A stretch of 64,000 bases of DNA from Nocardiopsis xinjiangensis YIM 90004 (GTDB lineage Bacteria > Actinomycetota > Actinomycetes > Streptosporangiales > Streptosporangiaceae), in contig NZ_ANBE01000011.1 in NCBI RefSeq assembly GCF_000341145.1, positions 102,402 to 166,401 on the forward strand. The letters run 5' to 3'. The position numbers and the translations under genes are program-made. A model generated the notes under the pieces. That model saw nothing but the letters and a program-made list of their open reading frames with translations. It had not been told where the DNA came from and ran no database searches. Below are positions 1 to 64,000 of this stretch, piece after piece (position 1 is the stretch's first letter; each line of letters opens with the position of its first letter).

Positions 1-521
1 GCCGCGTCCACGTCGTTGGTCGGCTCGTCGAGGATGACCAGCGGCACGGGGGCGACCGCTGCCATGGCGAACGCCGTCAAGCGACGAACCCCTCCGGAGA
101 TCCCCCCACCGTCCGGCCCGGCCCTCCGGTGGAACCACTCTCCGATGTCCAGTTCATCGGCCATGCGCTCGGCGGCCTCCCGGGCGGCCACGCGGGACAT
201 GCCGCGCAGCCGCCCGGCGATCTCGATCGCCTCTCTCGGCGTCAGCCCGTCCAAAGGCGCCTGCGCTTGAGCCTGCAGCCCCACGCAGCGGCGCACCGTA
301 GCAGGGTGTTCATCAGCGTCGACCCCCACGACCCGGATGGACCCGCTGTCGGGCCGAAGCAGCCCGACCAGCTGGGAAACCAGGGTGGTCTTGCCGGCGC
401 CGTTGTGTCCGAGCAGTCCGACCACCTCGCCGGGCCTGGCTTGCAAGCTGACTGCGTCGTTCGCACGGACCGGGCCGAACCGCCGCGTCACGTCTTCGAC
501 CTCGAGTATCGCGTCACCCAT
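1..521 (-). CDS. ABC transporter ATP-binding protein (3' part beyond window)
   Basis: The gene runs off the left edge; 173 codons are visible from the ATG at 521. It is the nucleotide-binding subunit of an ABC transporter, which powers transport on the inner face of the membrane. Walker A is GHNGAGKTT (about residues 39-47), the signature region reads ISGGVRR, and Walker B is LVILDEP followed by the D-loop residues TND. The DrrA/CcmA-like layout and the divergent TetR gene at 769 suggest a small-molecule or drug exporter controlled by that regulator. The signature is slightly unusual, because exporters of this group normally carry LSGGMRR. The permease should lie left of the window. The substrate cannot be told from the sequence. 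Confidence 0.9.
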   Translation of the reverse strand, partial: MGDAILEVEDVTRRFGPVRANDAVSLQARPGEVVGLLGHNGAGKTTLVSQLVGLLRPDSGSIRVVGVDADEHPATVRRCVGLQAQAQAPLDGLTPREAIEIAGRLRGMSRVAAREAAERMADELDIGEWFHRRAGPDGGGISGGVRRLTAFAMAAVAPVPLVILDEPTNDVDA

Positions 522-621
522 CGTGATCTCCGTAGCTGCTTCGCTGCCCAGATTTGAGATACCAGCAGTATCCAGATGACAAAAGTATCCCTATGCCGGA
601 AGTACGTAAATGGACGGGTCG

Positions 622-668
622 CTCAGTACGGAAAGGCCCTGCGGGGGCCTCGAAGCGGGTGTACTGAG
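622..668. promoter_or_regulatory. Nested inverted repeat in the divergent ABC/TetR promoter region
   Basis: The arms CTCAGTAC (622-629) and GTACTGAG (661-668) are perfect 8-bp complements. Inside them AGGCCC (634-639) pairs with GGGCCT (645-650). The element sits 100 bp upstream of the TetR gene, between two divergent genes, where a TetR operator would be expected. TetR operators usually have closer half-sites, so it could also be an RNA hairpin. Confidence 0.35.
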
Positions 669-768
669 CTGAGGCATCGCTGAGCAGCATCGCGCCGAGA
701 GCCGGTGCTGTGTCGGTCAGGACCGCGGCGGAGCGAACCTTGGCTGGTGCGGTACTAGGCTGCGGGGC

Positions 769-1500
769 ATGGACCAACATCGGCAGACGCCCGCACGACG
801 GAGACGACGGACTCGTGCCGAGCAGAAGCTGCAGACCCGCAACGCTCTGATCGAGGCGGGGTTGATGAACTTCAGCCGTGATGGTTACCACGGCGCTTCG
901 TTGGAGGAGATCGCCGACACAGCCGGTTTCTCCAAAGGAGCGGTCTACTCGAACTTCGGTGGCAAGGCCGAACTGTTTCTCGCAGTGCTGGACCACAACC
1001 TGAGCACGCTGCGTGGTGAGGACTGGGATCCTCTGGCCCCCGCCGGGAGCACCGGGGCCGACAGGGCCCCCCTTCCGGCAGAGGTCGCCGGTGACCGGGA
1101 CCGGGCTGAGCAACTGGTGCGCGGGTTCGAACTGGCAACGCTGGAATTCATCACCACCGCCGCCCGGGACGACACGCTCGTCCCTGCGCTGCGCATCCGG
1201 ATCCGGACACTGCTCGATGCCTACGAGCGTGTCGCAAGCGACCACCGAGCACCGGACGAAGCACTGGCGGGCGATGAGGTCGCCCAGCTCATGGCCGCGC
1301 TCGAGCAGGGTGTGTCCGTCCTCGCGCTCAGCGGTGTCGCTTCGGTGGACGGGTCCCTGCTGCGCCTGGGGATGCGACGGCTCCTCGGTGACTCGACCGG
1401 CGACACGGGCCGGCCCGGCGACACCTCACTACTGCCTACCGTGGAACAGGTACAACGCCTGCTCGACGACAGCTCGGTGGAGACCGATGCCTCCGAGTAG
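769..1500 (+). CDS. TetR/AcrR family transcriptional regulator
   Basis: A 243-residue protein with an Arg-rich start and a typical TetR DNA-binding domain at about residues 18-65. The recognition-helix region reads GFSKGAVYSNFGGKAELF, the family hallmark. The remaining about 175 residues form the variable, helical ligand-binding domain, so the inducer cannot be named. It is divergent from the ABC ATPase gene ending the left edge, with 247 bp between the two starts, and probably represses that transporter and itself. The inverted repeat at 622-668 is a candidate operator. The ATG at 769 directly precedes the conserved N-terminus and no better start is seen. Confidence 0.93.
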   Translation: MDQHRQTPARRRRRTRAEQKLQTRNALIEAGLMNFSRDGYHGASLEEIADTAGFSKGAVYSNFGGKAELFLAVLDHNLSTLRGEDWDPLAPAGSTGADRAPLPAEVAGDRDRAEQLVRGFELATLEFITTAARDDTLVPALRIRIRTLLDAYERVASDHRAPDEALAGDEVAQLMAALEQGVSVLALSGVASVDGSLLRLGMRRLLGDSTGDTGRPGDTSLLPTVEQVQRLLDDSSVETDASE

Positions 1501-1601
1501 ACCCGCCCGGAACAGGCCTGGCCTTCGGCGAGCGTGCCCGGGCGAGGGTTGAGCAACGGCTCCCGTTCGGTGCGGCCCGGGACTTCTGGTTGACTTCGGC
1601 C

Positions 1602-2315
1602 ATGCCTGAACTCTCGCGTGAACACCTGCTCGACATCGCCGGACAGCCCTCCTTCGACCGCGCGCTGGATTACCTCGACCGTGTGTGCGGCCGACGCTTC
1701 AGCCAGGGCCGGGTACACGCCACCGTGAGCGGGACGGCCCGCTACCGCGTCCAGATCACCGATGAAGGCGACTTCTCCTGGGGCTGCGACTGCCCTTGGG
1801 CTCTGGAGGGCCACTGCTGCAAACACGTCGTCGCGGTGGGGTTGGTGCACCTCTTCGAGCGCGAGCACGGTGAGCGGGCTCCCCAGGTACCCGAGATCGC
1901 CGCCCACCTGCGTTCCTTGGACCAGGAGAGCCTCGTGGGGCTCCTGCTGGCCGAGACCGAGCACTCCCCCGCCCTGACCCTGGACCTGGAGGTCCGGGCC
2001 GCAGTGGCGTCCGGGGACACGGGCACGCTGACCACTCTGTTCGAGAGCGCGTTGGAGGTGTCCGAACCGGTACCCCAGGAACAGGCGGCCGATTACGCCC
2101 GTGCCGTGCACACCGCCGCCGACACGGTGCGCATGCTGGAGGAGGGCGGCCGGGCCGAGGCCGCCGCTGAGCTCTTCGAGGCCGTGTGCGCCTACACCGA
2201 GGACGCGGAAGACTTCGTCGAGGACCTGGAGGGTGAGATCGCCGCCGCCCTGGACCAGCTGTACGAGAGCGAGGCGGGAGCAAACAGCGTTGTCGGCGCT
2301 CCCATCGCCCAGTGA
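1602..2315 (+). CDS. SWIM zinc-finger domain protein
   Basis: A 237-residue protein starting at the ATG at 1602; an in-frame TTG four codons earlier is less likely. A SWIM zinc finger lies at about residues 60-80: CDCPWALEGHCCKH fits the CxC...CxH zinc pattern known to bind nucleic acids or proteins. The C-terminal half is acidic and helical without a recognised domain. A paralogue with the same layout lies at 18980-19690. The neighbours are a TetR gene 101 bp upstream on the same strand and a convergent WD40 gene. SWIM proteins in actinobacteria often accompany SNF2 helicases or MoxR/VWA clusters, but none is seen nearby, so the role is open. Confidence 0.8.
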   Translation: MPELSREHLLDIAGQPSFDRALDYLDRVCGRRFSQGRVHATVSGTARYRVQITDEGDFSWGCDCPWALEGHCCKHVVAVGLVHLFEREHGERAPQVPEIAAHLRSLDQESLVGLLLAETEHSPALTLDLEVRAAVASGDTGTLTTLFESALEVSEPVPQEQAADYARAVHTAADTVRMLEEGGRAEAAAELFEAVCAYTEDAEDFVEDLEGEIAAALDQLYESEAGANSVVGAPIAQ

Positions 2316-2346
2316 GGCACCTCTGATCTCCGGATGAGGCATGTCT

Positions 2347-2374
2347 GCGCCCGGCCGAGGGCCCGGCCGGGCGC
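2347..2374. terminator. Hairpin between convergent SWIM and WD40 genes
   Basis: GCGCCCGGCC (2347-2356) and GGCCGGGCGC (2365-2374) form a perfect 10-bp stem with an 8-base loop. It lies between the SWIM stop (2315) and the WD40 stop (2431), so it can act as a terminator for both strands. There is no U-tract, as is usual in actinomycetes. Confidence 0.6.
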
Positions 2375-2430
2375 TGAGCCGGCCCTCGGTGATCCGGCTT
2401 CCCGCCCTCGTTCTGCCGCCCCGGGCGGAG

Positions 2431-4605
2431 TCATTGGCGCCGGCCCTCGCCCCCGATCAGGTCGACCACACGCACCCCGCCTTCGCCGACCACCGCGAGC
2501 GAGCTCTCGTCGGGTGAGAACGCCAGACCTGTCGTGGCCCCGGTGGTCCTCGTGCGGCTCAGGGGTTTCAAGGTCGCCAAGTCGTGCAGGGCGATCGTTC
2601 CGTCCCCTCCGCACCAGGCCAGGTGTGTACGGCTGACGGCGAGGGCGCGTGGGTGATCCACCCGCCGGGTCTGCGACCCGCGGTCCTGCCGCATCCGTTC
2701 ACGGGCCCTCCACCGACCCGTGGCCACGTCCCACAGGGTCAGCACGATCTCTTCTTCCCACGCCCCGCCGCTTTCGCGGTCCAGGGTCCGCCGATGGAGG
2801 CTGACCAACCGGTCCGCTCCCGGGGAGAACCGGAGCAGCACCCACCGGCCCCCGGGCCCCTCCTCCCCCAACTGGCGGCTACCGCCGGCCAGCAGGTCGA
2901 AGACCCTGATGGGGGCGCCGGTCCCCGCCAGGGCGTACAGCTCCTGCCCGGGGCTGATCGCATCGGGGACATGGCGGCCGTACATGCTCGTGTAGAGGTC
3001 GTAGTCCCTTCCCTCATGGCGCGCGACCTCGATCAGTTCCTTCTCCGTCCCGGGGTCGCGGCGGGGGAAGGGGCACTCCCGGCCGAGCGGTGCCGCATCG
3101 ATCGGGTCGCGGGCGTCGAGCACGAACCATTCGTCGGTGACCGGGGAGAAGACCGCCACGTGGGCGCTGTCGGGGCTCCACACGGGTGTGGTGACCCGCG
3201 TGTCGAAACCACCATGATGGCGCTTTCCCGCTTCCGGTCTCCACAGGCGTACCCCGCCGACCCCGCCCGTGGCCAACAGGTCTCCCCCGGGTGACCACGC
3301 CAGCGCCGTCGTCTCCTCGGGAGCGCAGTCGATCCGTGCGGACACGGACGGCTCTTGGTCCCGGTCGGTGTCCCAGAGGACGATGTCGGCCCATCCCTGG
3401 TGGCGGGAGCGCAACTCGGCCAGCCTGCGCCCGTCGGGGGACCACTCCACCGCCTTGGTCTGGGGACCCAGATGGCCGAGACGGCTGCGCTGCCACAGCA
3501 TTCCTGGGCCGTCGGGTTCGCACAGGTCCGGTCCCCGCCCGGCGAACAGGCAGGCCCGCACGCCGTCGGGGTGTCGGCGCAGCCCCGTGTACGGACGTCC
3601 GGGCAAGCCCTCGTGCCAGCTCCGAAACTCCGGATCGGTGTGCGGGGCCGGCCAGGTCACGACCATGCTCGCCGGTACCGACGGTCTCCCCGCGTCCAGG
3701 TGCTGTTCCCTCTGCGCCAGTGCCATCAGGGTCCCGTCCTGATGCCAGTCGAGGTCGAGGATCTTGCGTACGTCCGGCACCGGGCCGAGCCAGGCCGGTT
3801 GCTCTCGTGCTTGCACCGCCCACAGGCGTACGCCGATGTCCTCTCCGATGGCGAGCGTTCGGGAGTCGGGTGACCAGGCGATGACCGGACGGTCCCCGGC
3901 CCCCCACCGTGGCGCGGTGGGGGTGGCGGCGATCTCTTTCCAGGTCTCGGTGTCGAAGACCAGCACCATGCGTACGTGCTCGACGCGGCTCTTCCATCCG
4001 TGGATGTCGTCCGCCTCGGTCTCGCCCACGTCGGGGAAGCGGTCGCTCTCGCCCAGCACCGCGAGCCGTCGTCCGTCGGGGCTCCACACTGCCCGGTCAA
4101 GGGCGGCACCGGTGATGTCGAGCCGCTCCTGCCGGCTCCAGTCGTGCGGGTCCCAGATCCACACGGAGGCGTCGTGGGCGCCGACGGTCGCCAGGCGTCC
4201 GCCGTCGGGGGACCACGCGAGCGAGCGCACCGGGGCGCGGTGACCGGTGAGCATCCGTACGAGACGGGTGTCGTCCGGTACCCCCGTCGGCCCCCGGGCG
4301 CTCAATCGCACCGGGGGCAACGCCTCTTCCACACCGGTCAGCCACGCGAACACCGAGGGCCGTGGAGCGAGGAGGTCGTACAGGACACAGGCCACCTCGT
4401 CCCGGCCGTGGGGGCGCACGAGCAGGTGGGCGTGGCTCAGCAACAGCCACCGCAGATGCCCCGGCGGGGAGGAGAGGTCGCTTCCTCCGGGCACCTGGGC
4501 TTCGATCTCGTCGGCCACCGTCTGCGGGCCCCGGGTGGCGACCTGCTCCACCAGGGTGGCGTAGTCCCTGATCCGGGCGGCGTGGTCGTGAGCGTGTTCG
4601 GGCAT
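2431..4605 (-). CDS. WD40 repeat protein
   Basis: A 724-residue protein from the ATG at 4605; the open frame extends further upstream, but that part has no coding character. Residues 1 to about 110 are helical and resemble the helical spacer that joins NTPase and WD40 parts in STAND proteins. The rest holds about 11 WD40-like repeats, recognisable by repeated AWSPDG / VWSPDG cores and terminal LW or WD pairs. This should fold into one or two beta-propellers for protein contacts. No NTPase is encoded with it, so it may be the detached sensor part of a STAND-type protein or a stand-alone scaffold. It is divergent from the MOSC remnant and convergent with the SWIM gene. Cytoplasmic; no signal peptide or membrane segment. 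Confidence 0.8.
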   Translation of the reverse strand: MPEHAHDHAARIRDYATLVEQVATRGPQTVADEIEAQVPGGSDLSSPPGHLRWLLLSHAHLLVRPHGRDEVACVLYDLLAPRPSVFAWLTGVEEALPPVRLSARGPTGVPDDTRLVRMLTGHRAPVRSLAWSPDGGRLATVGAHDASVWIWDPHDWSRQERLDITGAALDRAVWSPDGRRLAVLGESDRFPDVGETEADDIHGWKSRVEHVRMVLVFDTETWKEIAATPTAPRWGAGDRPVIAWSPDSRTLAIGEDIGVRLWAVQAREQPAWLGPVPDVRKILDLDWHQDGTLMALAQREQHLDAGRPSVPASMVVTWPAPHTDPEFRSWHEGLPGRPYTGLRRHPDGVRACLFAGRGPDLCEPDGPGMLWQRSRLGHLGPQTKAVEWSPDGRRLAELRSRHQGWADIVLWDTDRDQEPSVSARIDCAPEETTALAWSPGGDLLATGGVGGVRLWRPEAGKRHHGGFDTRVTTPVWSPDSAHVAVFSPVTDEWFVLDARDPIDAAPLGRECPFPRRDPGTEKELIEVARHEGRDYDLYTSMYGRHVPDAISPGQELYALAGTGAPIRVFDLLAGGSRQLGEEGPGGRWVLLRFSPGADRLVSLHRRTLDRESGGAWEEEIVLTLWDVATGRWRARERMRQDRGSQTRRVDHPRALAVSRTHLAWCGGDGTIALHDLATLKPLSRTRTTGATTGLAFSPDESSLAVVGEGGVRVVDLIGGEGRRQ

Positions 4606-4873
4606 GTCCACATTCGGCACGTTAACGGTCACAGGAGACCACGAATCCCCGGCTCGGTGGCCGATTCCGGCCACCCACGGTTGTTCTGCCGGTTTCTCCC
4701 GGTTCGGTTCACCGTTGTCGCCGCTTTCCGGGTACCATCTGTCCGCTCCCCTGGGCGAGAAGGGCTGCGGTGAAGAGCTAGGTGGAGGCGATACACCGGG
4801 CCTGGTGCGAGGCGGTGATCTCGTGTGTAGCACCATGGCCTCGTTCCTGTGTTCGTGACGGCGATCGGTGACC

Positions 4874-5130
4874 ATGGCCGATCCCCTGCCCCGCGCCCGG
4901 GTGGTTTCGGTGCACGTCGGCCCGGTCCAGCGTTTCGACGACGACACCGGAGACTCTTGGTCCGGCGCGAGCGGCAAGACCGCCCTCAGCGAACCGGTCC
5001 GGGTCGAGCAACACCACGTCACCGGCGATGAACAGGCTGATCGGCCTCATCACGGCGGTCCGGACAAGGCCGTGTCCGTCCACCCGTCCGAGCACCACCC
5101 GCGCCGGCGGGAGGAGTTGGGCCTGTCCTC
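4874..5130 (+). pseudogene. Truncated MOSC-domain (YiiM-like) gene
   Basis: The first about 85 codons match the N-terminal half of a MOSC/YiiM protein: VVSVHVGPVQ near the start, then GDEQADRPHHGGPDKAV, the family's conserved core. Full proteins have about 220 residues with the catalytic Cys in the second half. Here the homology ends near 5130 and the frame runs on, by accident, into the next gene at 5213. I read it as a 3'-truncated relic. The alternative, a real fusion of half a MOSC domain to a propeller protein (open frame 4868-6310), is possible but structurally unlikely. Confidence 0.65.
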
Positions 5131-5212
5131 GATGGGCCGGGTGCCTTCGGGCCAAGGGCTCTTCGGTCCCCCTGGGCCTTTGCCCCAGAACGAGGAGAAG
5201 GGCGGGAGACCG

Positions 5213-6310
5213 ATGTGCCGGAGAACCGAAGCAGACCGGGGGAGCACGATCCGGGAGATGCGTCTGCTCGGCGCGGATCGGGGTGAGGCGCGCCTCCAAC
5301 GGGTCCAGGACATTTTGCTGGTCACGTTCGAGACCGAACGCGGAACCGGTCCGGCTCGTGACCTCTACCGGGCGATCGCCTTCGATCTGAGGACCTGCCG
5401 GGCTCTGAGTCCCGTGCACTCCTTCGACCACCCGGTCCACTTGAGCGACCTCCCCGCGCTCGGCCCCGAACCGGTCCTGGCGTTCACCGTGATCGGGGCC
5501 CTGAAGATCGCCGACCTGCGCGACGGTTCCGTTCTGCAGACCTTCCCCTTGCCCCACGCGGGCGAGAGGCTGCGCCTCGACGATTGTGAGCTGGCTCTGG
5601 GCCGCTACGGCGGCCGTGACCTGCTCTTCCTGCACGAGGACGGGATCGGTTACGAATGTGAGTGGTGGGCGGTGGATCTGGCCACCGGCGAACCGGTCGG
5701 GGATGGTCTCGTCGATGCACACTTCCGCTACACAGAGGTCAGCGAACGCCTCACTTTGCGGCACGGCTATCTGGCCCATGCCAGCACCGAGGAGGTCGTC
5801 GAATTCGGAACCGAGGACTTCTCCGTCATCAACGCGCCCTTCGTCTACGTCTACAGCGCGGAGGACGGATCCTGGGTGGGGAAGATCCGTCTCCATAACG
5901 GGGTCCCCGAGGATCGGAACGTCGAGATCGCCCGCGCGGCCGGACGTACCTACCTCGCCGAGGCCGGGAGCATCCTCACCCTGCCCGAGATGGAGCCGGT
6001 CTTTTCACGGGACGTTTGGGGTGTGGAGGAAGTGCTGACGGTCGTGTCTCGGGTGACCGAGTGGGGCGGCCGCCCGGTCGCCGTCCTGGCCCGAAAGCCA
6101 GAGCACTCCCCCGAGGTCCCGGGACAGTTGGGTTATCTGTTCCTGGACACGGAGACCCCCGAGAAGGTCGTCCTTCCCTGGCCGGTGCCTCTCCGGGTAC
6201 ACGACCTGCAGGTGACCACCGACGGCACGATCGTGATCTCCTCCGTAGAGGGCGTCCACGTACTCCACACCGACCCCGCAGAAGCCGCCCGCTCCGGCCG
6301 AACGTCCTGA
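5213..6310 (+). CDS. Predicted beta-propeller (WD40/PQQ-like) protein
   Basis: A 365-residue protein. I chose the ATG at 5213 because GGGAG stands just before it and the frame upstream belongs to the MOSC relic. The product is built from repeated beta-rich blocks such as VYVYSAEDGSWVG and YLFLDTETPEKVVL, with alternating 'value, label, value' strands typical of WD40 or PQQ-like propellers, but no canonical WD motif. No signal peptide or membrane helix is seen, so it is probably cytoplasmic. It converges on the broken caspase-helicase gene. The function is unknown. It may work with the WD40 protein at 2431-4605, whose gene starts back-to-back with the MOSC relic. Confidence 0.65.
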   Translation: MCRRTEADRGSTIREMRLLGADRGEARLQRVQDILLVTFETERGTGPARDLYRAIAFDLRTCRALSPVHSFDHPVHLSDLPALGPEPVLAFTVIGALKIADLRDGSVLQTFPLPHAGERLRLDDCELALGRYGGRDLLFLHEDGIGYECEWWAVDLATGEPVGDGLVDAHFRYTEVSERLTLRHGYLAHASTEEVVEFGTEDFSVINAPFVYVYSAEDGSWVGKIRLHNGVPEDRNVEIARAAGRTYLAEAGSILTLPEMEPVFSRDVWGVEEVLTVVSRVTEWGGRPVAVLARKPEHSPEVPGQLGYLFLDTETPEKVVLPWPVPLRVHDLQVTTDGTIVISSVEGVHVLHTDPAEAARSGRTS

Positions 6311-6488
6311 GCCGGCGAAAATCCAATGCGAATCGACCTCGAGCGGAGATGGGTGCCGAGCACCGCCTGTGACCGCAGACCCGTGTGTCTGTCTCACAAA
6401 CCATGCCTCTCGTACGCTCAGGGGAGCCCGGACACAGAGAGCCCGCCCCAGCGGTGTTCGCATGGCATATGGAGGGGACCGGGCCCTC

Positions 6489-9400
6489 TCACCCGCCGAC
6501 GCGCAACTCGTCGCACACCGCCTTGGGTTCGGCCAAGCAGCGCCAAGCGGGAACCCTCATCACCGTCCGTAGACCCGACATCTGCTCGAACAGGACCGCC
6601 TCATCGACGGAGCGCTGCAAAGTCCGCCCCGGATCGAGGGCGCCGGGGTCGCCGCCACCCGCCGTGTCCACGAAGACGGCCGTGTCCCCGTACGGGGTAC
6701 TGATCTGCAGGTCGCAGGTGTAGCCGCCCCGAGTTACCCGCACCCGCGGCTGTGCCCCCGCGTCACCGAGTGCCTCGAACAGCCGCGCACGGGGCTCGGC
6801 CAGGCCCGGCCCGTCCGCCCTGTCGGCACCATGTGCCAGGTCGCGAAGCAGCCCGTCCCGCTCACTCCAGTATTCCCGGTCACCCACCACATAGAGCCCG
6901 GCCCAGGCCCGTGTGGCCGCGACGTTCCACAGGTTCTGCTGCCGGGCCGCCCAGTCACCGGTCGTACGCTTGACCCCCTGCGCGGCGGCCGGCGAGATCA
7001 CGATGACGTCGCGCTCACCGCCTTGGGACGTGTAGGCCGTCCCCACTCGGATACGGTCTCCCACTCGGGTACCCAGCCTGCGCTCGATCTCTCTGACCTG
7101 AGCTCTGAAGGGCGAGACGACACCGATGTCGGCATTTTCGGGCAACGTGCGATCCAGTTCGTCCACCAGCTCGGCGACCTGGTCGACCTCCTCGGGATTA
7201 CTGCAGGAACGGCCGTCGGGACGTTCAGGACGACCCTGGACGTCGAGCCACCGGACCGCCCGATCGGGGGCCACGGCCAGGTCGGCGGTCCAGGTGCACA
7301 CCGCCAGACGCCCTGCGTAGAAGCGCCGGTTGACCGGGGTGACGATGTCGGGGTGGCAACGGTAGTGCTCGTCCAACCAGAGCACCTCTCCCCCGGAGCC
7401 GGCCAGTGCCGAAGCAGCTGCGTGGTAGGCCGAGGAGCCGCTGTGGATCAAGGAACGGTCTTCGAGCCATTGTTCCCTCAACTGGTGGGTCGCTCGGATC
7501 CTGCGGTCCTCGTCGGGGTCGAGCGGATGCACCGGCTGGAGCTGGTTCGGGTCGCCGATGACCAGCGCACGCTTGGCTCGGTAGAGCAGCGGGATCAGAT
7601 CGGAGACGGTGCACTGGCTGGCCTCGTCGACCACCAGGTCGAACAGGGCCGCATCGGGCGGGAAACCCCTCGGACCGAACGGGATGTGGTGCCCCAGGCA
7701 CGCGCCACCCGCACGAGCCGGCGCATGCCTTTCCAACCGGTGCCCCCGGCCTCCAGGTTGCGCAGGCGCTGATCCAGGACCGAGCGTCCCACCCCAAGCA
7801 CCTGGGCCACCCGGGACACGAGGTAGGCGCGGCTGTCCTCTCGGCGCTGTTCGCGTACCTGCCGCATACGTTCACTGATCTGCTCCGGGGCGTCCTTGCC
7901 CTCGAGCCCGGACCGCAGCGTGCGCCACTCCTGCTCAGTGGTGAGAAAGGAGAGCAGGGCGGACAGCTCGGCGCGAGTGCCCTCCACACCCAGGCTCCGG
8001 CGGATGCGCCATCGGTGCCACCAGCCCGTCCACCGGCTCTCCAAAGCGCGCTCGGCCCTGTGTGCCCAGGAACGGAGCCCGGGCCCGCCTGCGAAACTGC
8101 CGGGTCCGATCCCGCTGGGCAGGTGTCGATCTCCTTGGCCCGCGGCCCCGCCAGGACCGCCAGACGGCGCTCGGACTCACCGATGCTGTGCAGCTCGCCC
8201 TGTGCTCGCTCCAGGCGCCTGCGGTGCATGGCGAGGTTCTCCTTCGAGGTTGTGGGATCGGTGTGCTCCCAGCGAGCCGAGAGGAGGCGGTCGAGGATCG
8301 CCGGTTCCTTTCCTCGTTCCTCTCTGTTACCGGTGCGGATGACCAGGTCTGCGTCGGCGTGCAGCTCGTTGGCTCTTCGGACGACCTCGTCCACAGCGGT
8401 GTTGTTGGTGGAAGCCACGAGGACCGACTGCCCGTCGGCGATCGCTGTGGTGACCACGGAGGTGATCAATTCGCTCTTACCGGTGCCAGGGGCGCCGGTG
8501 GCCACGGTCAGCGTTCGGCTCATGGCCGAGTCGAGGACCTCTTCCTGGGCCGTGTTGCTGCGACCGGTCACTACGGGCAACGCGGGGGCGGCGGAAGCAT
8601 CCGCGGGCAGCGGGGCGGAGAAACTGCCCAATGCGGTCTCACGGATCTTGTCGACGGCGATACCCGTTCTGCTTCGATGGTCCAGATCGCCGAGGAGCTG
8701 TTTGACAGCGGCAGCGGCGGTGTCTGCCTTGTACAACACCGCTGTGTTCTGGGCACTCTTGCGGGCCGCACGCCCTACGTCCAAGCTGTCGTTCAGTTCA
8801 CCGGCCACCAGGTCGTCGACGCGGTCCAGTGCCACCAGCTCGCAGACCGACCGTGCCTTGTCGGCCAGCCCGGAGACACCACTGCCGCCCCCAATCGGCC
8901 CGGAACCAGTCGACCAGGTCCTCGATGGCGCTCTCGTCCAATTCCTCGGCCGATACCAGCAGTTCGCGATTCAATTCGGATTCGCCGACCGGGGTGAGGG
9001 AACGCTGCCCTTCCTTCTCGGTGACCTCTACGTCCATGACGAAGAGCGGCGCCACCTTGGTGCGCGCTTTCCTCTTGCCTGACGAAGCGGGAGAGAACAC
9101 CACAGCGGGGTAGCCGTAGCGCAGGGGCTTTCCTTCCCTCTCGGCCGCCCGCGCCAAGGTGTCCGCCACCCCGTGCAGGGCCCAGCGTTCCGACGCGCCA
9201 CTGAGCAGGCGTTCCGATCCCATGTTGCAGGCCGCCACCTCGCGGCCATCGGCGTCGGGCAGCTGTTGCAGCACGCTCTGGCGCCGGAGACAGTCACGGT
9301 AGTAGTCCAGTAGCGCGTCCCATCGCCAGGTCCCGTCGTCCTCATCCGCGTTCGTTCCGTACGCCCGGCCGGCCCTGTAGGAACGGTTACCGTCCCTTGC

Positions 9401-10214
9401 GTTCCCCTCGTTCACGGCATCCGTGCCGGTGTTGCGGTCCTGTGCGTCCTGGATCTGTCCCAGAAGGGCGGCCGCCGTGGCCGACCCGGTGTGCCGTGCC
9501 AGGACCAGCGGTCCCCTGAGCCCCAAGCCGAATCCCATGATCCGCTGGGTGCCGAGCTGGTCCACCTCCCGGTGGACGTACTGGTAGAGGTCGAGCTCGT
9601 CGATCCACCCGTCGCCGTTGGCATCGGATGCCGCGCCCGAGAGCCCCCGGACCACAGCGGCGCTGAACGGCGAGGGACGCACGCCGTTGCTGTTGTCCCC
9701 CCTCACGGGCTTTCTCCAGGGCCCCGGAGGCGGCGAGCACGTAGGTTCCCTCACCGTTGTCGAGCTGCCGTTCGAAGTCCAGGCCCTCGTCCTGCCCCGA
9801 CCGGGTTGCGAACCCGTCGGCGAAAGCATCCCCATGGCAGCAGTCGAGGAGCAGCACCTTGTTGTCCATCCGGGAGTCCTCGAGCATCCGTTTGAGGGCC
9901 TCCGAGGAGATCCCCGTGCTCTCCAGGTGCTTGTGGCGTGTGTCCCGAAAGGCGAGATGGAGGCGGCCACGCTTGTCCTTGAGCCCATGCCCGGAGAAGG
10001 CCACGAACAGGAGGTCACTCGGCTTCCCCGCGTCGAGGGCGCCCTCCAGCTCCTTCATCGCATCGGTGCGGCCGGGATTAATGCGCACGATGACGTCGTC
10101 GAAGTGGCCGTTGGCCCGGAGGGCCTTCTCCATCTTCGTGGTGTCGGCTGCGGACGAGGTCAGGTTCTCGAGGTCTTCATAGTCGTTGACTCCGAACAGG
10201 ATCGCGGTACGCAT
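6489..10214 (-). pseudogene. EACC1-associated caspase / SF1 helicase / nuclease-like fusion, four frameshifts
   Basis: Joined across its breaks this is one about 1,240-residue protein. Residues 1-250 are a caspase-like (C14) protease with catalytic His76 (SGHG) and Cys126 (DCCHG), plus an EF-hand-like loop DANGDGWIDE. The middle is an Upf1/DNA2-type SF1 helicase: GAPGTGKSE, then VVDEASQC, GDPNQLQPV, EHYRCHP, AYTSQGGERD and NVAATRA. The last about 90 residues (DLQISTPYGDTAVFVD) resemble a restriction-endonuclease-like tail. The frame changes at four short G runs: 9697-9702 and 8888-8892 (one G too many each), about 8117-8119 and 7692-7695 (one base missing each). All segments between are free of stops and keep their motifs. 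This means either very recent inactivation or sequencing/assembly errors. The start overlaps the EACC1 stop (TGATG). Confidence 0.85.
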
Positions 10215-10699
10215 CAGCGCCCGTCCCCGCTGTCGCTCAGTTCTTGGCTTCGACAGGCACGTTCGGGCTCGGCCGACTCGTCGAGCGCGCGCACGTAGGC
10301 CTGCACGTCCTCGGCCTTCACCGGGCCAGCCACCGTGATCCTGGCCCCGTCCTTCTCGATCGTGACCGACTTCCGGCCGGAGCTCTCGAGCCAGACCCCG
10401 ATCAGCCTGACCAGAGGGGTGAGTACGTGACGGATCGCGAGCCCCGAGACGAGTACCAGCCCAGCGATCGCCGTGAGGCCACCGGTACGGGTCCCTGGAT
10501 CGGCTTCGGCCTCGCCCATACGCACATCGTCGACATCGAGGCGTTCGAGTTGTCGGACCAGGTCCCTGGTGTGCCGGTCGGCCTCGCCTGCTGTGACGTC
10601 GTCCTCGAACTCGACTCTGGCCACCAGTTCGCCCACCGGATCCACCTGTGCACTTTCCGCCCTGGCAGCACGGTCGTCAGCTGCGCTGCCTACCGACAT
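10214..10699 (-). CDS. Effector-associated constant component EACC1
   Basis: A 161-residue protein matching the EACC1 family described in actinobacterial conflict systems, where it is coded next to a caspase or trypsin-like protease with an effector. Visible features are a helix rich in Leu/Arg with LVRQLERLDVDDVRMGEAE (about 45-65), a hydrophobic helix LTAIAGLVLVSGLAIRHVL (about 75-95), and a C-terminal strand pair RKSVTIEKDGARITVAGP (about 108-126). Its stop shares a base with the start of the caspase gene (TGATG), which implies coupled translation and a joint complex. Known family role: a small adaptor thought to hold or signal to the protease. The start is uncertain because no clear ribosome site precedes the ATG at 10699. 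Confidence 0.8.
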   Translation of the reverse strand: MSVGSAADDRAARAESAQVDPVGELVARVEFEDDVTAGEADRHTRDLVRQLERLDVDDVRMGEAEADPGTRTGGLTAIAGLVLVSGLAIRHVLTPLVRLIGVWLESSGRKSVTIEKDGARITVAGPVKAEDVQAYVRALDESAEPERACRSQELSDSGDGR

Positions 10700-10754
10700 T
10701 TCGCACCGCCGGTTCTACCAAAAGCCCCTGACCCACGGGCCGTTTCGTCGTTGT

Positions 10755-10772
10755 GTGGCCGTTTCCGGCCAC
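10755..10772 (-). terminator. Short hairpin between DUF2075 and EACC1 genes
   Basis: GTGGCC (10755-10760) and GGCCAC (10767-10772) form a 6-bp stem with a 6-base loop, 65 bases after the DUF2075 stop. It may be a weak terminator or attenuator, which would separate the two coupled gene pairs. It is too short to be sure. Confidence 0.3.
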
Positions 10773-10836
10773 TGTCGTCAACTGCCCCTGAAGGAAGCTC
10801 GGAGAGGAAAACGGGGTCACGGACATGCACGAGTAT

Positions 10837-12762
10837 CTACTGGGAGCTGCCTGGCACACCTCCCTGAGGCCACGTGGATGCCATGGGAACCAATGAAGCC
10901 AGGAAAGCTTGGGTCTCTTCGTCCGTGGAGTACAACCGGCACGAGCTCATCCCACGAGTCATGAGCACCCGGTAGATGTTCTTGGCCAACGGGAGATACT
11001 CCTGGGAATTCAGCGAGCGCATTACTGGGTCCTGGCTCTGTCTCGGGTCGGCAATCCACTGACCTTCGCGCCGGACGAGGTCCGGTCCGAAGATGACACC
11101 TGCCCCTTGATACTCCAACCCCTGTGCGGTGTAGACACAACCGATCTGGTGAACACCGCCCGGGTCGGTGGCCCAGAACTGGCTGGCCGGAGCGAGGGGT
11201 TCCCCGTTCTCCCCGTGCTGCTCCTTCCTCAGGTTCCACGGCTTCGCGAAATGACGCTTCTCTCCGGTTCGCGGGTCGAACCATTCGATGTTCACACCCG
11301 GAAGGTTCAGGCCTGGTGCCGGCCGCGACCAGCTCCAGCAGTATCCCGCGCTGATACGTGCGGAATGGTGATTCTGGAGGCACTCTTGCAGCCACTGCTC
11401 CATCTGTGAGGGGTCGCCGACGGAACCGAGATCGTAGTCGTCACCCTGCCAGGGTTCAGGGTCGCTGTACAACAGGTCGTCCACCCATGTGGCGAACCTC
11501 CTGGATCCGTTGCAGCGAAAACTCCCACGCAGTTCATGGGTGATGAGATCGATCCCTGACCGTTCAGCGACCTGTTGGACCTCAGCGGCCTCCAAACCTT
11601 CGTAGGGGCGTACTTGCTGCCGCTCGTCCAGGAAAACCACCACGACCGAAGCATTGCGATAATTTCCGTTGACCAAGCTTGCGAACCCACCACGGCTTCG
11701 TTCCAGACGGTGCGCTTCGTCGAGGATGACGAGATCCACCTCTTTGGGCACCCCTGTCCACGGTGCTCCGAAGATCTGCTGCGCCCCGTGCACGCTCTTC
11801 GTGACCTTGCGGAGATTTCCTGTGAGTGTTCCTGACTGCGTCCGGTAAAGAGCCGTGTGTTCACCGCTCTCGAAGAAGCTACCGAGCAATCTCACCGCCA
11901 AGACGGTCTTGCCACTGCCGGGCCCGCCTTGAACCAGGACAATACTCCTACGGTCGCTGGAAGATGCTTCAGCCACTCGTGCTCTGATTTCGAGGAACGC
12001 CGCCTGTTGGTCTCCTATGAGAGCGAACGAGGGCCGACGCTCGATGGTGTCGGCCACCGTGGTGAGGAGCTCTCGGTCCGGACGCCACGGCGAGGCCTCG
12101 AAAGTTTTCACGGCCTCATCGCCGGGTGCCCGAACATCGGAGCAGAGCAGCAGTGCTCGAAGCTCGTCCTCACTCGTGCTCTCGGAGAGCTGCTCACCGC
12201 TGAGAACGGGACAACCGTACGGCCCGTGGCTGAGCCCACGAAAGACCTCGGCCTGTCCCTCATCGGCTTCGTGGAGGTAGACCAGCCCCCGGACATCCAG
12301 TTCCAGTTCTTCCGACGCGAACCAGCGTGTGAGGAAGCCGGTGTAGCCGGCGACCTGCACAACGGGATGGGGCTTGACACTTCCGTCCCAGGGTAAGCGG
12401 ACACGGCCGCCGGAGAGGGGACGGGCTTCGGTCCACTGTTTGAGTTCCACGACCAAGGAGACGAGATCCTTCTCTCCACGTTGCCCGAGCAGGAGAGCAT
12501 CGAATCGGTTGTCCCCGGACGGGGTAACGAATTCCAGGTAGATCCACAGGTCCTGCAACCCTGCACGAACCAGAGCGTCCAGGAGCGGAGGCCAACTTCT
12601 GTTCCAGCTACGGACCTCTGCTTCTCCCGGATGACCAAAACCCGCCCGATGGTAAGCGGCCACACAACAGTTGATGAAGTCGGGTCGCTGAAGTTCTCCA
12701 GCCACCTCCCCCACACGACCGGAATGGACATACCTCAGAGGTGTTCCGGAGGCTTCCGGCAT
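10837..12762 (-). CDS. DUF2075 (Schlafen-like) helicase with N-terminal nuclease-like domain
   Basis: A 641-residue protein. The first about 200 residues look like a PD-(D/E)xK nuclease: RFDALLLG (about 86-92) and VVELKQW (about 103-109) provide the D...ExK signature. An SF1 NTPase of the DUF2075 family follows: Walker A GGPGSGKT (about 278-285), Walker B LVILDEAH (about 341-348), LDERQQ and late motifs VYTAQGLEYQG and NIYRVLMTRG. Such proteins act on DNA or RNA in phage-defence loci. The ATG overlaps the stop of the upstream EVE-HNH gene (TGATG), so both are made together. The gene is intact, in contrast to the nearby caspase-helicase. The pair looks like a modification-sensing nuclease plus a nuclease-helicase. 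Confidence 0.85.
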   Translation of the reverse strand: MPEASGTPLRYVHSGRVGEVAGELQRPDFINCCVAAYHRAGFGHPGEAEVRSWNRSWPPLLDALVRAGLQDLWIYLEFVTPSGDNRFDALLLGQRGEKDLVSLVVELKQWTEARPLSGGRVRLPWDGSVKPHPVVQVAGYTGFLTRWFASEELELDVRGLVYLHEADEGQAEVFRGLSHGPYGCPVLSGEQLSESTSEDELRALLLCSDVRAPGDEAVKTFEASPWRPDRELLTTVADTIERRPSFALIGDQQAAFLEIRARVAEASSSDRRSIVLVQGGPGSGKTVLAVRLLGSFFESGEHTALYRTQSGTLTGNLRKVTKSVHGAQQIFGAPWTGVPKEVDLVILDEAHRLERSRGGFASLVNGNYRNASVVVVFLDERQQVRPYEGLEAAEVQQVAERSGIDLITHELRGSFRCNGSRRFATWVDDLLYSDPEPWQGDDYDLGSVGDPSQMEQWLQECLQNHHSARISAGYCWSWSRPAPGLNLPGVNIEWFDPRTGEKRHFAKPWNLRKEQHGENGEPLAPASQFWATDPGGVHQIGCVYTAQGLEYQGAGVIFGPDLVRREGQWIADPRQSQDPVMRSLNSQEYLPLAKNIYRVLMTRGMSSCRLYSTDEETQAFLASLVPMASTWPQGGVPGSSQ

Positions 12763-13724
12763 CAGCTCTCTTCCATGCCGGCGATGTTGTACTGGTGCCA
12801 GGCGAAGTACTCAGCGCTCTTGCCCGAGAACGCGGAGCAACACCCGCTGATCCGTTGGGCCGCCGTAGTCAGATCCAGGCCGGCAGCTTTGTTCGAGGCA
12901 TGGATGTGGCCTTCTACGTCCACGTAGACGTAACCATGCTCGAACAGTGAGTCGCAGCCGAGCACGCAGGCCAACATGAGATTGTTCAGGTCTCGGCGTT
13001 CCTGATTGTCACTGTTCTTGCGTCGCTTGATGTGCGCCGTGTGGACGAGTTTTTCCGGAAGAACCCGTTGACACAGGTCGCACCGGACATCGGACCTACC
13101 CTTGAGTTTCGCCTCTCTCAATTTCGACTGTTCCCGCCGGACGAGAGTCCAGTTGAACGCGTCCAGGTCCGTCGGAAGCCTCAGGTCTGCATGGTCTGAT
13201 GCTTGTGCTTGCCCATCGTCGACGATCTCCGCCCAGCGCTCGGCGTTGAGCTTCTGCAGGACCTGTTCCATCACGGACTCACGGCCTCCCGGGACCTGAG
13301 GAGTTCCCTGCTGGATCCCTGACATCCGGAGCGCTTCGATTCCTTCCGGGCCGATGTGTTCGACGGAGACGCCCTCTCGGACTTCCTCGACCTCGAACGG
13401 GATCCGGTACGGGTAGCTGACGCCCGCTGCCTCGTCGTCCCACACCGGTTCCTCGCTCATGTACCAAGGGCCGGTGATACGGGCTGTGAACAGTCTCGAG
13501 ACCTCACGGTACTGAGCCTCGGCGATATCCACCCGGCCGATCCCCAAATGCCCGAGGTGCAACAGGTCGCCCTCACCGAGCAACTCGATGACCTGTGCGG
13601 TTGGTTTACCCTCGACGACCTCGGCTTTCCACCCCCAGACGGATCTTTCCAACCCTCTCTGCAGATTGTCCTTCGCCTGTTGACCTACGTAGACGTAGAC
13701 CTCCTTGGCGTCGTCTCTGTCCAC
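12762..13724 (-). CDS. EVE-like domain / HNH endonuclease fusion
   Basis: A 320-residue protein. I chose the GTG at 13724 because AGAAGGAGG stands just before it; the open frame extends to an ATG at 13757. Residues about 5-120 resemble an EVE (PUA-like) reader of modified bases: WGWKAE, LGEGDLLHLG, then PVWDDE and YPYRIPFEVEE. Residues about 213-270 form an HNH nuclease with CDLC, HTAHIKRR and LNNLMLAC. EVE-HNH proteins such as VcaM4I are known modification-dependent restriction enzymes that cut DNA carrying modified cytosine, so this one may restrict phages with modified genomes. It is the first gene of a two-gene unit with the DUF2075 helicase. The EVE call rests on pattern only and should be checked by structure. 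Confidence 0.75.
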   Translation of the reverse strand: MDRDDAKEVYVYVGQQAKDNLQRGLERSVWGWKAEVVEGKPTAQVIELLGEGDLLHLGHLGIGRVDIAEAQYREVSRLFTARITGPWYMSEEPVWDDEAAGVSYPYRIPFEVEEVREGVSVEHIGPEGIEALRMSGIQQGTPQVPGGRESVMEQVLQKLNAERWAEIVDDGQAQASDHADLRLPTDLDAFNWTLVRREQSKLREAKLKGRSDVRCDLCQRVLPEKLVHTAHIKRRKNSDNQERRDLNNLMLACVLGCDSLFEHGYVYVDVEGHIHASNKAAGLDLTTAAQRISGCCSAFSGKSAEYFAWHQYNIAGMEES

Positions 13725-13940
13725 GCGCCTCCTTCTCTCATCCGATCCGCGCTCCAACTGACCGGCTCCCTCATCCTTGGTCCCGACTCACCAGCACGCA
13801 TATGCTACGGACGGCCCACGACAATCCGGCGCCGCTCCCGGTACTACAGTTGCGCTTCCGTTTTGTTATGATTCCAGCACCGCTTGTCTGCGACAATGGC
13901 ACCGCTGAGCCCGCGTTTGGTAGGCACGTCTGAACACCGA

Positions 13941-14400
13941 TCAGCCCAAGGCGTGTTCGAGGTCGTGCTCGACTCTGAACAACTCGTGCAACAAACGGGC
14001 GATCTCGTTGCACGGCAAGGCCACCAGATCCGACGGGGGTCGAGTGCGGCGCAGTCCCCGCAGCCGGCACAGGACCAGGAACGCATAGGCCACCATCGCC
14101 AGCAGACTCCACCGGTGCCAAGGCCTCCACCCGCGCACCCGGTGCTCGTCCAACCCGGCCAGGTTCTTGCCCTGGGCAAAAGATTCCTCTACCCGCCACC
14201 GCCGTGCGGCCGCCACCACCAGACGGGCCAAAGGCACCATCTCAGGGGCATAGCAGCGGAAGAAGGCCAGTTCACCATTGGTGCGGTTGCGCCGGATCAG
14301 CACCCACCGCACCCCAACAGCGTCGGTGTGGTCATCGATGAGCGCCCAGTCATAGAAGCGCCCTGTACCTGGCGGGCGTCGACACTTCCGATGGCGGTCA
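13941..14400 (-). pseudogene. IS701-type transposase, C-terminal fragment
   Basis: About 150 codons match the C-terminal third of IS701-family DDE transposases: RRWRVEESFAQGKNLAGLD holds the third acidic catalytic residue, followed by DEHRVRGWRPWHRWSLLAM, a strong family motif. Full proteins have about 400 residues. The first two catalytic Asp residues are missing and homology fades near 14400. It cannot move on its own. Sited next to the defence genes, it marks an old insertion that may have helped assemble the island. I could not find terminal inverted repeats. Confidence 0.8.
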
Positions 14401-14713
14401 CCCGAGTCAGCCGGCGTTGCCCCAGGCCGTGGGGCTGTCCGGGAAAACATCGCTGTCGACGTTCCTAAAACATCTCGAGGACCGAGATGACCGGGAGCTT
14501 CTCGCTCTGATCACCGCTGAGCACGAGTGGGCTGATCCCCCACAGACACCGGAGATGGCCACGTCTGCGCACGACCGTCCGTATCAGCCGAATACCCGAC
14601 CCTGCTCGACCGTTGGCGCGAAGAACTCACCCGCCGTCTCGAGCGGACCCGCTGCCGCCACGAGGGCACGGCCAGGACCAGAGAGGCCGAGTGATCCGTG
14701 TGGGCAACGACGC

Positions 14714-15181
14714 TCACACAGAAACCGAAGAAACGGCCCAAGAGGTGAACACTAGAGCAGCCACGAGGATGAATAGAACGAGGACCGTCACGGAACGTAC
14801 AACGAGTGGTGAGCTCACGAAGGGGTCGTCGAGCGGAACTCCCTCTCCCGGAATGACCCCACGTCGATCTCTCTCCCTGTTGAAGTGGTACCGGGGCGTC
14901 CCGCGCAGAGCCCGAACCAATGCCGACCGTTTGATGCGGCGGTGGGACTCGTGGCGGCAGGACCGCCATCGCCCTCGAGCGTTGATTCGGCAGGGTCTGT
15001 CCTGCCTGGTGGGTACCCCACACCTGATCCGCCGGAAGAACAGTTCGAAAACCGCGAAGCCGAGAATCACCCATGGGAGCACGACAAACGTCTGTAGGAA
15101 GAGCGCGGACAAGAATATCAAGACAGCCACCGCCACCGCTGCCAGGAATTCATACCGACCGGTCTTGTCGTTGTCTGCCAA
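14714..15181 (-). CDS. Small hypothetical membrane protein
   Basis: A 155-residue product with two hydrophobic stretches near the N-terminus (about 11-30 and 32-50), a very basic middle (about 50-105, many Arg) and a C-terminal hydrophobic segment (about 127-149). It could thus be a three-helix membrane protein with a cytoplasmic basic loop. The start is a TTG at 15181 with GAGGA five bases before it. I do not recognise the family. Long open frames on the other strand overlap it, but they show no protein-like pattern. It lies 84 bp downstream of the Cys-cluster gene on the same strand and may share its transcript. Confidence 0.5.
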   Translation of the reverse strand: MADNDKTGRYEFLAAVAVAVLIFLSALFLQTFVVLPWVILGFAVFELFFRRIRCGVPTRQDRPCRINARGRWRSCRHESHRRIKRSALVRALRGTPRYHFNRERDRRGVIPGEGVPLDDPFVSSPLVVRSVTVLVLFILVAALVFTSWAVSSVSV

Positions 15182-15265
15182 GGTCTTCCTCAGTAGTGAT
15201 CGGGCTCAGCAAGGAAAGAATGATGCCTGCACGGTCGAGTGCGGTATGACTGCAGGTCCCTGCCC

Positions 15266-16045
15266 TCAGCGCTGGTCGCCCCAGAGCCACTCGGGTTCCA
15301 GGTTGGTCTCGAGGTGCTCGCGCAGGGTGTCCTGCACCAGAGGCCGCAAGCAGTCTCGGGCCACACGGGGGTGCCCGCCGGGGTCCGGACAGATGAGGAC
15401 CGCGAGGACACGCAGTTGCAGGGCCAGGGCCTCCGGGTCGATGCCCATGAGCCTCTGCAGGCTCTTCCAGAGGAAGCCGACCGCTGCCTTCGCGAGCTCG
15501 GTGCGCACGGGACCCCACTCGGCAGCATCCTCGTGCTCCAGGACCGCTTCCTTGATCTCGTCGGGGACCTTGCCCAGCAGTTCGGCGCCCCGGTCCAGGG
15601 CGTTCGCGGTCTCGGCGAGCAGGTCACACCAGAAGTGGCCCGCGATCGCGCGACCGTACTCGGCGAAGGCCGGATCCCGCTCGGCCTGCTTCTCGGCGAA
15701 CGGACGGAGCTCGTTCTCGAAGACGTCCTTCTTGAGCAGCTTGCCGAGTTCACCGACCTCGTCCACGGTCGCCCGGTCGTCCGCGAGCCAGGCGACGAGG
15801 GAGGCAACGGCCACTCCGCCACCGGCTTGTCGCAGGTACTTGGTGGGTGTACGCCGACCCTTCTCCTCGAAATATCGGCGTTGTTCCCACCACACACGCT
15901 CGGCGGGCTCGCGCAGCGCCCTGACCCCTTCGTCTCCCTCGCGGGCTCTTTGCAGGTGACCGGACCAACCGTGGTTGCTTCCTCCACAGATGGAGCAGAC
16001 ACATCGGGGTTTGGTGGCCTGCTCACACCGCTCGCTGTGCTGCAC
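15266..16045 (-). CDS. Hypothetical protein with N-terminal Cys/His cluster
   Basis: A 259-residue protein from a GTG at 16045. The first 27 residues carry a Cys/His cluster (CEQATKPRCVCSICGGSNHG) of the kind seen in small zinc ribbons. The rest is helical and soluble, rich in Ala/Glu/Leu, with no known catalytic motif. The same N-terminal cluster occurs, from memory, in scattered actinobacterial hypothetical proteins, but I cannot assign a family. It is divergent from the TPR gene at 16305 and precedes the small membrane protein, with which it may form a pair. Function unknown. Confidence 0.65.
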   Translation of the reverse strand: MQHSERCEQATKPRCVCSICGGSNHGWSGHLQRAREGDEGVRALREPAERVWWEQRRYFEEKGRRTPTKYLRQAGGGVAVASLVAWLADDRATVDEVGELGKLLKKDVFENELRPFAEKQAERDPAFAEYGRAIAGHFWCDLLAETANALDRGAELLGKVPDEIKEAVLEHEDAAEWGPVRTELAKAAVGFLWKSLQRLMGIDPEALALQLRVLAVLICPDPGGHPRVARDCLRPLVQDTLREHLETNLEPEWLWGDQR

Positions 16046-16304
16046 AAAACCTCCGGGGCCGGGGGATCGGTCGTGCTACCGCAGGACCGCTCTCCACCCT
16101 GCCCTCACCTGCAGGTACCGGACATCCCCGGATACGGCCATGCTGTGGTACCCGCCCGGGCACAGAATTCTGTCCCGAGTGTCACTTCCCGTGCGCGCTC
16201 CGGGACAGCAGCGGGAACTCCACCACTCAAGGGGATGCACGTGCATTTTCAGGTGCATTCTGCAACCGCGACAGACCTTGGCAATATTCGTGTACCGAGC
16301 GCCC

Positions 16305-17270
16305 ATGGCCGAATGGATCACCGCGACCCTGCTCGGTCCGGGGGCTGCCCGGCGCGAACACGAGCCGGTGGCCGAGGCCGACCTGTCGGAGAGCCTGGGG
16401 ATGGCCTATGTGCAGTCCCACCGGTGGCAGGAGGGCATCACCCACCATCGACGCGCTCTCGAGCTGCGCCAGGGGGCGGGAGACGAGCTCGGGGAGGCCA
16501 TGTCTCTGAACGCCCTGGGGCCGGCCCACTTGCGCGAGCACCGGCTCGGTGAGGCCCGTGACCGCTTCGAACGGTCGTTGGCCACGGTCAGGCGCTTGGG
16601 CGAGCGGCGCTGGGAGGGGATCGCGCTCGGCAATCTGGCCGATGCGCTGCTCGATTCAGGGGATCCACAGGGATCGGCGGCCCTGGCCGAGGAGGCTGCC
16701 GCGATCCATCAGGAGATCGGAAACAGGATGAGTGAGTTCGCCTGCCTGGCCTGTCTGGGCGCGGCATGGCGAGAGCTGGGCCGGATCGACCGTGCACTGT
16801 CCTGGACACAGCGCGGGCTCGACGTCGCCCGGGAGCTGGACAACTCCGTCCGGGAGGGTTTCGCGCTCCTGGAACTGGGCCGGATCCACGTGTTGCTCGG
16901 AAACCCGGAGGAGGCCCTGGCCTGCTTCCACGAGGCGGCGGGCCTGCACCGCAGGATCGGCGACCACGTGCGCGAGACCGAGGCCTTCGAGGGTGTGGGC
17001 GAGGCCTACCAGGCGCTCGAACGCCCGGGCGAGGCAGCGAAGTTCTACCGGCAGGCGGCCCGCGGTTATCGCAGGCACCAGGACCGTTGGAAGCTCGCGG
17101 TCTGCCTGGACCGACTGGCTTCGGCGGTCGCCGCCACCGGGGAAGGGGAGGCGGCGCGCGGGCACCGGCGCGAGGCGTTGGAGGCCCTGGAGGGCTTTTC
17201 CGACCCCAGGGCGCTACGCCTGCGCGAGGAGATCACCGGCAACGTCGGAGGCGGCCCGGCACCTTCTTGA
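16305..17270 (+). CDS. Tetratricopeptide repeat protein
   Basis: A 321-residue protein starting at the ATG at 16305; the open frame is longer upstream, but that part is not protein-like. It holds about six to seven TPR units in a row, each with the pattern A..LG..Y..L...EA...~. Clear examples are LGPAHLREHRLGEARDRFE and LGAAWRELGRIDRALSW. These helical repeats bind proteins. This layout matches the C-terminal tail of AfsR/SARP or NB-ARC regulators, here without DNA-binding or NTPase parts. It may be a detached tail or a stand-alone scaffold. No signal peptide, so cytoplasmic. A pair of small hairpins follows the stop. Confidence 0.75.
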   Translation: MAEWITATLLGPGAARREHEPVAEADLSESLGMAYVQSHRWQEGITHHRRALELRQGAGDELGEAMSLNALGPAHLREHRLGEARDRFERSLATVRRLGERRWEGIALGNLADALLDSGDPQGSAALAEEAAAIHQEIGNRMSEFACLACLGAAWRELGRIDRALSWTQRGLDVARELDNSVREGFALLELGRIHVLLGNPEEALACFHEAAGLHRRIGDHVRETEAFEGVGEAYQALERPGEAAKFYRQAARGYRRHQDRWKLAVCLDRLASAVAATGEGEAARGHRREALEALEGFSDPRALRLREEITGNVGGGPAPS

Positions 17271-17286
17271 GCCGGATCGTGGTGCC

Positions 17287-17323
17287 GGCCTCTTGTGCCT
17301 GAGGCCCTCCGGATCCGGGAGGG
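17287..17323 (+). terminator. Two adjoining hairpins after the TPR gene
   Basis: GGCCTC/GAGGCC (17287-17306) and CCCTCC/GGAGGG (17305-17323) are short 6-bp stems 17 bases after the TPR stop. They share two bases, so only one can form at a time. A modest terminator candidate. Confidence 0.4.
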
Positions 17324-18036
17324 AAGCGAGGAGCCAGGGCTCCCGGTCGGAGAGCTGTGAACGCCCCGGCGAGCGCCGGGCTCAGGAGCCGGTACTCCCC
17401 CGCGGTGCGTTCCGGGTACTCGACCACCTCTCTGGCGAAGCACACGGCTTCGCCTGCCTCGGTACCGCTGACACCCCCACGTGTCCGCACCAACCGCGAT
17501 CTGCACAAGCCGGACCGGCTCAGTCGGTATGCACCGGGAAGGGCCCGCCATGGCACGGACGCCCTCGGTGAAGGGCGGCTTCCTCGGAGCGTTCCCGAGC
17601 GGACTTGCGCGGTCTCCGGCCGAAGACCTCCTCATCGAGCAGGCGTTCGGGAGGAGGCCCCACACCCGGAATGATCCTGACCTCTCAAATGCCGCAACCA
17701 TCTAAAACCCTACCCATCTGCACTCCCCCGCACATGAGAAAAATCATGACCCTTCCAAACGGTTTCGGAGTGCAGAGAAAATCCACAGGCAAACCCCAGA
17801 TCCCCCACACCCAAGGTGCCTGCCCTGTGGAAAATAAAGGAAGAAAATCCGACACATCCCCTACCTCCGACGCCAATGCTCCGGTTACGGAGAGGCGAAA
17901 ATTCACCTCCGGGAAAAGTCCTTGGAAGAACGCTTGAAAGCAGCCTGCGCATGAATGGAGACTGTCCGCGACAGCCCCGCCAACCGCACCGGCGGGGGTG
18001 TAAATCTTACTGGCACACCCCTGAACCAGAAGGAAA
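17324..18036. other. Gene-free stretch upstream of the lectin gene
   Basis: No protein-like frame is seen. The second half (17690-18036) is noticeably richer in A and T than the surroundings. It holds a 9-bp inverted repeat, CTGCACTCC (17718-17726) with GGAGTGCAG (17767-17775), and a small stem CTCCG-GTTA-CGGAG (17879-17892). These could be leader or regulator sites for the secreted lectin. I looked for a c-di-AMP riboswitch and did not find its conserved core. Confidence 0.5.
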
Positions 18037-18570
18037 ATGATGGCAATTCCCCGCAAAGTAGCATCCGTGGCGACCGCCTGTGCTACGGCCGTCGGCCTGC
18101 TGCTCGCCTCCCCCGCCCCCGCGTCAGCCAACGTCTCCCCTGGTGACTACCGCATCGCCTTCGAGAAGAACGGCGCCGAGATGGTCCCGTACGCAGGGGC
18201 CACCGTGCGCACCGACATCCGCGTATGGCCGGCCGACCACGTGGGGATGCAGTGGGACGTCACCTATTCCGGACACAGCTCAGGGATGGCCTCCTACGAG
18301 ATCCGCAATCTGCGCAGCGGTCTCTGCATGCAACCCAAGGACGGCAACACCACCGCCAATCAGCGGGTCGAGCAGACCACCTGCAGCAACCGCAACGAGC
18401 AGCGCTGGCACGTATCGGACGTCGGGAATGGTGCACATCAGATCATCCCCGTGAAAAACACCCATCTCGGCGTCACCCTGGAGAACCCGAGCTGGAATGG
18501 GTCCTTCCTCAAGCTCGGTTACCACAGCTCCGCCAACCCCGACTTCAGGTGGCGCTTCAACCGCGTCTAG
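18037..18570 (+). CDS. Secreted ricin-B-type lectin-like protein
   Basis: A 177-residue protein. AAGG lies five to eight bases before the tandem ATGs at 18037/18040. Residues 1-31 form a Sec signal peptide: basic start (PRK), hydrophobic core, and an ASA cleavage site before N32. The mature about 145 residues resemble a ricin B / beta-trefoil carbohydrate-binding domain: SGLCMQPKDGNTTANQRVEQ, then CSNRNEQRWHV with the QxW motif. It therefore probably binds glycans outside the cell. There is no catalytic domain. It stands alone behind an AT-rich leader, suggesting its own regulation. Confidence 0.8.
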   Translation: MMAIPRKVASVATACATAVGLLLASPAPASANVSPGDYRIAFEKNGAEMVPYAGATVRTDIRVWPADHVGMQWDVTYSGHSSGMASYEIRNLRSGLCMQPKDGNTTANQRVEQTTCSNRNEQRWHVSDVGNGAHQIIPVKNTHLGVTLENPSWNGSFLKLGYHSSANPDFRWRFNRV

Positions 18571-18979
18571 CGGCACTGGCCACAGAAGTGGGCACGTCCC
18601 GGCGATGATGTGACGGTGGAAGAGGGCCTCCGGCTCGAGTGGGGATCTTCCGGGTCAACACTTGGAGTCCAGGAGGCCCTTGTCGTCGGGATCAGCGCGA
18701 TGACAAGAAAGGTCATGCGGGCCACACGGCTCTTCCCGCAGCACCGACCACCACGAGAGGGCGAACCGTCCCTTCCCGAAGGCTCTGGAGTGGCATCCGA
18801 GTACGGTCTGCGAAGCAGGGTGGCACCAACAGCTCTCATCGGTCTCGGGCTCAGGTCCACTGGTACCGGGAGCGGTGGCGGCCACACGCGCACGCGGGAA
18901 TCGGGAATTCCGGGCCCTGCTGGGCGATCGACCCTGTGGACAACCCCCACGAGCACGGATTCCGAGGTTCACTCGTTGC
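18571..18979. other. Gene-free stretch between lectin and SWIM genes
   Basis: No frame here reads like a protein and I see no RNA gene, insertion end or strong hairpin. It presumably holds the lectin terminator and the SWIM promoter. Confidence 0.5.
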
Positions 18980-19690
18980 ATGAGCCAACTCTCGACGGAC
19001 TCCCTGTTCCGCGCGGCTGATCCGCAGACCTTCGCCCGTGCCCTACTGAACCTCGACTGCGTCGACGACCTCCGCCAGGAGCACGGCCAGGTGTGCGCAA
19101 CGGTGACCCACCAGGGCCTGACCCACCGTGCCCGCCTCTCGAACGAGGAGCACTTCACCTGGAGCTGTGATTGCCCCGAGCCACCGGGCGAGGCCCCCTG
19201 TCTCCACGCGGTCCTGACGGGGTTGAACTTCACCCTCGACCGGCACCGGCGCGACCGTCGGCCGCGTCCGGCCCGAAGCGGGCCATACGATCGCCCCTTC
19301 GACCACGAGGGTCTGATGAGGCGGTTGCGGACCGGGGAATCGGCGCCCGAGGACTCGCCCCTGGCGATCTCCCTTCTGCGCGAAGTGGCTCTGGGAAGGT
19401 CCCGCGAGTTGCAGGTGCTCTTCGACGAAGCGCTCGACGTCTTCGCCCTGCCCGCTGAGGAACGAGGGCCCGCGTACCTGCGGGCACTGCACGCTGCCGC
19501 AGAGACCATCGGGCAGTTCCTCGTCAACGGCCAGCGCATGAACGGCGAGGACCTGCACGCAACGGTGAGCGGTTACGTGGAGAAGACCATCGACCTGATC
19601 GAGGACCCCGACGGGGCGGTCGCGGCTGCGTCCAGGGAGATCGATTGGATCGCTGATAACACGTACGGGCCCGAGGAGGAGGACCTCTGA
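18980..19690 (+). CDS. SWIM zinc-finger domain protein (second copy)
   Basis: A 236-residue protein from the ATG at 18980; the open frame begins earlier at 18875 without coding character. The zinc finger CDCPEPPGEAPCLH (about 58-71) keeps the CxC...CxH pattern. It aligns along its length with the protein at 1602-2315: the region before the finger (HGQVCATVTHQG), the finger, and an acidic helical C-terminus with RALHAAAETI. The two copies differ clearly, so the duplication is old. No helicase or AAA partner adjoins it. It probably binds nucleic acid or protein; the exact role is unknown. Confidence 0.78.
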   Translation: MSQLSTDSLFRAADPQTFARALLNLDCVDDLRQEHGQVCATVTHQGLTHRARLSNEEHFTWSCDCPEPPGEAPCLHAVLTGLNFTLDRHRRDRRPRPARSGPYDRPFDHEGLMRRLRTGESAPEDSPLAISLLREVALGRSRELQVLFDEALDVFALPAEERGPAYLRALHAAAETIGQFLVNGQRMNGEDLHATVSGYVEKTIDLIEDPDGAVAAASREIDWIADNTYGPEEEDL

Positions 19691-20202
19691 GGTCGATCGG
19701 TCTCCGGTGGCGCGGGCCCGGGCACAGGTCGGGGCGCCGGCACCCGCGCGCGGGGTTGGGAAGGTCCTGCTACGCCAGGTTCTGGAGGCGGGCCGGCTCA
19801 TCGGGCACCGTGCGCGCGCCCTCGAAGTCCGCCGGCCGTGCGGCCGCGGTTGCTCCGGATCCGGTTGATCCTGCGCGAATGGGCCCGTGTCCACCAGGGC
19901 GCTCTTCGGTGGTGAATCGACAAGGATCGCTCAGACCCGGTGGCACAGCTCGACCGGGGTTCAGGGCCCGAATGTGGCTTCCCTCGTGGCGGATCTGGTG
20001 AATTACTCCGCTGCGGGCGCGGGGCCGAAGGCCGATGCGCCGTCATTCTGTGAATCACCGGAGACGACGGGGCCGTGTCTGCTTGGCTTCCTTCATGGAC
20101 GAGTGCTCCGACCTCGACCGTGGCTGGGGCTCGCGAGCGGCCTTCGTGCGTGGCACTGCCCATGACGAACGCACCCGAGAACACAGGAAGGCGGGCACAC
20201 TC
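19691..20202. other. Gene-free stretch before the pRiA4b-like gene
   Basis: No complete gene is visible. Around 19862-19912 one frame reads LILREWARVHQGAL and stops, which faintly recalls the C-terminus of DUF4160 proteins. It is too short to claim. No hairpin or repeat stands out. Confidence 0.4.
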
Positions 20203-22314
20203 ATGGCACCCCGGGGACGAGCCGACAGGGTCCACACGCTCATGATCGTCCTCGGTGGCACGAGACCGAAGGTCTGGCGCCGGGTCAAGGTCCTGTCCAT
20301 GAGCCGGTTGAGCGACCTGCACAGGCTCATCCAGACGGTCATGGGCTGGGATAACATGTACCTGCACGTCTTCGATTTCTCCGGGCGCGCCTACAGCGAC
20401 GGCCCGAGGCCGGGCCCGGAACCCTTCGGTATTGACGAGTCCGCCGTCAGGATCGGCGACGTCCTGAGCCGCAAGGGTTCTGCGGGCACCTACATCTATG
20501 ACCCCGACGACAAGTGGTTCCACACGCTGGCCGTGGAAGAGATCGGTGATGCGGTCCCCGGCACCGTCTACCCGCGGTTGCTCGGCGGCCAAGGTGGTCC
20601 GCCGCCCGAGGGCTGCGGCGGCGTGTGGGCCTTCGACCTCCTACGTCGTCTGCGCGACCGCCCCGAGGAGATCGAGAACGCCGGTGGTGACAAAGCCGAG
20701 GATCTCCACTCCTGGGTGGAGAAGCTCGAACCCGACGACCTCGACATGGAGGCGGGGCGTCGAAGGGTGAGGGATGCGTTCGGGAGGCTGTCGCTGGAGC
20801 AGGCCGAGGGCGCAGGAACGGACTTCTGGCCTTCGGCCGTACCGGCGCGGCTGGTCTTTCTGCCTTCCGAGGAGGAACTGGCACGAGCTGCCGGCGGGAC
20901 CGAGGCGTTGGACGAGACACTGCGGTTGGCCCGATGGTTCACCCCTGCCCGAAAACTGACCAGCACGGGAATGCCGCGGCCGGCCGACGCACGGACCGTG
21001 GTGGTCGAACAAGAGTTGTTGCGGCCCGTCAGTGAACACGAGGCCACCCAGCGCAGCGCCGGGCTCGAGAAGCTGCGCGCCGCCAAGAACCTGCCCGGGT
21101 TCCTGCGTCTGTGGCGCCGGGCGGTGAACCTGGGACTGATCGAGGTCGGTCCCTCCGGTGCTCGCACCGCGCCCGAGGTCGTCGACGGCCTGAGCGCGGC
21201 CCGGGCCTTGGAACTGTGGACCACGGTGTTCGAGGAAGTCATCGAGAGCGAACCCGACGGCACGGGCGTGTTCCAGGCCCTCCCCGACGAGTCCGATGTG
21301 CTTCCCGCACTCCTGCGGATGCTCTACGAGGCGCCCGATGACAGCGACATCGGCCTGCACGAACTGGCGGAGACTCTGTTCGACCCCACCGCGTACGGAC
21401 AGGAGTTCTCCGCCGAGGAGCTCAGGATCTTCCGACTCTCGTCCAGGGCAACGGTGTACCGGTGCGTGCTCCGTCTTTCTTGGACGGGTGCGCTCGCTCT
21501 GACCGACCGCACCCCGGCGAAGGTCTCCGAGCTGGCCTGGCAGGGTTCGTTGTGGGTTCGGCTGCTCGGGGAAGCCGCTCACGGCCACGCACCGGACCCG
21601 GGTATCGACTGTTCGGTCACGCTCACCCCCTTGGGGCGCTACGGGGTGCGCCAGGCCCTACCCCGTGAGGGTGTTCCCGCTCCGCTCGAGGGTCGTTGGG
21701 CCGGGACCGGTGCCGCCGAACTCCTCGACGCTCTGATGAGGGTGGCCCCGGAGAACCACCGGAGCGAGTTCATGCCCTGGTTGGAGCGCCGCACGGCTTC
21801 AGAGGCGGTCGAGCAGATCGTCGAGGCCGCCGCCGGGAGCCCCGAGGCCAGCGCTGTTCGGCGGATCATGGCCCAGGACATCCTGATGGCCATCGGTGAC
21901 CAGGGCCTGAAGGGCCTGCGTGCCTACCTGGACTCGGCAGATGCTGCGGTGGCCGGGTTGGCCGCCAGCGCTCTGCTGGGCTCCGAGACGTGCTCGGAGG
22001 AGGAGGCCCAGCAGCTGATCAGCGAGCACGGCCCGTGGTTGGCCATCGACATGGCGGCCGCACCGAGGGAGGTGGGCGCGTACACGGGTTCGAACGGGGA
22101 CGAGCAGCTCTCGACCCTGATCGGGCTCCTGATCGACGAGGGCTCGGGCCCGGGGACCATCGGTGGGCTCCTGCTGGAGGGCACCGACCGACTGTGGCGG
22201 TCGGGCCACCCGGCGACCGTTCCGGTACTCCAGGCTCTGGGGCGGGTGCATCCGGACAAGAGGAGGGCCAAGGCCGCGCGCCGCGCGGCACACAAGGCGC
22301 AGAGCCGGGGTTGA
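20203..22314 (+). CDS. Plasmid pRiA4b ORF-3-like family protein
   Basis: A 703-residue protein. The ATG at 20203 follows AGGAAGG at a suitable distance. Residues about 8-190 are the pRiA4b ORF-3 domain: TLMIVLGGTRPKVWRRVKV, SDLHRLIQTVMGWDNMYLH and GTYIYDPDDKWFH are family hallmarks. The domain is found on plasmids and beside mobile elements and its biochemical role is unknown. The other 500 residues are mostly helical with HEAT-like stretches and a basic end (KRRAKAARRAAHKAQ). It converges on brxHI with only 70 bp between stops. It may be a BREX neighbour by chance. Confidence 0.85.
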   Translation: MAPRGRADRVHTLMIVLGGTRPKVWRRVKVLSMSRLSDLHRLIQTVMGWDNMYLHVFDFSGRAYSDGPRPGPEPFGIDESAVRIGDVLSRKGSAGTYIYDPDDKWFHTLAVEEIGDAVPGTVYPRLLGGQGGPPPEGCGGVWAFDLLRRLRDRPEEIENAGGDKAEDLHSWVEKLEPDDLDMEAGRRRVRDAFGRLSLEQAEGAGTDFWPSAVPARLVFLPSEEELARAAGGTEALDETLRLARWFTPARKLTSTGMPRPADARTVVVEQELLRPVSEHEATQRSAGLEKLRAAKNLPGFLRLWRRAVNLGLIEVGPSGARTAPEVVDGLSAARALELWTTVFEEVIESEPDGTGVFQALPDESDVLPALLRMLYEAPDDSDIGLHELAETLFDPTAYGQEFSAEELRIFRLSSRATVYRCVLRLSWTGALALTDRTPAKVSELAWQGSLWVRLLGEAAHGHAPDPGIDCSVTLTPLGRYGVRQALPREGVPAPLEGRWAGTGAAELLDALMRVAPENHRSEFMPWLERRTASEAVEQIVEAAAGSPEASAVRRIMAQDILMAIGDQGLKGLRAYLDSADAAVAGLAASALLGSETCSEEEAQQLISEHGPWLAIDMAAAPREVGAYTGSNGDEQLSTLIGLLIDEGSGPGTIGGLLLEGTDRLWRSGHPATVPVLQALGRVHPDKRRAKAARRAAHKAQSRG

Positions 22315-22384
22315 GGGGGTTCAGCGGAGAGTACTGTCCGCACCTTCTCCCATGGGTCCACGGCGTGCCTGGTCGTCGTGCAGA

Positions 22385-24559
22385 TCAAGTATGGACGAAG
22401 CGGGTGGGTTCTGCCAGCAAGGCCTGAGCCCCTTCCACGTCGGCCAGGCGCGCCGACAGGGTGCGCTCGGCCAGGTGTTGGGGCAGGGCCGCGTTGAACT
22501 TGAACCCGTCCAGCGCGCGCACGGACACTTCCGGGAGGACCACACGCTCCTGCGCCGAGCTCTTGGCCGCCGCCCAGGTGCGTGGATCCAGCTCGGAGTT
22601 GAGCCGCAGGCAGGCGTCGTTGGGCTGCTGTTTGGGGTCCGCGGCGGCCCCCAGGGTGGCGGCCAGGGTGATGTTGGCTCTGGCCCCCGCCCAGGTCCAC
22701 CAACGCAGGTCACCGTTGTCGGCGCGTACGATGACCGATCCGCCGGGGTGGACCAGATCCATGTGGTCCTCGCGTGCCTTGGCCAGGGCGTCGGTTGCCC
22801 GCTGGGTCAGCTTCACTTCGGGATCAGTACCGAGCAGCACCTCCCGGACCGCCCTGGTGAGGTGGAAGAAGGCTCCGAGGTGGCCACCGGAATCCCATTT
22901 GGCCTTGCCTCCGCCCCCGTCGACCGGTTCGACGAAGCACCGTTGCCGACGCCAGTCGACCCAGGTGACCATCCAGGTACGTCCGGCGAGCAGCAGTCGA
23001 CGTGGCCCTTCTTCCCTCTCGTCCGCGGCCAGCAGTGCGGGGTCCACTCGGCCGATCTCGTTGCGCCCGTTCAGAGCGGTGAACTGCGGTGGCGCGGTGA
23101 AGACGCTGGTGAGCTCCATGAAGTGGCGGTGGCCGAAGCGTTTCTCGGCTTCGGGGCCGATCATCATCAGCCCGCCGTCGAGATCGATGAACCCCTCACG
23201 TATGAGGTGGGAGGCGATGGGTTCGCCCTGGTGGAAAGGTTCCAAGCCGGCCCACCACTCCGGCCACAGATTCTGGGCCACCTCGGGTTCCTGCAAGCAC
23301 AGCGCCAGCAACTGTTGGGCGACGATGTGCCGGGGCTCGGGGGTGGGCATGACCGGTTCCACCCAGTGCCGGCCCCACAGGTGCAGCAGTCCGGCCGCGT
23401 CCAGGAGCCCTGACTGGTCCACGGCCAAAAACAGGCAGTTGCGGGTACTCCCCTGCCGACGCCCGGTCCGTCCGATGCGTTGGAGGAAGGAAGCGACGGT
23501 GCCGGGTGCGTTGATCTGGATGACGCGGTCCAGGTCACCGACGTCGATACCCAGTTCCAAAGTGCTGGTGGCGACGATGACGCAGTCACGGGCCTCGGTG
23601 AAGGCGGCTTCGGCTCGGCGGCGTTCGTCCAGGGCCAGGGAGGCGTGGGACAGGAAGGTGGTCACGCCGAGTTCGCGCAACGCGTGGCCGAGTTCTTCCA
23701 CGTACTTGCGCGAGTCGCAGAACACCAGGCGCTTTTCTCCCCGGTGCAACGCGGCGATGACCTTGGCGGCGTTGTCCAGGGAACCGACGTAGTCGAGTTC
23801 GATGTCCCCGGGCGGCGGGTCCTGCGGCGTCTGCCCCGGTCGGGGAAGACGCACACCGGGAGCAATGACTCGTCCCTGCCGTTCGTCGGCTTGGGAGCCC
23901 TGCAACCACGTCAACAGTTCGTCGGGGTTGCCGACGGTCGCCGACAGCCCGACCCGCTGGATCCGGCGTCCGGCCACCTTGGCCAACCGCTCCAACACGG
24001 CGAGCAGGTGCCAGCCACGGTCGTCGCCGGCGAAGGCGTGCACTTCGTCCACCACGATGCCGTGCAGGTTCGCGAAGAAGGCCCGGTGGTCGACCTTGGT
24101 GCTCACCAGCATCGATTCGAGGGACTCGGGGGTGGTGAGCAGGATGTCGGGTCGGGCCCGCAGGATGCGTTGCCGTCCGGCGGAGGTGATGTCGCCGTGC
24201 CAGAGTTCGGCTGTGCGCCCCAACCATCCTGAGTAGGCCTGCACGCGGGGCAGCAGGTTGTTGAGCAGCGCCTTGATGGGGCACACGTACAGCAGTGAGG
24301 GTCCCTCACCCGTGCGCCCGGCCATGGTGGTGAGCAGAGGGAACAGGGCGGCCTCGGTCTTGCCTCCGGCTGTAGGCGCGAGGAGGATCGCGTCGTCGCC
24401 CTCGACCAGTGGGGGCAGGGCTTCGCGCTGCAGGGGGCGCAGGCCGGGCCAGCCCAGAGTGTTGACCACGTGGTGGGCGAGGGTGGGGTGGAGCAGGTCC
24501 AGGCTGCTGGGCCCGAGCCCGTCGGAGCCGGACCCACCACTCGTGGCCTGGAAGCTCAC
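22385..24559 (-). CDS. brxHI: BREX-2 Lhr-like helicase BrxHI
   Basis: A 724-residue superfamily-2 helicase, the last gene of the BREX-2 operon. Motifs in order: Walker A APTAGGKTE (about 57), DEVH box VVDEVHAF (about 167), LSATVGN (motif III) and QRIGRTGRR (motif VI, about 357). The C-terminal half is the DUF-type tail typical of this BREX helicase. BREX-2 systems are known to encode PglW, PglX, PglY, PglZ, BrxD and this helicase; it presumably remodels or moves along DNA during phage exclusion. The GTG start overlaps the brxD stop by four bases (GTGA), so expression is coupled. Confidence 0.92.
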   Translation of the reverse strand: MSFQATSGGSGSDGLGPSSLDLLHPTLAHHVVNTLGWPGLRPLQREALPPLVEGDDAILLAPTAGGKTEAALFPLLTTMAGRTGEGPSLLYVCPIKALLNNLLPRVQAYSGWLGRTAELWHGDITSAGRQRILRARPDILLTTPESLESMLVSTKVDHRAFFANLHGIVVDEVHAFAGDDRGWHLLAVLERLAKVAGRRIQRVGLSATVGNPDELLTWLQGSQADERQGRVIAPGVRLPRPGQTPQDPPPGDIELDYVGSLDNAAKVIAALHRGEKRLVFCDSRKYVEELGHALRELGVTTFLSHASLALDERRRAEAAFTEARDCVIVATSTLELGIDVGDLDRVIQINAPGTVASFLQRIGRTGRRQGSTRNCLFLAVDQSGLLDAAGLLHLWGRHWVEPVMPTPEPRHIVAQQLLALCLQEPEVAQNLWPEWWAGLEPFHQGEPIASHLIREGFIDLDGGLMMIGPEAEKRFGHRHFMELTSVFTAPPQFTALNGRNEIGRVDPALLAADEREEGPRRLLLAGRTWMVTWVDWRRQRCFVEPVDGGGGKAKWDSGGHLGAFFHLTRAVREVLLGTDPEVKLTQRATDALAKAREDHMDLVHPGGSVIVRADNGDLRWWTWAGARANITLAATLGAAADPKQQPNDACLRLNSELDPRTWAAAKSSAQERVVLPEVSVRALDGFKFNAALPQHLAERTLSARLADVEGAQALLAEPTRFVHT

Positions 24560-25881
24560 AGGTCCAGCTCCACCTCGTCGGCGCTGGCGGCCCTTTGTAC
24601 GTGGGCGCCGCGTTCGACCTCGGTGAGCTCGCTCCCGCCGACGGTGAGGTTGTAGTGCCGTCTCGGGTCGAAGTCCTCGTTCTGGTCCACCCGGTCCATG
24701 ACGTCCACGAGCTTGCGCAGGTACAGGCGGGGTGCGATCCCGATTTTGCCACCGAGTTCACCGGCGACCGCTTCGGCGAAGCCGAGCAGGTAGCTGTCAT
24801 CGACCCGGTTGCGCACGCGTTGGGGAGCATCGGCCCCATCGGCGTACAACTCCCGCACGGCCACACCGAGCTCGTGCAATCGGTCCAGGTCGAAGCCGCC
24901 CAGGCGGATCTGGGAGGCGTAGAGGTTGTCGTGGCGGGGGTCGGGCAGGAAGTCGGTGTGCAGGCGCTGCGCCAGGGGTGCGAGCCGCTGGACCCCCTGG
25001 GGGCCGTCGAAGAAGGCCGGGGTGCCGGTGATGATCAGGTACAGCCCGGGGAACTGCCGGTTGGCGATCTCGTCCAACAGCTGCCGTAGCGCGTTGAGCC
25101 CCTTCTCCCGGGTGTCGGTGCGGGCCCTTTGGAGGGTCTCCAACTCGTCCAGGACGATCACCAGGCCGGGGTGGCCGCAGTCGCGTAGCAGCACCAGCAA
25201 GCCCTTGAGTGCGGCCCAAGCGCCGAAGTGGTCGAGGTCGCCCTTGATGCCGGCGTAGCGTTTGGCCGCGGCGGCGACGTTGGGTTGGCCGCCCAGCCAG
25301 GCGATGAGCGCCTCGGCGATGGCGGGTTCGCCTTCGGCCTGGGCGCGGTGGTAGCCGCGCAGGGCGGCTGCGAAGCCGGGGTTGGTTGCGGCCACTTCGG
25401 TCAGGCGGCGTTCCAGCAGGGCGGTGACGGCCCCGTTGAGGGCTTCCTCGTCGCTCTCGTCGACCGTGCCGCCGGCGAGAACGTCCTCCTCCAGCGAGTA
25501 CACCCAGTTGTCCACGATCTCGCGCAGGGCGCTGGGCGGCTGGGTGGCGGTGGTCAGGCGTTCGGTCAGGCGCCGGTAGACGGTCTCCAGCCTGTGCAGC
25601 GGGGTCTCGGTCTCGGAGATCTGGATCTCGGTGACGGCGAAGTTGGCGCGTTTGGCGCGCTCGCCCAACCAGCGTACGAAGAAGGTCTTGCCGGAACCGT
25701 ATTCACCGCGCACGGCCTTGAAGTCGGCCCCGCCGGCGCTGACGTTGCCGAACTCCTTGTCCAAGGCGTTCTCGAAGCGCTGCAGTCCGACGGCGAACAG
25801 GTCGAGCCCGCCGTGCGGGACGGTTCCGCGGCGCAGGGCACCGACGACCTCCTCCCGGCGCGCGGCACTGACAGGGTTCAC
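24556..25881 (-). CDS. brxD: BREX-2 ATP-binding protein BrxD
   Basis: A 441-residue ATPase of the BrxD family (DUF2791). Walker A GEYGSGKTFF lies at about residue 58 and Walker B LVIVLDELETL at about 235; an arginine-rich C-terminal part follows. I chose the GTG at 25881 since GAAGG stands eight bases before it; a TTG two codons upstream is the alternative and overlaps the pglZ stop. BrxD is a constant member of BREX-2 and BREX-3-like operons and probably drives DNA or protein remodelling with BrxHI. It overlaps brxHI by four bases. Confidence 0.92.
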   Translation of the reverse strand: MNPVSAARREEVVGALRRGTVPHGGLDLFAVGLQRFENALDKEFGNVSAGGADFKAVRGEYGSGKTFFVRWLGERAKRANFAVTEIQISETETPLHRLETVYRRLTERLTTATQPPSALREIVDNWVYSLEEDVLAGGTVDESDEEALNGAVTALLERRLTEVAATNPGFAAALRGYHRAQAEGEPAIAEALIAWLGGQPNVAAAAKRYAGIKGDLDHFGAWAALKGLLVLLRDCGHPGLVIVLDELETLQRARTDTREKGLNALRQLLDEIANRQFPGLYLIITGTPAFFDGPQGVQRLAPLAQRLHTDFLPDPRHDNLYASQIRLGGFDLDRLHELGVAVRELYADGADAPQRVRNRVDDSYLLGFAEAVAGELGGKIGIAPRLYLRKLVDVMDRVDQNEDFDPRRHYNLTVGGSELTEVERGAHVQRAASADEVELDL

Positions 25882-25883
25882 GG

Positions 25884-28868
25884 TCAATCCCTTCCAAGGA
25901 ACTGTTGCTGGAGCAGGGCGGTGTTGAGTTCGACGCTACGGTCGCCGTCGGTGAGGGTCAGGACCGGGTAGGCCTCCACGTTGAGGACCTTGCCGGCCAT
26001 CTTGAGGAAGCGCACGGCCCTCGGGTGGCTTTCGGGGCCGCTTGCCGCGCGGGAGGAGGCGCTGACGGGAAGGCGCGGGTGGGTTCCGCCCACGGCCGCG
26101 AGGGCGTCGATGAGCGCGGCGATCTCCTCGGCTGCCGGGGCCCGGCCGACCCGGGCACGGCTGGCTTCGAACACGGCGGTCTCGACCACCTTCGTGCCCA
26201 AGCTGGGCGGGGTGGTGGCTTCGTCGCCGAACAGGGCCGGGGTCTGCTCGAGCTGGTTCTTCCTTCGGGAACGAGCTCCCCCCGTAGTCGCCGGCGATCC
26301 TTCACCCGAGGACACAGGCTCCGTGGGGGAACCCGCCTGCGTGGACTGGCCGCTGCCATGGCTGATCCGATTTTCGGGACCGCTCGCGGAGGTGTTCTCC
26401 AAGGGCTGGGACCACCACACGGGTTCCACCTCGGCCGGTGTCAGCCGCTGCCAACCGCGCGGGGTGGAGTCGCCGGCGCTCCCTCCCCGGCCGCGCCGGG
26501 CGGTGTCCAGGACGGGCACGAACGCCAGCACAGGGATGACCATCTCCGCGGCGGAGAACCCGCCGTGGTAGCCGTCCTTGCGGTCGGTGTAGCGGATGTC
26601 CTCGCGGTAGGGCACCACCAGAGTGCCGTCGCCGAGCAGGACCCGGTCTCCGGTCGCCAGGATCTCGCCTTCGCCGGGTTGGCCTGTGCGGTAGCGGGCC
26701 GACTCCCCCGAGTGGGTCTTGGTGGCCTCTCCGCGGTCCCAAATGTGCCCGTGGTCGGAGGTGATCAGGACGGGGCGGCCTGCTCGCGCGGCGGCGTCGA
26801 GCAAGGAGCCGAGCTTGCCGATCTGTTTGACCGTCCAGGTGGCTTCGTCCCCTTCCCGACCACGGGAGAGGGCGTCGTCGATGGTGTTGAGCACGACACC
26901 GACGACGGTCTCGCCCTCGTCGAGGTGCTCCTGGACGGCGGCCGGAAGGTGGGCCCCGGCCCCCGTCTCCAGGGCACGCTGGTGGTACAGCACCGCTTTG
27001 CGGCTGCCGAAGGACGCTTGGGACCACAGGGCGGTGAACCCGGTGCGTTCGGTGTCCTGTTTGCCGACAGTGAGGGACCCGGTGAGCAGCGAGGCCCGGG
27101 AACAGTTGGTGGTGGAGGGAACGGTGGCCAGAGCGCCCTCACGCGCACCGACACGATCTCCGCTCCGGGTCTGGCCGACCTCGGCCAGACGCCCGCCCGC
27201 TTGGATGTCCTCGGCCAGTTGCACGGCCACTTCCATGCTCATGCCGTCCAGGACGACGATGAGCGGCGCCTGGTCCTGCGCCAGGGGGCGAGCGGTCCGG
27301 CTGAGGAGGTTTTCGGAGCGCAGTTGGGTGTCGGTGGGTGCGTGTGCGCTGTTCCACCTGTTGACCGCGGTGGCGAACTCGGCGTCGACCTCTGCCCGCC
27401 AGTGGCGGACCCGTCCGTACAGTGTGCCGAGCGCCTGGTCGAACGCGGGCACCTGACCACCGTGGTGCCGGATGGCCGAAGCTGCGCGGTCCACCCAACC
27501 CGTCTGCTGAACGTGGGTCTGGATCCATGCGTGGGCGGTGGTGGGGGTCTCGGCCCCGAGTGGCCGGTCGGCGGAACCCAGGGCCAGGCGGCGCAGGAGG
27601 CGCACCGCGTTGGTGGCGGCCCGTGCCTGGTCCTGTTTGTCCCGGGCGGTGTGGCGGCGGTGCTCGCGCAGCCGCACCAGTGCTTCCTCGACCTCCCGCA
27701 GGTCCTGTGGCTGGGGCAGGCCGTCCTCGCCCAGGGCGAGGCTGATCTGCCGTCCCAGGCCGGCCAGGCGGCTGTGCAGTCCGGCGTCGAGCAGGCTGCT
27801 GGCCTGGGCGACGTGGGAGGCGCTGAGTTGGAAGAGGAGTTCTTCGGCGCGGCGCACGGTTTCGTCGGCTTGCGCGTCCTCGGATCCGTCGAGCAGACGG
27901 ATCAGGGCTGCGGTGCAGGCGTTGCCGAAGTCCTTCAGGTCCTTGGCCCCGGGCTGGTTGGCCCCGAAGTAGCGTTCCTGGGCGCGGATGAGGGCGTGTT
28001 GGGCGGTGCGGGCGGCTTCCCGGTCGGCACCCGGCCGGTCCTCCTGGGCGGCCTCGTCGAGTTGGGCCAGGGCCAGTCCGATGGGCACGGCGTCCAAGGC
28101 GTGGTCGCGGTCCAGGAGTTTGAACAGCACTCGGGGCACCGCGCCCAGGGTCCGCTCCACCTCGGCACGCAGTTCGTCCCTCTCGTCCTCGTGCAGGTGG
28201 GTGAAGGCGGCCACGGAGGCCGGGTTTCGGGTCCACTCCAGCAGGGCCGCGCTGTCGATCTGTTCGCCGGGGCTGCGCCCGAAACGTACGGACACGGCGA
28301 TGGAGAGCGCCTGTTCGAGTTTGAGGACGCCGGTGCCCAGTTTGAACTGGTGGGCGGACCGAATGTTGCGCAGGGTGTCGGCCAGCCAGCTCAACCGTCC
28401 CGTGTACAGCCGGGGGTCGATGCTGGTGACCTTGAGTTCGGTGCGCAGTAGTTCCCAGTTGTCCAAGCGCACGACTTCCTCACCCAGGAAGCGGCCCAGG
28501 AGGGCCTCGCCGAGGTCGGCCGACTCGAGTGGGGTGAGCACCACCACGTGGTCGGTGTCCTCGTCGTGACCGCTGAGGGCGTACACGAGGGAGATGACGC
28601 TGTCGGCGCCCACCACACGCACGGAACGTGGCTCACTCGCGCCCTCGCCCGTCTGGATGTGGACGGTCAGGCGGGCGGATCCGTCCCAACGCGGGTTCGC
28701 GGACAGCGCCAGGGCGGTGGCACCGGAGCGCGGATGTCCTTTGTCCACTCGGCGGGCCTCGGCGTCCAAGGCGCGTTCCAGGGCGCCCGCCACGGCCTCG
28801 GCGTTCACCTGTCCCAGGGCGGGTGAGGTTGGCCGGGCGGGCTCTCCGTGTTCGACTGAGCTGTTCAC
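25884..28868 (-). CDS. pglZ: BREX-2 phosphatase PglZ
   Basis: A 994-residue protein of the alkaline phosphatase superfamily, the hallmark of all BREX systems. The metal-binding core shows [10 protein letters not shown] (about 537), [13 protein letters not shown] and [10 protein letters not shown] (about 703). The first 450 residues are helical. The C-terminus after about 830 is a Ser/Gly/Arg-rich linker and a small domain ending in QQQFLGRD. The open frame extends far upstream, but the start is the GTG at 28868, which overlaps the pglY stop (GTGA). Known role: essential for BREX resistance, with toxicity in excess. The substrate is not settled. Confidence 0.93.
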
Positions 28869-31800
28869 TCGGCCTCCCGGATGCTGATCTGGATGCGCGC
28901 ACCCTCGGGGATGTCGAGCTCGGCCCGCAGGTCGGCGACCACGGTGTCGATGTCGGCGCCGGGGGTGAGGGTGACCCAAGGCCGGCCGGAGGGCGCGCTC
29001 GGCAGGGTCGGTTCGTTCTCCACGCGCACGCCGGTCTCCCGCGGCGTGGTACCGCCGTCCGGTTGGGGCGTGGATGGAGCCGGTGTCGCTGCCGCGGCTT
29101 CGCGCACGATCAGGTTGTTGAGCGCGCTGGCGTCGCTGTTGGCCCTGCTGAGTTCTGTGGCCAGACGCCGGCTGCTCTCGTTGTGGCGTGCTGCTTCCCT
29201 GAGCCGGGTCAGGATCTGCTCGGCCCGAGTGGAGTGCTGCCCGCCCGCGCTGATGATGGGCTCCAGCGACTCCAACAGGTCCCACCGCGCGGCCGACAGG
29301 GCCTGGGCGAGCTGGCCCGCCCCGTCGATCCCGGTGCGGTAGACCCCGCCCTCTTCGGGCAGGTCGGCCTGGCCGAGCTCGTTGACCAGGGCGGTGTCGT
29401 CGGTCAGTCCGGCCAGGCTCCCCAGGAGCTCGTCGGCGGCACGCGCGGTGCGCAGGCGCGGGGCGTCCTCGTCCAGGCCGAGCAGGTGCGCGTGTTTGGT
29501 GAGCTCGCGCACCAGGTGTTCGCTGCCCGCCTGCAGCCGGTGGGCCCGTTCCTTGAGCTGCTCGGCCAGCCTCTGCACGGACCGGCTGTTGGGCAGCGGC
29601 TGGGCGGTGAGCCCGAACACGCGCTGGGCGCGCTCGTTGGCGCGGGCGAAGTCCTCTTCGGAGGGCAGTTCCTGGCGGCGCAGCACGATCTCGTCGGCGA
29701 GCCGGCCGATCTCCGCGCCGGTGTAGCGCTTGCCGGCCCGGATCCAGAGCCGGTCGCTCTGTACGGCGTAGACCATGACGAGCAGGTCGACGATGTCCTC
29801 GGGCAGCCCCTGGCCGTCCTCGCGGCCCCGGATCCACTTCTTCAGGTCACCGACCCGCACGTCGGTGCTGGTGGGCATGTTGACCTTGACGAAGCGGTCG
29901 ATCTCCAGCTGCCAGTCGTCGCGCAATACGAAGACCTCACCCACGGTGGCGATGCGCAGCGGACCGGCGATGCGCCGCAGTACCGGCAGGTCGCTCTTGG
30001 GTACGTCCTCGTACCGGTTGAGTTTGTCGGCCTTGGCTTCCTCGACCGCCTTGAGCACGGTGCTCAGGTCGGTGCGCCGCAGCGCCGTATTCCTGGTGGG
30101 GTGGGCCAGGTCGGGGTGCTCGGGGTAGAGGTGGTCCAGGAGTTTGGTGGTGACGCGCTCCAGTGCGGCGGGGAATTGGCTGCCCGCTTCCAGGGGGATG
30201 GTCAGGCCCTGCGGCAGCGGTTCGATGTGCGGGTCGGCGGGGGCCCCGTAGTCGGTGCTGTTGCGGTCGATCTCCACGAGCCCGTAGGCGCCGCGCAGCA
30301 GGTTGGTGATCTGGTTGGTCAGCTGGTTGCGCTGGTTGTCGAGCTGGGCGCGGGCCTCGCGGCGGTCCTCGCTGCTCCAGTCGGGGGCCTTTTCCTCGAT
30401 GACGTTGGGTTGCAGCAGGTAGTCCATCATCAGGATGCGGCGGGCGTCCTCCAGTTTGCCCGGGGACAGGAAGGTGGGCAGCCACACCAGGCCGGGGACC
30501 GCCTCGTCGAACTCCTCGCGCAGGTCTTGCACCCGTTGGCGGTCCGAGGCGGGGTTGGCGTCGGCCTCGTCGAAGGGGTAGTCGGTGACCACCCGGACGG
30601 CATTGGCCGCGACCGGACGGAACTCTTCACGGCCCAGGTCGTCGGTGGAGCGCACGTTCCCGAAAACCAGTTCCACGGTGCGTTGGGTGCCGCGCCAGAC
30701 CACATTGCTGTGTTCGGCGCCGGGCTCCAGGCCGAGCTGCTGCCACAGCAGGCGTTTGAACAGCCGGCGCAAGGCCTGATCGTTGGCGGCGGGGTAGGCG
30801 CTGCGCTCAAGGGACTCGGTGCTCACCCGGAGCAAGTTGAGGGACAGGGTCGGGTTGTCGCTCTGCGCGCCGACCCGCACCTCACCGAACTGGGCCGCCA
30901 TGTCCTGGAAGAACCTGGTGGCCGCCTTGACGTCCTGGCCTTCGCGGCGGGCCTTGACGATGCCCTGGTTGAGTGCCATTGCACGGCCCACGGTGAGGTC
31001 CTTGAACGCGGGGACGTGGGGGGTCAGGGCGCTCAGCAGGAGGGTCTTGACCAACAGGTCGTCGCGGCGCAGCGGCTCACGCACGTCGAGCGCGGCCATG
31101 TCGGCCTCGGTCTTGCCGTGCTTGTCCAGCAGCCAGGGGCGGACCTTGTCGCGGTAGAAGGTGCTGATCTTGGCGTATTCGGAGCTGAGGTGGTCCTTGA
31201 AGGGTTTGGCCTCACCCTCGATGAGGACGTCGAAGACCGCACCGAGCGGCACGACCTGCCCGACGGGCAGGGTGGTGCGGTACTTGACCAGCAGTTCGAG
31301 CAGGAGCTTGATGGCGCTGCGCTGGCGCTGCAGGGCGTAGGAGATCTCCACCAGCACGTGCAGCACGGCGGGGCTGAACGGGTAGAGGCTGCGGAAGTCC
31401 TCCCAGGTGCTGGTGTCCGCACCGCCTCCGCTGTCCAGAAGGGTGTCGCGCACCTCGGCCCGGCTGTTGCGCATCCGTTCGAAGGCCTCGTCGATCTCGG
31501 CGGCGGCCTCGTCGCTGCGGGGTTTGATGAGGCGTTGGCGGGCGATCTCGGTGAGGTTGGCGTCGGCGAGTTTGATGTCCCCGAAGCGGCCGTCCCAGTA
31601 GCTGATGGTCTGGGAGATGCCTTCGGTTCCGCCCCCGAGCCCGACCAGTTCGCGCAGGTCGCGCTGGCGGGGGATGAAGCTGATGATGGGCGCGGGACGG
31701 TGGCTGTGCGAGGACTCGACCAGTTTGGCGATCTTCTGCACCTCGCTGCTGATGCGGCCCTCGTCGCCGATGAAGGCGGTGAAGCGCAGGATCAGCTCGT

Positions 31801-32692
31801 CCAGGAGCAGGACGACGGCGTCGCAGCCCAGGTGTTCCTTGGCGTGTCGGCTGAGGACGGACAGGCCTTCGTCGATGCTGAGGTAGGCGCCACTGGAGTC
31901 GCCGACGGCGTCGGCGTAGCGCTTGAAGGGGCCGCTCAGCAGGGCGCTGATGAGTTCCTCGCGCAGGGCGCGGTCGGTGGAGACCTCGGTCTCGGGGTGG
32001 ATGGCGAAGGCTTCGTCGAGGGTCTGGGTGTTCCAGGCCGAGGGCGTGGCGAAGTCACCCCAGACGCCGCCGTCGGACGCATCGCCGGACTCGCCGCTTC
32101 CGGGGTCGGCGCGGGTCGGCAGCAGGGCGATGAAGGCTTCGTCCCCCATCCGGGAGCGCTGTTCACGGGCGTCGTCCAGGAGGCCATCGGCCCGGTAGAC
32201 GGCGGGGACGGGTGCGCCCGGGTGTTCCCGCTGCACTTGGCGCACGTAACCGCCGAGGATGTTGGCCTCGATGGAGACGTCCTCCTCGACGAGGTGGGCC
32301 TTGACCTCGATGAATTTCGTGTCGGGGAGCCAGTTGTCGTGTTCGGCGAGCAGGTCGCCCAGCCCTGGCTTCGCGCGGGCGTCGGGGTGGTGGTCCAGGA
32401 TCGCCGAGAGCACGGCGAGGAAGTGGCTCTTACCGGAACCGAAGGAGCCGTGCAGGTAGGCGGCCTGGGACTTGTGCTCGATGACCGAGGAACGGATGGT
32501 CTCCAGGGCCTTTTCGAAGCTCTCCGCCAGTTGGGGTGTGACCACGTACTCGTCGAGGGCCTGGGCCTGGCGGGTGGAGGTGCTCTCGGTGAGCTTGACG
32601 ACCAGGTCACCGTCCTGGACCGCGAGGGGGATCTCGATCAGGTCGCTGATTACTCGGCCGGTGCCGCTCGAACCAGAGGAAGGGGTGGTCAT
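28865..32692 (-). CDS. pglY: BREX-2 ATPase PglY
   Basis: A large ATPase of about 1,275 residues (BrxC/PglY family). Walker [11 protein letters not shown] is at about residue 83 and Walker [11 protein letters not shown] at about 300. The C-terminal region is long and helical with coiled-coil-like stretches (about 900-1230). PglY is needed with PglZ for phage growth limitation in Streptomyces coelicolor. The start is uncertain: ATG at 32692 or GTG at 32734. Neither has a well-placed ribosome site. It follows pglX after about 270 bp without a clear terminator and is coupled to pglZ by a 4-base overlap. Confidence 0.93.
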
Positions 32693-32959
32693 CTCCGGGG
32701 CGCGCCTTTCTGCGGTCTGCTCGGACACGGACACCGCTGGGCCGGCCGACCGGGCGCAGCGGGGGCGCGGGAGCGGGCGTCCGGTGGCAGGATCGCGGTT
32801 TCCGTCGGTGGTGCGAGGCTTCCAGCCTAAGCCTCAGGGCCGACAGTGGCGTCCGGTCCGTCCCGGGCCGGAGACCTCCACGGAGGGTGTCCCCGGCCCG
32901 GGGTGCAGGACCGCCCCGAGGTAGCGGGCGGGCTCGGCCCCGCCGACCTGGGTGTGGGT

Positions 32960-35900
32960 TCAGGCCTTCTTGCGCCGTCCACGCACGGGCGCGGGCGGCC
33001 GCCAGCCGGTCATCTCCGACTCGGTGATGCCGGTGGCCTCGCGCAGCTCGGCGAGGTCTTCCTTGAGGTGGTCGGCGGGGGTCTCCCCGTAGTCGTCGGT
33101 CTCGGTGTGCCATTGCTGCACCCACGGCAGGAGTTCGAGCATCCCGGCCAGGAACGGAACCATCTTGTCGCGGGTGCCGGCGTCCTTGCCCCAGCCGAGT
33201 TCGTCCAGGCGCTGGTGGGCGAGGGTGCCCAGGGCGTCGGCCTGTTGGGCGTGGTCCCAGCCCGCCCAGCCGAGTACGGGCGTGGGGTCGGTGTCGGTCT
33301 CGGCTCCCGGGTAGGAGACAAAACGCTCCTTGGGCACGTCGAGCTTGCCCCGGTTGGACCAGTATTCGTTCCTGCGGAAGTCGGCGGGCTTGTACTTGGG
33401 CGGGACTGGGATGTCCAGGCGGTGTTCCTTCTCGCCCTCGGCCAGGTCGGTGTTGAGCCGGTCCTCCTCGCGCTGGAGGTCCCACACGTGCTCCCAGTCG
33501 GCGCGCTTGCGCATGCCGGTGTCCTTGTAGCGCAGAGCGGCGAGGTAGGGCACGTGCTCGGTCTTGACGAGTTCCTCAACGACCTCGCCGAAATCCTTGG
33601 CGGGGTCGTAGAGCGCAGCAACCTCGGCGGCCTCTGGGAACAGGTCCCGGACCCGGTTGGCCAGCACCCGAACGGAGAGGGGACGGGCGCGCTCGTCACC
33701 GTAGTCGTCGGTGGTGAACCACAGACGCCGGTCCTCGCACTTGTCCAGGAGCCAGGACTTGAGCGCGGCCTGCTGTTTCTTCTCCCAGGGCTCGGACTGC
33801 CACCGGCGCTTGTAGTCGGGGCGTTCGAGGAGGTTAATGTTCTTGTCGGACTCGATGAGCTCGATGCGGTTGGCGACGACCCTCTTGTAGGCGTCCGGCC
33901 AGTGGGAGGGGATTTCGGTAATGGGGGTTGAGTTGTGCCGGTTGAACCACTCGGTGGAGGCTTCGCCGGCCTCAATCTTGCGGGCGAGCACGATCTCGAA
34001 GGCCCGCTCCCCCAGGTCGATGGCGGGGACGTCAGCGGTGTCGTCGATGGTCAGCTCGGCGAGCTGGGTATCGGTGATGAGGCCGTAGCGGTGGTAGACG
34101 TCCCAGTCGAGCTCTTCCTGGAGCGCGATCATCCGGCGGCGGGTTGCGGTGTGCTCGGAGTGGGCTTCCCGGAGGGTGTCAGCTGTGGGGGTGGTCGACT
34201 CGACCAGAGCGGAGGGTTCGAGAGAGGACAGCTTCTGCGCGAGGGAGTCGATTTCCTTCGAACGGGCCAGTAGCAGCTGAGAGGGAATCGGGAATTCCTT
34301 GAGCTTGGTACCGGTGAATTCGTAGAATTTCTCCCACTCTTCACTTGCAATGCCACCCCCGATTCCGCCACCACCTTTGTCATGACACACCTGCTTGAGC
34401 CAAAAGCACGCCGCCGAGGAGTTCAGCACTCCCAGCAACTCCAGATGCTCTTCTTCCGTCGACCCCTCCGGCAACTTGATCACCGGAGCCGAACGGTTGA
34501 AGACCTTACCCCCTCGGTCGAGCACAAAGTGGTTATGCGTCGCCACAAAAGCAAAAACAACTGACAAAGGAGAAGTATAAGCCGATGCAGTGTGCTGCAT
34601 ATAGTCCCACCATTGGAGTCCAGCATCTAGCATATCCCCCTTGAAGGTCCGCCGCGCAGCAAGAACGGATCGCAAAGGCCAGAGCTCTAGCTTAATCCGG
34701 GAGAGGCACTCATCGGAAACAGCGTAAGGATACCAAATCCTCTCCGAAGGCGACAAATCCCAGTCTCGAACTACTTCACCCACTGCCAGGCCTTTGAGCC
34801 CCCGGTCAGCACCAAGCGGCGCATAAGTCGAACGCGCGGGGCGCATGTAGGCCTCGTCAGCCCCCGCGCGAATCGCCCTTCCCACAGGCATTTCGATTCT
34901 CTTATGGAATGCCAGCGAACCTGACTCGATCTCCTGAACGGCGGCTGCCGCACCACCACCAGACAAGCTCCACGGGTGTACCTTGAAGGCTTTCCAGGGA
35001 AACTCCCTAACACTCACCCACTCAGAATCTGAACCCCCGGAATCCCTAATCTGGTCAACGATAGCCGACCACACCAGCCCTTCAGCAGGCACTGTCGGCT
35101 GCTCGGGCTCACCGCGAATTCCCAGTACAGCTCGGATCGACCCAGTGTGGGAAGACTTCATGTTGCGGCCGAAAAGAATCACTGTCGGCGTCCCGTGCCC
35201 TGGGATAAACGCCCCAGACGCATCGATCACGTGGGAGAGGCGAACCTCATTCCGGAAGAACTCTTCAATGAGCTTCTTCCCGAACTCGCGCTTCATGAAG
35301 GAGTTGGCGGTGATCTGCCCCACGAAACCCGCCCCGACCTTGTCTCCGCCAGCGCGCCGGGCCAGGTTGAAGAAGCGCTCCGCGAACGGAACCGACAGAG
35401 CGTAAGTTCCTTTACAGCTGCTGTAACGTTTCCGGTAGTTCTGGTTCTCTTGGTTGTCCCCCTTGGCCGTAATGTAAGGGGGGTTTCCTACTACGGCGTG
35501 GTAACTGGCTACACCCAGCAGGTCGAACTCGGCCTCGTATTCGAAGATGTCCTCAGAGGCGTACTGGTGCACGCGGCCTACCGCACCGAACAGGTCTTCC
35601 TGCCTCTGTGGGGCGCCCCGTCCATGGAGTAGCGAGTCCCCGGTAGCCACGACGATGGGCCACTCGGGGTTACTCGCGCTCAGAGTAGTTATTTCGCCTT
35701 CCTTCATCGCGGCGATGAGGAGACGGAAACGCGCGATGGCTACCGCGTACGGGTTCTTGTCCACACCGTGCACACTGCGCAGGCTGCGGTTGATCAGGTC
35801 CCAGTCGGATGCGCCTGGCTCAGCCTCGCGCCATTTGTCGAGAAGTCGGTGAAAAGCGCCCAGCAGAAAGTGCCCTGATCCGCAGGTCGGGTCGATCAGG

Positions 35901-36682
35901 CGGAACCCTTTGTTGTCCGTCTGGTAAATTCGGTTGCCATCGAGGCCGAACTCCTTGATCGCCGGTTCCAAGGTGTAGTCGAGGATGAACTCCTCAACGA
36001 ACTCCGGAGTCTGGAGAAGCGCGTATTTTTTCCGAGTGCTCTCGGACAGGTCCTGGTACAGATCGCCAAGGAAACGGGTGTTCCAGTCCTGGTCGGTGAA
36101 GTCATGAACAAGGTGCCCGTCCTCTCCCACCGCGCGCCAGAAGTCGATGAGCTGCTTGGCGGCCTGGTGCGACGGGGTGATGGTCCACATCGGGTTGTGC
36201 TGCTTGTCGAAGAGCCCCGCCATGACGGAGGAGACGCTCATCTGCTCGAAGGCGTGCTCCAACCAGTCACGGTCGGTCCGCTCGGGCGCGTCCGGGTCCG
36301 TGCTCCGGCCCTGGAGAACCCATGCTTCCTTCAGCTCTTGGGCTACGCCGTACCGGTCGCCCTCATCCCTCGGTCCGGCGACGAAGGGCTGTTCAAGGAG
36401 TCCGTTGTCTTCACAGAAGCGCAGGAAGACCGTGGACAGCACCCACGCGACTGCGGCCTGGGTGATCTGGCCTTCCCGCCACTCCCCTTCGGAGATAGCG
36501 GTCCGCTTTTCCTCGTGAGCCTTCCGGTACTCCCGCTTGAGGTACTCGTTGAAGGTCTCGGGCTTCCCCTCGGGGTCGATCCCCTTGGTCGCGGTTGGAT
36601 CTTGGCCACGTTCGCGGAGGTCGTTCTCCAACAACTGGACCTGCTTCTGCAAGTCCTTGAGTAGCGTTACCTGATCGACCAC
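32960..36682 (-). CDS. pglX: BREX-2 adenine-specific DNA methyltransferase PglX
   Basis: A 1,240-residue DNA methyltransferase. SAM-binding motif I is DPTCGSGHFLLG (about 265) and catalytic motif IV is VVGNPPY (about 399), the NPPY of N6-adenine enzymes. The C-terminal half is the target-recognition and BREX-interaction part. The GTG at 36682 is favoured by GGAG six bases upstream. The start VVDQVTLLKDLQKQVQLLE matches the family. In S. coelicolor pglX switches on and off by a long G tract. Here the Gly-rich part (GGGGIGGG, near 34350) has no G run above five, so switching there looks unlikely. Confidence 0.94.
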   Translation of the reverse strand: MVDQVTLLKDLQKQVQLLENDLRERGQDPTATKGIDPEGKPETFNEYLKREYRKAHEEKRTAISEGEWREGQITQAAVAWVLSTVFLRFCEDNGLLEQPFVAGPRDEGDRYGVAQELKEAWVLQGRSTDPDAPERTDRDWLEHAFEQMSVSSVMAGLFDKQHNPMWTITPSHQAAKQLIDFWRAVGEDGHLVHDFTDQDWNTRFLGDLYQDLSESTRKKYALLQTPEFVEEFILDYTLEPAIKEFGLDGNRIYQTDNKGFRLIDPTCGSGHFLLGAFHRLLDKWREAEPGASDWDLINRSLRSVHGVDKNPYAVAIARFRLLIAAMKEGEITTLSASNPEWPIVVATGDSLLHGRGAPQRQEDLFGAVGRVHQYASEDIFEYEAEFDLLGVASYHAVVGNPPYITAKGDNQENQNYRKRYSSCKGTYALSVPFAERFFNLARRAGGDKVGAGFVGQITANSFMKREFGKKLIEEFFRNEVRLSHVIDASGAFIPGHGTPTVILFGRNMKSSHTGSIRAVLGIRGEPEQPTVPAEGLVWSAIVDQIRDSGGSDSEWVSVREFPWKAFKVHPWSLSGGGAAAAVQEIESGSLAFHKRIEMPVGRAIRAGADEAYMRPARSTYAPLGADRGLKGLAVGEVVRDWDLSPSERIWYPYAVSDECLSRIKLELWPLRSVLAARRTFKGDMLDAGLQWWDYMQHTASAYTSPLSVVFAFVATHNHFVLDRGGKVFNRSAPVIKLPEGSTEEEHLELLGVLNSSAACFWLKQVCHDKGGGGIGGGIASEEWEKFYEFTGTKLKEFPIPSQLLLARSKEIDSLAQKLSSLEPSALVESTTPTADTLREAHSEHTATRRRMIALQEELDWDVYHRYGLITDTQLAELTIDDTADVPAIDLGERAFEIVLARKIEAGEASTEWFNRHNSTPITEIPSHWPDAYKRVVANRIELIESDKNINLLERPDYKRRWQSEPWEKKQQAALKSWLLDKCEDRRLWFTTDDYGDERARPLSVRVLANRVRDLFPEAAEVAALYDPAKDFGEVVEELVKTEHVPYLAALRYKDTGMRKRADWEHVWDLQREEDRLNTDLAEGEKEHRLDIPVPPKYKPADFRRNEYWSNRGKLDVPKERFVSYPGAETDTDPTPVLGWAGWDHAQQADALGTLAHQRLDELGWGKDAGTRDKMVPFLAGMLELLPWVQQWHTETDDYGETPADHLKEDLAELREATGITESEMTGWRPPAPVRGRRKKA

Positions 36683-36709
36683 AGAGGCTCCAACCACAAC
36701 GAGAGGGAC

Positions 36710-36725
36710 GAGGGGATACCCCCTC
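36710..36725. promoter_or_regulatory. 16-bp palindrome just upstream of pglX
   Basis: GAGGGG-ATAC-CCCCTC is a perfect inverted repeat 28 bases before the pglX start. It could be an operator for the BREX operon or a 5' leader hairpin. No promoter boxes are clear around it. Confidence 0.35.
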
Positions 36726-36803
36726 ATTCTGACGCCTGGCACCGGCTCCCGCATCCAGTACAGCGGCCCTCCCGTGGGTGCGTGCCCTACCCCGGGGGTT
36801 CTG

Positions 36804-36843
36804 TGGTGGCGGCCGTCCCCGCTGTGGGTACCGGCCGCCACCA
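36804..36843 (-). terminator. Hairpin downstream of the small gene 36863-37210
   Basis: TGGTGGCGGCC (36804-36814) pairs perfectly with GGCCGCCACCA (36833-36843) across an 18-base loop. It lies 20 bases after the stop of the gene to its right and before pglX, so it should insulate the BREX operon. Confidence 0.6.
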
Positions 36844-36862
36844 GTAAGGGCGAGGTCCGGGG

Positions 36863-37210
36863 TCAGGCATGAACGGGGTCGGGGGCCAGGAGCCGGTTCA
36901 GGGGCGCCGTGTCGGGAACCTCGGCCAGGCCGGTGGAGGAAGCTACCCAGAACGAACCCGTGGACTCCCCGAACCACACGATCACGTTCGGGTGCCGTCG
37001 CTGTGCTGCGGCGGCCTCGGAGTGTTCACGGGCGTACTCGGCGAGCCGACCGCCCAAGCGGGGCAGCTCCTGGGCCCGGCGCCGACGGCAAGAGGTGTGC
37101 GTGCACATCGGGCAGAAGGGCCCCACAAGCGGACCACGCTGGGGCAGCGTCGGGAACGAACGGTGCAGCGGGTCGCTGGAGGGTCGGGGCCCGGGGATAG
37201 GATGCGTCAT
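36863..37210 (-). CDS. Small hypothetical protein beside the HATPase gene
   Basis: A 115-residue protein from an ATG at 37210 with AGGA just before it. It has a possible Cys pair FCPMCTHTSC (about 32-41), a basic Arg stretch and a C-terminal block HPNVIVWFGESTGSFWV. I do not recognise the family. Similar small proteins accompany HATPase/HTH/DUF397 loci in actinomycetes, from memory. It reads the same way as the HATPase gene 109 bp upstream and ends in a hairpin, so the two may be co-transcribed. Confidence 0.55.
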   Translation of the reverse strand: MTHPIPGPRPSSDPLHRSFPTLPQRGPLVGPFCPMCTHTSCRRRRAQELPRLGGRLAEYAREHSEAAAAQRRHPNVIVWFGESTGSFWVASSTGLAEVPDTAPLNRLLAPDPVHA

Positions 37211-37319
37211 CGATCCTGCTTTCTCACTATGTCGCAGTGGTGGTTTTCAGGGTTTGGGGCCCGGGAGGCGTTGGCGCGCTCTCCTGGGCCCGTTTCACGT
37301 CCGGGGGCGTGAGGTACTG

Positions 37320-37919
37320 CTAGAGGTCGGTGCCGTGACCGGCGTCGTGGTCGGCGTTCCAGAGGCTGCCGCTCAGGTCATGGGCGAGGAAGAACCACAC
37401 CTGGCGTCGGTCGGGGATGCCGTTGTCTCCCCACGAAGTGGCCAGGGCATCGATCAGTGCCAGCCCGCGCCCGGATTCGGCGGACAGGCCCAGAGCGTTC
37501 GGAGCGACCGCCAGGTGTGCGCGCTGCCCGAAGGGCACGGTCGTCCCGTCGCTGGATCCCTGGTCGCGGCAGGTCAAGCGGAGTCCGTCCCGGCCGCGCT
37601 CACACGTGAGGCTGTAGGTGCCGAAGGGCCGGCCCGAACGCGAGTGCTCCAGCGCGTTGTTGGCCAGCTCGCTGCCCAGCAGGGTGAACAGGTAGCGGTA
37701 ATCGTCATCGCGCTCGGCCGCGCAGGTGCTCAGGAAGGCGCGCACCAGGGGCAGGTACCGGGTCAATCCGCCGAAGTCGTAGCGGCGGGTTCGGTAGTGG
37801 GCACGGTCGGAGCGCCCAGTGAAGTAGTGGCGGAAGCGGGGCGGGACGAGCTCACCGAGCGGGACGGTCACTTCGGGCAGGTCGGCCAGAGATGCGGTCG
37901 CGGATGCGGTTGCGGGCAT
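37320..37919 (-). CDS. HATPase-domain anti-sigma-factor-like kinase
   Basis: A 199-residue protein with a GHKL ATP-binding fold like RsbW/SpoIIAB: N-box LLGSELANNALEHSRSG (about 80-96), a DQG motif LTCRDQGSSDG (about 135-145) and GRGLALIDALA (about 165-175). It starts at the ATG at 37919 with AAGGAG upstream. In streptomycetes such proteins are paired with a Scr1/WhiJ-like HTH regulator and a DUF397 protein. Exactly those genes follow on the other strand at 38146 and 39010. It may regulate a sigma factor or the HTH protein. Confidence 0.85.
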   Translation of the reverse strand: MPATASATASLADLPEVTVPLGELVPPRFRHYFTGRSDRAHYRTRRYDFGGLTRYLPLVRAFLSTCAAERDDDYRYLFTLLGSELANNALEHSRSGRPFGTYSLTCERGRDGLRLTCRDQGSSDGTTVPFGQRAHLAVAPNALGLSAESGRGLALIDALATSWGDNGIPDRRQVWFFLAHDLSGSLWNADHDAGHGTDL

Positions 37920-38133
37920 GACGAACGAGCTCCTTCGCGCATGGGAGTTGAACTGGGGTCGGCGTGCCCGCAGGGGTTTGGCCTTCGCGTTTCCCGCTCA
38001 GCGGGAAGGGGCACGGCGTAGCCTGCTCGCCAGATACTCTGCGTGAGAACCTGATCACCGACTACACCCTCATAGTGCTTCGCGCATCCACGATTGTCAA
38101 CACTAAAAAGTGGTATCCACCAAAACTCTCAGC

Positions 38134-38139
38134 TAGGCT
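38134..38139 (+). promoter_or_regulatory. Possible -10 box of a leaderless HTH gene
   Basis: TAGGCT lies seven bases before the ATG at 38146, placing transcription start at or near the start codon. No ribosome site precedes the ATG, which fits a leaderless transcript. A matching -35 box is not clear. Confidence 0.35.
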
Positions 38140-38145
38140 TCCCCC

Positions 38146-39006
38146 ATGCCAACGTCCTATAGCCCCAGCATTCGACGGCGCCGCCTATCGTCCGAGCTCC
38201 GACGGCTTCGGGCTGAAACAGGTTTCACTATCGCCGAAGCCGCCAAGCACGCTGACCTGGGCCGTTCGAACCTCGGCAAGATGGAACAGGCTGAGTCCAA
38301 GACCGTCCCAGCGGCAGCGCTCGACAAGCTGTTGAACCTCTACGAAGTGCATGACACCCAGACACGAGAGGCCCTGCATGCACTTGCCCAAGACGCCAAG
38401 CAGCGTGGCTGGTGGTCGAAGTACAAAGGGCTCTTCGATGACGACAGGGCTCTGCCAGACTTCGAAGCCGAAGCATCAACCATCCGGACCTTCGAAGCCC
38501 TGTGCATCCCGGGTCTTCTGCAAACTCCTGAATATTCCCACGCGCTCTTCGAAGGCGGACGCTACACGTCCCTGCCCGAGATCGAGCAGAGAGTCGCTTT
38601 CCGCATGGCTCGTAGAGAGGTCCTCAACCGGGTTCAACCCGCACGACTGCGCGCTGTCCTGGACGAGGCTGCGCTACGCCGAGTCATCGGCGGGCCAGAG
38701 GTCATGCAGACACAACTCATGCATCTACTGCACATGGCGGAGATGCCACACGTAGATGTACAGGTCATACCGTTTCGGGCAGGATCGCACGCAGGGCTAA
38801 CCGCACCTTTCGCCATCCTGGACTTCCCAGATCCTAGGGACAGCTCCATCGTCTACGTTGGGACCATCGCTGGTTCCGTCTTCTTCGAGCAAGAAGATGA
38901 AGTTGAGCGGTATGACGTGACCTATGGGGATCTGCAAGGGTCTGCGCTGAGCACCAAACAGTCCGCTACTCTCATCCAGGAGATCGCGAACTCACTGAGA
39001 GAGTGA
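38146..39006 (+). CDS. Scr1/WhiJ-like HTH regulator (DUF5753)
   Basis: A 286-residue protein. Residues about 10-65 form a Cro/C1-type helix-turn-helix (LRRLRAETGFTIAEAAKHA). The rest is the DUF5753 domain: FEALCIPGLLQTPEYSHAL, a universal family motif, and VDVQVIPFRAGSHAG. Such regulators control development or act with a DUF397 protein as a regulatory pair. The DUF397 gene begins three bases after this stop. It is divergent from the HATPase gene, with 226 bp of shared promoter region. Cytoplasmic DNA-binding protein; target genes unknown. Confidence 0.92.
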   Translation: MPTSYSPSIRRRRLSSELRRLRAETGFTIAEAAKHADLGRSNLGKMEQAESKTVPAAALDKLLNLYEVHDTQTREALHALAQDAKQRGWWSKYKGLFDDDRALPDFEAEASTIRTFEALCIPGLLQTPEYSHALFEGGRYTSLPEIEQRVAFRMARREVLNRVQPARLRAVLDEAALRRVIGGPEVMQTQLMHLLHMAEMPHVDVQVIPFRAGSHAGLTAPFAILDFPDPRDSSIVYVGTIAGSVFFEQEDEVERYDVTYGDLQGSALSTKQSATLIQEIANSLRE

Positions 39007-39009
39007 CCA

Positions 39010-39192
39010 TTGACTTACCTGACGTTCCGGAAGAGCAGCTACAGCGGCCACGATCAGAACTGCGTCGAGGTCGCCGACCTGCCCTGCGGCGCGGCTGTCC
39101 GGGACTCCAAGGACCCGGAAGCGGGCCACCTCCCCTTCTCCTCCTCCGAGTGGACAGCCTTCCTCACCCTCGCCCGCACCGCCCACCCGTAG
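39010..39192 (+). CDS. DUF397 small protein
   Basis: A 60-residue protein with the full DUF397 pattern: FRKSSYSGHDQNCVEVADLP, AAVRDSKDP and FSSSEWTAFL. It starts at TTG 39010, three bases after the stop of the HTH gene, so the two are coupled. In streptomycetes DUF397 proteins pair with HTH proteins of the Scr1/WhiJ type and can counteract them. Together with the HATPase gene this gives the usual three-gene set. Confidence 0.88.
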   Translation: MTYLTFRKSSYSGHDQNCVEVADLPCGAAVRDSKDPEAGHLPFSSSEWTAFLTLARTAHP

Positions 39193-39290
39193 CCCTGAAA
39201 CGACCACCTCACCCGCGGCGCCCCGCCCGCACCACCCGGGCCGGGGCGCCGGGCCGGGGCGCCGGCCCTCCGTCCGTGAGAGGCAGCATC

Positions 39291-39590
39291 GTGACCGCCA
39301 CCACTCAGGTACGCACCTATACCGTCCGGGAAGGCCTGCTCGACGAGTGGGTCCGGCGCTGGAAAGAGGAGATCGTCCCCCTGCGTCTGGAGTTCGGGTT
39401 CTCCCTCGGCGGCGCCTGGATCGACCGGGAGCGTCACCACTTCATCTGGGAGATCTCCTACGAAGGCCCCGAGACCTTCGCCGAGCGCAACCGCCAGTAC
39501 TGGGACTCCCCCAAGCGTGAGGCGATGGTGCTGGACCCCAAGGACTACCTGGTCTCCACCGACGTCCGTGAGGTCACCCGGGTCTACTGA
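39291..39590 (+). CDS. NIPSNAP family protein
   Basis: A 99-residue protein starting at GTG 39291 after AGAGG. The layout VRTYTVREGLLDEWVRRWKE, FGFSLGGAWIDRERHHFIWE and a final short helix/strand matches NIPSNAP (dimeric alpha-beta barrel, EthD-like) proteins of unknown substrate. The open frame extends upstream over the DUF397 gene, but that part is a shadow. It ends nine bases before the convergent STAND gene's stop. A decayed copy of its last about 25 codons lies at 63450-63531. Confidence 0.8.
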   Translation: MTATTQVRTYTVREGLLDEWVRRWKEEIVPLRLEFGFSLGGAWIDRERHHFIWEISYEGPETFAERNRQYWDSPKREAMVLDPKDYLVSTDVREVTRVY

Positions 39591-39599
39591 CCCCGTTCC

Positions 39600-42500
39600 T
39601 CACTCCTCGCCGACCGCGAGCAGGTGCGCGGCACGCTCTTCCGGGGTCAGGACCCGGAATGTGCGCTGCCGCGCCTCGCGGGACAGCGCTTCCAAGGGCA
39701 TGTCGGCGTCCCACACCCGCACGGTGCCGTCCACCGAACCCGAAGCAACCAGCCGTGATCCACCGTTCCAGGTGACGCTGAGGGCACGGTCACGGTGCAC
39801 TCCCACCGTGACGGGTTCACTCTCATCCCACACGTTCCAGAGCCGCACCGTGCGGTCGTGGGAAGCGGTGACGATCCTGCTGCCGTCGGGGGACCAGGCC
39901 ACCGCGGGTACCCGGCCGCTGTGCCCGGTGAGTACCCGTTCGCTCTGGCCCGTGGCCAGGTTCCATATCCGCACCGTCCAGTCGGCTGAAGAGGTGGCCA
40001 GGTGTGTCTCATCGGGAGCCCAGGTGACGGCGTCCACCCAGTTCTCGTGTCCTGTGAGCACCACACGCTCACGGCCGGTGGCCAACTCCCACACGCGTGC
40101 GGTGCGGTCGTCGGAGCAGGAGGCGATCATGCGCCCGCTGGGCGACCACGCCAAGCCCACGACCCAGTCCTGGTGTCCGCGCAGCACAGCCAGCAGAGAT
40201 CCGTCACGGGCGTCCCACACGCGAATACTCCGGTCCTGGGCGCCGGTCGCGACACGGTCACCATCGGGTGACCAAGCCACCGATTCCACAATGGCGTCCT
40301 CGTGAGTCAGTTCGGCCACGGTCTCGCCCGTCTCCAGGTTCCACAGCAGGGCCCGCCGGTCGATACCGCCCGAGACCAGAACCTTGCCGTCCGGGGACAA
40401 AGCGGCATCGCGCACGGTCCCGGTGTGGCCTCGCAGGTGCACGGGGCGGTCGGAGTCTTGTTCCCATACGCGGACGGTCCCGTCCTCGCACCCGGCCGCG
40501 ATCACGCCGTCCCGAGCGGCCACGGCGTTGACCGCCGCCCCCTGCGCTTCATGGACGACGTGCTCGACGGTCGTGGGTTCCATCTCCCACAGGCGCGCCG
40601 TGCCGTCCTCGGAACCCGTGGCCAGACGCGTGCCGTCGGGCGACCAGGCCACGCCCCAGACCGCGTCGGTGTGGCCGCGCAGAACGGTGCGTTCCTCGGC
40701 GTCGTCGGCGGTGAAGACACGGGCTGTTCGGTCGGCCGAAGCCGTGGCCAGTAGACGCCCGTCGGGTGACCATTCCACGTTCCACACGCGGTCGCGGTGC
40801 CCGCGCAGCAGAAGGAGCTGCTCTCCTGTGTCCGCGTTCCAGACCCGGACAGTGTGGTCACCCGAGGCCGTAGCGATCCGATCGCCCTCCGGGGCCCAGG
40901 AGACCCCCTCGACGAAGTCGCGGTGGCCCTCGAGTCTGACGGCCTGGCGGGCTTCGGCGAGGTCCCAGACGATGACGGTCCGGTCGTGGGAAGCGGTGGC
41001 CAAGCGCGTGCCGTCGGGCGACCAGCGGATGCCCAGGACGTTGTCGGTGTGCCCGGTCAGTTGTGTGCACAGTCGGCCGGTGTCGGCCTCCCAGACCCGG
41101 ACGACACGGTCGCGTGAGGCCGCCGCGACGTGGCGCCCGTCAGGGCGCCAGGAGACGCCCCGCACCACGTCGGTGGCGTCGGTGAAGCGCAGTAGGCTCC
41201 GGCCGGTGTCGGCGTCCCACAACCGCACGGTGTTGTCCCGGGAGGCGGTCGCCACACGTCGGGAGTCCGGTGACCAGGAGACCATCTCCACCATGCCCAT
41301 GTGGCCGTGCAATTCCCGGAGCAGCCCACCACGGGTGTCCCACAGGCGTGCGGTTCCATCTCGCGAGGCGGTGGCGATCCGCGTTCCGTCGGGTGACCAG
41401 GCCAGGTTGCGGACGGTGTCGGTGTGGCCGTTGAGAACGGCGGAGCAGTGGCTGTGGGCCAATGCGGACAACAGGGCGCCGCGGACGACCGGAACGGGTT
41501 CGCACTCCTCCAGGGCGGCCAGGGTGCGCAGGACGGCGAGCTCGGGATGCTCCTCGACACCGGCCAGAACGTACTCGGCGATCGACAGGGACACCCGGCG
41601 CAGGAACCGGTGGTCGCGGCGCCGGGATGCGTCGACGAAAGCGGTGAGCGCGGGGGTGTCCTGACCGTTCTCGCGCAGGGCCTCCAGCCAACGTTCGGCG
41701 GTGGTCAGGCGTGCGCCAGTGAGCAGGTAGTCGGGGTGGCGCCTCGAACTCTCCCAGTCGCCCGCCCAGCGCTCCAGTTCAGCTCGCTGGCGCAGGCGTT
41801 CGGTGTGCGCCTCCACCTGTTGGCGCAACGGGGCCCACTGACGGAAGAGCGCCTCGTGGGCGACCTGGGCGACGGGGCCGCCCTCGTGGAGGTCGCTGAC
41901 CAGCAGGCGGGCGTCGATGAAGGCGTCCACGACGTGGCGGTCGCGCGCGTCGAGTTCGGCCAGGCGTACTCGGCGCCGTGTGGCGTCGCCGTTGGTGACG
42001 GTGACGAAGCGCAGCAGAACCCGCAGGATGCGGTCGAGGTCGGACTCGGCGCGCAGTTCGGCGGTGACCTGGTCGGCGTGGCGTGTCAGTGCCCCCTCCA
42101 CGCCGCCGAGAGCTTGGTAGTCGGCTTCAGTGGCGATCCCGCGAGCGCCGGCTCGGATGTGGAGTTCCTGGAGAAGGTAAGCGAGTAGGGGCAAGGCGTC
42201 GCCGCTGCCGGTGTCGGCAGCGATGCGCTCGACCAAACCGTCCTCGAAACGGAAACCCGCCGTTTCGGCAGGACGTTCGATGATCTCGACGAGGTCTTGG
42301 TGGCTCAGGGCGCCCAGAGCCAGGGGGTTGGTGAACAGTTCGGCGGCCCGACCGTTGAGGAGGTCGCCGAGGAACTCCACGCGCAGTGTGGATACCACCC
42401 GCAGATGGCGATCTCCGTGCAGAGCGTCGCGCAGGGCGTTCAGGAAGAGGGTTCGGTCGTGTTCGCCGCCGAGCGTGACCAGTTCCTCCAGTTGGTCGAC

Positions 42501-43142
42501 GACCAGCACGGTACGGCGGGCCCCTCCTGCCGCGCGCAGCGCTTCCTTCAGAAGGGTCAGGAGCTCAGCACTGTCGCGTCGGATACGACGGGCGTAGGCA
42601 TCGGCCTGCGCTCGATCGTTGGCCGAAGCCAGGACCTTGGCCAGTGCCCCGACCGGGTCGGCGCCGGGCACCATGACGGGCAGCACGTTCCACCGCTGGC
42701 CCCTCAGCCGGGGAAGGATCCCGGCCTGGACGAGAGAGGACTTTCCACTGCCGGAGGCACCGATGACGGTCAGGAAGCGTTCGTGCGGGTCGGTGCCGGC
42801 ACCGTTGAGGCGGCGCATGGCCTCGGTGGTCTGGGCAGTCCGACCGAAGAAGACGGCGGCTTCGTCCTCGTGGAAGGCGGCCAGACCGGGGTAGGGCGTG
42901 CGCCCCGGCTCCCAGACGAACTCGGGAGAGGTCGGATTCTCCAAGCGGTAGGCCACGAAGTGACCGACGAGCATGATCAGGAGGATGATGACCAGGCCGG
43001 GAACAGCGGTCTGTTCCAACAGCCGGAGCGGAAGAGAAGTCTGGCGCCCGTCGGTGGCGAAGTTGGTGACCACTCCCAGTAGCCCGGCAGCCAACACGAG
43101 GAGCAGCTGCAGCATCAGGGCGAGTCGTTGGCGTCGCCGCAC
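39600..43142 (-). CDS. Membrane-anchored STAND NTPase with 14 WD40 repeats
   Basis: A 1,180-residue protein from a GTG at 43142, with GGAG at good distance. Two membrane helices lie at about 7-25 and 48-66. A STAND-type NTPase of the nSTAND1 group follows: YPGLAAFHEDEAAVFFGR, Walker A GASGSGKSS (128-136) and Walker B VLVVDQLEE (212-220). A helical region follows (to about 560). The rest is about 14 WD40 repeats (HTDTVRNLAWSPDG and variants), enough for two seven-bladed propellers. STAND proteins act as switches that oligomerise after sensing a ligand, and several are anti-phage sensors. No separate effector domain is seen, so the effector may be another protein or the membrane part. Confidence 0.88.
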   Translation of the reverse strand: MRRRQRLALMLQLLLVLAAGLLGVVTNFATDGRQTSLPLRLLEQTAVPGLVIILLIMLVGHFVAYRLENPTSPEFVWEPGRTPYPGLAAFHEDEAAVFFGRTAQTTEAMRRLNGAGTDPHERFLTVIGASGSGKSSLVQAGILPRLRGQRWNVLPVMVPGADPVGALAKVLASANDRAQADAYARRIRRDSAELLTLLKEALRAAGGARRTVLVVDQLEELVTLGGEHDRTLFLNALRDALHGDRHLRVVSTLRVEFLGDLLNGRAAELFTNPLALGALSHQDLVEIIERPAETAGFRFEDGLVERIAADTGSGDALPLLAYLLQELHIRAGARGIATEADYQALGGVEGALTRHADQVTAELRAESDLDRILRVLLRFVTVTNGDATRRRVRLAELDARDRHVVDAFIDARLLVSDLHEGGPVAQVAHEALFRQWAPLRQQVEAHTERLRQRAELERWAGDWESSRRHPDYLLTGARLTTAERWLEALRENGQDTPALTAFVDASRRRDHRFLRRVSLSIAEYVLAGVEEHPELAVLRTLAALEECEPVPVVRGALLSALAHSHCSAVLNGHTDTVRNLAWSPDGTRIATASRDGTARLWDTRGGLLRELHGHMGMVEMVSWSPDSRRVATASRDNTVRLWDADTGRSLLRFTDATDVVRGVSWRPDGRHVAAASRDRVVRVWEADTGRLCTQLTGHTDNVLGIRWSPDGTRLATASHDRTVIVWDLAEARQAVRLEGHRDFVEGVSWAPEGDRIATASGDHTVRVWNADTGEQLLLLRGHRDRVWNVEWSPDGRLLATASADRTARVFTADDAEERTVLRGHTDAVWGVAWSPDGTRLATGSEDGTARLWEMEPTTVEHVVHEAQGAAVNAVAARDGVIAAGCEDGTVRVWEQDSDRPVHLRGHTGTVRDAALSPDGKVLVSGGIDRRALLWNLETGETVAELTHEDAIVESVAWSPDGDRVATGAQDRSIRVWDARDGSLLAVLRGHQDWVVGLAWSPSGRMIASCSDDRTARVWELATGRERVVLTGHENWVDAVTWAPDETHLATSSADWTVRIWNLATGQSERVLTGHSGRVPAVAWSPDGSRIVTASHDRTVRLWNVWDESEPVTVGVHRDRALSVTWNGGSRLVASGSVDGTVRVWDADMPLEALSREARQRTFRVLTPEERAAHLLAVGEE

Positions 43143-43468
43143 ATCGTCTCCGAGGGGTCGCGTATTCCCGAGTCCGTGAGGCGTCCGCGCCCCCGGTGAG
43201 CCTACGGTGACGGGTTGTCAGGGTAAAGCCGATGTCCCCTTCCGGCCATCCGGAAAGCCCTGCGGTTCGGGCCTGCGTGTTTACGCACCTCCGTCAGAAC
43301 GCCGCCTCCGAGGCCCATTGAGGGTTCTCCAAGTGAGTCGGGTGAATCGCCCGACCCGGATAGCTCAGCTACCGCCACCCCGTCGAAGCTCCTCACCTCA
43401 GAGGCAGCGCAGCACCCTTCTTCCCCACTGGTAACGCTCGTCCCGAGCGGATGCCCAGCCCGTCGGCA
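43143..43468. other. Gene-free stretch upstream of the STAND gene
   Basis: Short open frames occur on both strands, but none has protein-like features. It should hold the promoter of the STAND gene (reading left). No strong repeat or hairpin was noticed. Confidence 0.45.
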
Positions 43469-44182
43469 TCACCACGACGCTCGCTGTCTCGACAGCTCGC
43501 TTCGGGCATCCTGTGCCCTCTGCCAGGCCTCGGGCGGCGGCTGAACAGTGACCCCCACGCCCGTCAGCATGCTCAGGTCCAGCTCCCACACCACCCTCGA
43601 TCGATGTTCCCACAACGCGAACGCGTTATCGACATGCCGCTGAGCCGCCGCCGGGGACGCTCCCGTGACCGCGATCAGGTGAGCCATCGCCTGACCCGTC
43701 ATCCCGCGTACCTGGGCGAGGCCGAAGTGCGTGACCGTGTGGCAGGGCGTGCAAACGCAGATCAACCTGCGCAGGGTCTGGATCCTGGTCCGCTCGTCGA
43801 AGGTCCACCTCTCGTGCACCTCCAACCAGCGCTTGACCTCCCGCTCGGCGCCGGCTCCGCAGATCTCGCACACCTGACCGGCGCGGTTCACGACCATGCG
43901 GCGCAATCGTTCCCAGTCCTGCTGGGACACGCACGAACGCACGTTGGTGAACCAGCACGTGGTGGGGACCAGGTCGACGAACAGCCCCGAGCCGAGCGAG
44001 CGCTCCTCCCCCGGCAGCAGGTCGGGGAGGTCGGGCCGGGCCGCCCAACGCTCCAACCCCACGAGGCCGGGCTTGGGCGCGTACCAGCGGCGTGCCTGGG
44101 GATCCCACCGTGCCCCCTCCGCCTTCGCCAGGTCCTTCTCCGCGTAGGGAACATCCAGCCAGATCCGTTCGGCAGGCACCAT
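43469..44182 (-). CDS. DUF5710 / HNH-like zinc protein
   Basis: A 237-residue protein. I chose the ATG at 44182 after GAGGAG; an ATG 11 codons earlier is possible. Residues about 5-40 form the DUF5710 domain (IWLDVPYAEKDLAKAEGARW, then a WYAP end). This small domain is common in plasmid and phage proteins that handle DNA. The middle has CEICGAGAE, LEVHERW and CVCTPCHTVTHFG, a Cys/His pattern like an HNH or zinc-binding nuclease core. It may be a DNA-acting enzyme. It precedes the STAND gene on the same strand, 326 bp away. Confidence 0.75.
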   Translation of the reverse strand: MVPAERIWLDVPYAEKDLAKAEGARWDPQARRWYAPKPGLVGLERWAARPDLPDLLPGEERSLGSGLFVDLVPTTCWFTNVRSCVSQQDWERLRRMVVNRAGQVCEICGAGAEREVKRWLEVHERWTFDERTRIQTLRRLICVCTPCHTVTHFGLAQVRGMTGQAMAHLIAVTGASPAAAQRHVDNAFALWEHRSRVVWELDLSMLTGVGVTVQPPPEAWQRAQDARSELSRQRASW

Positions 44183-44403
44183 ACTCCTCAGGTAGGGGTG
44201 TAATCGCGCAGTCACTCCAGCGAGGGCAGCGCACGGAAATCGGCCCTACCGAGTGGCCGAAACCGGCCTTCGCACACGGGCTTGCCATACTTGGCACCTG
44301 AGAGACCGCCACACGCCCCCCTCCCATGCCGACCTTGTGTCCATCCCACAGCCGCGCACTCCTTCGACACCGCCCTGGTCTGCTCATGCCGGGTTCGGTC
44401 ACC

Positions 44404-44970
44404 TCAGGCCACCAACTCCACCAGGTAACCCAACGACTCCATGTATGCCTGGGTGGTCTGCAGTGCACTCGCTGGGGGCAGGTCCATCGGATCCCAGCTG
44501 GATTCCACCAGCGAGGCGATCGCTGGTTCGAGTTCGGGGTCGTGAAGGTCCCTCTCCCGCGGAGCCCAGTCGAACCCCACCCGTGCGGTTCCGTGTTCGG
44601 TGCTGCCTGGAAGCAAGTACTCCTCGTAAGGCATCCGGCGCAATAGCCGATCGTCAGAGCTTGCCCACAACAGGTTCAGGCAGGAAGAGGGATAGAGCTG
44701 AGGCAGTTCACAGGCCACGGCGATGTCCTGGGATTCCCAGGCGACCAGGATCTCGTCGGCGCCCCCGGCGGCGGGGAGAAAGGACAGTTCCGCGATACCG
44801 CTGAGGGCGTCCTCGCCGCGGTGTACCGGCCGCAGTCGAGCGAACCCCAGCAGCTTCCCCTCGCGGAACGGGAACACGGTGGGTGGAATGACCCCACCGG
44901 CATCAGCTCCCTGGACTTCGTGGGTCTCCTTGACGAAGGCGGTCATCCTGTCCCAAAGCTGCGGTTCCAT
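44404..44970 (-). CDS. Hypothetical protein
   Basis: A 188-residue soluble protein from the ATG at 44970. The open frame continues upstream to 45204, but that part is not protein-like. It is acidic with mixed alpha/beta character: stretches IAELSFLPAAGGADEILVAW and VGFDWAPRERDLHDPELEP. No catalytic motif, signal peptide or membrane helix is seen, and I do not recognise a family. It stands between the DUF5710 gene (same strand) and the divergent CoiA-like gene. Confidence 0.6.
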   Translation of the reverse strand: MEPQLWDRMTAFVKETHEVQGADAGGVIPPTVFPFREGKLLGFARLRPVHRGEDALSGIAELSFLPAAGGADEILVAWESQDIAVACELPQLYPSSCLNLLWASSDDRLLRRMPYEEYLLPGSTEHGTARVGFDWAPRERDLHDPELEPAIASLVESSWDPMDLPPASALQTTQAYMESLGYLVELVA

Positions 44971-45227
44971 GCAGGCGGCGCTCTCTTTCCGTTCGGTGTT
45001 GAAAACGGTCCGTGACGGAAACAACCTACAGATCCCCGACGGACAACGCCCACGCCGTCCCTGTTCCCTGTGTGCACAGACGGCCTGCCTCCTACGCCTT
45101 GCTGGTCCTTGTCGGAGACGGCAGAGGCCCTGGGTGCCAGGACAAAGCATTGTCCCCGTGGTGACCGGAACCGGCCAACGGTTCGAATGCTCTATCTCCG
45201 ACACCGTGTGCCTGATAACTCTTCATC

Positions 45228-46781
45228 ATGGTGCTCGATCACAGACTCGTGCAGACGGCCGTTCTGGGAAACCGCGAGTCAGCCGATCCCGTGTATCTGC
45301 CCATGGACCGTCAAGAGGCAGAGAAGTTTCGAAGGCGACACCTTCGGTCCACCTTCTGGTGCGGTTCCCTCCTGGGAGGCTGCGGCGGACCACTCAGCCA
45401 GAAGATCTACCGGGACCGGGTCAGCCACTTCGCACACCATGCCGCCGGCAACGAGTGCACTCGAAAACACGGTGGGCTCGAGAGCGCCGACCACCTGTAC
45501 GCGAGCAAGCAGACCAACCGCTGGTTGAGCAGCCTGGGCAGCCCCGCACGGGAACCACAGTTCACCGGCGACTTCGCATCCGGCGGCACCTGTCGGAGAG
45601 TCATCCTGCCCTCCACGGACGAGCACCCGGCTATCCTCTTCGAGTTCTCTACCCGCTGCACCGAAGAGCTCGACGATCTCTACACCTGTATGCGGGACCA
45701 GTCCCCGTCCTGGCTGGTACAGGAGAACATGCAGTTCACCCGACGTCTCCTGCACGAGAACAACGTCGCCCTCCGTTTTCGGATGCGCACCAAGGGCCTG
45801 GAACGTCTCCTGGAGGTCGGCACGGTCAGCCTCGGCGGGTCGACCCGATGGGAGCCGATCGACAAGTGCACTCTCACTCCCGAGGGCATCATGACCCCGC
45901 GCATGGAGGAACTGCTCCAGGCACGGCAACAACAGGCGTCCACAACGGAAGTCCCCAGTGAAAGCTCCTCCTCGCGAGAGCCGGAACCCGAACCACACCC
46001 GCTGGTCACCAGCTTGGAAGTCTCTCTGAAACGGGGCGAATGGGCAAATATACGGCGCTTTTCCCAACAGCTCCGCGACGCACTCCGGAGCTCCAAAGAC
46101 CCAGGCATCGAAAATTTTCGTGGCAAAGCGGAGAAGTTGCTCGGATGGGCTGCACGCAAGCTCGAACACGGCAAGAGGCGGGCCGCCGGCAAGCGTGATC
46201 CCCTCCACCGGTCTCCCACTGCAAGGAGGACCACCACCGCGCTGGGCTCGACCAGGCGGTTCCCTTCAGATCGCAGCGAGGCACGGAATCGGACCTCGGC
46301 CCAGAGCAAAGCCGAGGCCAGAAGGGAAGCAGAGGCCCGAAGGGAATCCGAGACCAGAAAGAGCACGCCGCTCCAGTCACTGCAAAAAACTCCTCTGGTC
46401 ACTCTCGTCACCGATGCAGAGAAGGCCTACGACACAGGTGATCAGAGCGGGCTACGCCGGATCAGAGAGGAACTCCGTCAGCGCAGGGGCTCATTGGTCC
46501 TGGCAGACCAGCTCTTCATCGACTTGGCTCTGGAAACGCTCCCCTCTCCCGAACCTGATCAGGACGAGCAGCAAGGCGATCGGCCTCAGAACCAAGCGGC
46601 GTCCCCACAACGAGCCGGCTCGTCTCCGCCGTCGGAAGACAGCACGCTGCGAACCGCCATCAGTGAACGCCGAGAGGAACTTCGCCGCGCCCCGACCAAG
46701 AGCAAACCCGGCCCTCCGAGGGCAACCGAGCCTTCCCTGGATGAGCTCGCCGACCGGATCAACTCCCGCCGGACACGGTGA
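45228..46781 (+). CDS. CoiA-like nuclease-domain protein
   Basis: A 517-residue protein. Residues about 40-110 resemble the CoiA / competence-nuclease region: FWCGSLLGGCGGPLSQ (Cys pair), VSHFAHHAAGNECTR and ESADHLYASKQTNRWL, which keeps the E...H...K pattern. The rest is charged and helical, with a coiled-coil-like stretch of Ala/Arg/Glu repeats (about 360-385) and a low-complexity C-terminus. It lies 67 bp upstream of the RloC-like gene on the same strand, so the two probably share a transcript. CoiA-like proteins are predicted nucleases. A role as partner or regulator of the tRNase is inference. Confidence 0.65.
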   Translation: MVLDHRLVQTAVLGNRESADPVYLPMDRQEAEKFRRRHLRSTFWCGSLLGGCGGPLSQKIYRDRVSHFAHHAAGNECTRKHGGLESADHLYASKQTNRWLSSLGSPAREPQFTGDFASGGTCRRVILPSTDEHPAILFEFSTRCTEELDDLYTCMRDQSPSWLVQENMQFTRRLLHENNVALRFRMRTKGLERLLEVGTVSLGGSTRWEPIDKCTLTPEGIMTPRMEELLQARQQQASTTEVPSESSSSREPEPEPHPLVTSLEVSLKRGEWANIRRFSQQLRDALRSSKDPGIENFRGKAEKLLGWAARKLEHGKRRAAGKRDPLHRSPTARRTTTALGSTRRFPSDRSEARNRTSAQSKAEARREAEARRESETRKSTPLQSLQKTPLVTLVTDAEKAYDTGDQSGLRRIREELRQRRGSLVLADQLFIDLALETLPSPEPDQDEQQGDRPQNQAASPQRAGSSPPSEDSTLRTAISERREELRRAPTKSKPGPPRATEPSLDELADRINSRRTR

Positions 46782-46848
46782 AACCCCCACGCCTCCTGCG
46801 TTCCTCTGACACGCTGGGGTCCCCGTAACCGTCGGCGACGAGGCCCCC

Positions 46849-49188
46849 ATGATCAAACGCATCACCTACGTCAAGGACTTCCGCTGCTACCAGGGTTGGA
46901 AGCAGCACCCCCAGGCCGTCGACTTCCAGAGACTGAATGTCATCTACGCGCCGAACGGCACAGGGAAAAGCACTCTGGCCACTCTGCTCAGCGGGGTTCC
47001 GGACGATGCCGAGTGGTCACACGGGGCGAAGTTCCTCATCCAGCCCGGCGCCGAGGAGACCCAGGAGAAGGTCGACGGTCCGGGGCACTGGCTCTGGGGC
47101 GAGGTGTGCGTCTTCGGAGCCGAATACGTTCGGCGGAACCTGAGGTTCGACTCGTTGGACGCCGAGACCGGCGCACCGGCGCTGATGTACTTCGGCGAGC
47201 CGAGCATCGAACAGAAGAAGCAGCGTGAGCAGGCCCTGGAACGCATCCCGGACCTGACGAAACAGATCCAGGACCTCGAGAATCAGTACAACAAGGCCGA
47301 GAACGGCCGTGTGAAGACCCTCCGTAAGGTGGGTGCGAGCGCGGTGAACGAACTCTCCTCCTTCAACCCCCGGTTCAAGAGGGGCTTCAACGCGCGCCAC
47401 GTCGAAGCGGCACTGCATCAGCCACCCACTCCGTTGGATGAACTGACGCGGTTCGAAGAACAGGACCGGGCCTTGCTCCACGGCCGAGCGTGGAAACCGG
47501 TATCGGAGCCCACAGGCACCGGACTGACCACCCGAGACCTTCGGACACGGATCAACGATGTGCGTCAACGCACCGCGATGTCGAACGTGATCGAGGAATT
47601 GGCTGCCACCCCCTCCCGGTCCGACTGGGTACGAACGGGCCTGGCTCTGCACGACAGGGAGGACACCTGTCTGTTCTGTGATTCCGCCCTCTCGCGCTCA
47701 CGCATCAGCAGGTTGGAGGAGCACTTCGACGAGGGGTACACCCGCCTCGAATCGGAGATCACCCAACTCCACGAACGCATCGGCGAACTGCATAGCCAGA
47801 CTGAACAGCTCGGCAACGCACTGCCCCGGGAGGCTCAGTTCTTCGAAGACCTCCACGACTCCTACGAGAGCGCGGCCCGACAGGCACAGCACAACATCAA
47901 CGAGTTCCTCTCCCACCTGGGCCGACTCACCAAGAGCCTGGACGAGAAGAGGGGGGCGATGTTCCGCTCGCTCGCCCCCTTGGACGAGGACGCCGTACAC
48001 ACCCTCGACATCAGTGCCTTCGCGAGCCTCATCAATGAGCACAACAAAAGGGTCGACAACCAGGACGCCGATCGTGCTCAGGCCGCCGAGCGCCGCTTCC
48101 AGCGCATGCTGTACGACATCAGGGAGACCTGGCAGGGGTTCAGCGATGAGAAGGGCTCGCTCGACAAGCAGATCAAGACCTTCGAGATCGAACTCGCCGG
48201 ATGTCAGGACGTCTTGAAGGAGACCCCTGAACAGGGGATGAACCCCGAACACTTCCTTCCCACACTCAACGACGACATCGCGCACATGCTCCGGCGCAGG
48301 GAACTGAGTTTCGACCACGTCGACGGCCGCTACCAGGTCCTGCGCGACGGGGAGCCAGCGCAGCACCTGAGTGAGGGTGAGAAGACGGTGATCGCGCTGC
48401 TCTACTTCCTCCAGAGCCTGCACGAGCAGGGGCGCGACCTGGAGCGCACCATCGTCGTGATCGACGACCCGGTCTCCAGCCTGGACGACCACCTGATGAA
48501 GGCGGTCTACTCCACACTGAGCTCACGTCTGGAACCGGGTATCCATTGCCGCCAGCTCTTCGTGTTCACGCACAGCACGACTTTCCTCCGTTATTGGCAG
48601 GACTCTTTGACCCGGGGGAAGAATCGGGAGAGGTGGCCGGAGAACCGCACCCTGCACATCATGAAGTCAAGGCTCGAACAAGACCCGAACAACGAGAGCC
48701 GCACCGTACGGCGCCCCGTGCTGGACCCGGTCGACCTGACCGGTTCGGAGTTGAACTCCCTCGGCACCGAGTACGCCCTGGTCTTCTACCGTGCGGCGCA
48801 AGACCTGCTGGCCTCGCTCGGATCGACGTCGGTCGAGGACGATGTCCAGCTGGCCACTTCCACCCCCAACGACGCGCGCAAGATCCTCGAGCACTTCTTT
48901 CAGTTCAAGCTCCCCAAACAGGGGACCGATGTGACGGGGGCGTTGAATGAGGCGCTGAAGGGCAACACCGGGTCCGTGTCCGTCCGCCGGGAGCGGCTGA
49001 AGGCGTACGTACACAACAACTCGCACCGCAGCCCCAAGGGAGACGACTGGCAGCTGATCGACCCGGAGACCAGGGACGCGCTCACCGACGTGTTCTCCCT
49101 GATCCAGCAGATGGACCCCGACCATTTCAACGGGATGTGCACCAGGCTGGGCCTCACCGACCAAGTTTCACTGCTGACCGGACAGTGA
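46849..49188 (+). CDS. rloC: RloC-like zinc-hook anticodon nuclease
   Basis: A 779-residue ABC-type ATPase of the PrrC/RloC group. Walker A is APNGTGKST (34-42, Lys40), the signature LSEGEK is at 507-512 and Walker B VVIDDP at 536-541 with the D-loop SSLD. A central coiled coil carries a zinc hook, CLFC (Cys274, Cys277), the trait that separates RloC from PrrC. The C-terminal nuclease triad fits Arg677, Glu681 (ARKILEHF) and His726 (NNSHR). RloC cuts and excises the tRNA anticodon wobble base after DNA damage or failed DNA restriction. Here it sits between pglW and pglX, so it may guard BREX as PrrC guards a type I system. The length is normal and the gene looks active. Confidence 0.85.
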   Translation: MIKRITYVKDFRCYQGWKQHPQAVDFQRLNVIYAPNGTGKSTLATLLSGVPDDAEWSHGAKFLIQPGAEETQEKVDGPGHWLWGEVCVFGAEYVRRNLRFDSLDAETGAPALMYFGEPSIEQKKQREQALERIPDLTKQIQDLENQYNKAENGRVKTLRKVGASAVNELSSFNPRFKRGFNARHVEAALHQPPTPLDELTRFEEQDRALLHGRAWKPVSEPTGTGLTTRDLRTRINDVRQRTAMSNVIEELAATPSRSDWVRTGLALHDREDTCLFCDSALSRSRISRLEEHFDEGYTRLESEITQLHERIGELHSQTEQLGNALPREAQFFEDLHDSYESAARQAQHNINEFLSHLGRLTKSLDEKRGAMFRSLAPLDEDAVHTLDISAFASLINEHNKRVDNQDADRAQAAERRFQRMLYDIRETWQGFSDEKGSLDKQIKTFEIELAGCQDVLKETPEQGMNPEHFLPTLNDDIAHMLRRRELSFDHVDGRYQVLRDGEPAQHLSEGEKTVIALLYFLQSLHEQGRDLERTIVVIDDPVSSLDDHLMKAVYSTLSSRLEPGIHCRQLFVFTHSTTFLRYWQDSLTRGKNRERWPENRTLHIMKSRLEQDPNNESRTVRRPVLDPVDLTGSELNSLGTEYALVFYRAAQDLLASLGSTSVEDDVQLATSTPNDARKILEHFFQFKLPKQGTDVTGALNEALKGNTGSVSVRRERLKAYVHNNSHRSPKGDDWQLIDPETRDALTDVFSLIQQMDPDHFNGMCTRLGLTDQVSLLTGQ

Positions 49189-49204
49189 GTACCCATTCGG
49201 TGGC

Positions 49205-49247
49205 GTGCGGCGCTTCCCCTCCTGCAGGCGGAGGGGAAGCGCCGCAC
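49205..49247. terminator. Perfect bidirectional terminator between rloC and pglW
   Basis: An 18-bp perfect inverted repeat (49205-49222 with 49230-49247) around a 7-base loop. It begins 16 bases after the rloC stop and ends 2 bases from the pglW stop, so it serves both convergent genes. Confidence 0.85.
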
Positions 49248-49249
49248 AC

Positions 49250-52200
49250 TCACCCCACCAGCGTGGCCTCCGGGGCGGTGAAGCCCCTGGGCAGCAGTAC
49301 CTGCTCGGCGTCGGCGATGATGCCCGCGGGGCGGCCGTCCAAGGTCGCGGCGGTCTGCGGACCGCGCATGGGGCACAGCAACCACAGTCCGTACGGGGCG
49401 CGATCGGCCTCCCTCGCCTCCTGGATCAGGCGGCCCAGCAGGGCGCGGCCCGGCTCGTAGCGGGCCAGTGGGGTCGCCCCGTAGAGCACCACCACACCGC
49501 TGCCGGTAGGTGTGTCCGTGCCGGCGGCGCGCACCCGCTCGCCCAGACGCTGGAACACCTCCGCGAGAAAGGTCTCGAATTGGCGGGGCCTGGGCTGGCT
49601 GTTATCGGCCTGGGCCAGGATCTCCCAGGTCAGACCTTGTGCTTTGGACACGATGACCTCGTCGACGACTCGGACGAACTCCGTGGACACGTCGAAGGGC
49701 ACTGTGCCCGGCATCCGTGTGAGCATCTGAGCGGAGCGTTCGGTGTCGGGTAGCCACGTCTTGAGTGCCCGGTACCCGCCCCGCCGTACCGCCTGTTCCA
49801 GGCGCTGCCAGGTCTGGGAGGAAGCGGCGTCCGCTTGCCCGGGCCCGTTCTGGTGTCCGGTGTGGGTGGAGGGCTGGTAGGTGGTGAGTTCCGGCTCCAG
49901 GTACCAGCACACGGTCTCGCCCACCCGTTCCTCGCGGAGTTTGGGGTGGCGTTCCTTCAGTAGGTCGTACAGCTGCTTGCGGCTCGGCTGCGGCAGAGCG
50001 GGGAAGCGCGACCGGACCCGGTCGCGGATCTGCTCCGGGGTGATCCCGGGCCTGCCCAGGTAACCGATGGCCTGGGTGATGCGCAGGGCCCGCTCCAGGT
50101 CCAGGTCGATGGGGTAGAGCTCCAGGCGCGGGGTTGCTTCGGCCCTCTGGGACGCGGCCGCGGCGATCTGGACCAGAGCGGTGTCGGAGAAGGGCTCCAT
50201 GCCTTCGGGGGTCTCCACGGCACGCAGGGCCTTACGGACCGCGCTCGGACCGGGCAGGGCGTCGGAGCCGTCGAGCTCGACCAGGGCGTCGGCGCGCGCG
50301 CCGAGCAGTTCGGCGTAGTCGAAGAGGTCGCCTTCGACCGGAACGAGGGGGTCGTTGTCGATGACCTGGGAAACGATCACCCTTCGGGGGTAGCGGCGCA
50401 CCGCGAAGAGCTGTTCGGCCCGCCGCCCCTCGTACTCGACGACCGCGCGCACCGCGGCCAGGGCGTAGACCGAGCGTTCCTCGGTCTCCCGGGTGGAGCC
50501 GCGGGTAGCGAGGAGTTCGGAGGCGATCTGGCGGACCTCGCGCACCCGGCTGTTGCGCGCGAGGATGTCGACCACGTCAGCGCGCACCGATCCGAGCAGG
50601 GAGGCGTTCTTGCTCCAGTAGGTGTACGCCTCCCTCAGTGCCTCCTCCACCCGTTCCAGAGGCAGATCCAGGCGTCGGGCCACCTTGCGGTGGGTGGGCC
50701 ACCAGTCCAGAAGCCCCTTGCGGTCCTCGGGCAGACCGAGCAGCTCGCGCACGACCCGGACCCACCAGCGGTTGGCCTCGGTCGTGCTGGGCAGGAACTG
50801 GCGAACCACCTGGTCGACGAGGGCGTTGCGTTTGGTCTCCTCATCGGCGCCGCTGGGCAGTTTGGCCTTGGCGGGGGCCGCGTACTCGGCCACGTCCAGA
50901 TGTTTGCGCCAGTAGGAGGTGGCGCTGTGCAGCTCGTTGCGGATACTGCGGGTGCTGCCCCGCATGTGCGTGATGTCCCGGACCGGTGTGCGCAACAGCT
51001 GGCCCACCGTCTCGCAGCGCAGGATCCGTTGGGCGGTGTCCACCGCCAGCGGGGTGAGCCCGGACAAGTGCAGGGGGGTCTCCACCGTGGCGCTCTCCTG
51101 GTTGCGCCGACGGGTTTCCTCGCTCTCCGCAGGGCTCTCCGCCACGGGTTTGCTGTGGAAGGATGCTTCCCACGAGCTGCGCATGTCCGCGAGGGTGGCG
51201 AAACGCTCTTCGGTACGCCGGTGCAAGGCCCGGTGGAAGAAATCCACCATGGTCTCACGGCTCTGTTTGGGGAAGGCCTCCTCGGCCAGGCGGGGCACGA
51301 CCACGTCCTCGGCGAGGAAGTCCGTGCCGACGCCGTCCTCGTCCCAGACCGGGAGCTCACCCGTGATCATCTCGTGCAGGGTGACGGCCAGCGCGTAGCG
51401 TTCGGCGAGCTCGTCGTAGGGCCGCTCGCCTCCGAGGAAGGGATCCAAGTAACCGCTGGTGCCCGCCGAGGTGTGGCTGAGCGGGGCCTTGGACAGGGAG
51501 AAGTCGAAGAGCACCAGGCTCCGAGCTTGTTTGGGGACCTCCCGCACACCCAGGTTGGCGGGTTTGAGGTCCCGGTGCAGGATCTGCTTCTCCTGCAGGT
51601 GTTCCAAGGCCTCGAACAGGTGCCGGCCGAAGGTGTTGAGTTCGCCGCTGGTGAGTGCGCCCTCTTCCCCCAGGAAGTCGGCGAGGGTCTTCTGCCCGGC
51701 CCGCTCCAGGACCAGGACCGTGCGGCCGCCGACCTCCTCGATGCCGGCTGCGCCGTCCTTGTCCGTAGCGGCCATGGACACGATGCGCGGATGTGCGCCC
51801 ACCCTGCGCAGGGTCTCGGACTCGGTGTGCAGCGCCGCGCCCGCGGAATCGGTGTCCAAGGCGACCTTGTAGACGATCTCGCGGCCGGTGCGGGCACTGC
51901 GCATCAACAGCGCCCGGGAAGTGGCGCCCTTACCGAGAACCTTGCCGACCTCCCACCCGGGAGTGATCTCGTCGCCGGTGCGGGCCCGGAGCGGATCGGT
52001 GGTGACCTCGGGCAGCGTCAGCCGTTCCTCGACCTCGTCGAGCATGCGCAGGAACGCCCGCACGGTCGCCAAGCGTTCATGGGGGGAACGCTGGGTGGAC
52101 TCGCGTACCAGCGTGTCCAGCTGAGGCACGATGTCGTCGCTGACCGCAGCCGGGGTGAGACAGTCGTGCTCCTGGATGAGCCGGCCCAACTCGGGGCGGT

Positions 52201-53536
52201 CGCGGGCCGGCGGGCGTCCGGTGAAGACCAGATAGGTCAGGGCACCCAGACCGAACAGGTCCTGGGGCGCGGCCCGGCCGGTGTAGTCGGGAAACTCCGG
52301 GGCCAAGTAGGCGCCCGCGGCCGCCTCCACGTGGGCGTCCAGAGCACGCCCGCCCAACGCCGCCTCCAGGTGAGCGGTGGCTCCGCTGCTGGAGGCGGCC
52401 TGGGACGTACGGTTGCCGCGCAGACGCAGGCTCTCCCTGGAGGCCACCTGCCAGTCGGCGATGTACAGGCGCGGGTAGAACCCGTCCATCTCCACCCACA
52501 CACTGCTGGCAGCCAGGGCACGGTGGTAGAGCCGATTGCGGTGGGCGTGATTGACCGCCTCGGCCAGTTGGCGGACCATCACCATCCGGGTGTCGACGTC
52601 CAGGCCCTCGCCGTGTTCGGCCATGAAGTGGTCCAGGCGCTGCCAGGACTCGTGGTGGCGGAAGGCGATGGCCGGCCCGAGGTCGGCGCCGCCTTCGTCG
52701 ATGAGCCCGAAGTACTCGGCCTTGACGATGCCCTCGTGGGAGATGCCCTCCAGGGAGAGGTACTCGCGTTTGGCGGCGCGCTCCACCGAGCGGCGCTCGT
52801 CCTCCGGGGGGTTCTCGCCGTAGTGGTACAGGCGCACCCGGCTGGTTCCGCCCAACCGCTGGTGTTTGGCCTCGTAGTCGGTCCAGGTGGGGCCGCTGTC
52901 CATGGAACGCTTGCTCAGGGTGTACTCACCCAGTTGCAGCGCCCGGTCCATGGGCCTGATCCCGATGGTCTCCATGAGACGGGCCGCGTGTGTGAGGAAC
53001 CCAGGGTCGACCCGGCTGTGCGGGGCTCCGAGCAGCTTGTCCCACACCCCCGGCAAGCGGGTCTGCTGTTCCAAACCGTCCCGGCCGTAGACGTTGGCGC
53101 TCTGGACCTCGTCGAACCTGCACCGCAAGTCGGGGTCGGACAGGAAGACAGCGGCTTCGATGAAGGGCACCCGCACGTTGCGCAAACCGAGGTGCCCGAC
53201 GGCCCACCGCAAGCGGTTCTTGAGTTCCTTGGCTTTGAGGTCGGTCAGGTGCAGCGGGTTGCTGGTGGTTCTGCGTTTCCCATACCGATCGGTGAAGGTC
53301 CACTCGCTGCCCTTGTTGGCGGCCGTCCCGGGGTGGCTCTTGATCTCCACCAGATAGACGCCGGTAGGGGTGACCATGAGCAGGTCGCACTCGCGGATGC
53401 GCCCGCTGCGCGCGGTGAAGGTGAAGCCCGCCCAGGCACGATAGTTGCCGCGATCGGGGAACTGTTCGCGGATGTGTTCCAGGGCGGCCTGTTCCCAGGG
53501 GAATTCCGAGGGCTTTCCCCACCACCTGTTCGACAT
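49250..53536 (-). CDS. pglW: BREX-2 serine/threonine kinase PglW
   Basis: A 1,428-residue kinase. The ATG at 53536 follows GGGAG at seven bases. Residues about 1-150 form a NERD domain (GVYLVEIKSHPG, about 60-71). A degenerate kinase-like segment follows (about 250-490, LYHRALAASSVWV). The active kinase is at about 525-790: LGKGATSRALL, VYKVAL, HRDLKPANLG (about 652) and FDFSLSK in place of DFG. The C-terminal part is helical. PglW phosphorylates itself and is needed for Pgl phage resistance in S. coelicolor. It lies 12.6 kb from pglX on the same strand, with other defence genes between them. It must have its own promoter. Confidence 0.93.
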   Translation of the reverse strand: MSNRWWGKPSEFPWEQAALEHIREQFPDRGNYRAWAGFTFTARSGRIRECDLLMVTPTGVYLVEIKSHPGTAANKGSEWTFTDRYGKRRTTSNPLHLTDLKAKELKNRLRWAVGHLGLRNVRVPFIEAAVFLSDPDLRCRFDEVQSANVYGRDGLEQQTRLPGVWDKLLGAPHSRVDPGFLTHAARLMETIGIRPMDRALQLGEYTLSKRSMDSGPTWTDYEAKHQRLGGTSRVRLYHYGENPPEDERRSVERAAKREYLSLEGISHEGIVKAEYFGLIDEGGADLGPAIAFRHHESWQRLDHFMAEHGEGLDVDTRMVMVRQLAEAVNHAHRNRLYHRALAASSVWVEMDGFYPRLYIADWQVASRESLRLRGNRTSQAASSSGATAHLEAALGGRALDAHVEAAAGAYLAPEFPDYTGRAAPQDLFGLGALTYLVFTGRPPARDRPELGRLIQEHDCLTPAAVSDDIVPQLDTLVRESTQRSPHERLATVRAFLRMLDEVEERLTLPEVTTDPLRARTGDEITPGWEVGKVLGKGATSRALLMRSARTGREIVYKVALDTDSAGAALHTESETLRRVGAHPRIVSMAATDKDGAAGIEEVGGRTVLVLERAGQKTLADFLGEEGALTSGELNTFGRHLFEALEHLQEKQILHRDLKPANLGVREVPKQARSLVLFDFSLSKAPLSHTSAGTSGYLDPFLGGERPYDELAERYALAVTLHEMITGELPVWDEDGVGTDFLAEDVVVPRLAEEAFPKQSRETMVDFFHRALHRRTEERFATLADMRSSWEASFHSKPVAESPAESEETRRRNQESATVETPLHLSGLTPLAVDTAQRILRCETVGQLLRTPVRDITHMRGSTRSIRNELHSATSYWRKHLDVAEYAAPAKAKLPSGADEETKRNALVDQVVRQFLPSTTEANRWWVRVVRELLGLPEDRKGLLDWWPTHRKVARRLDLPLERVEEALREAYTYWSKNASLLGSVRADVVDILARNSRVREVRQIASELLATRGSTRETEERSVYALAAVRAVVEYEGRRAEQLFAVRRYPRRVIVSQVIDNDPLVPVEGDLFDYAELLGARADALVELDGSDALPGPSAVRKALRAVETPEGMEPFSDTALVQIAAAASQRAEATPRLELYPIDLDLERALRITQAIGYLGRPGITPEQIRDRVRSRFPALPQPSRKQLYDLLKERHPKLREERVGETVCWYLEPELTTYQPSTHTGHQNGPGQADAASSQTWQRLEQAVRRGGYRALKTWLPDTERSAQMLTRMPGTVPFDVSTEFVRVVDEVIVSKAQGLTWEILAQADNSQPRPRQFETFLAEVFQRLGERVRAAGTDTPTGSGVVVLYGATPLARYEPGRALLGRLIQEAREADRAPYGLWLLCPMRGPQTAATLDGRPAGIIADAEQVLLPRGFTAPEATLVG

Positions 53537-54258
53537 CCGAGGGCTCCCTGTCCGGTTCTGTAACGCGCGAGTGCCCGCCCAGCATAGGGGGAAGCGACGA
53601 CGGACGACCGCGCTGTGGGGCCAGGAGGGGTCTCGATTCGGCCCCGGACGGGGGTCGTTCTCGCCTGCTCTGGATGACTGGCCGTCCCGTTCCCCAAGCC
53701 GCCTCGGTGAAAGTACGCCCGGACTGTGGTCTGGGGAGACGCTCCCCAATGGGGCCGCCCCGATGACCACGGACGCGGGAAGCAGTATGACGTGTCCCGA
53801 TGCTCTCCCCCACCATCGACATCAGGATGCATCCCGGCTTCCCGAGGCCCGCCCACGTGAACCGGACGATGCACACGTCCGAGTGCAGCTTTTGCAGGGA
53901 GTTCTGTCGTTCCCGGTCCTTGGCCAGCGCACACGGGGTGCTGTGCAGCTCGGGCCCGTCCGCCTCCCCGGTGAGACGGCCGGTCAGAAGGCCCGGGGGC
54001 CTGCTCCCGCGAGAGCGCCGAGGGTGATCTGCGTCATGGATATGCGCGCTGAGGCTCAGCTGTGACCGACCCGCCACGCATCGTTCCTGGTCAAGGCAAG
54101 ACCCGGCATAGGACGCGGAAATCGGCCGGATGGGTGGTGTTTCCCCCGGATGGGCGGTGTTGCGGGCGTATCGGTATAACTCACGGGTAGCACCTTTTTT
54201 GTTCTCCCCCCGCGCGCCCCCACACGCGTGGCACGACCCCTCTGCGGAGCCCTCAACC
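53537..54258. other. Gene-free divergent region between pglW and the toxin gene
   Basis: No protein-like frame on either strand. It must hold the promoters of pglW (left) and of the toxin operon (right). A near-exact doubled stretch, GGATGGGTGGTGTT and GGATGGGCGGTGTT, lies about 22 bases apart (near 54128 and 54149). TATAAC at 54175-54180 is a possible -10 box for the toxin gene, 79 bases before its start. Confidence 0.45.
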
Positions 54259-57200
54259 GTGAGTGACCATCCCGGCGGCCCCACCCGACTGCCCGAACCC
54301 AAGCCCTTCGGTGAGCAACCAGAATCACTGACCAACAGCGATGAGGTGATCAGCCCGGTCGGGATCGCCGAGGTCGCCCCCAAAGGCGACCCGGAGAGCA
54401 TCGAGGCCCTGGCCGGGGACCTGCGCACCCACGGGGCCACGGTCAGCGAGGCCGGCTATGACATCAAGTCTTCCTGGGGCGGGCTCACCAACGCCTACAA
54501 GGCCCCCGACCACGAGGACGCCCTGTACGCGGCCATGGACACCGTGGCCGCAGATGGCGATGACGTCGAAACGGGCACTGAGCGGGCCGCCTCGGCTTTG
54601 GAGACCTTCGCCGGTGAGATGGCCAGCATCCAGCGCCGCTTCTCCACCCTGTACGACGACGCCGTCGATTTCCGCGACCGTATCGACGACGACGAGGACT
54701 GGCGCGACGGCGGGCTCTTGGGCGGCGAGAGCGAGGAAGTGGAGGAGAACAAAACGCTCATCCGGCGCGGTATCGCGTTGCTGACCGAGTACGCCGAGGC
54801 CGAGGTGGCCTGCGCCAACGCCATCACCAACGGCGTGCCGAACAGTACCGAGTTCTCCTCCAGGCCCCAGGGCGCCGATGAGGGCGCCCTGGAGGAGGAC
54901 GTCTTCTACCACGGCTACGACGGTACGGCCGAGGAACTGATGGCCGAGTGGGGTGTGGTCGGGGCCGATACCGACCACAACTGGGCGGTGGATTCCCTGG
55001 CGGCCGGGTGGGACCACACGGTCGGTTTCGTGGAGGACGTGGGCGGGGCCGTTGGCCTGCACAGCTCCGAGGGCTGGTTCAGCACTTCCTGGTCGGATGC
55101 CTTCACTGAGTACCACGGCGACAACCTCAAGGAGCTGGCCGGCCTGGTGGGTCTCTACGACCGCGACAGCGACAGTTTCGGGTGGGCCGGCTGGGACTCG
55201 GTGGGTGAGAGTTGGAAGGAGCTGGCGCACTCGGTGGTGCCCTGGACCGAGTGGGAGGACCGGCCGGGCTATGTGATCACCACCGCCGTGCTCAACACCG
55301 TGGGTGTGGTGGGTGGTGCGGCGCTGACCGCGACGGGCGTGGGCGCGGTGGTGGGTGTGCCGCTGATGGCTTGGCGCGGGGCTTCCATGCTCAACGGTAT
55401 GGGCTCCGGTCCCGCTGCCGGCGGGATGGACGGCGGCGGTGGCGCCGATGTGGATGCGGGCTCCGGTTCACCTGCGGGCGGTATCCCCGCCGGGGGCGGC
55501 GGCGGGTCGGTGCCGACGACGGTGGATCCTGCGGGGTTCCAGGCGCCGGAGGCCTTCTCCCCGGGTGATCTGCCGGACTCGTTCAGCTTCCCGGGCGAGG
55601 GCGGCCCCGGCGGGGGCGAACATGGTGGTTCAGGCACGGGTGCGGGTGGCAGCGAGGGCGGTGTGCCCCGCGCTCCGATCTCCCCGGCGAGTGAGGCTCC
55701 GGAGGGCCAGCGTTCCGGACGCGGCGGATCCTCGGCTGGGTCGGGGCGCACGGACCAGCAGACGCCGGAACGGCGGCCCGTGCCGTCCCCGGTCGCCGAC
55801 GTGGAGCCCCCGGCCGAGAACACGGGCGGGGCGGACCGTTCCGGTCAGGACACCGGTCCCGGCCCGGTAGAGGAAACGTCGGGGCGTGAGACGCAGGGTT
55901 CGGACGGGCGCGACACCGGCTCGGAACAGCCCGCCTCGGGCAACCGGTGGGGCGTCAACGAGGACACGAACACCGGCTCCGAGAACACGCGCTCCGACGA
56001 GAGCTCTGAGAGTTCCGAGACCGCTCGGGACGTCGACACAGCGGACGCCTACGGCGACCGCTGGGGCCACACCGAACAGGCCGGGCGCGAAGACACCAGT
56101 TCCGAGTCCTCGACGCAGTCGCCGGCACAGTCGCCTTCGCAGACGCCCGAGCCCACCCGCGCCGACGTGGCCGAGGCCGACCGTCCCGACGGCGACAACA
56201 ACCGTTCCGACCGGATGGATGAGGACCAGCAGGGCCGCAACGACCGTAACGACCGGAGCCAGGAGGACTCCGACGCGCTGCTGCGTGAGAGCGCGGACGG
56301 CCAACGCGTCCGCTCCGATGGTGGCCCCTCCACCCACCCGGACGCCTCCGAGGTCATCCGCGCCGGTGACCCGAGGCTGCCTGAGCAGGTGCGCGAGGAC
56401 CATCCGGCCGCCCACTTGAAGGAGGGCCAGGACCTCCTTCAGGAGCTCGAAGCGGCCTTCCAGCGCGACTCCGCACGGGACGTGGGCAGCCAGAGCGATG
56501 GGTTCAAGCAGTTCCTGGACCGGGAGAACGCGCCCTACGAGCAGTTCGTCGAGGACAACCGGGACACGCTCGAGTCGATGCGCTCCAGGGCCGAGCAGGA
56601 TCCGGGGTGGAAGGCCCAATCCCTGGCCGAGACCCCGGCCCCGCGCAGCGGATGGGAACACGCCCAGCGCCAGGACGGCGACCACGGGGACTACGGCGAG
56701 GGCAGTGGCGCGAACAGTGGGCGCAGCTCCGACCCGCGCTTCGACGGGCCCGACCGGAGCCCGGAGCCGGCCACTGTAGGGGCGATGCTGAAAGCGGCTG
56801 CGACGGCCGCGTTCAGATTGGACAGCAGCGGGCGCGGCGTCGAGGGAGCGCGCGCCGAACGCGGGCCCTCGGGTGAGGGTTCGCGCCGCGACCAGCGCGA
56901 CGGCGGCCGGGACCGGCCGCAGAGCCACGATCGCTGGTCCACCGACCGAGGGAGCGGGCGTTCCCCGGACTTGCACGATCGCGGCCCCCAGACCCGTAAC
57001 GAGGACGGCCCCGCAGGCCGCAACCCGGACACGCCGGACTCCGGCCGCAGCGGTGACGGCGATAGGAGCGACACGTCGGGGCACCGCGACGGCCCCACCG
57101 ACCGCACCTCCGGGGAAGGCTCGCGAGGCGGTGGCGGCAAACCACCCGTCACACCCACGGGCGGCCCCGAGGGACCCGACTCCGGCAACGGCAAGAGCGA

Positions 57201-58329
57201 CTCCAGCGACAGCAGCAGCGACCAGGGCTCCACTGATGGAGCAGGACCCGAACGGGACACAAGCCGTAGGGGCACTCCTGAAGAACGAAGAGCCGTGGCT
57301 GAAAAGTACATCCGCGGGAAGACCTGGAAGAGCGGAGAGGAATTCATTAAAGATTTCCTTGACTTGCTTAATAAGCACAAGGGGCTTCTTGATAATTACT
57401 ACAGCCTTCGCGGGGACGGAAGTCGGCACCGATGGAGCATCTACGACACTATTGGGAAATGGGTAATCCCTCAAATTGAATGGGATAATAAGGCTGGAAG
57501 ATTGGCGTCCAAGACAGACCTCCCTCCAGCCCCAAAGCCCCATTATCTCCTGGGAGGCAAGAAGGTAAAACTTGAGCGCAATGAAGATCTGGTCGAGCAA
57601 CACAAGCTGGATGATTTTGCGCGAGAGAGAAAGTTCTGGATCGAGGAGGTTTCGAGACTTGGCAAGAATTTGAAACTGGCTAAGGATTCCCCTGACGGAA
57701 AGCATGAGGGGAAAAGTGTCGCTGACCTAGATGCGGAAATTTCTGTTGCCCAATGGGAGATGAGCCGGGCAGGTGAACGGAACGGAGAGAAGGCGGCAGA
57801 AGCCTACATCGGCCAATTTTTCGACGGAAAAACCAATTATGGTGGCTTGCACCAAAATGGAGTCAGTGGGCTGGTTCCTGAAATCGAAAGTGGCAATGCC
57901 ATGGACTTGGTTGACACCGCTCCCAAGAATGGGAATGACCAGTTTGATCAGATTTATTTCACGAGCGATGGTGGAATCCTAATCATTGAGGCCAAGGCTG
58001 ACACTGGCACCCCTCTGGGGGAAAGGAGGGTTGCCTCAGAAGGGGGGAAGGTAAAGGCCTCTCAGGGATCGCGCGAGTACTTGATGGATATCCTTGAAAG
58101 CATGGAGGCCCGAGGGGAAGATGACCTGAGAGGAACCGATTATTACGAAGGAAATTCAGAAAATGAGGTAGAGCGATGGAATGAAGAAGATCTTGCGCAA
58201 AAAATAAGAACTGCCCTCAAAGAGGGCAAACTCTACTACGCAGAAGTGAAGGGAGCGAATGAATCTGGAAAAAATTCAGGCGCTAAAATTGGCCTTTTCG
58301 ATGTTTCGAAAAATAGTTATAACCCCTAA
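54259..58329 (+). CDS. ESX-type polymorphic toxin with C-terminal nuclease domain
   Basis: A 1,356-residue protein. I chose the GTG at 54259, which follows GGAG. There is no Sec signal; an N-terminal helical region with SSWGGL (about 75) looks like a WXG100 secretion domain for type VII export. A hydrophobic stretch near residue 345 follows, then about 600 residues of low-complexity Gly/Ser/Asp/Arg-rich linker. The last about 340 residues are different: AT-richer DNA and folded-protein composition. They hold a restriction-endonuclease-like core with Asp1230 (FDQIYF), Glu1244 and Lys1246 (LIIEAK). This tip is probably a DNase or RNase injected into rivals. Three Imm49-like genes follow, the first after eight bases. 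Confidence 0.8.
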   Translation: MSDHPGGPTRLPEPKPFGEQPESLTNSDEVISPVGIAEVAPKGDPESIEALAGDLRTHGATVSEAGYDIKSSWGGLTNAYKAPDHEDALYAAMDTVAADGDDVETGTERAASALETFAGEMASIQRRFSTLYDDAVDFRDRIDDDEDWRDGGLLGGESEEVEENKTLIRRGIALLTEYAEAEVACANAITNGVPNSTEFSSRPQGADEGALEEDVFYHGYDGTAEELMAEWGVVGADTDHNWAVDSLAAGWDHTVGFVEDVGGAVGLHSSEGWFSTSWSDAFTEYHGDNLKELAGLVGLYDRDSDSFGWAGWDSVGESWKELAHSVVPWTEWEDRPGYVITTAVLNTVGVVGGAALTATGVGAVVGVPLMAWRGASMLNGMGSGPAAGGMDGGGGADVDAGSGSPAGGIPAGGGGGSVPTTVDPAGFQAPEAFSPGDLPDSFSFPGEGGPGGGEHGGSGTGAGGSEGGVPRAPISPASEAPEGQRSGRGGSSAGSGRTDQQTPERRPVPSPVADVEPPAENTGGADRSGQDTGPGPVEETSGRETQGSDGRDTGSEQPASGNRWGVNEDTNTGSENTRSDESSESSETARDVDTADAYGDRWGHTEQAGREDTSSESSTQSPAQSPSQTPEPTRADVAEADRPDGDNNRSDRMDEDQQGRNDRNDRSQEDSDALLRESADGQRVRSDGGPSTHPDASEVIRAGDPRLPEQVREDHPAAHLKEGQDLLQELEAAFQRDSARDVGSQSDGFKQFLDRENAPYEQFVEDNRDTLESMRSRAEQDPGWKAQSLAETPAPRSGWEHAQRQDGDHGDYGEGSGANSGRSSDPRFDGPDRSPEPATVGAMLKAAATAAFRLDSSGRGVEGARAERGPSGEGSRRDQRDGGRDRPQSHDRWSTDRGSGRSPDLHDRGPQTRNEDGPAGRNPDTPDSGRSGDGDRSDTSGHRDGPTDRTSGEGSRGGGGKPPVTPTGGPEGPDSGNGKSDSSDSSSDQGSTDGAGPERDTSRRGTPEERRAVAEKYIRGKTWKSGEEFIKDFLDLLNKHKGLLDNYYSLRGDGSRHRWSIYDTIGKWVIPQIEWDNKAGRLASKTDLPPAPKPHYLLGGKKVKLERNEDLVEQHKLDDFARERKFWIEEVSRLGKNLKLAKDSPDGKHEGKSVADLDAEISVAQWEMSRAGERNGEKAAEAYIGQFFDGKTNYGGLHQNGVSGLVPEIESGNAMDLVDTAPKNGNDQFDQIYFTSDGGILIIEAKADTGTPLGERRVASEGGKVKASQGSREYLMDILESMEARGEDDLRGTDYYEGNSENEVERWNEEDLAQKIRTALKEGKLYYAEVKGANESGKNSGAKIGLFDVSKNSYNP

Positions 58330-58337
58330 GGATTTCA

Positions 58338-60206
58338 ATGTCTAAATTCTTTGTGCGTCGGCACGATGCTTCACGTGCTGCTTATTACACAACCCGCAAT
58401 AGGGTTCCTCAGAAGATCGATAAAAATATACCTGTTTTCGAGGAATCGCCAAGTGCGGCAGATTTCCACCTACCGCCGATCAAAAGATCGGCCCGGTTGT
58501 GTTTGTCGGTGGATCCTGATGTCTCGGAGCGTATGACGTGGGAGGCGTGGGTTGCCTGGATGCAGGCTTCGGAAGCGTTGCTGACGATGGGGGCCGCGGA
58601 GCCGGGTGAATCGTTCGAGCGGTTGATGCATCACGAGGTCCGAACACTCAAAGGCGAACATCCGACCTCGTTGTACAACGTTTCGACCTGGTTGGAAGCG
58701 CTCTTTCTGGCGATGAGCTGCCGTGATGGGGATCGGGTACAGGCTCTGGCGCGGATCCCTGTTCCAGTGCTGCGGGAGTGGTCGGAGAGCGAGGGGGCGG
58801 TTCGGGATGAGTGGGTCTGGCCGTGGGCTGAAGCCGTACAGGATTTTGTCCTACAGCGGGACTCCTTCGCTGAGAACCTGGCCGAGGCCATGCGGCTGTG
58901 TGAACCGGAGAACCTCGAACTCATCGAGCCGGAAGAGGTAGAAAGACTTGTTCTGCCCCCGTTGAGGGTCTTGGACCGGCTGGCTGCACGCGATGCTGAC
59001 GGGTTCAACGAGCAGATGTACCGGGGATTGCTGGGGTTTCGGGAGCACTACACGAGCGAACCCGACGAAGACGAAAGCCCCAGAAGAAACCTTGAAGGCG
59101 CAGTGCCTCTGTCCTTGTTCGGCCTCGCCTGTGTGGCCTATGACCTGCACCAGGCAGAGCCCTCCTTCGAGCCGGACCTGAGCTCGACGTACTTCCCCCG
59201 CAAGATCCTGGAACGGGCATGGGAGAACGAGTTCCCCTACCGTGCGCACATCCCTGACCCGGTGGATCCGCAAGTATTGCGCGAGCGGTTCAGGGTGGAT
59301 CGTCCTGCCGATGGTGATGCGGTGCCGATGGTTGAGCGCCATGAGGCCCTCCCGCCGCTGCGGTACGACTTGCCGGAGATGACGGTGGACGTGGTCGAAG
59401 AGATGGTGGACCACGTGGAGCAGGAACCCTCCCGCCTGCCGTCTGTGCGTTTGAGGATCCGGGAGTTGGCGTTGGCCAGTGTGGCCGACGACCCGGATTC
59501 GGGTGAGTCGATGACGTGGAGTGCGTGGGCTTCCTGGGCGCAGGTCTCGGATGCGTTCCTCGCAGCGAGCCGGCAACCGGCAGGCACCACCATCACGCGC
59601 AGTGTCTTGGCAGTGCAGCGTAGGTTCGGGGCGATCGAGCCCGGCCCCGGTCTGGATGTGCGCACCTGGTTGGAGGCCTTCTACCTGGCTCTGACCTGCC
59701 GCCTGGAATCGGTGGTGCCGGTGCTGGCGCAGATCCCGGTCAGGGAGTTGCGGGAGGCCGGCGAGCGCAACGGTGTGGTCGAGGACGAGTTCGTCTACGC
59801 CTGGGCGCGGGCTCTGCAGAGTTTCATTGTGGACCGGCGGGCCTTGGGCCAACACGTGGGTGAGGCGATGCGTTTGGCTTCACCCGAGCATGCGCACCAG
59901 TGGGGTGCGCAGGGGTTGGACCGGTTGGTGGTGCCGCCGATGAAGGCCTTGCTGCGGTTGGCTGAGTACGACACCGAGGGATTCAACGAGTCCCTGCGTG
60001 AAGGCTTGGAGCTGTTCCGGGAGCATTACACCGAGACTGAAGAGCGGCGTGCTTCTCTGGAGGGTGTGCTGCCACTGGGGTTGTTCGCGATCGCGTGCTT
60101 GGCTTATGACCTGCGCAGGTACCCGGGGTTCTCTCCGGATCTGAGCTCGACGTACTTCCCGAAGTACATCTTGAATCGTCAGTGGGAGGGTGAATTCCGG
60201 ATCTGA
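58338..60206 (+). CDS. Double Imm49-like immunity protein
   Basis: A 622-residue protein made of two related halves (about 45-310 and 345-622). Each half resembles immunity protein 49: WEAWVAWMQASEALL or WASWAQVSDAFLAA at the start, then LARIPVPVLREW / IPVRELREAG, LFGLACVAYDL, and DLSSTYFPRKILERAW / DLSSTYFPKYILNRQW at the end. Single Imm49 proteins have about 250-300 residues. The ATG follows AAGGA six bases away and lies eight bases after the toxin stop. It should bind and block the toxin tip in the producing cell. The first codons are AT-rich like the toxin tip; the rest is GC-rich. Confidence 0.75.
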   Translation: MSKFFVRRHDASRAAYYTTRNRVPQKIDKNIPVFEESPSAADFHLPPIKRSARLCLSVDPDVSERMTWEAWVAWMQASEALLTMGAAEPGESFERLMHHEVRTLKGEHPTSLYNVSTWLEALFLAMSCRDGDRVQALARIPVPVLREWSESEGAVRDEWVWPWAEAVQDFVLQRDSFAENLAEAMRLCEPENLELIEPEEVERLVLPPLRVLDRLAARDADGFNEQMYRGLLGFREHYTSEPDEDESPRRNLEGAVPLSLFGLACVAYDLHQAEPSFEPDLSSTYFPRKILERAWENEFPYRAHIPDPVDPQVLRERFRVDRPADGDAVPMVERHEALPPLRYDLPEMTVDVVEEMVDHVEQEPSRLPSVRLRIRELALASVADDPDSGESMTWSAWASWAQVSDAFLAASRQPAGTTITRSVLAVQRRFGAIEPGPGLDVRTWLEAFYLALTCRLESVVPVLAQIPVRELREAGERNGVVEDEFVYAWARALQSFIVDRRALGQHVGEAMRLASPEHAHQWGAQGLDRLVVPPMKALLRLAEYDTEGFNESLREGLELFREHYTETEERRASLEGVLPLGLFAIACLAYDLRRYPGFSPDLSSTYFPKYILNRQWEGEFRI

Positions 60207-60355
60207 CCCCACGGCAACTCTGAGCCTGTTCGCGATCACATGCTGGGGTTGGGGTTTGGCTGTCTCCGGTTTTGGTTTTTCGTTCGAGGTGGAGCCGGGT
60301 TACCTGCTCAAGGGGGCCTGACGCGGAGAGTTCGCGATATGAGAGTTCAATTTTG

Positions 60356-61243
60356 ATGTATGAAATTGACAGCCACGACTTGAGTCACCGCGTTGACGAT
60401 GGACAAAGGGAACTTCTTGACGAAGGGCCCGAGGAGTGGGTTGGTGCCATTGTAGAACACCCTGCGTATGCGCACAGTTCACTCGCTGTCCTGACTGCTA
60501 ACATGAGTTTCCGCACGGCGGACGGCCCCCGATTTACTTACGTCGAAACGTGGGAATCCTGGGTGGTTGCCATGCAGGCATACCATGCGTTGTTCAGGAT
60601 CCAAGCGGAGCCCCAAGGCACTGAGAGTGCTCTCCTCATTAACCATGAGAGCAGAGTTGTTGAGTCCATAGAAGACGGCCCGGACCTCAATGCGACGAAC
60701 TGGACCGACGCTTTTTTCCATGCGTTCATCTGCCGCAATGAGGCCATGGTCGACTATCTTTGTCAGATTCCAGTGGAAACTCTCCGGGTCCGTGGTGAAT
60801 CTCAAGGGACAGTGTATGCGTCTTACCTTTATCATTGGGTTGCTGCGTTGCAGTCCCTGGTCCTCAATGATGGACGGTCCGAAGAAGAGCTCGCTGCTGC
60901 GGTAGAGAAGTCCGACCCGGAGGTGTCCGGGTTCGGTGATGAGGAGTCCGTGGGGAAACTGGTGTTCCCCGAGATGCTGGTGCTGCTGCGGTTGGTGGAG
61001 CGGGACTCGGCGGCTTTCAACGAGGCTCTGGCTGCTGGTGTGGCGGCGTTCGGGGAGTACCGGACTGCGACCGAGTCGCGAGCCCATGACATCGAGGGGG
61101 TCTTCCCTCTGGGCCTTCTGGCGTTCGCCTGCATGGCCTACGACATCTCGCAAGTCGACCCGGACTTCCAGCTCGACGTGGTCTCGGGTTACCTGCCCAA
61201 GCACCTGGTCCAGCATTCGTGGTTCAACGAGTTCCCGATCTGA
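60356..61243 (+). CDS. Single Imm49-like immunity protein
   Basis: A 295-residue protein from the ATG at 60356; the frame is open further upstream, but there it is not conserved. It shows the same family pattern as its neighbours: WESWVVAMQAYHALF, TDAFFHAFICRN, QIPVETLRVRGE, LGLLAFACMAYDI and SGYLPKHLVQHSW in place of SSTYFP. It is the most divergent of the five domains. The first half is AT-rich and the second half GC-rich, so it is mosaic. It stands 149 bp after the first double gene. It may neutralise a different toxin variant. Confidence 0.72.
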   Translation: MYEIDSHDLSHRVDDGQRELLDEGPEEWVGAIVEHPAYAHSSLAVLTANMSFRTADGPRFTYVETWESWVVAMQAYHALFRIQAEPQGTESALLINHESRVVESIEDGPDLNATNWTDAFFHAFICRNEAMVDYLCQIPVETLRVRGESQGTVYASYLYHWVAALQSLVLNDGRSEEELAAAVEKSDPEVSGFGDEESVGKLVFPEMLVLLRLVERDSAAFNEALAAGVAAFGEYRTATESRAHDIEGVFPLGLLAFACMAYDISQVDPDFQLDVVSGYLPKHLVQHSWFNEFPI

Positions 61244-61331
61244 GGCGGCACGAGGGCATCAGTGACAGGACTGCCTCCGTGACGGATGGCTTGTTTGATA
61301 TTTCGACCAACTCGCGCAGGGGGGATGGGTG

Positions 61332-63212
61332 ATGAAAAATTTTTTTGTGGGCCACCATGGCATCAGTAATGATGTCAAGGAAAACTTCAAATACTTTATG
61401 GAGGCAACTCCTGATTTTATTGATGAGCATGTCGACTATTTTTGCGATAAACCCTGGGCAGTGGAATCAAGAGCCTCCGGGATAAAGCGTCGTTCTTTTA
61501 TGCGCCTGGCTTTGGACCCTCACGCGTCAGAACTTTTGACGTGGGAAGCGTGGGTTACATCGATGCAGGCCGCCGAATCGATGTTCGCCATGGCAGTGGC
61601 CGACCCGGGAGAGACTGTCAGCAGGCTGATCTATCATCAAACACGTGAGCTCGTCGGGGTCGAGCCTGGGTCGACTTTCGATTTCTCTAAATGGTCCGAT
61701 GCCTTCTTTCTGGCCTTGACCTGCCGGGATAAGAGCCGAGTCCGAGAGCTGGCTCGCATCCCAGTCCCGGTGCTACGAGCGTGGTCGGAGAGTGAAGGTG
61801 GGTACTACAATGATCTGACCTGGTCGTGGGCCGAGGCGCTGCAGGATTTTGTGCTGGATCGGACATCCTTTCAGGAGAACCTGGACGAGGCCATGCGGTT
61901 GTGCGGTCCAGAACATCTGGTTGTCTCCAATCCACGAGATATTGACCGGTTGGCTCTGCCGGCGATGAGGGTGCTCGACCGGTTGGCTGCACGGGATTCG
62001 GCCGGGTTCAATGAGGAGATGTACCGGGCGTTGCTGGGGTTCCGGGAGTACTACACCGAGGGCCGTGGTGAGGATGAACGGCCCGGCCGACACCTAGAGA
62101 GCACGGTTCCACTGCCTCTGTTCGGTTTGGCGTGTGTGGCCTATGACCTGCACCAGGTGGAGCCCTCGTTCGAGCCAGATCTGAGCTCGACGTACTTCCC
62201 GCGCAAGATCCTGGAACGGGCGTGGGAGAACGAGTTCCCCTACCGTGCGCACATCCCTGAGACGGTCGATCCGCAGGCGTTGCGTGAGCGCTTCGGCGTG
62301 CACCGACCGGCCGATGCCGATGTGGCACCGATGGTCGAGCGCCACGAGGCCACCCCGCCCTTGCGGCCGCAAGTACCGGATCTGCCGGTCGATGCCGTGG
62401 ACCGGTTGGTGGAGGAAGCAGAGCAGGATTCGGCCCGGTTGTCGGAGGTTCGTGTCCAGCTTCGGGAGTTGGCGCTGGCCCGTGTGGCCGCGGATCCTGT
62501 TTGTGCTGAGGCCTTGACCTGGGATCCGTGGAGCACCTGGGGGCAAGTGTCGGAGGCTTTCCTCGCCGCGAGCCTGGCGCCGTCAGGGACCAGGCTCGAG
62601 CGTCGTGTACTGCGTCGCGATCGGGTGTTCGATGCGATCGAACCCGGCCCGGGTCTGGATGTGCGCACGTGGCTGGAGAGCTTCTATGTGGCGCTGACCT
62701 GTCGGATGGAGTGGGTGGTACCGCTGCTGGCGCAGATTCCGGTCAGGCAGTTGCGGGAGGCCGGCGAGCGCAACGGCGTGGTCGAGGACGAGTTCGTCTA
62801 CTCCTGGGTGCGGGCTCTGCAGAGGTTCCTCGTGGATCGGGACGAGTCACTCGAGCATCTGCGTGAGGCGATGCGGCTGGCCAGGCCCGAACACGCGAGC
62901 CAGTGGGGTGCCCAAGAGCTGGACTCGCTAGCGGTCCCAGCGATGAAGGCCTTGCTGCGGTTGGCCGAGGACGGCACCGAGGGCTTCGACGAGGCGATGC
63001 GTGAAGGCTTGGAGCTGTTCCGTGCGTACTACACGGCCGGCGAGGAGCGGCGCTCGTCGCTGGAGGGCGTGCTGCCGCTGGGGCTGTTCGCTATCGCATG
63101 CCTGGCCTACGACCGGCGCCGGGAGTTGGGGAGGTTCGCCCCGGACCTGAGCTCGACGTACTTCCCGAAGTACATCTTGGATCGCACATGGGAGGTCGAG
63201 TCCCCGCTCTGA
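61332..63212 (+). CDS. Double Imm49-like immunity protein (second copy)
   Basis: A 626-residue protein from the ATG at 61332 after GGGGGGA; a GTG one codon earlier is possible. It has two Imm49-like halves like the gene at 58338: WEAWVTSMQAAESMF, LARIPVPVLRAW, LFGLACVAYDLHQ, SSTYFPRKILERAW; then VSEAFLAASLAPSG, IPVRQLREAG, LPLGLFAIACLAYD and SSTYFPKYILDRTW. The N-terminal start (KNFFVGHH) also recalls the first copy (SKFFVRRH). It lies 88 bp after the single-domain gene and ends the cluster. Its first about 170 bases are AT-rich. Confidence 0.75.
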   Translation: MKNFFVGHHGISNDVKENFKYFMEATPDFIDEHVDYFCDKPWAVESRASGIKRRSFMRLALDPHASELLTWEAWVTSMQAAESMFAMAVADPGETVSRLIYHQTRELVGVEPGSTFDFSKWSDAFFLALTCRDKSRVRELARIPVPVLRAWSESEGGYYNDLTWSWAEALQDFVLDRTSFQENLDEAMRLCGPEHLVVSNPRDIDRLALPAMRVLDRLAARDSAGFNEEMYRALLGFREYYTEGRGEDERPGRHLESTVPLPLFGLACVAYDLHQVEPSFEPDLSSTYFPRKILERAWENEFPYRAHIPETVDPQALRERFGVHRPADADVAPMVERHEATPPLRPQVPDLPVDAVDRLVEEAEQDSARLSEVRVQLRELALARVAADPVCAEALTWDPWSTWGQVSEAFLAASLAPSGTRLERRVLRRDRVFDAIEPGPGLDVRTWLESFYVALTCRMEWVVPLLAQIPVRQLREAGERNGVVEDEFVYSWVRALQRFLVDRDESLEHLREAMRLARPEHASQWGAQELDSLAVPAMKALLRLAEDGTEGFDEAMREGLELFRAYYTAGEERRSSLEGVLPLGLFAIACLAYDRRRELGRFAPDLSSTYFPKYILDRTWEVESPL

Positions 63213-63449
63213 GCCTGCGACAAATCTGTACTGGGGGCAGAGGATGGAGAGATCCGATTAGTGTCATTGTCCATCGACCGCCATGAGGGGCGCAGCGAGT
63301 TCGCGGTCTGAGACGCGGTCCGGCCCCGGTACGGCAGCCGTACTTTGATAGTTGACCTGGGGACACGGCTGTCGTAGGGGGCTGTATTGGTGCGGTTGCA
63401 GGGCACCCAGCAGGTTCTTGACCGCGGTCACGTTCAGCCGCACATGCCC

Positions 63450-63531
63450 GGCACCAAGGGCGAAGCGATGTCGCCGACCCAAGGACTATCTGGTCTCCAC
63501 CGAGGTCCGCGAGGTCATCCGGGTCTACTGA
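63450..63531 (+). pseudogene. Decayed C-terminal piece of a NIPSNAP gene
   Basis: The end reads KDYLVSTEVREVIRVY then stop, nearly the same as the end of the intact NIPSNAP gene (39541-39590). DNA similarity extends left to about 63450 with small gaps that break the frame. There is no start. It is a partial copy left by duplication or rearrangement. Confidence 0.7.
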
Positions 63532-63903
63532 CCGTCCTCCTCGCCGGCACGAGGACATCAACGACCGGGCTGCCTCCGTAACGGTCTCCCGAGAGCCGCC
63601 GCTCGATTCGCCACCGCCTTCTGCGCTTCGCGCCGGACGACCTCCCGCCTCCAACTGGACACCACAGGTCTCCGAGGTGCACCGGCGCGTTCTTTGCCAA
63701 CATCCCGGGCCGTGCCGTTGGCGGAATCGCTACGGTGACAGAGCCTTGATCGGGAGGTCCGGCGGTTCCTTCACCAGGGGTGGCCTCGTGGCCACACAGC
63801 TCCGCCGACCGTCAGCAGCTCCACCATCGTGGCCCTACCGGGCATCTCTGGGCTGCCGGAGCCCAGGATCAGCTCGAACGGCCAGGAGAAAGGCGAGGAA
63901 CCC
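63532..63903. other. Gene-free stretch at the right edge
   Basis: No protein-like frame, RNA gene or strong hairpin is seen. It should hold the promoter of the gene starting at 63904. Confidence 0.4.
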
Positions 63904-64000
63904 ATGGCGAGATGGAACGACGACGACCTCGGCGCGCTCGACCGTGCCCGCGAACTGGAAATCACCTCACTGGACGAGAACGGCACGCCCCGTTCCTACC
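63904..64000 (+). CDS. Start of a DUF2255-like protein (cut by window end)
   Basis: Only 32 codons are visible. ATG 63904 follows GAGGA. The start ARWNDDDLGALDRARELEI resembles the N-terminus of DUF2255 proteins (a W..DEL..I..A.EL pattern), which belong to the flavin/F420-binding split-barrel group in actinomycetes. The piece is short, so the family is a suggestion. Confidence 0.55.
   Translation, partial: MARWNDDDLGALDRARELEITSLDENGTPRSY

Follow-up and report, generated by a model that had tools for sequence, protein, structure and literature searches.

An RloC-type putative tRNase in the variable cargo slot of BREX-2 loci in Nocardiopsis

The locus analysed here makes concrete the question of how immunity is coupled to suicide: would an RloC-type nuclease encoded beside a BREX-2 system fire upon loss or inhibition of BREX-2, or upon DNA breaks alone? 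The tRNase PrrC is silenced by a restriction-modification (R-M) protein and freed by phage Stp (PMC2610378), while RloC is rarely linked to R-M and has an internal ATPase switch that responds to DNA breaks. An earlier note on the window (i.e., the whole stretch of 64,000 nucleotides that was analysed) had favoured a guard modelled on PrrC. A guard of this kind, if real, would account for the continued arrest of BREX-blocking phages; if false, the locus would be a further example of layered defence cargo. Herein we describe a genus-wide case of an RloC-type putative tRNase that is confined to BREX-2 loci, has been repeatedly exchanged between them, and is intact only where BREX-2 is complete.

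The reading frame at 46849-49188 is intact, with a coding-type GC content by codon position (0.63/0.40/0.85). Residues 11-750 of its product align with Pfam AAA_13 (E = 7.5e-98) and residues 1-764 with PADLOC PDC-S06 (E = 2e-122), the latter being a family of "candidate" status that also takes in a Streptococcus prophage protein annotated as "translation-disabling ACNase RloC". The PADLOC PrrC model matches the protein over ATPase residues 532-587 only. The gene and its conserved motifs are as follows:

46849-49188, plus strand: rloC, RloC-type ABC-ATPase with zinc hook and putative anticodon nuclease (779 aa, ATG start)
46948-46974, plus strand: Walker A, APNGTGKST, residues 34-42 (invariant in 7 orthologues, partly conserved in distant relatives)
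47668-47679, plus strand: zinc hook CLFC (Cys274, Cys277), apex of the coiled coil (neither Cys varies among 12 relatives)
48367-48381, plus strand: ABC signature LSEGE, residues 507-511 (from the orthologue and distant-relative alignments)
48451-48489, plus strand: Walker B / D-loop IVVIDDPVSSLDD, residues 535-547 (from the same two alignments)
48877-48891, plus strand: Arg677-x3-Glu681, putative nuclease triad (R677 invariant, E681 at least 90% conserved in 12 relatives)
49024-49026, plus strand: His726, putative nuclease triad, following Ser725 (at least 90% conserved in 12 relatives)

Conservation was read from two alignments, one of 7 Nocardiopsis RloCs with 44-60% identity to the window protein and one of 12 sequences from Actinomycetota, Pseudomonadota and a Streptococcus phage, with identity down to 19-26%. 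The zinc-hook and triad residues named in the earlier note (Cys274/Cys277, Arg677, Glu681 and His726) all lie at the positions claimed and are invariant in the 7 orthologues; across the 12 sequences C274, C277 and R677 never vary, and conservation of N674, E681 and H726 is at least 90%, which exceeds chance. The ABC/Rad50-like ATPase motifs (Walker A, signature, Walker B/D-loop and His switch) are likewise invariant in the orthologues and largely conserved farther out. The published definition of RloC asks for R-x3-E-x36-52-(S)H, a CX2C insert and a length of 658-897 aa (PMC2610378). The window protein has R677-x3-E681-x44-S725-H726, a C274/C277 insert that splits the ATPase, and 779 aa, as in the RloCs of Geobacillus kaustophilus and Acinetobacter baylyi, and like these it lies outside an R-M operon, as is usual for RloC (PMC2610378, PMC3874168). 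Its assignment to the RloC family is thus borne out by AAA_13, PDC-S06 and the motifs. Unlike the known RloCs, it belongs to an Actinomycete clade that shares 19-27% identity with relatives beyond the genus, it sits at BREX-2, and its tRNA target is putative: the family is characterized by tRNA anticodon cleavage with excision of the wobble nucleotide, responsive to zinc and DNA, and the window protein is in this respect a putative tRNase. Most of the orthologues apparently start with TTG or GTG, and atypical starts were read by the RloC authors as a sign of low expression (PMC2610378).

BREX-2 is complete in the window, with brxHI, brxD, pglZ, pglY, pglX and pglW all on the minus strand. The pglX-pglW gap measures 12.4 kb and contains ~8 predicted genes besides rloC (HATPase, DUF5753 HTH, STAND-WD40 and DUF5710 genes, and several without family matches):

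22385-24559, minus strand: brxHI helicase (PADLOC BrxHI, 1031 bits)
24556-25887, minus strand: brxD (PADLOC BrxD, 663 bits)
25884-28880, minus strand: pglZ (PADLOC PglZ, residues 357-1313 of the long ORF 25884-29837)
28865-32734, minus strand: pglY / BrxC-type ATPase (PADLOC BrxC-PglY, 1289 bits)
32960-36841, minus strand: pglX, adenine methyltransferase (PADLOC PglX, 1590 bits; Eco57I, DUF7008)
36842-49249, no strand: variable cargo slot from pglX to pglW, with rloC and other genes (synteny of 12 Nocardiopsis loci)
37320-37919, minus strand: HATPase gene
38146-39006, plus strand: DUF5753 HTH gene
39600-43142, minus strand: nSTAND1-WD40 protein, a cargo gene of the slot (family search and slot comparison)
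45228-46781, plus strand: 517-aa gene, 67 bp upstream of rloC, without family match
49250-53770, minus strand: pglW, with NERD and two kinase domains (NCBIfam BREX_PglW, 1605 bits against a cut-off of 990)

The true start of pglZ is probably near 28.87 kb, as the long ORF overlaps pglY. The HATPase and DUF5753 HTH genes flank pglX in all 12 island-type loci described below, although one of them (G116) lacks pglX. rloC and pglW converge, ~60 bp apart, so that rloC lies outside the pgl transcription unit. Its placement between pglW and pglX, as first described, is right but loosely put, given the width of the gap, the other genes in it and the opposite strand of rloC. The 517-aa gene was considered as a partner of rloC and rejected, since it does not cluster with genes of other rloC loci; by eye, the N-terminal Cys/His pattern of its product resembles a CoiA-type zinc motif. 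Other Nocardiopsis BREX-2 loci repeatedly have relatives of the nSTAND1-WD40 protein (up to 85% identity) in this slot, some of them truncated.

The earlier note knew of no described BREX-RloC link of this kind. Anantharaman et al. had, however, described RloC-family HEPN genes inside Pgl operons, "in a few instances", in 2013 and proposed a suicide or RNA-cleavage back-up (PMC3710099), and a 2026 survey describes backup suicidal nucleases across BREX types, including HEPN RNases and PARIS/Gabija-type modules (PMC12839542); the claim is therefore incorrect. The window gene resembles those of 2013 in sitting in a locus of core Pgl genes, but theirs belong to a large predicted operon with PglZ, PglY, PglX and others such as a Lon-type ATPase, whereas here the locus is BREX-2 with pglW and rloC occupies a variable slot on the opposite strand. 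With the nucleases of the 2026 survey, among them HEPN RNases and OLD/TOPRIM (PARIS, Gabija) modules, it shares the place of a nuclease effector beside or inside the BREX core; the passages of that survey consulted name neither RloC nor a zinc-hook ABC-HEPN protein. Our analysis adds how RloC is distributed across the genus, its exchange between loci and the pattern of gene integrity.

We surveyed 40 Nocardiopsis genomes, some of them fragmented assemblies, and found PglW above the cut-off in 15, with 12 island-type and 3 compact loci. RloC is present at 8 of the 12 island-type loci (7 intact copies and one pseudogene, in G116) and at none of the 3 compact ones. Seven of these RloCs lie on the pglW contig within 12 kb of pglW, and that of G116 is on a different contig, which opens with genes that continue the island order. 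Elsewhere in the genus the only trace is a frameshifted fragment in G201, so that RloC is confined to genomes with present or past BREX-2, this one fragment excepted. RloC-bearing genomes thus make up 8 of the 15 PglW-positive and 1 of the 25 PglW-negative ones, the latter being the degraded fragment (Fisher p = 6e-4); this test ignores phylogeny and overstates the evidence, because the genomes are related. In a sample of 201 genomes of the order, all 7 RloC-bearing Nocardiopsis genomes were among the 51 with PglW above the cut-off. Every intact rloC runs opposite to the pgl genes; six lie downstream of pglW and one (G065) upstream, outside the pglW-pglX interval. The pglW of one genome (G070, L062) is split between two frames, which may mean that its BREX-2 locus is either broken or wrongly assembled.

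The co-occurrence of RloC and BREX-2 that had been suggested for checking therefore holds within Nocardiopsis, but not in the BREX-2 loci sampled beyond it. We looked at 40 further BREX-2 loci (32 from the order sample and 8 from the phylum sample), mostly with ~18 kb on either side of pglW, although some were cut by contig ends or one-sided, and found no RloC within the fetched region of any, even at E < 1e-3. The pglW-pglX distance is below 300 bp in 22 of the 33 outside loci where pglX was found; in other genera, the gap widens to between 6.6 and 10.1 kb in near relatives of the island type, again without RloC. RloC-like proteins occurred in three of the 395 other genomes of the phylum sample, and none of these three has PglW. 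Taken together, the outside loci without RloC and the RloC-like proteins without PglW make RloC at BREX-2 a feature of Nocardiopsis rather than of BREX-2 in general, and the idea that any BREX-2 attracts RloC was rejected on 0 of 40 outside loci. Plasmid-borne relatives are standalone and away from BREX. A search of genome contigs with the protein directly gave no match, and an alignment-based scan of them gave mainly Nocardiopsis matches; no relatives were found in viral contigs, and phage records gave partial, weak matches only, with four annotated as ACNase, in Streptococcus prophages.

The best reading of these data, to which we would give about an even chance, is that RloC is an independent, second-line abortive tRNase in a variable slot beside a complete BREX-2. 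The protein is of the RloC family: its Rad50-like ABC ATPase, which bears the zinc-hook coiled coil, is fused to a putative anticodon-nuclease domain at the C-terminus, and the nuclease is most likely restrained by the protein's own ATPase/zinc-hook switch. Broken or massively degraded DNA in an infected cell would turn it on, and active RloC would cut host tRNA in the anticodon loop and stop translation. BREX-2 would then be the first line and RloC a back-up, alongside the Gabija, Mokosh, AbiE-like or STAND genes of sister strains. Both the tRNA cleavage and the internal DNA-break switch we infer from published RloC work, in which experimental RloCs are self-switched and activated by double-strand breaks without R-M, that of A. 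baylyi responding to DNA breaks in R-M-deficient hosts (PMC3874168). The functional complementarity of RloC and BREX-2 we infer from the present analysis.

Among the alternatives, the one that survives best, though we consider it distinctly less probable, is that RloC is a plain passenger, i.e., one of the many defence genes taken up as cargo by an integration hotspot between pglW and pglX, without a functional tie to BREX-2. In other genomes (L042-L067) the cargo includes a Gabija pair downstream of pglW (G019, G067, G205 and G048), Mokosh (G116), AbiEi-like genes (G065, G088 and G070), NB-ARC/TPR or STAND-WD40 proteins, a caspase-domain protein (one genome) and ThiF/E1-E2-like genes (three). 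With so many unrelated defence genes, among them Gabija, Mokosh, AbiE-like and STAND genes, the slot is a cargo hotspot. Gabija, which we used as a control, occurs in 8 genomes, 5 times at or beside BREX-2 and 3 times in BREX-negative genomes, and its linkage to BREX-2 does not differ significantly from that of RloC (Fisher p = 0.12 to 0.24). The enrichment of rloC at BREX-2 within Nocardiopsis is real; since Gabija is found at the same loci nearly as often (5/8), RloC may still be a plain passenger. The four island-type loci that lack RloC, the standalone plasmid relatives, and the wide gaps of other genera, some of which hold non-defence genes (a biotin carboxylase/carboxyl-transferase protein and an M20 peptidase), fit this reading as well. 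Against it, intact RloC of the Nocardiopsis clade is found nowhere else in the 40 genomes, whereas Gabija also occurs in three BREX-negative ones, and all five divergent RloC lineages, 44-60% identical among themselves, sit at BREX-2, where one of them flanks pglW on its opposite side. Gabija was also considered as an obligate partner of RloC and rejected, as it lies near rloC in only 4 of 8 loci.

The second alternative is the PrrC-like guard, in which BREX-2 proteins would silence RloC and phage inhibition of BREX-2 would free tRNA cleavage; we consider it unlikely. PrrC is its precedent (PMC2610378): like the window protein, PrrC combines an ABC ATPase with a triad-type anticodon nuclease (putative here) and sits within a DNA-modification defence locus, EcoprrI. 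PrrC is, however, half the size, has no zinc hook and is invariably linked to, and embedded in, a type Ic R-M locus (PMC2610378), whereas at no locus was rloC found within the transcription unit of the pgl genes. In published work, RloC depends on no R-M protein for either silencing or activation (PMC3874168). Moreover, RloC lineages do not co-evolve with PglW but have been swapped between its lineages. G065 and G116 have PglWs that are 95% identical and RloCs that are 53% identical, and holding the two RloCs together was rejected (p-AU 5e-11); conversely, G067 and G019 share RloCs at 92% and PglWs at 76% identity, and the trio formed by the RloCs of G019, G205 and G067 (89-92% identical) was rejected on the PglW tree (p-AU 2e-33). 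Since the RloC and PglW trees conflict, RloC has been repeatedly exchanged or recruited, and simple vertical co-inheritance with BREX-2 was rejected; such swapping would fit a mobile, self-contained module. Four island-type BREX-2 loci do without RloC, which also speaks against a guard. The constant linkage expected of a guard gives a mixed picture: in Nocardiopsis 7 of 7 intact copies accompany a complete BREX-2, but relatives elsewhere are standalone. The independent second-line effector is better supported than the guard because published RloC is self-switched, rloC lies on the opposite strand and its lineages are swapped.

The guard proposed in the earlier note is thus not supported, but one pattern keeps the idea alive. 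All 7 intact RloCs are accompanied by all six BREX-2 genes, although brxD of G205 matches in two frames and may be broken or misassembled, and the 2 degraded copies are found only where BREX-2 is gutted or absent. In G116 (C29:2397-4517, L048) two stops interrupt RloC, whose first ~66 residues, with Walker A among them, are gone; pglW is kept there, and pglX and pglY were looked for and not found. This RloC is degraded though the Mokosh gene product MkoA of the same genome is full length. In G201, where BREX-2 is absent, RloC is a frameshifted fragment (C1, L068:14538-15333). The association between intact or degraded RloC and complete or lost BREX-2 has a nominal probability of 0.028, with two degraded cases and the pattern noticed post hoc; it is a lead and not a result, and may reflect general island decay. 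The restriction of intact rloC to genomes with complete BREX-2 nevertheless hints at a closer dependence than simple layering. Such a dependence would make the Nocardiopsis RloC a guard or a BREX-addicted toxin, tolerated or useful only with all BREX-2 proteins and decaying when BREX-2 is lost, a reading that we likewise regard as improbable; if true, BREX would be guarded by a self-contained zinc-hook tRNase. Beside the RloC fragment of G201 there is a three-gene cluster (L068:10219-14136; 454, 226 and 663 aa) that resembles an ABC three-component or Lamassu-like system, the 663-aa protein having, by eye, a P-loop and a CXXC motif.

Against the independent second-line tRNase stand weak fold models. 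The full-length model (pLDDT 58), too poor for a fold search, has long helices on either side of C274/C277, at low confidence, and the C-terminal 210 residues, modelled separately, are mostly helical (pLDDT 71). Compared with the PDB by Foldseek, this C-terminal model had no significant hit, and HEPN toxins came up at E ~2 and a probability of ~0.2; a HEPN fold is thus not claimed from structure; the assignment rests on the literature, in which the RloC domain is classed as an active HEPN RNase (Anantharaman et al., PMC3710099). That the protein is an RloC look-alike, its C-terminal domain having another RNA target, being a DNA nuclease or being inactive, would agree with this search, with solved relatives that by sequence are weak AriA ATPase matches alone, with the candidate status of PDC-S06 and with the low identity (~20-27%) that the protein shares with annotated relatives beyond the genus, but is very unlikely given a triad that is strongly conserved at the published RloC spacing and the HEPN RNase classification.

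On the far side of pglW, the stretch at 54130-63212 encodes a 1399-aa protein (54130-58329) that has a low-complexity middle and matches no family; three Imm49-family immunity genes come next, of which those at 58338-60206 and 61329-63212 have two matched stretches each and that at 60272-61243 has one; from its gene content, this stretch beside the defence locus looks like a polymorphic-toxin/immunity cluster.
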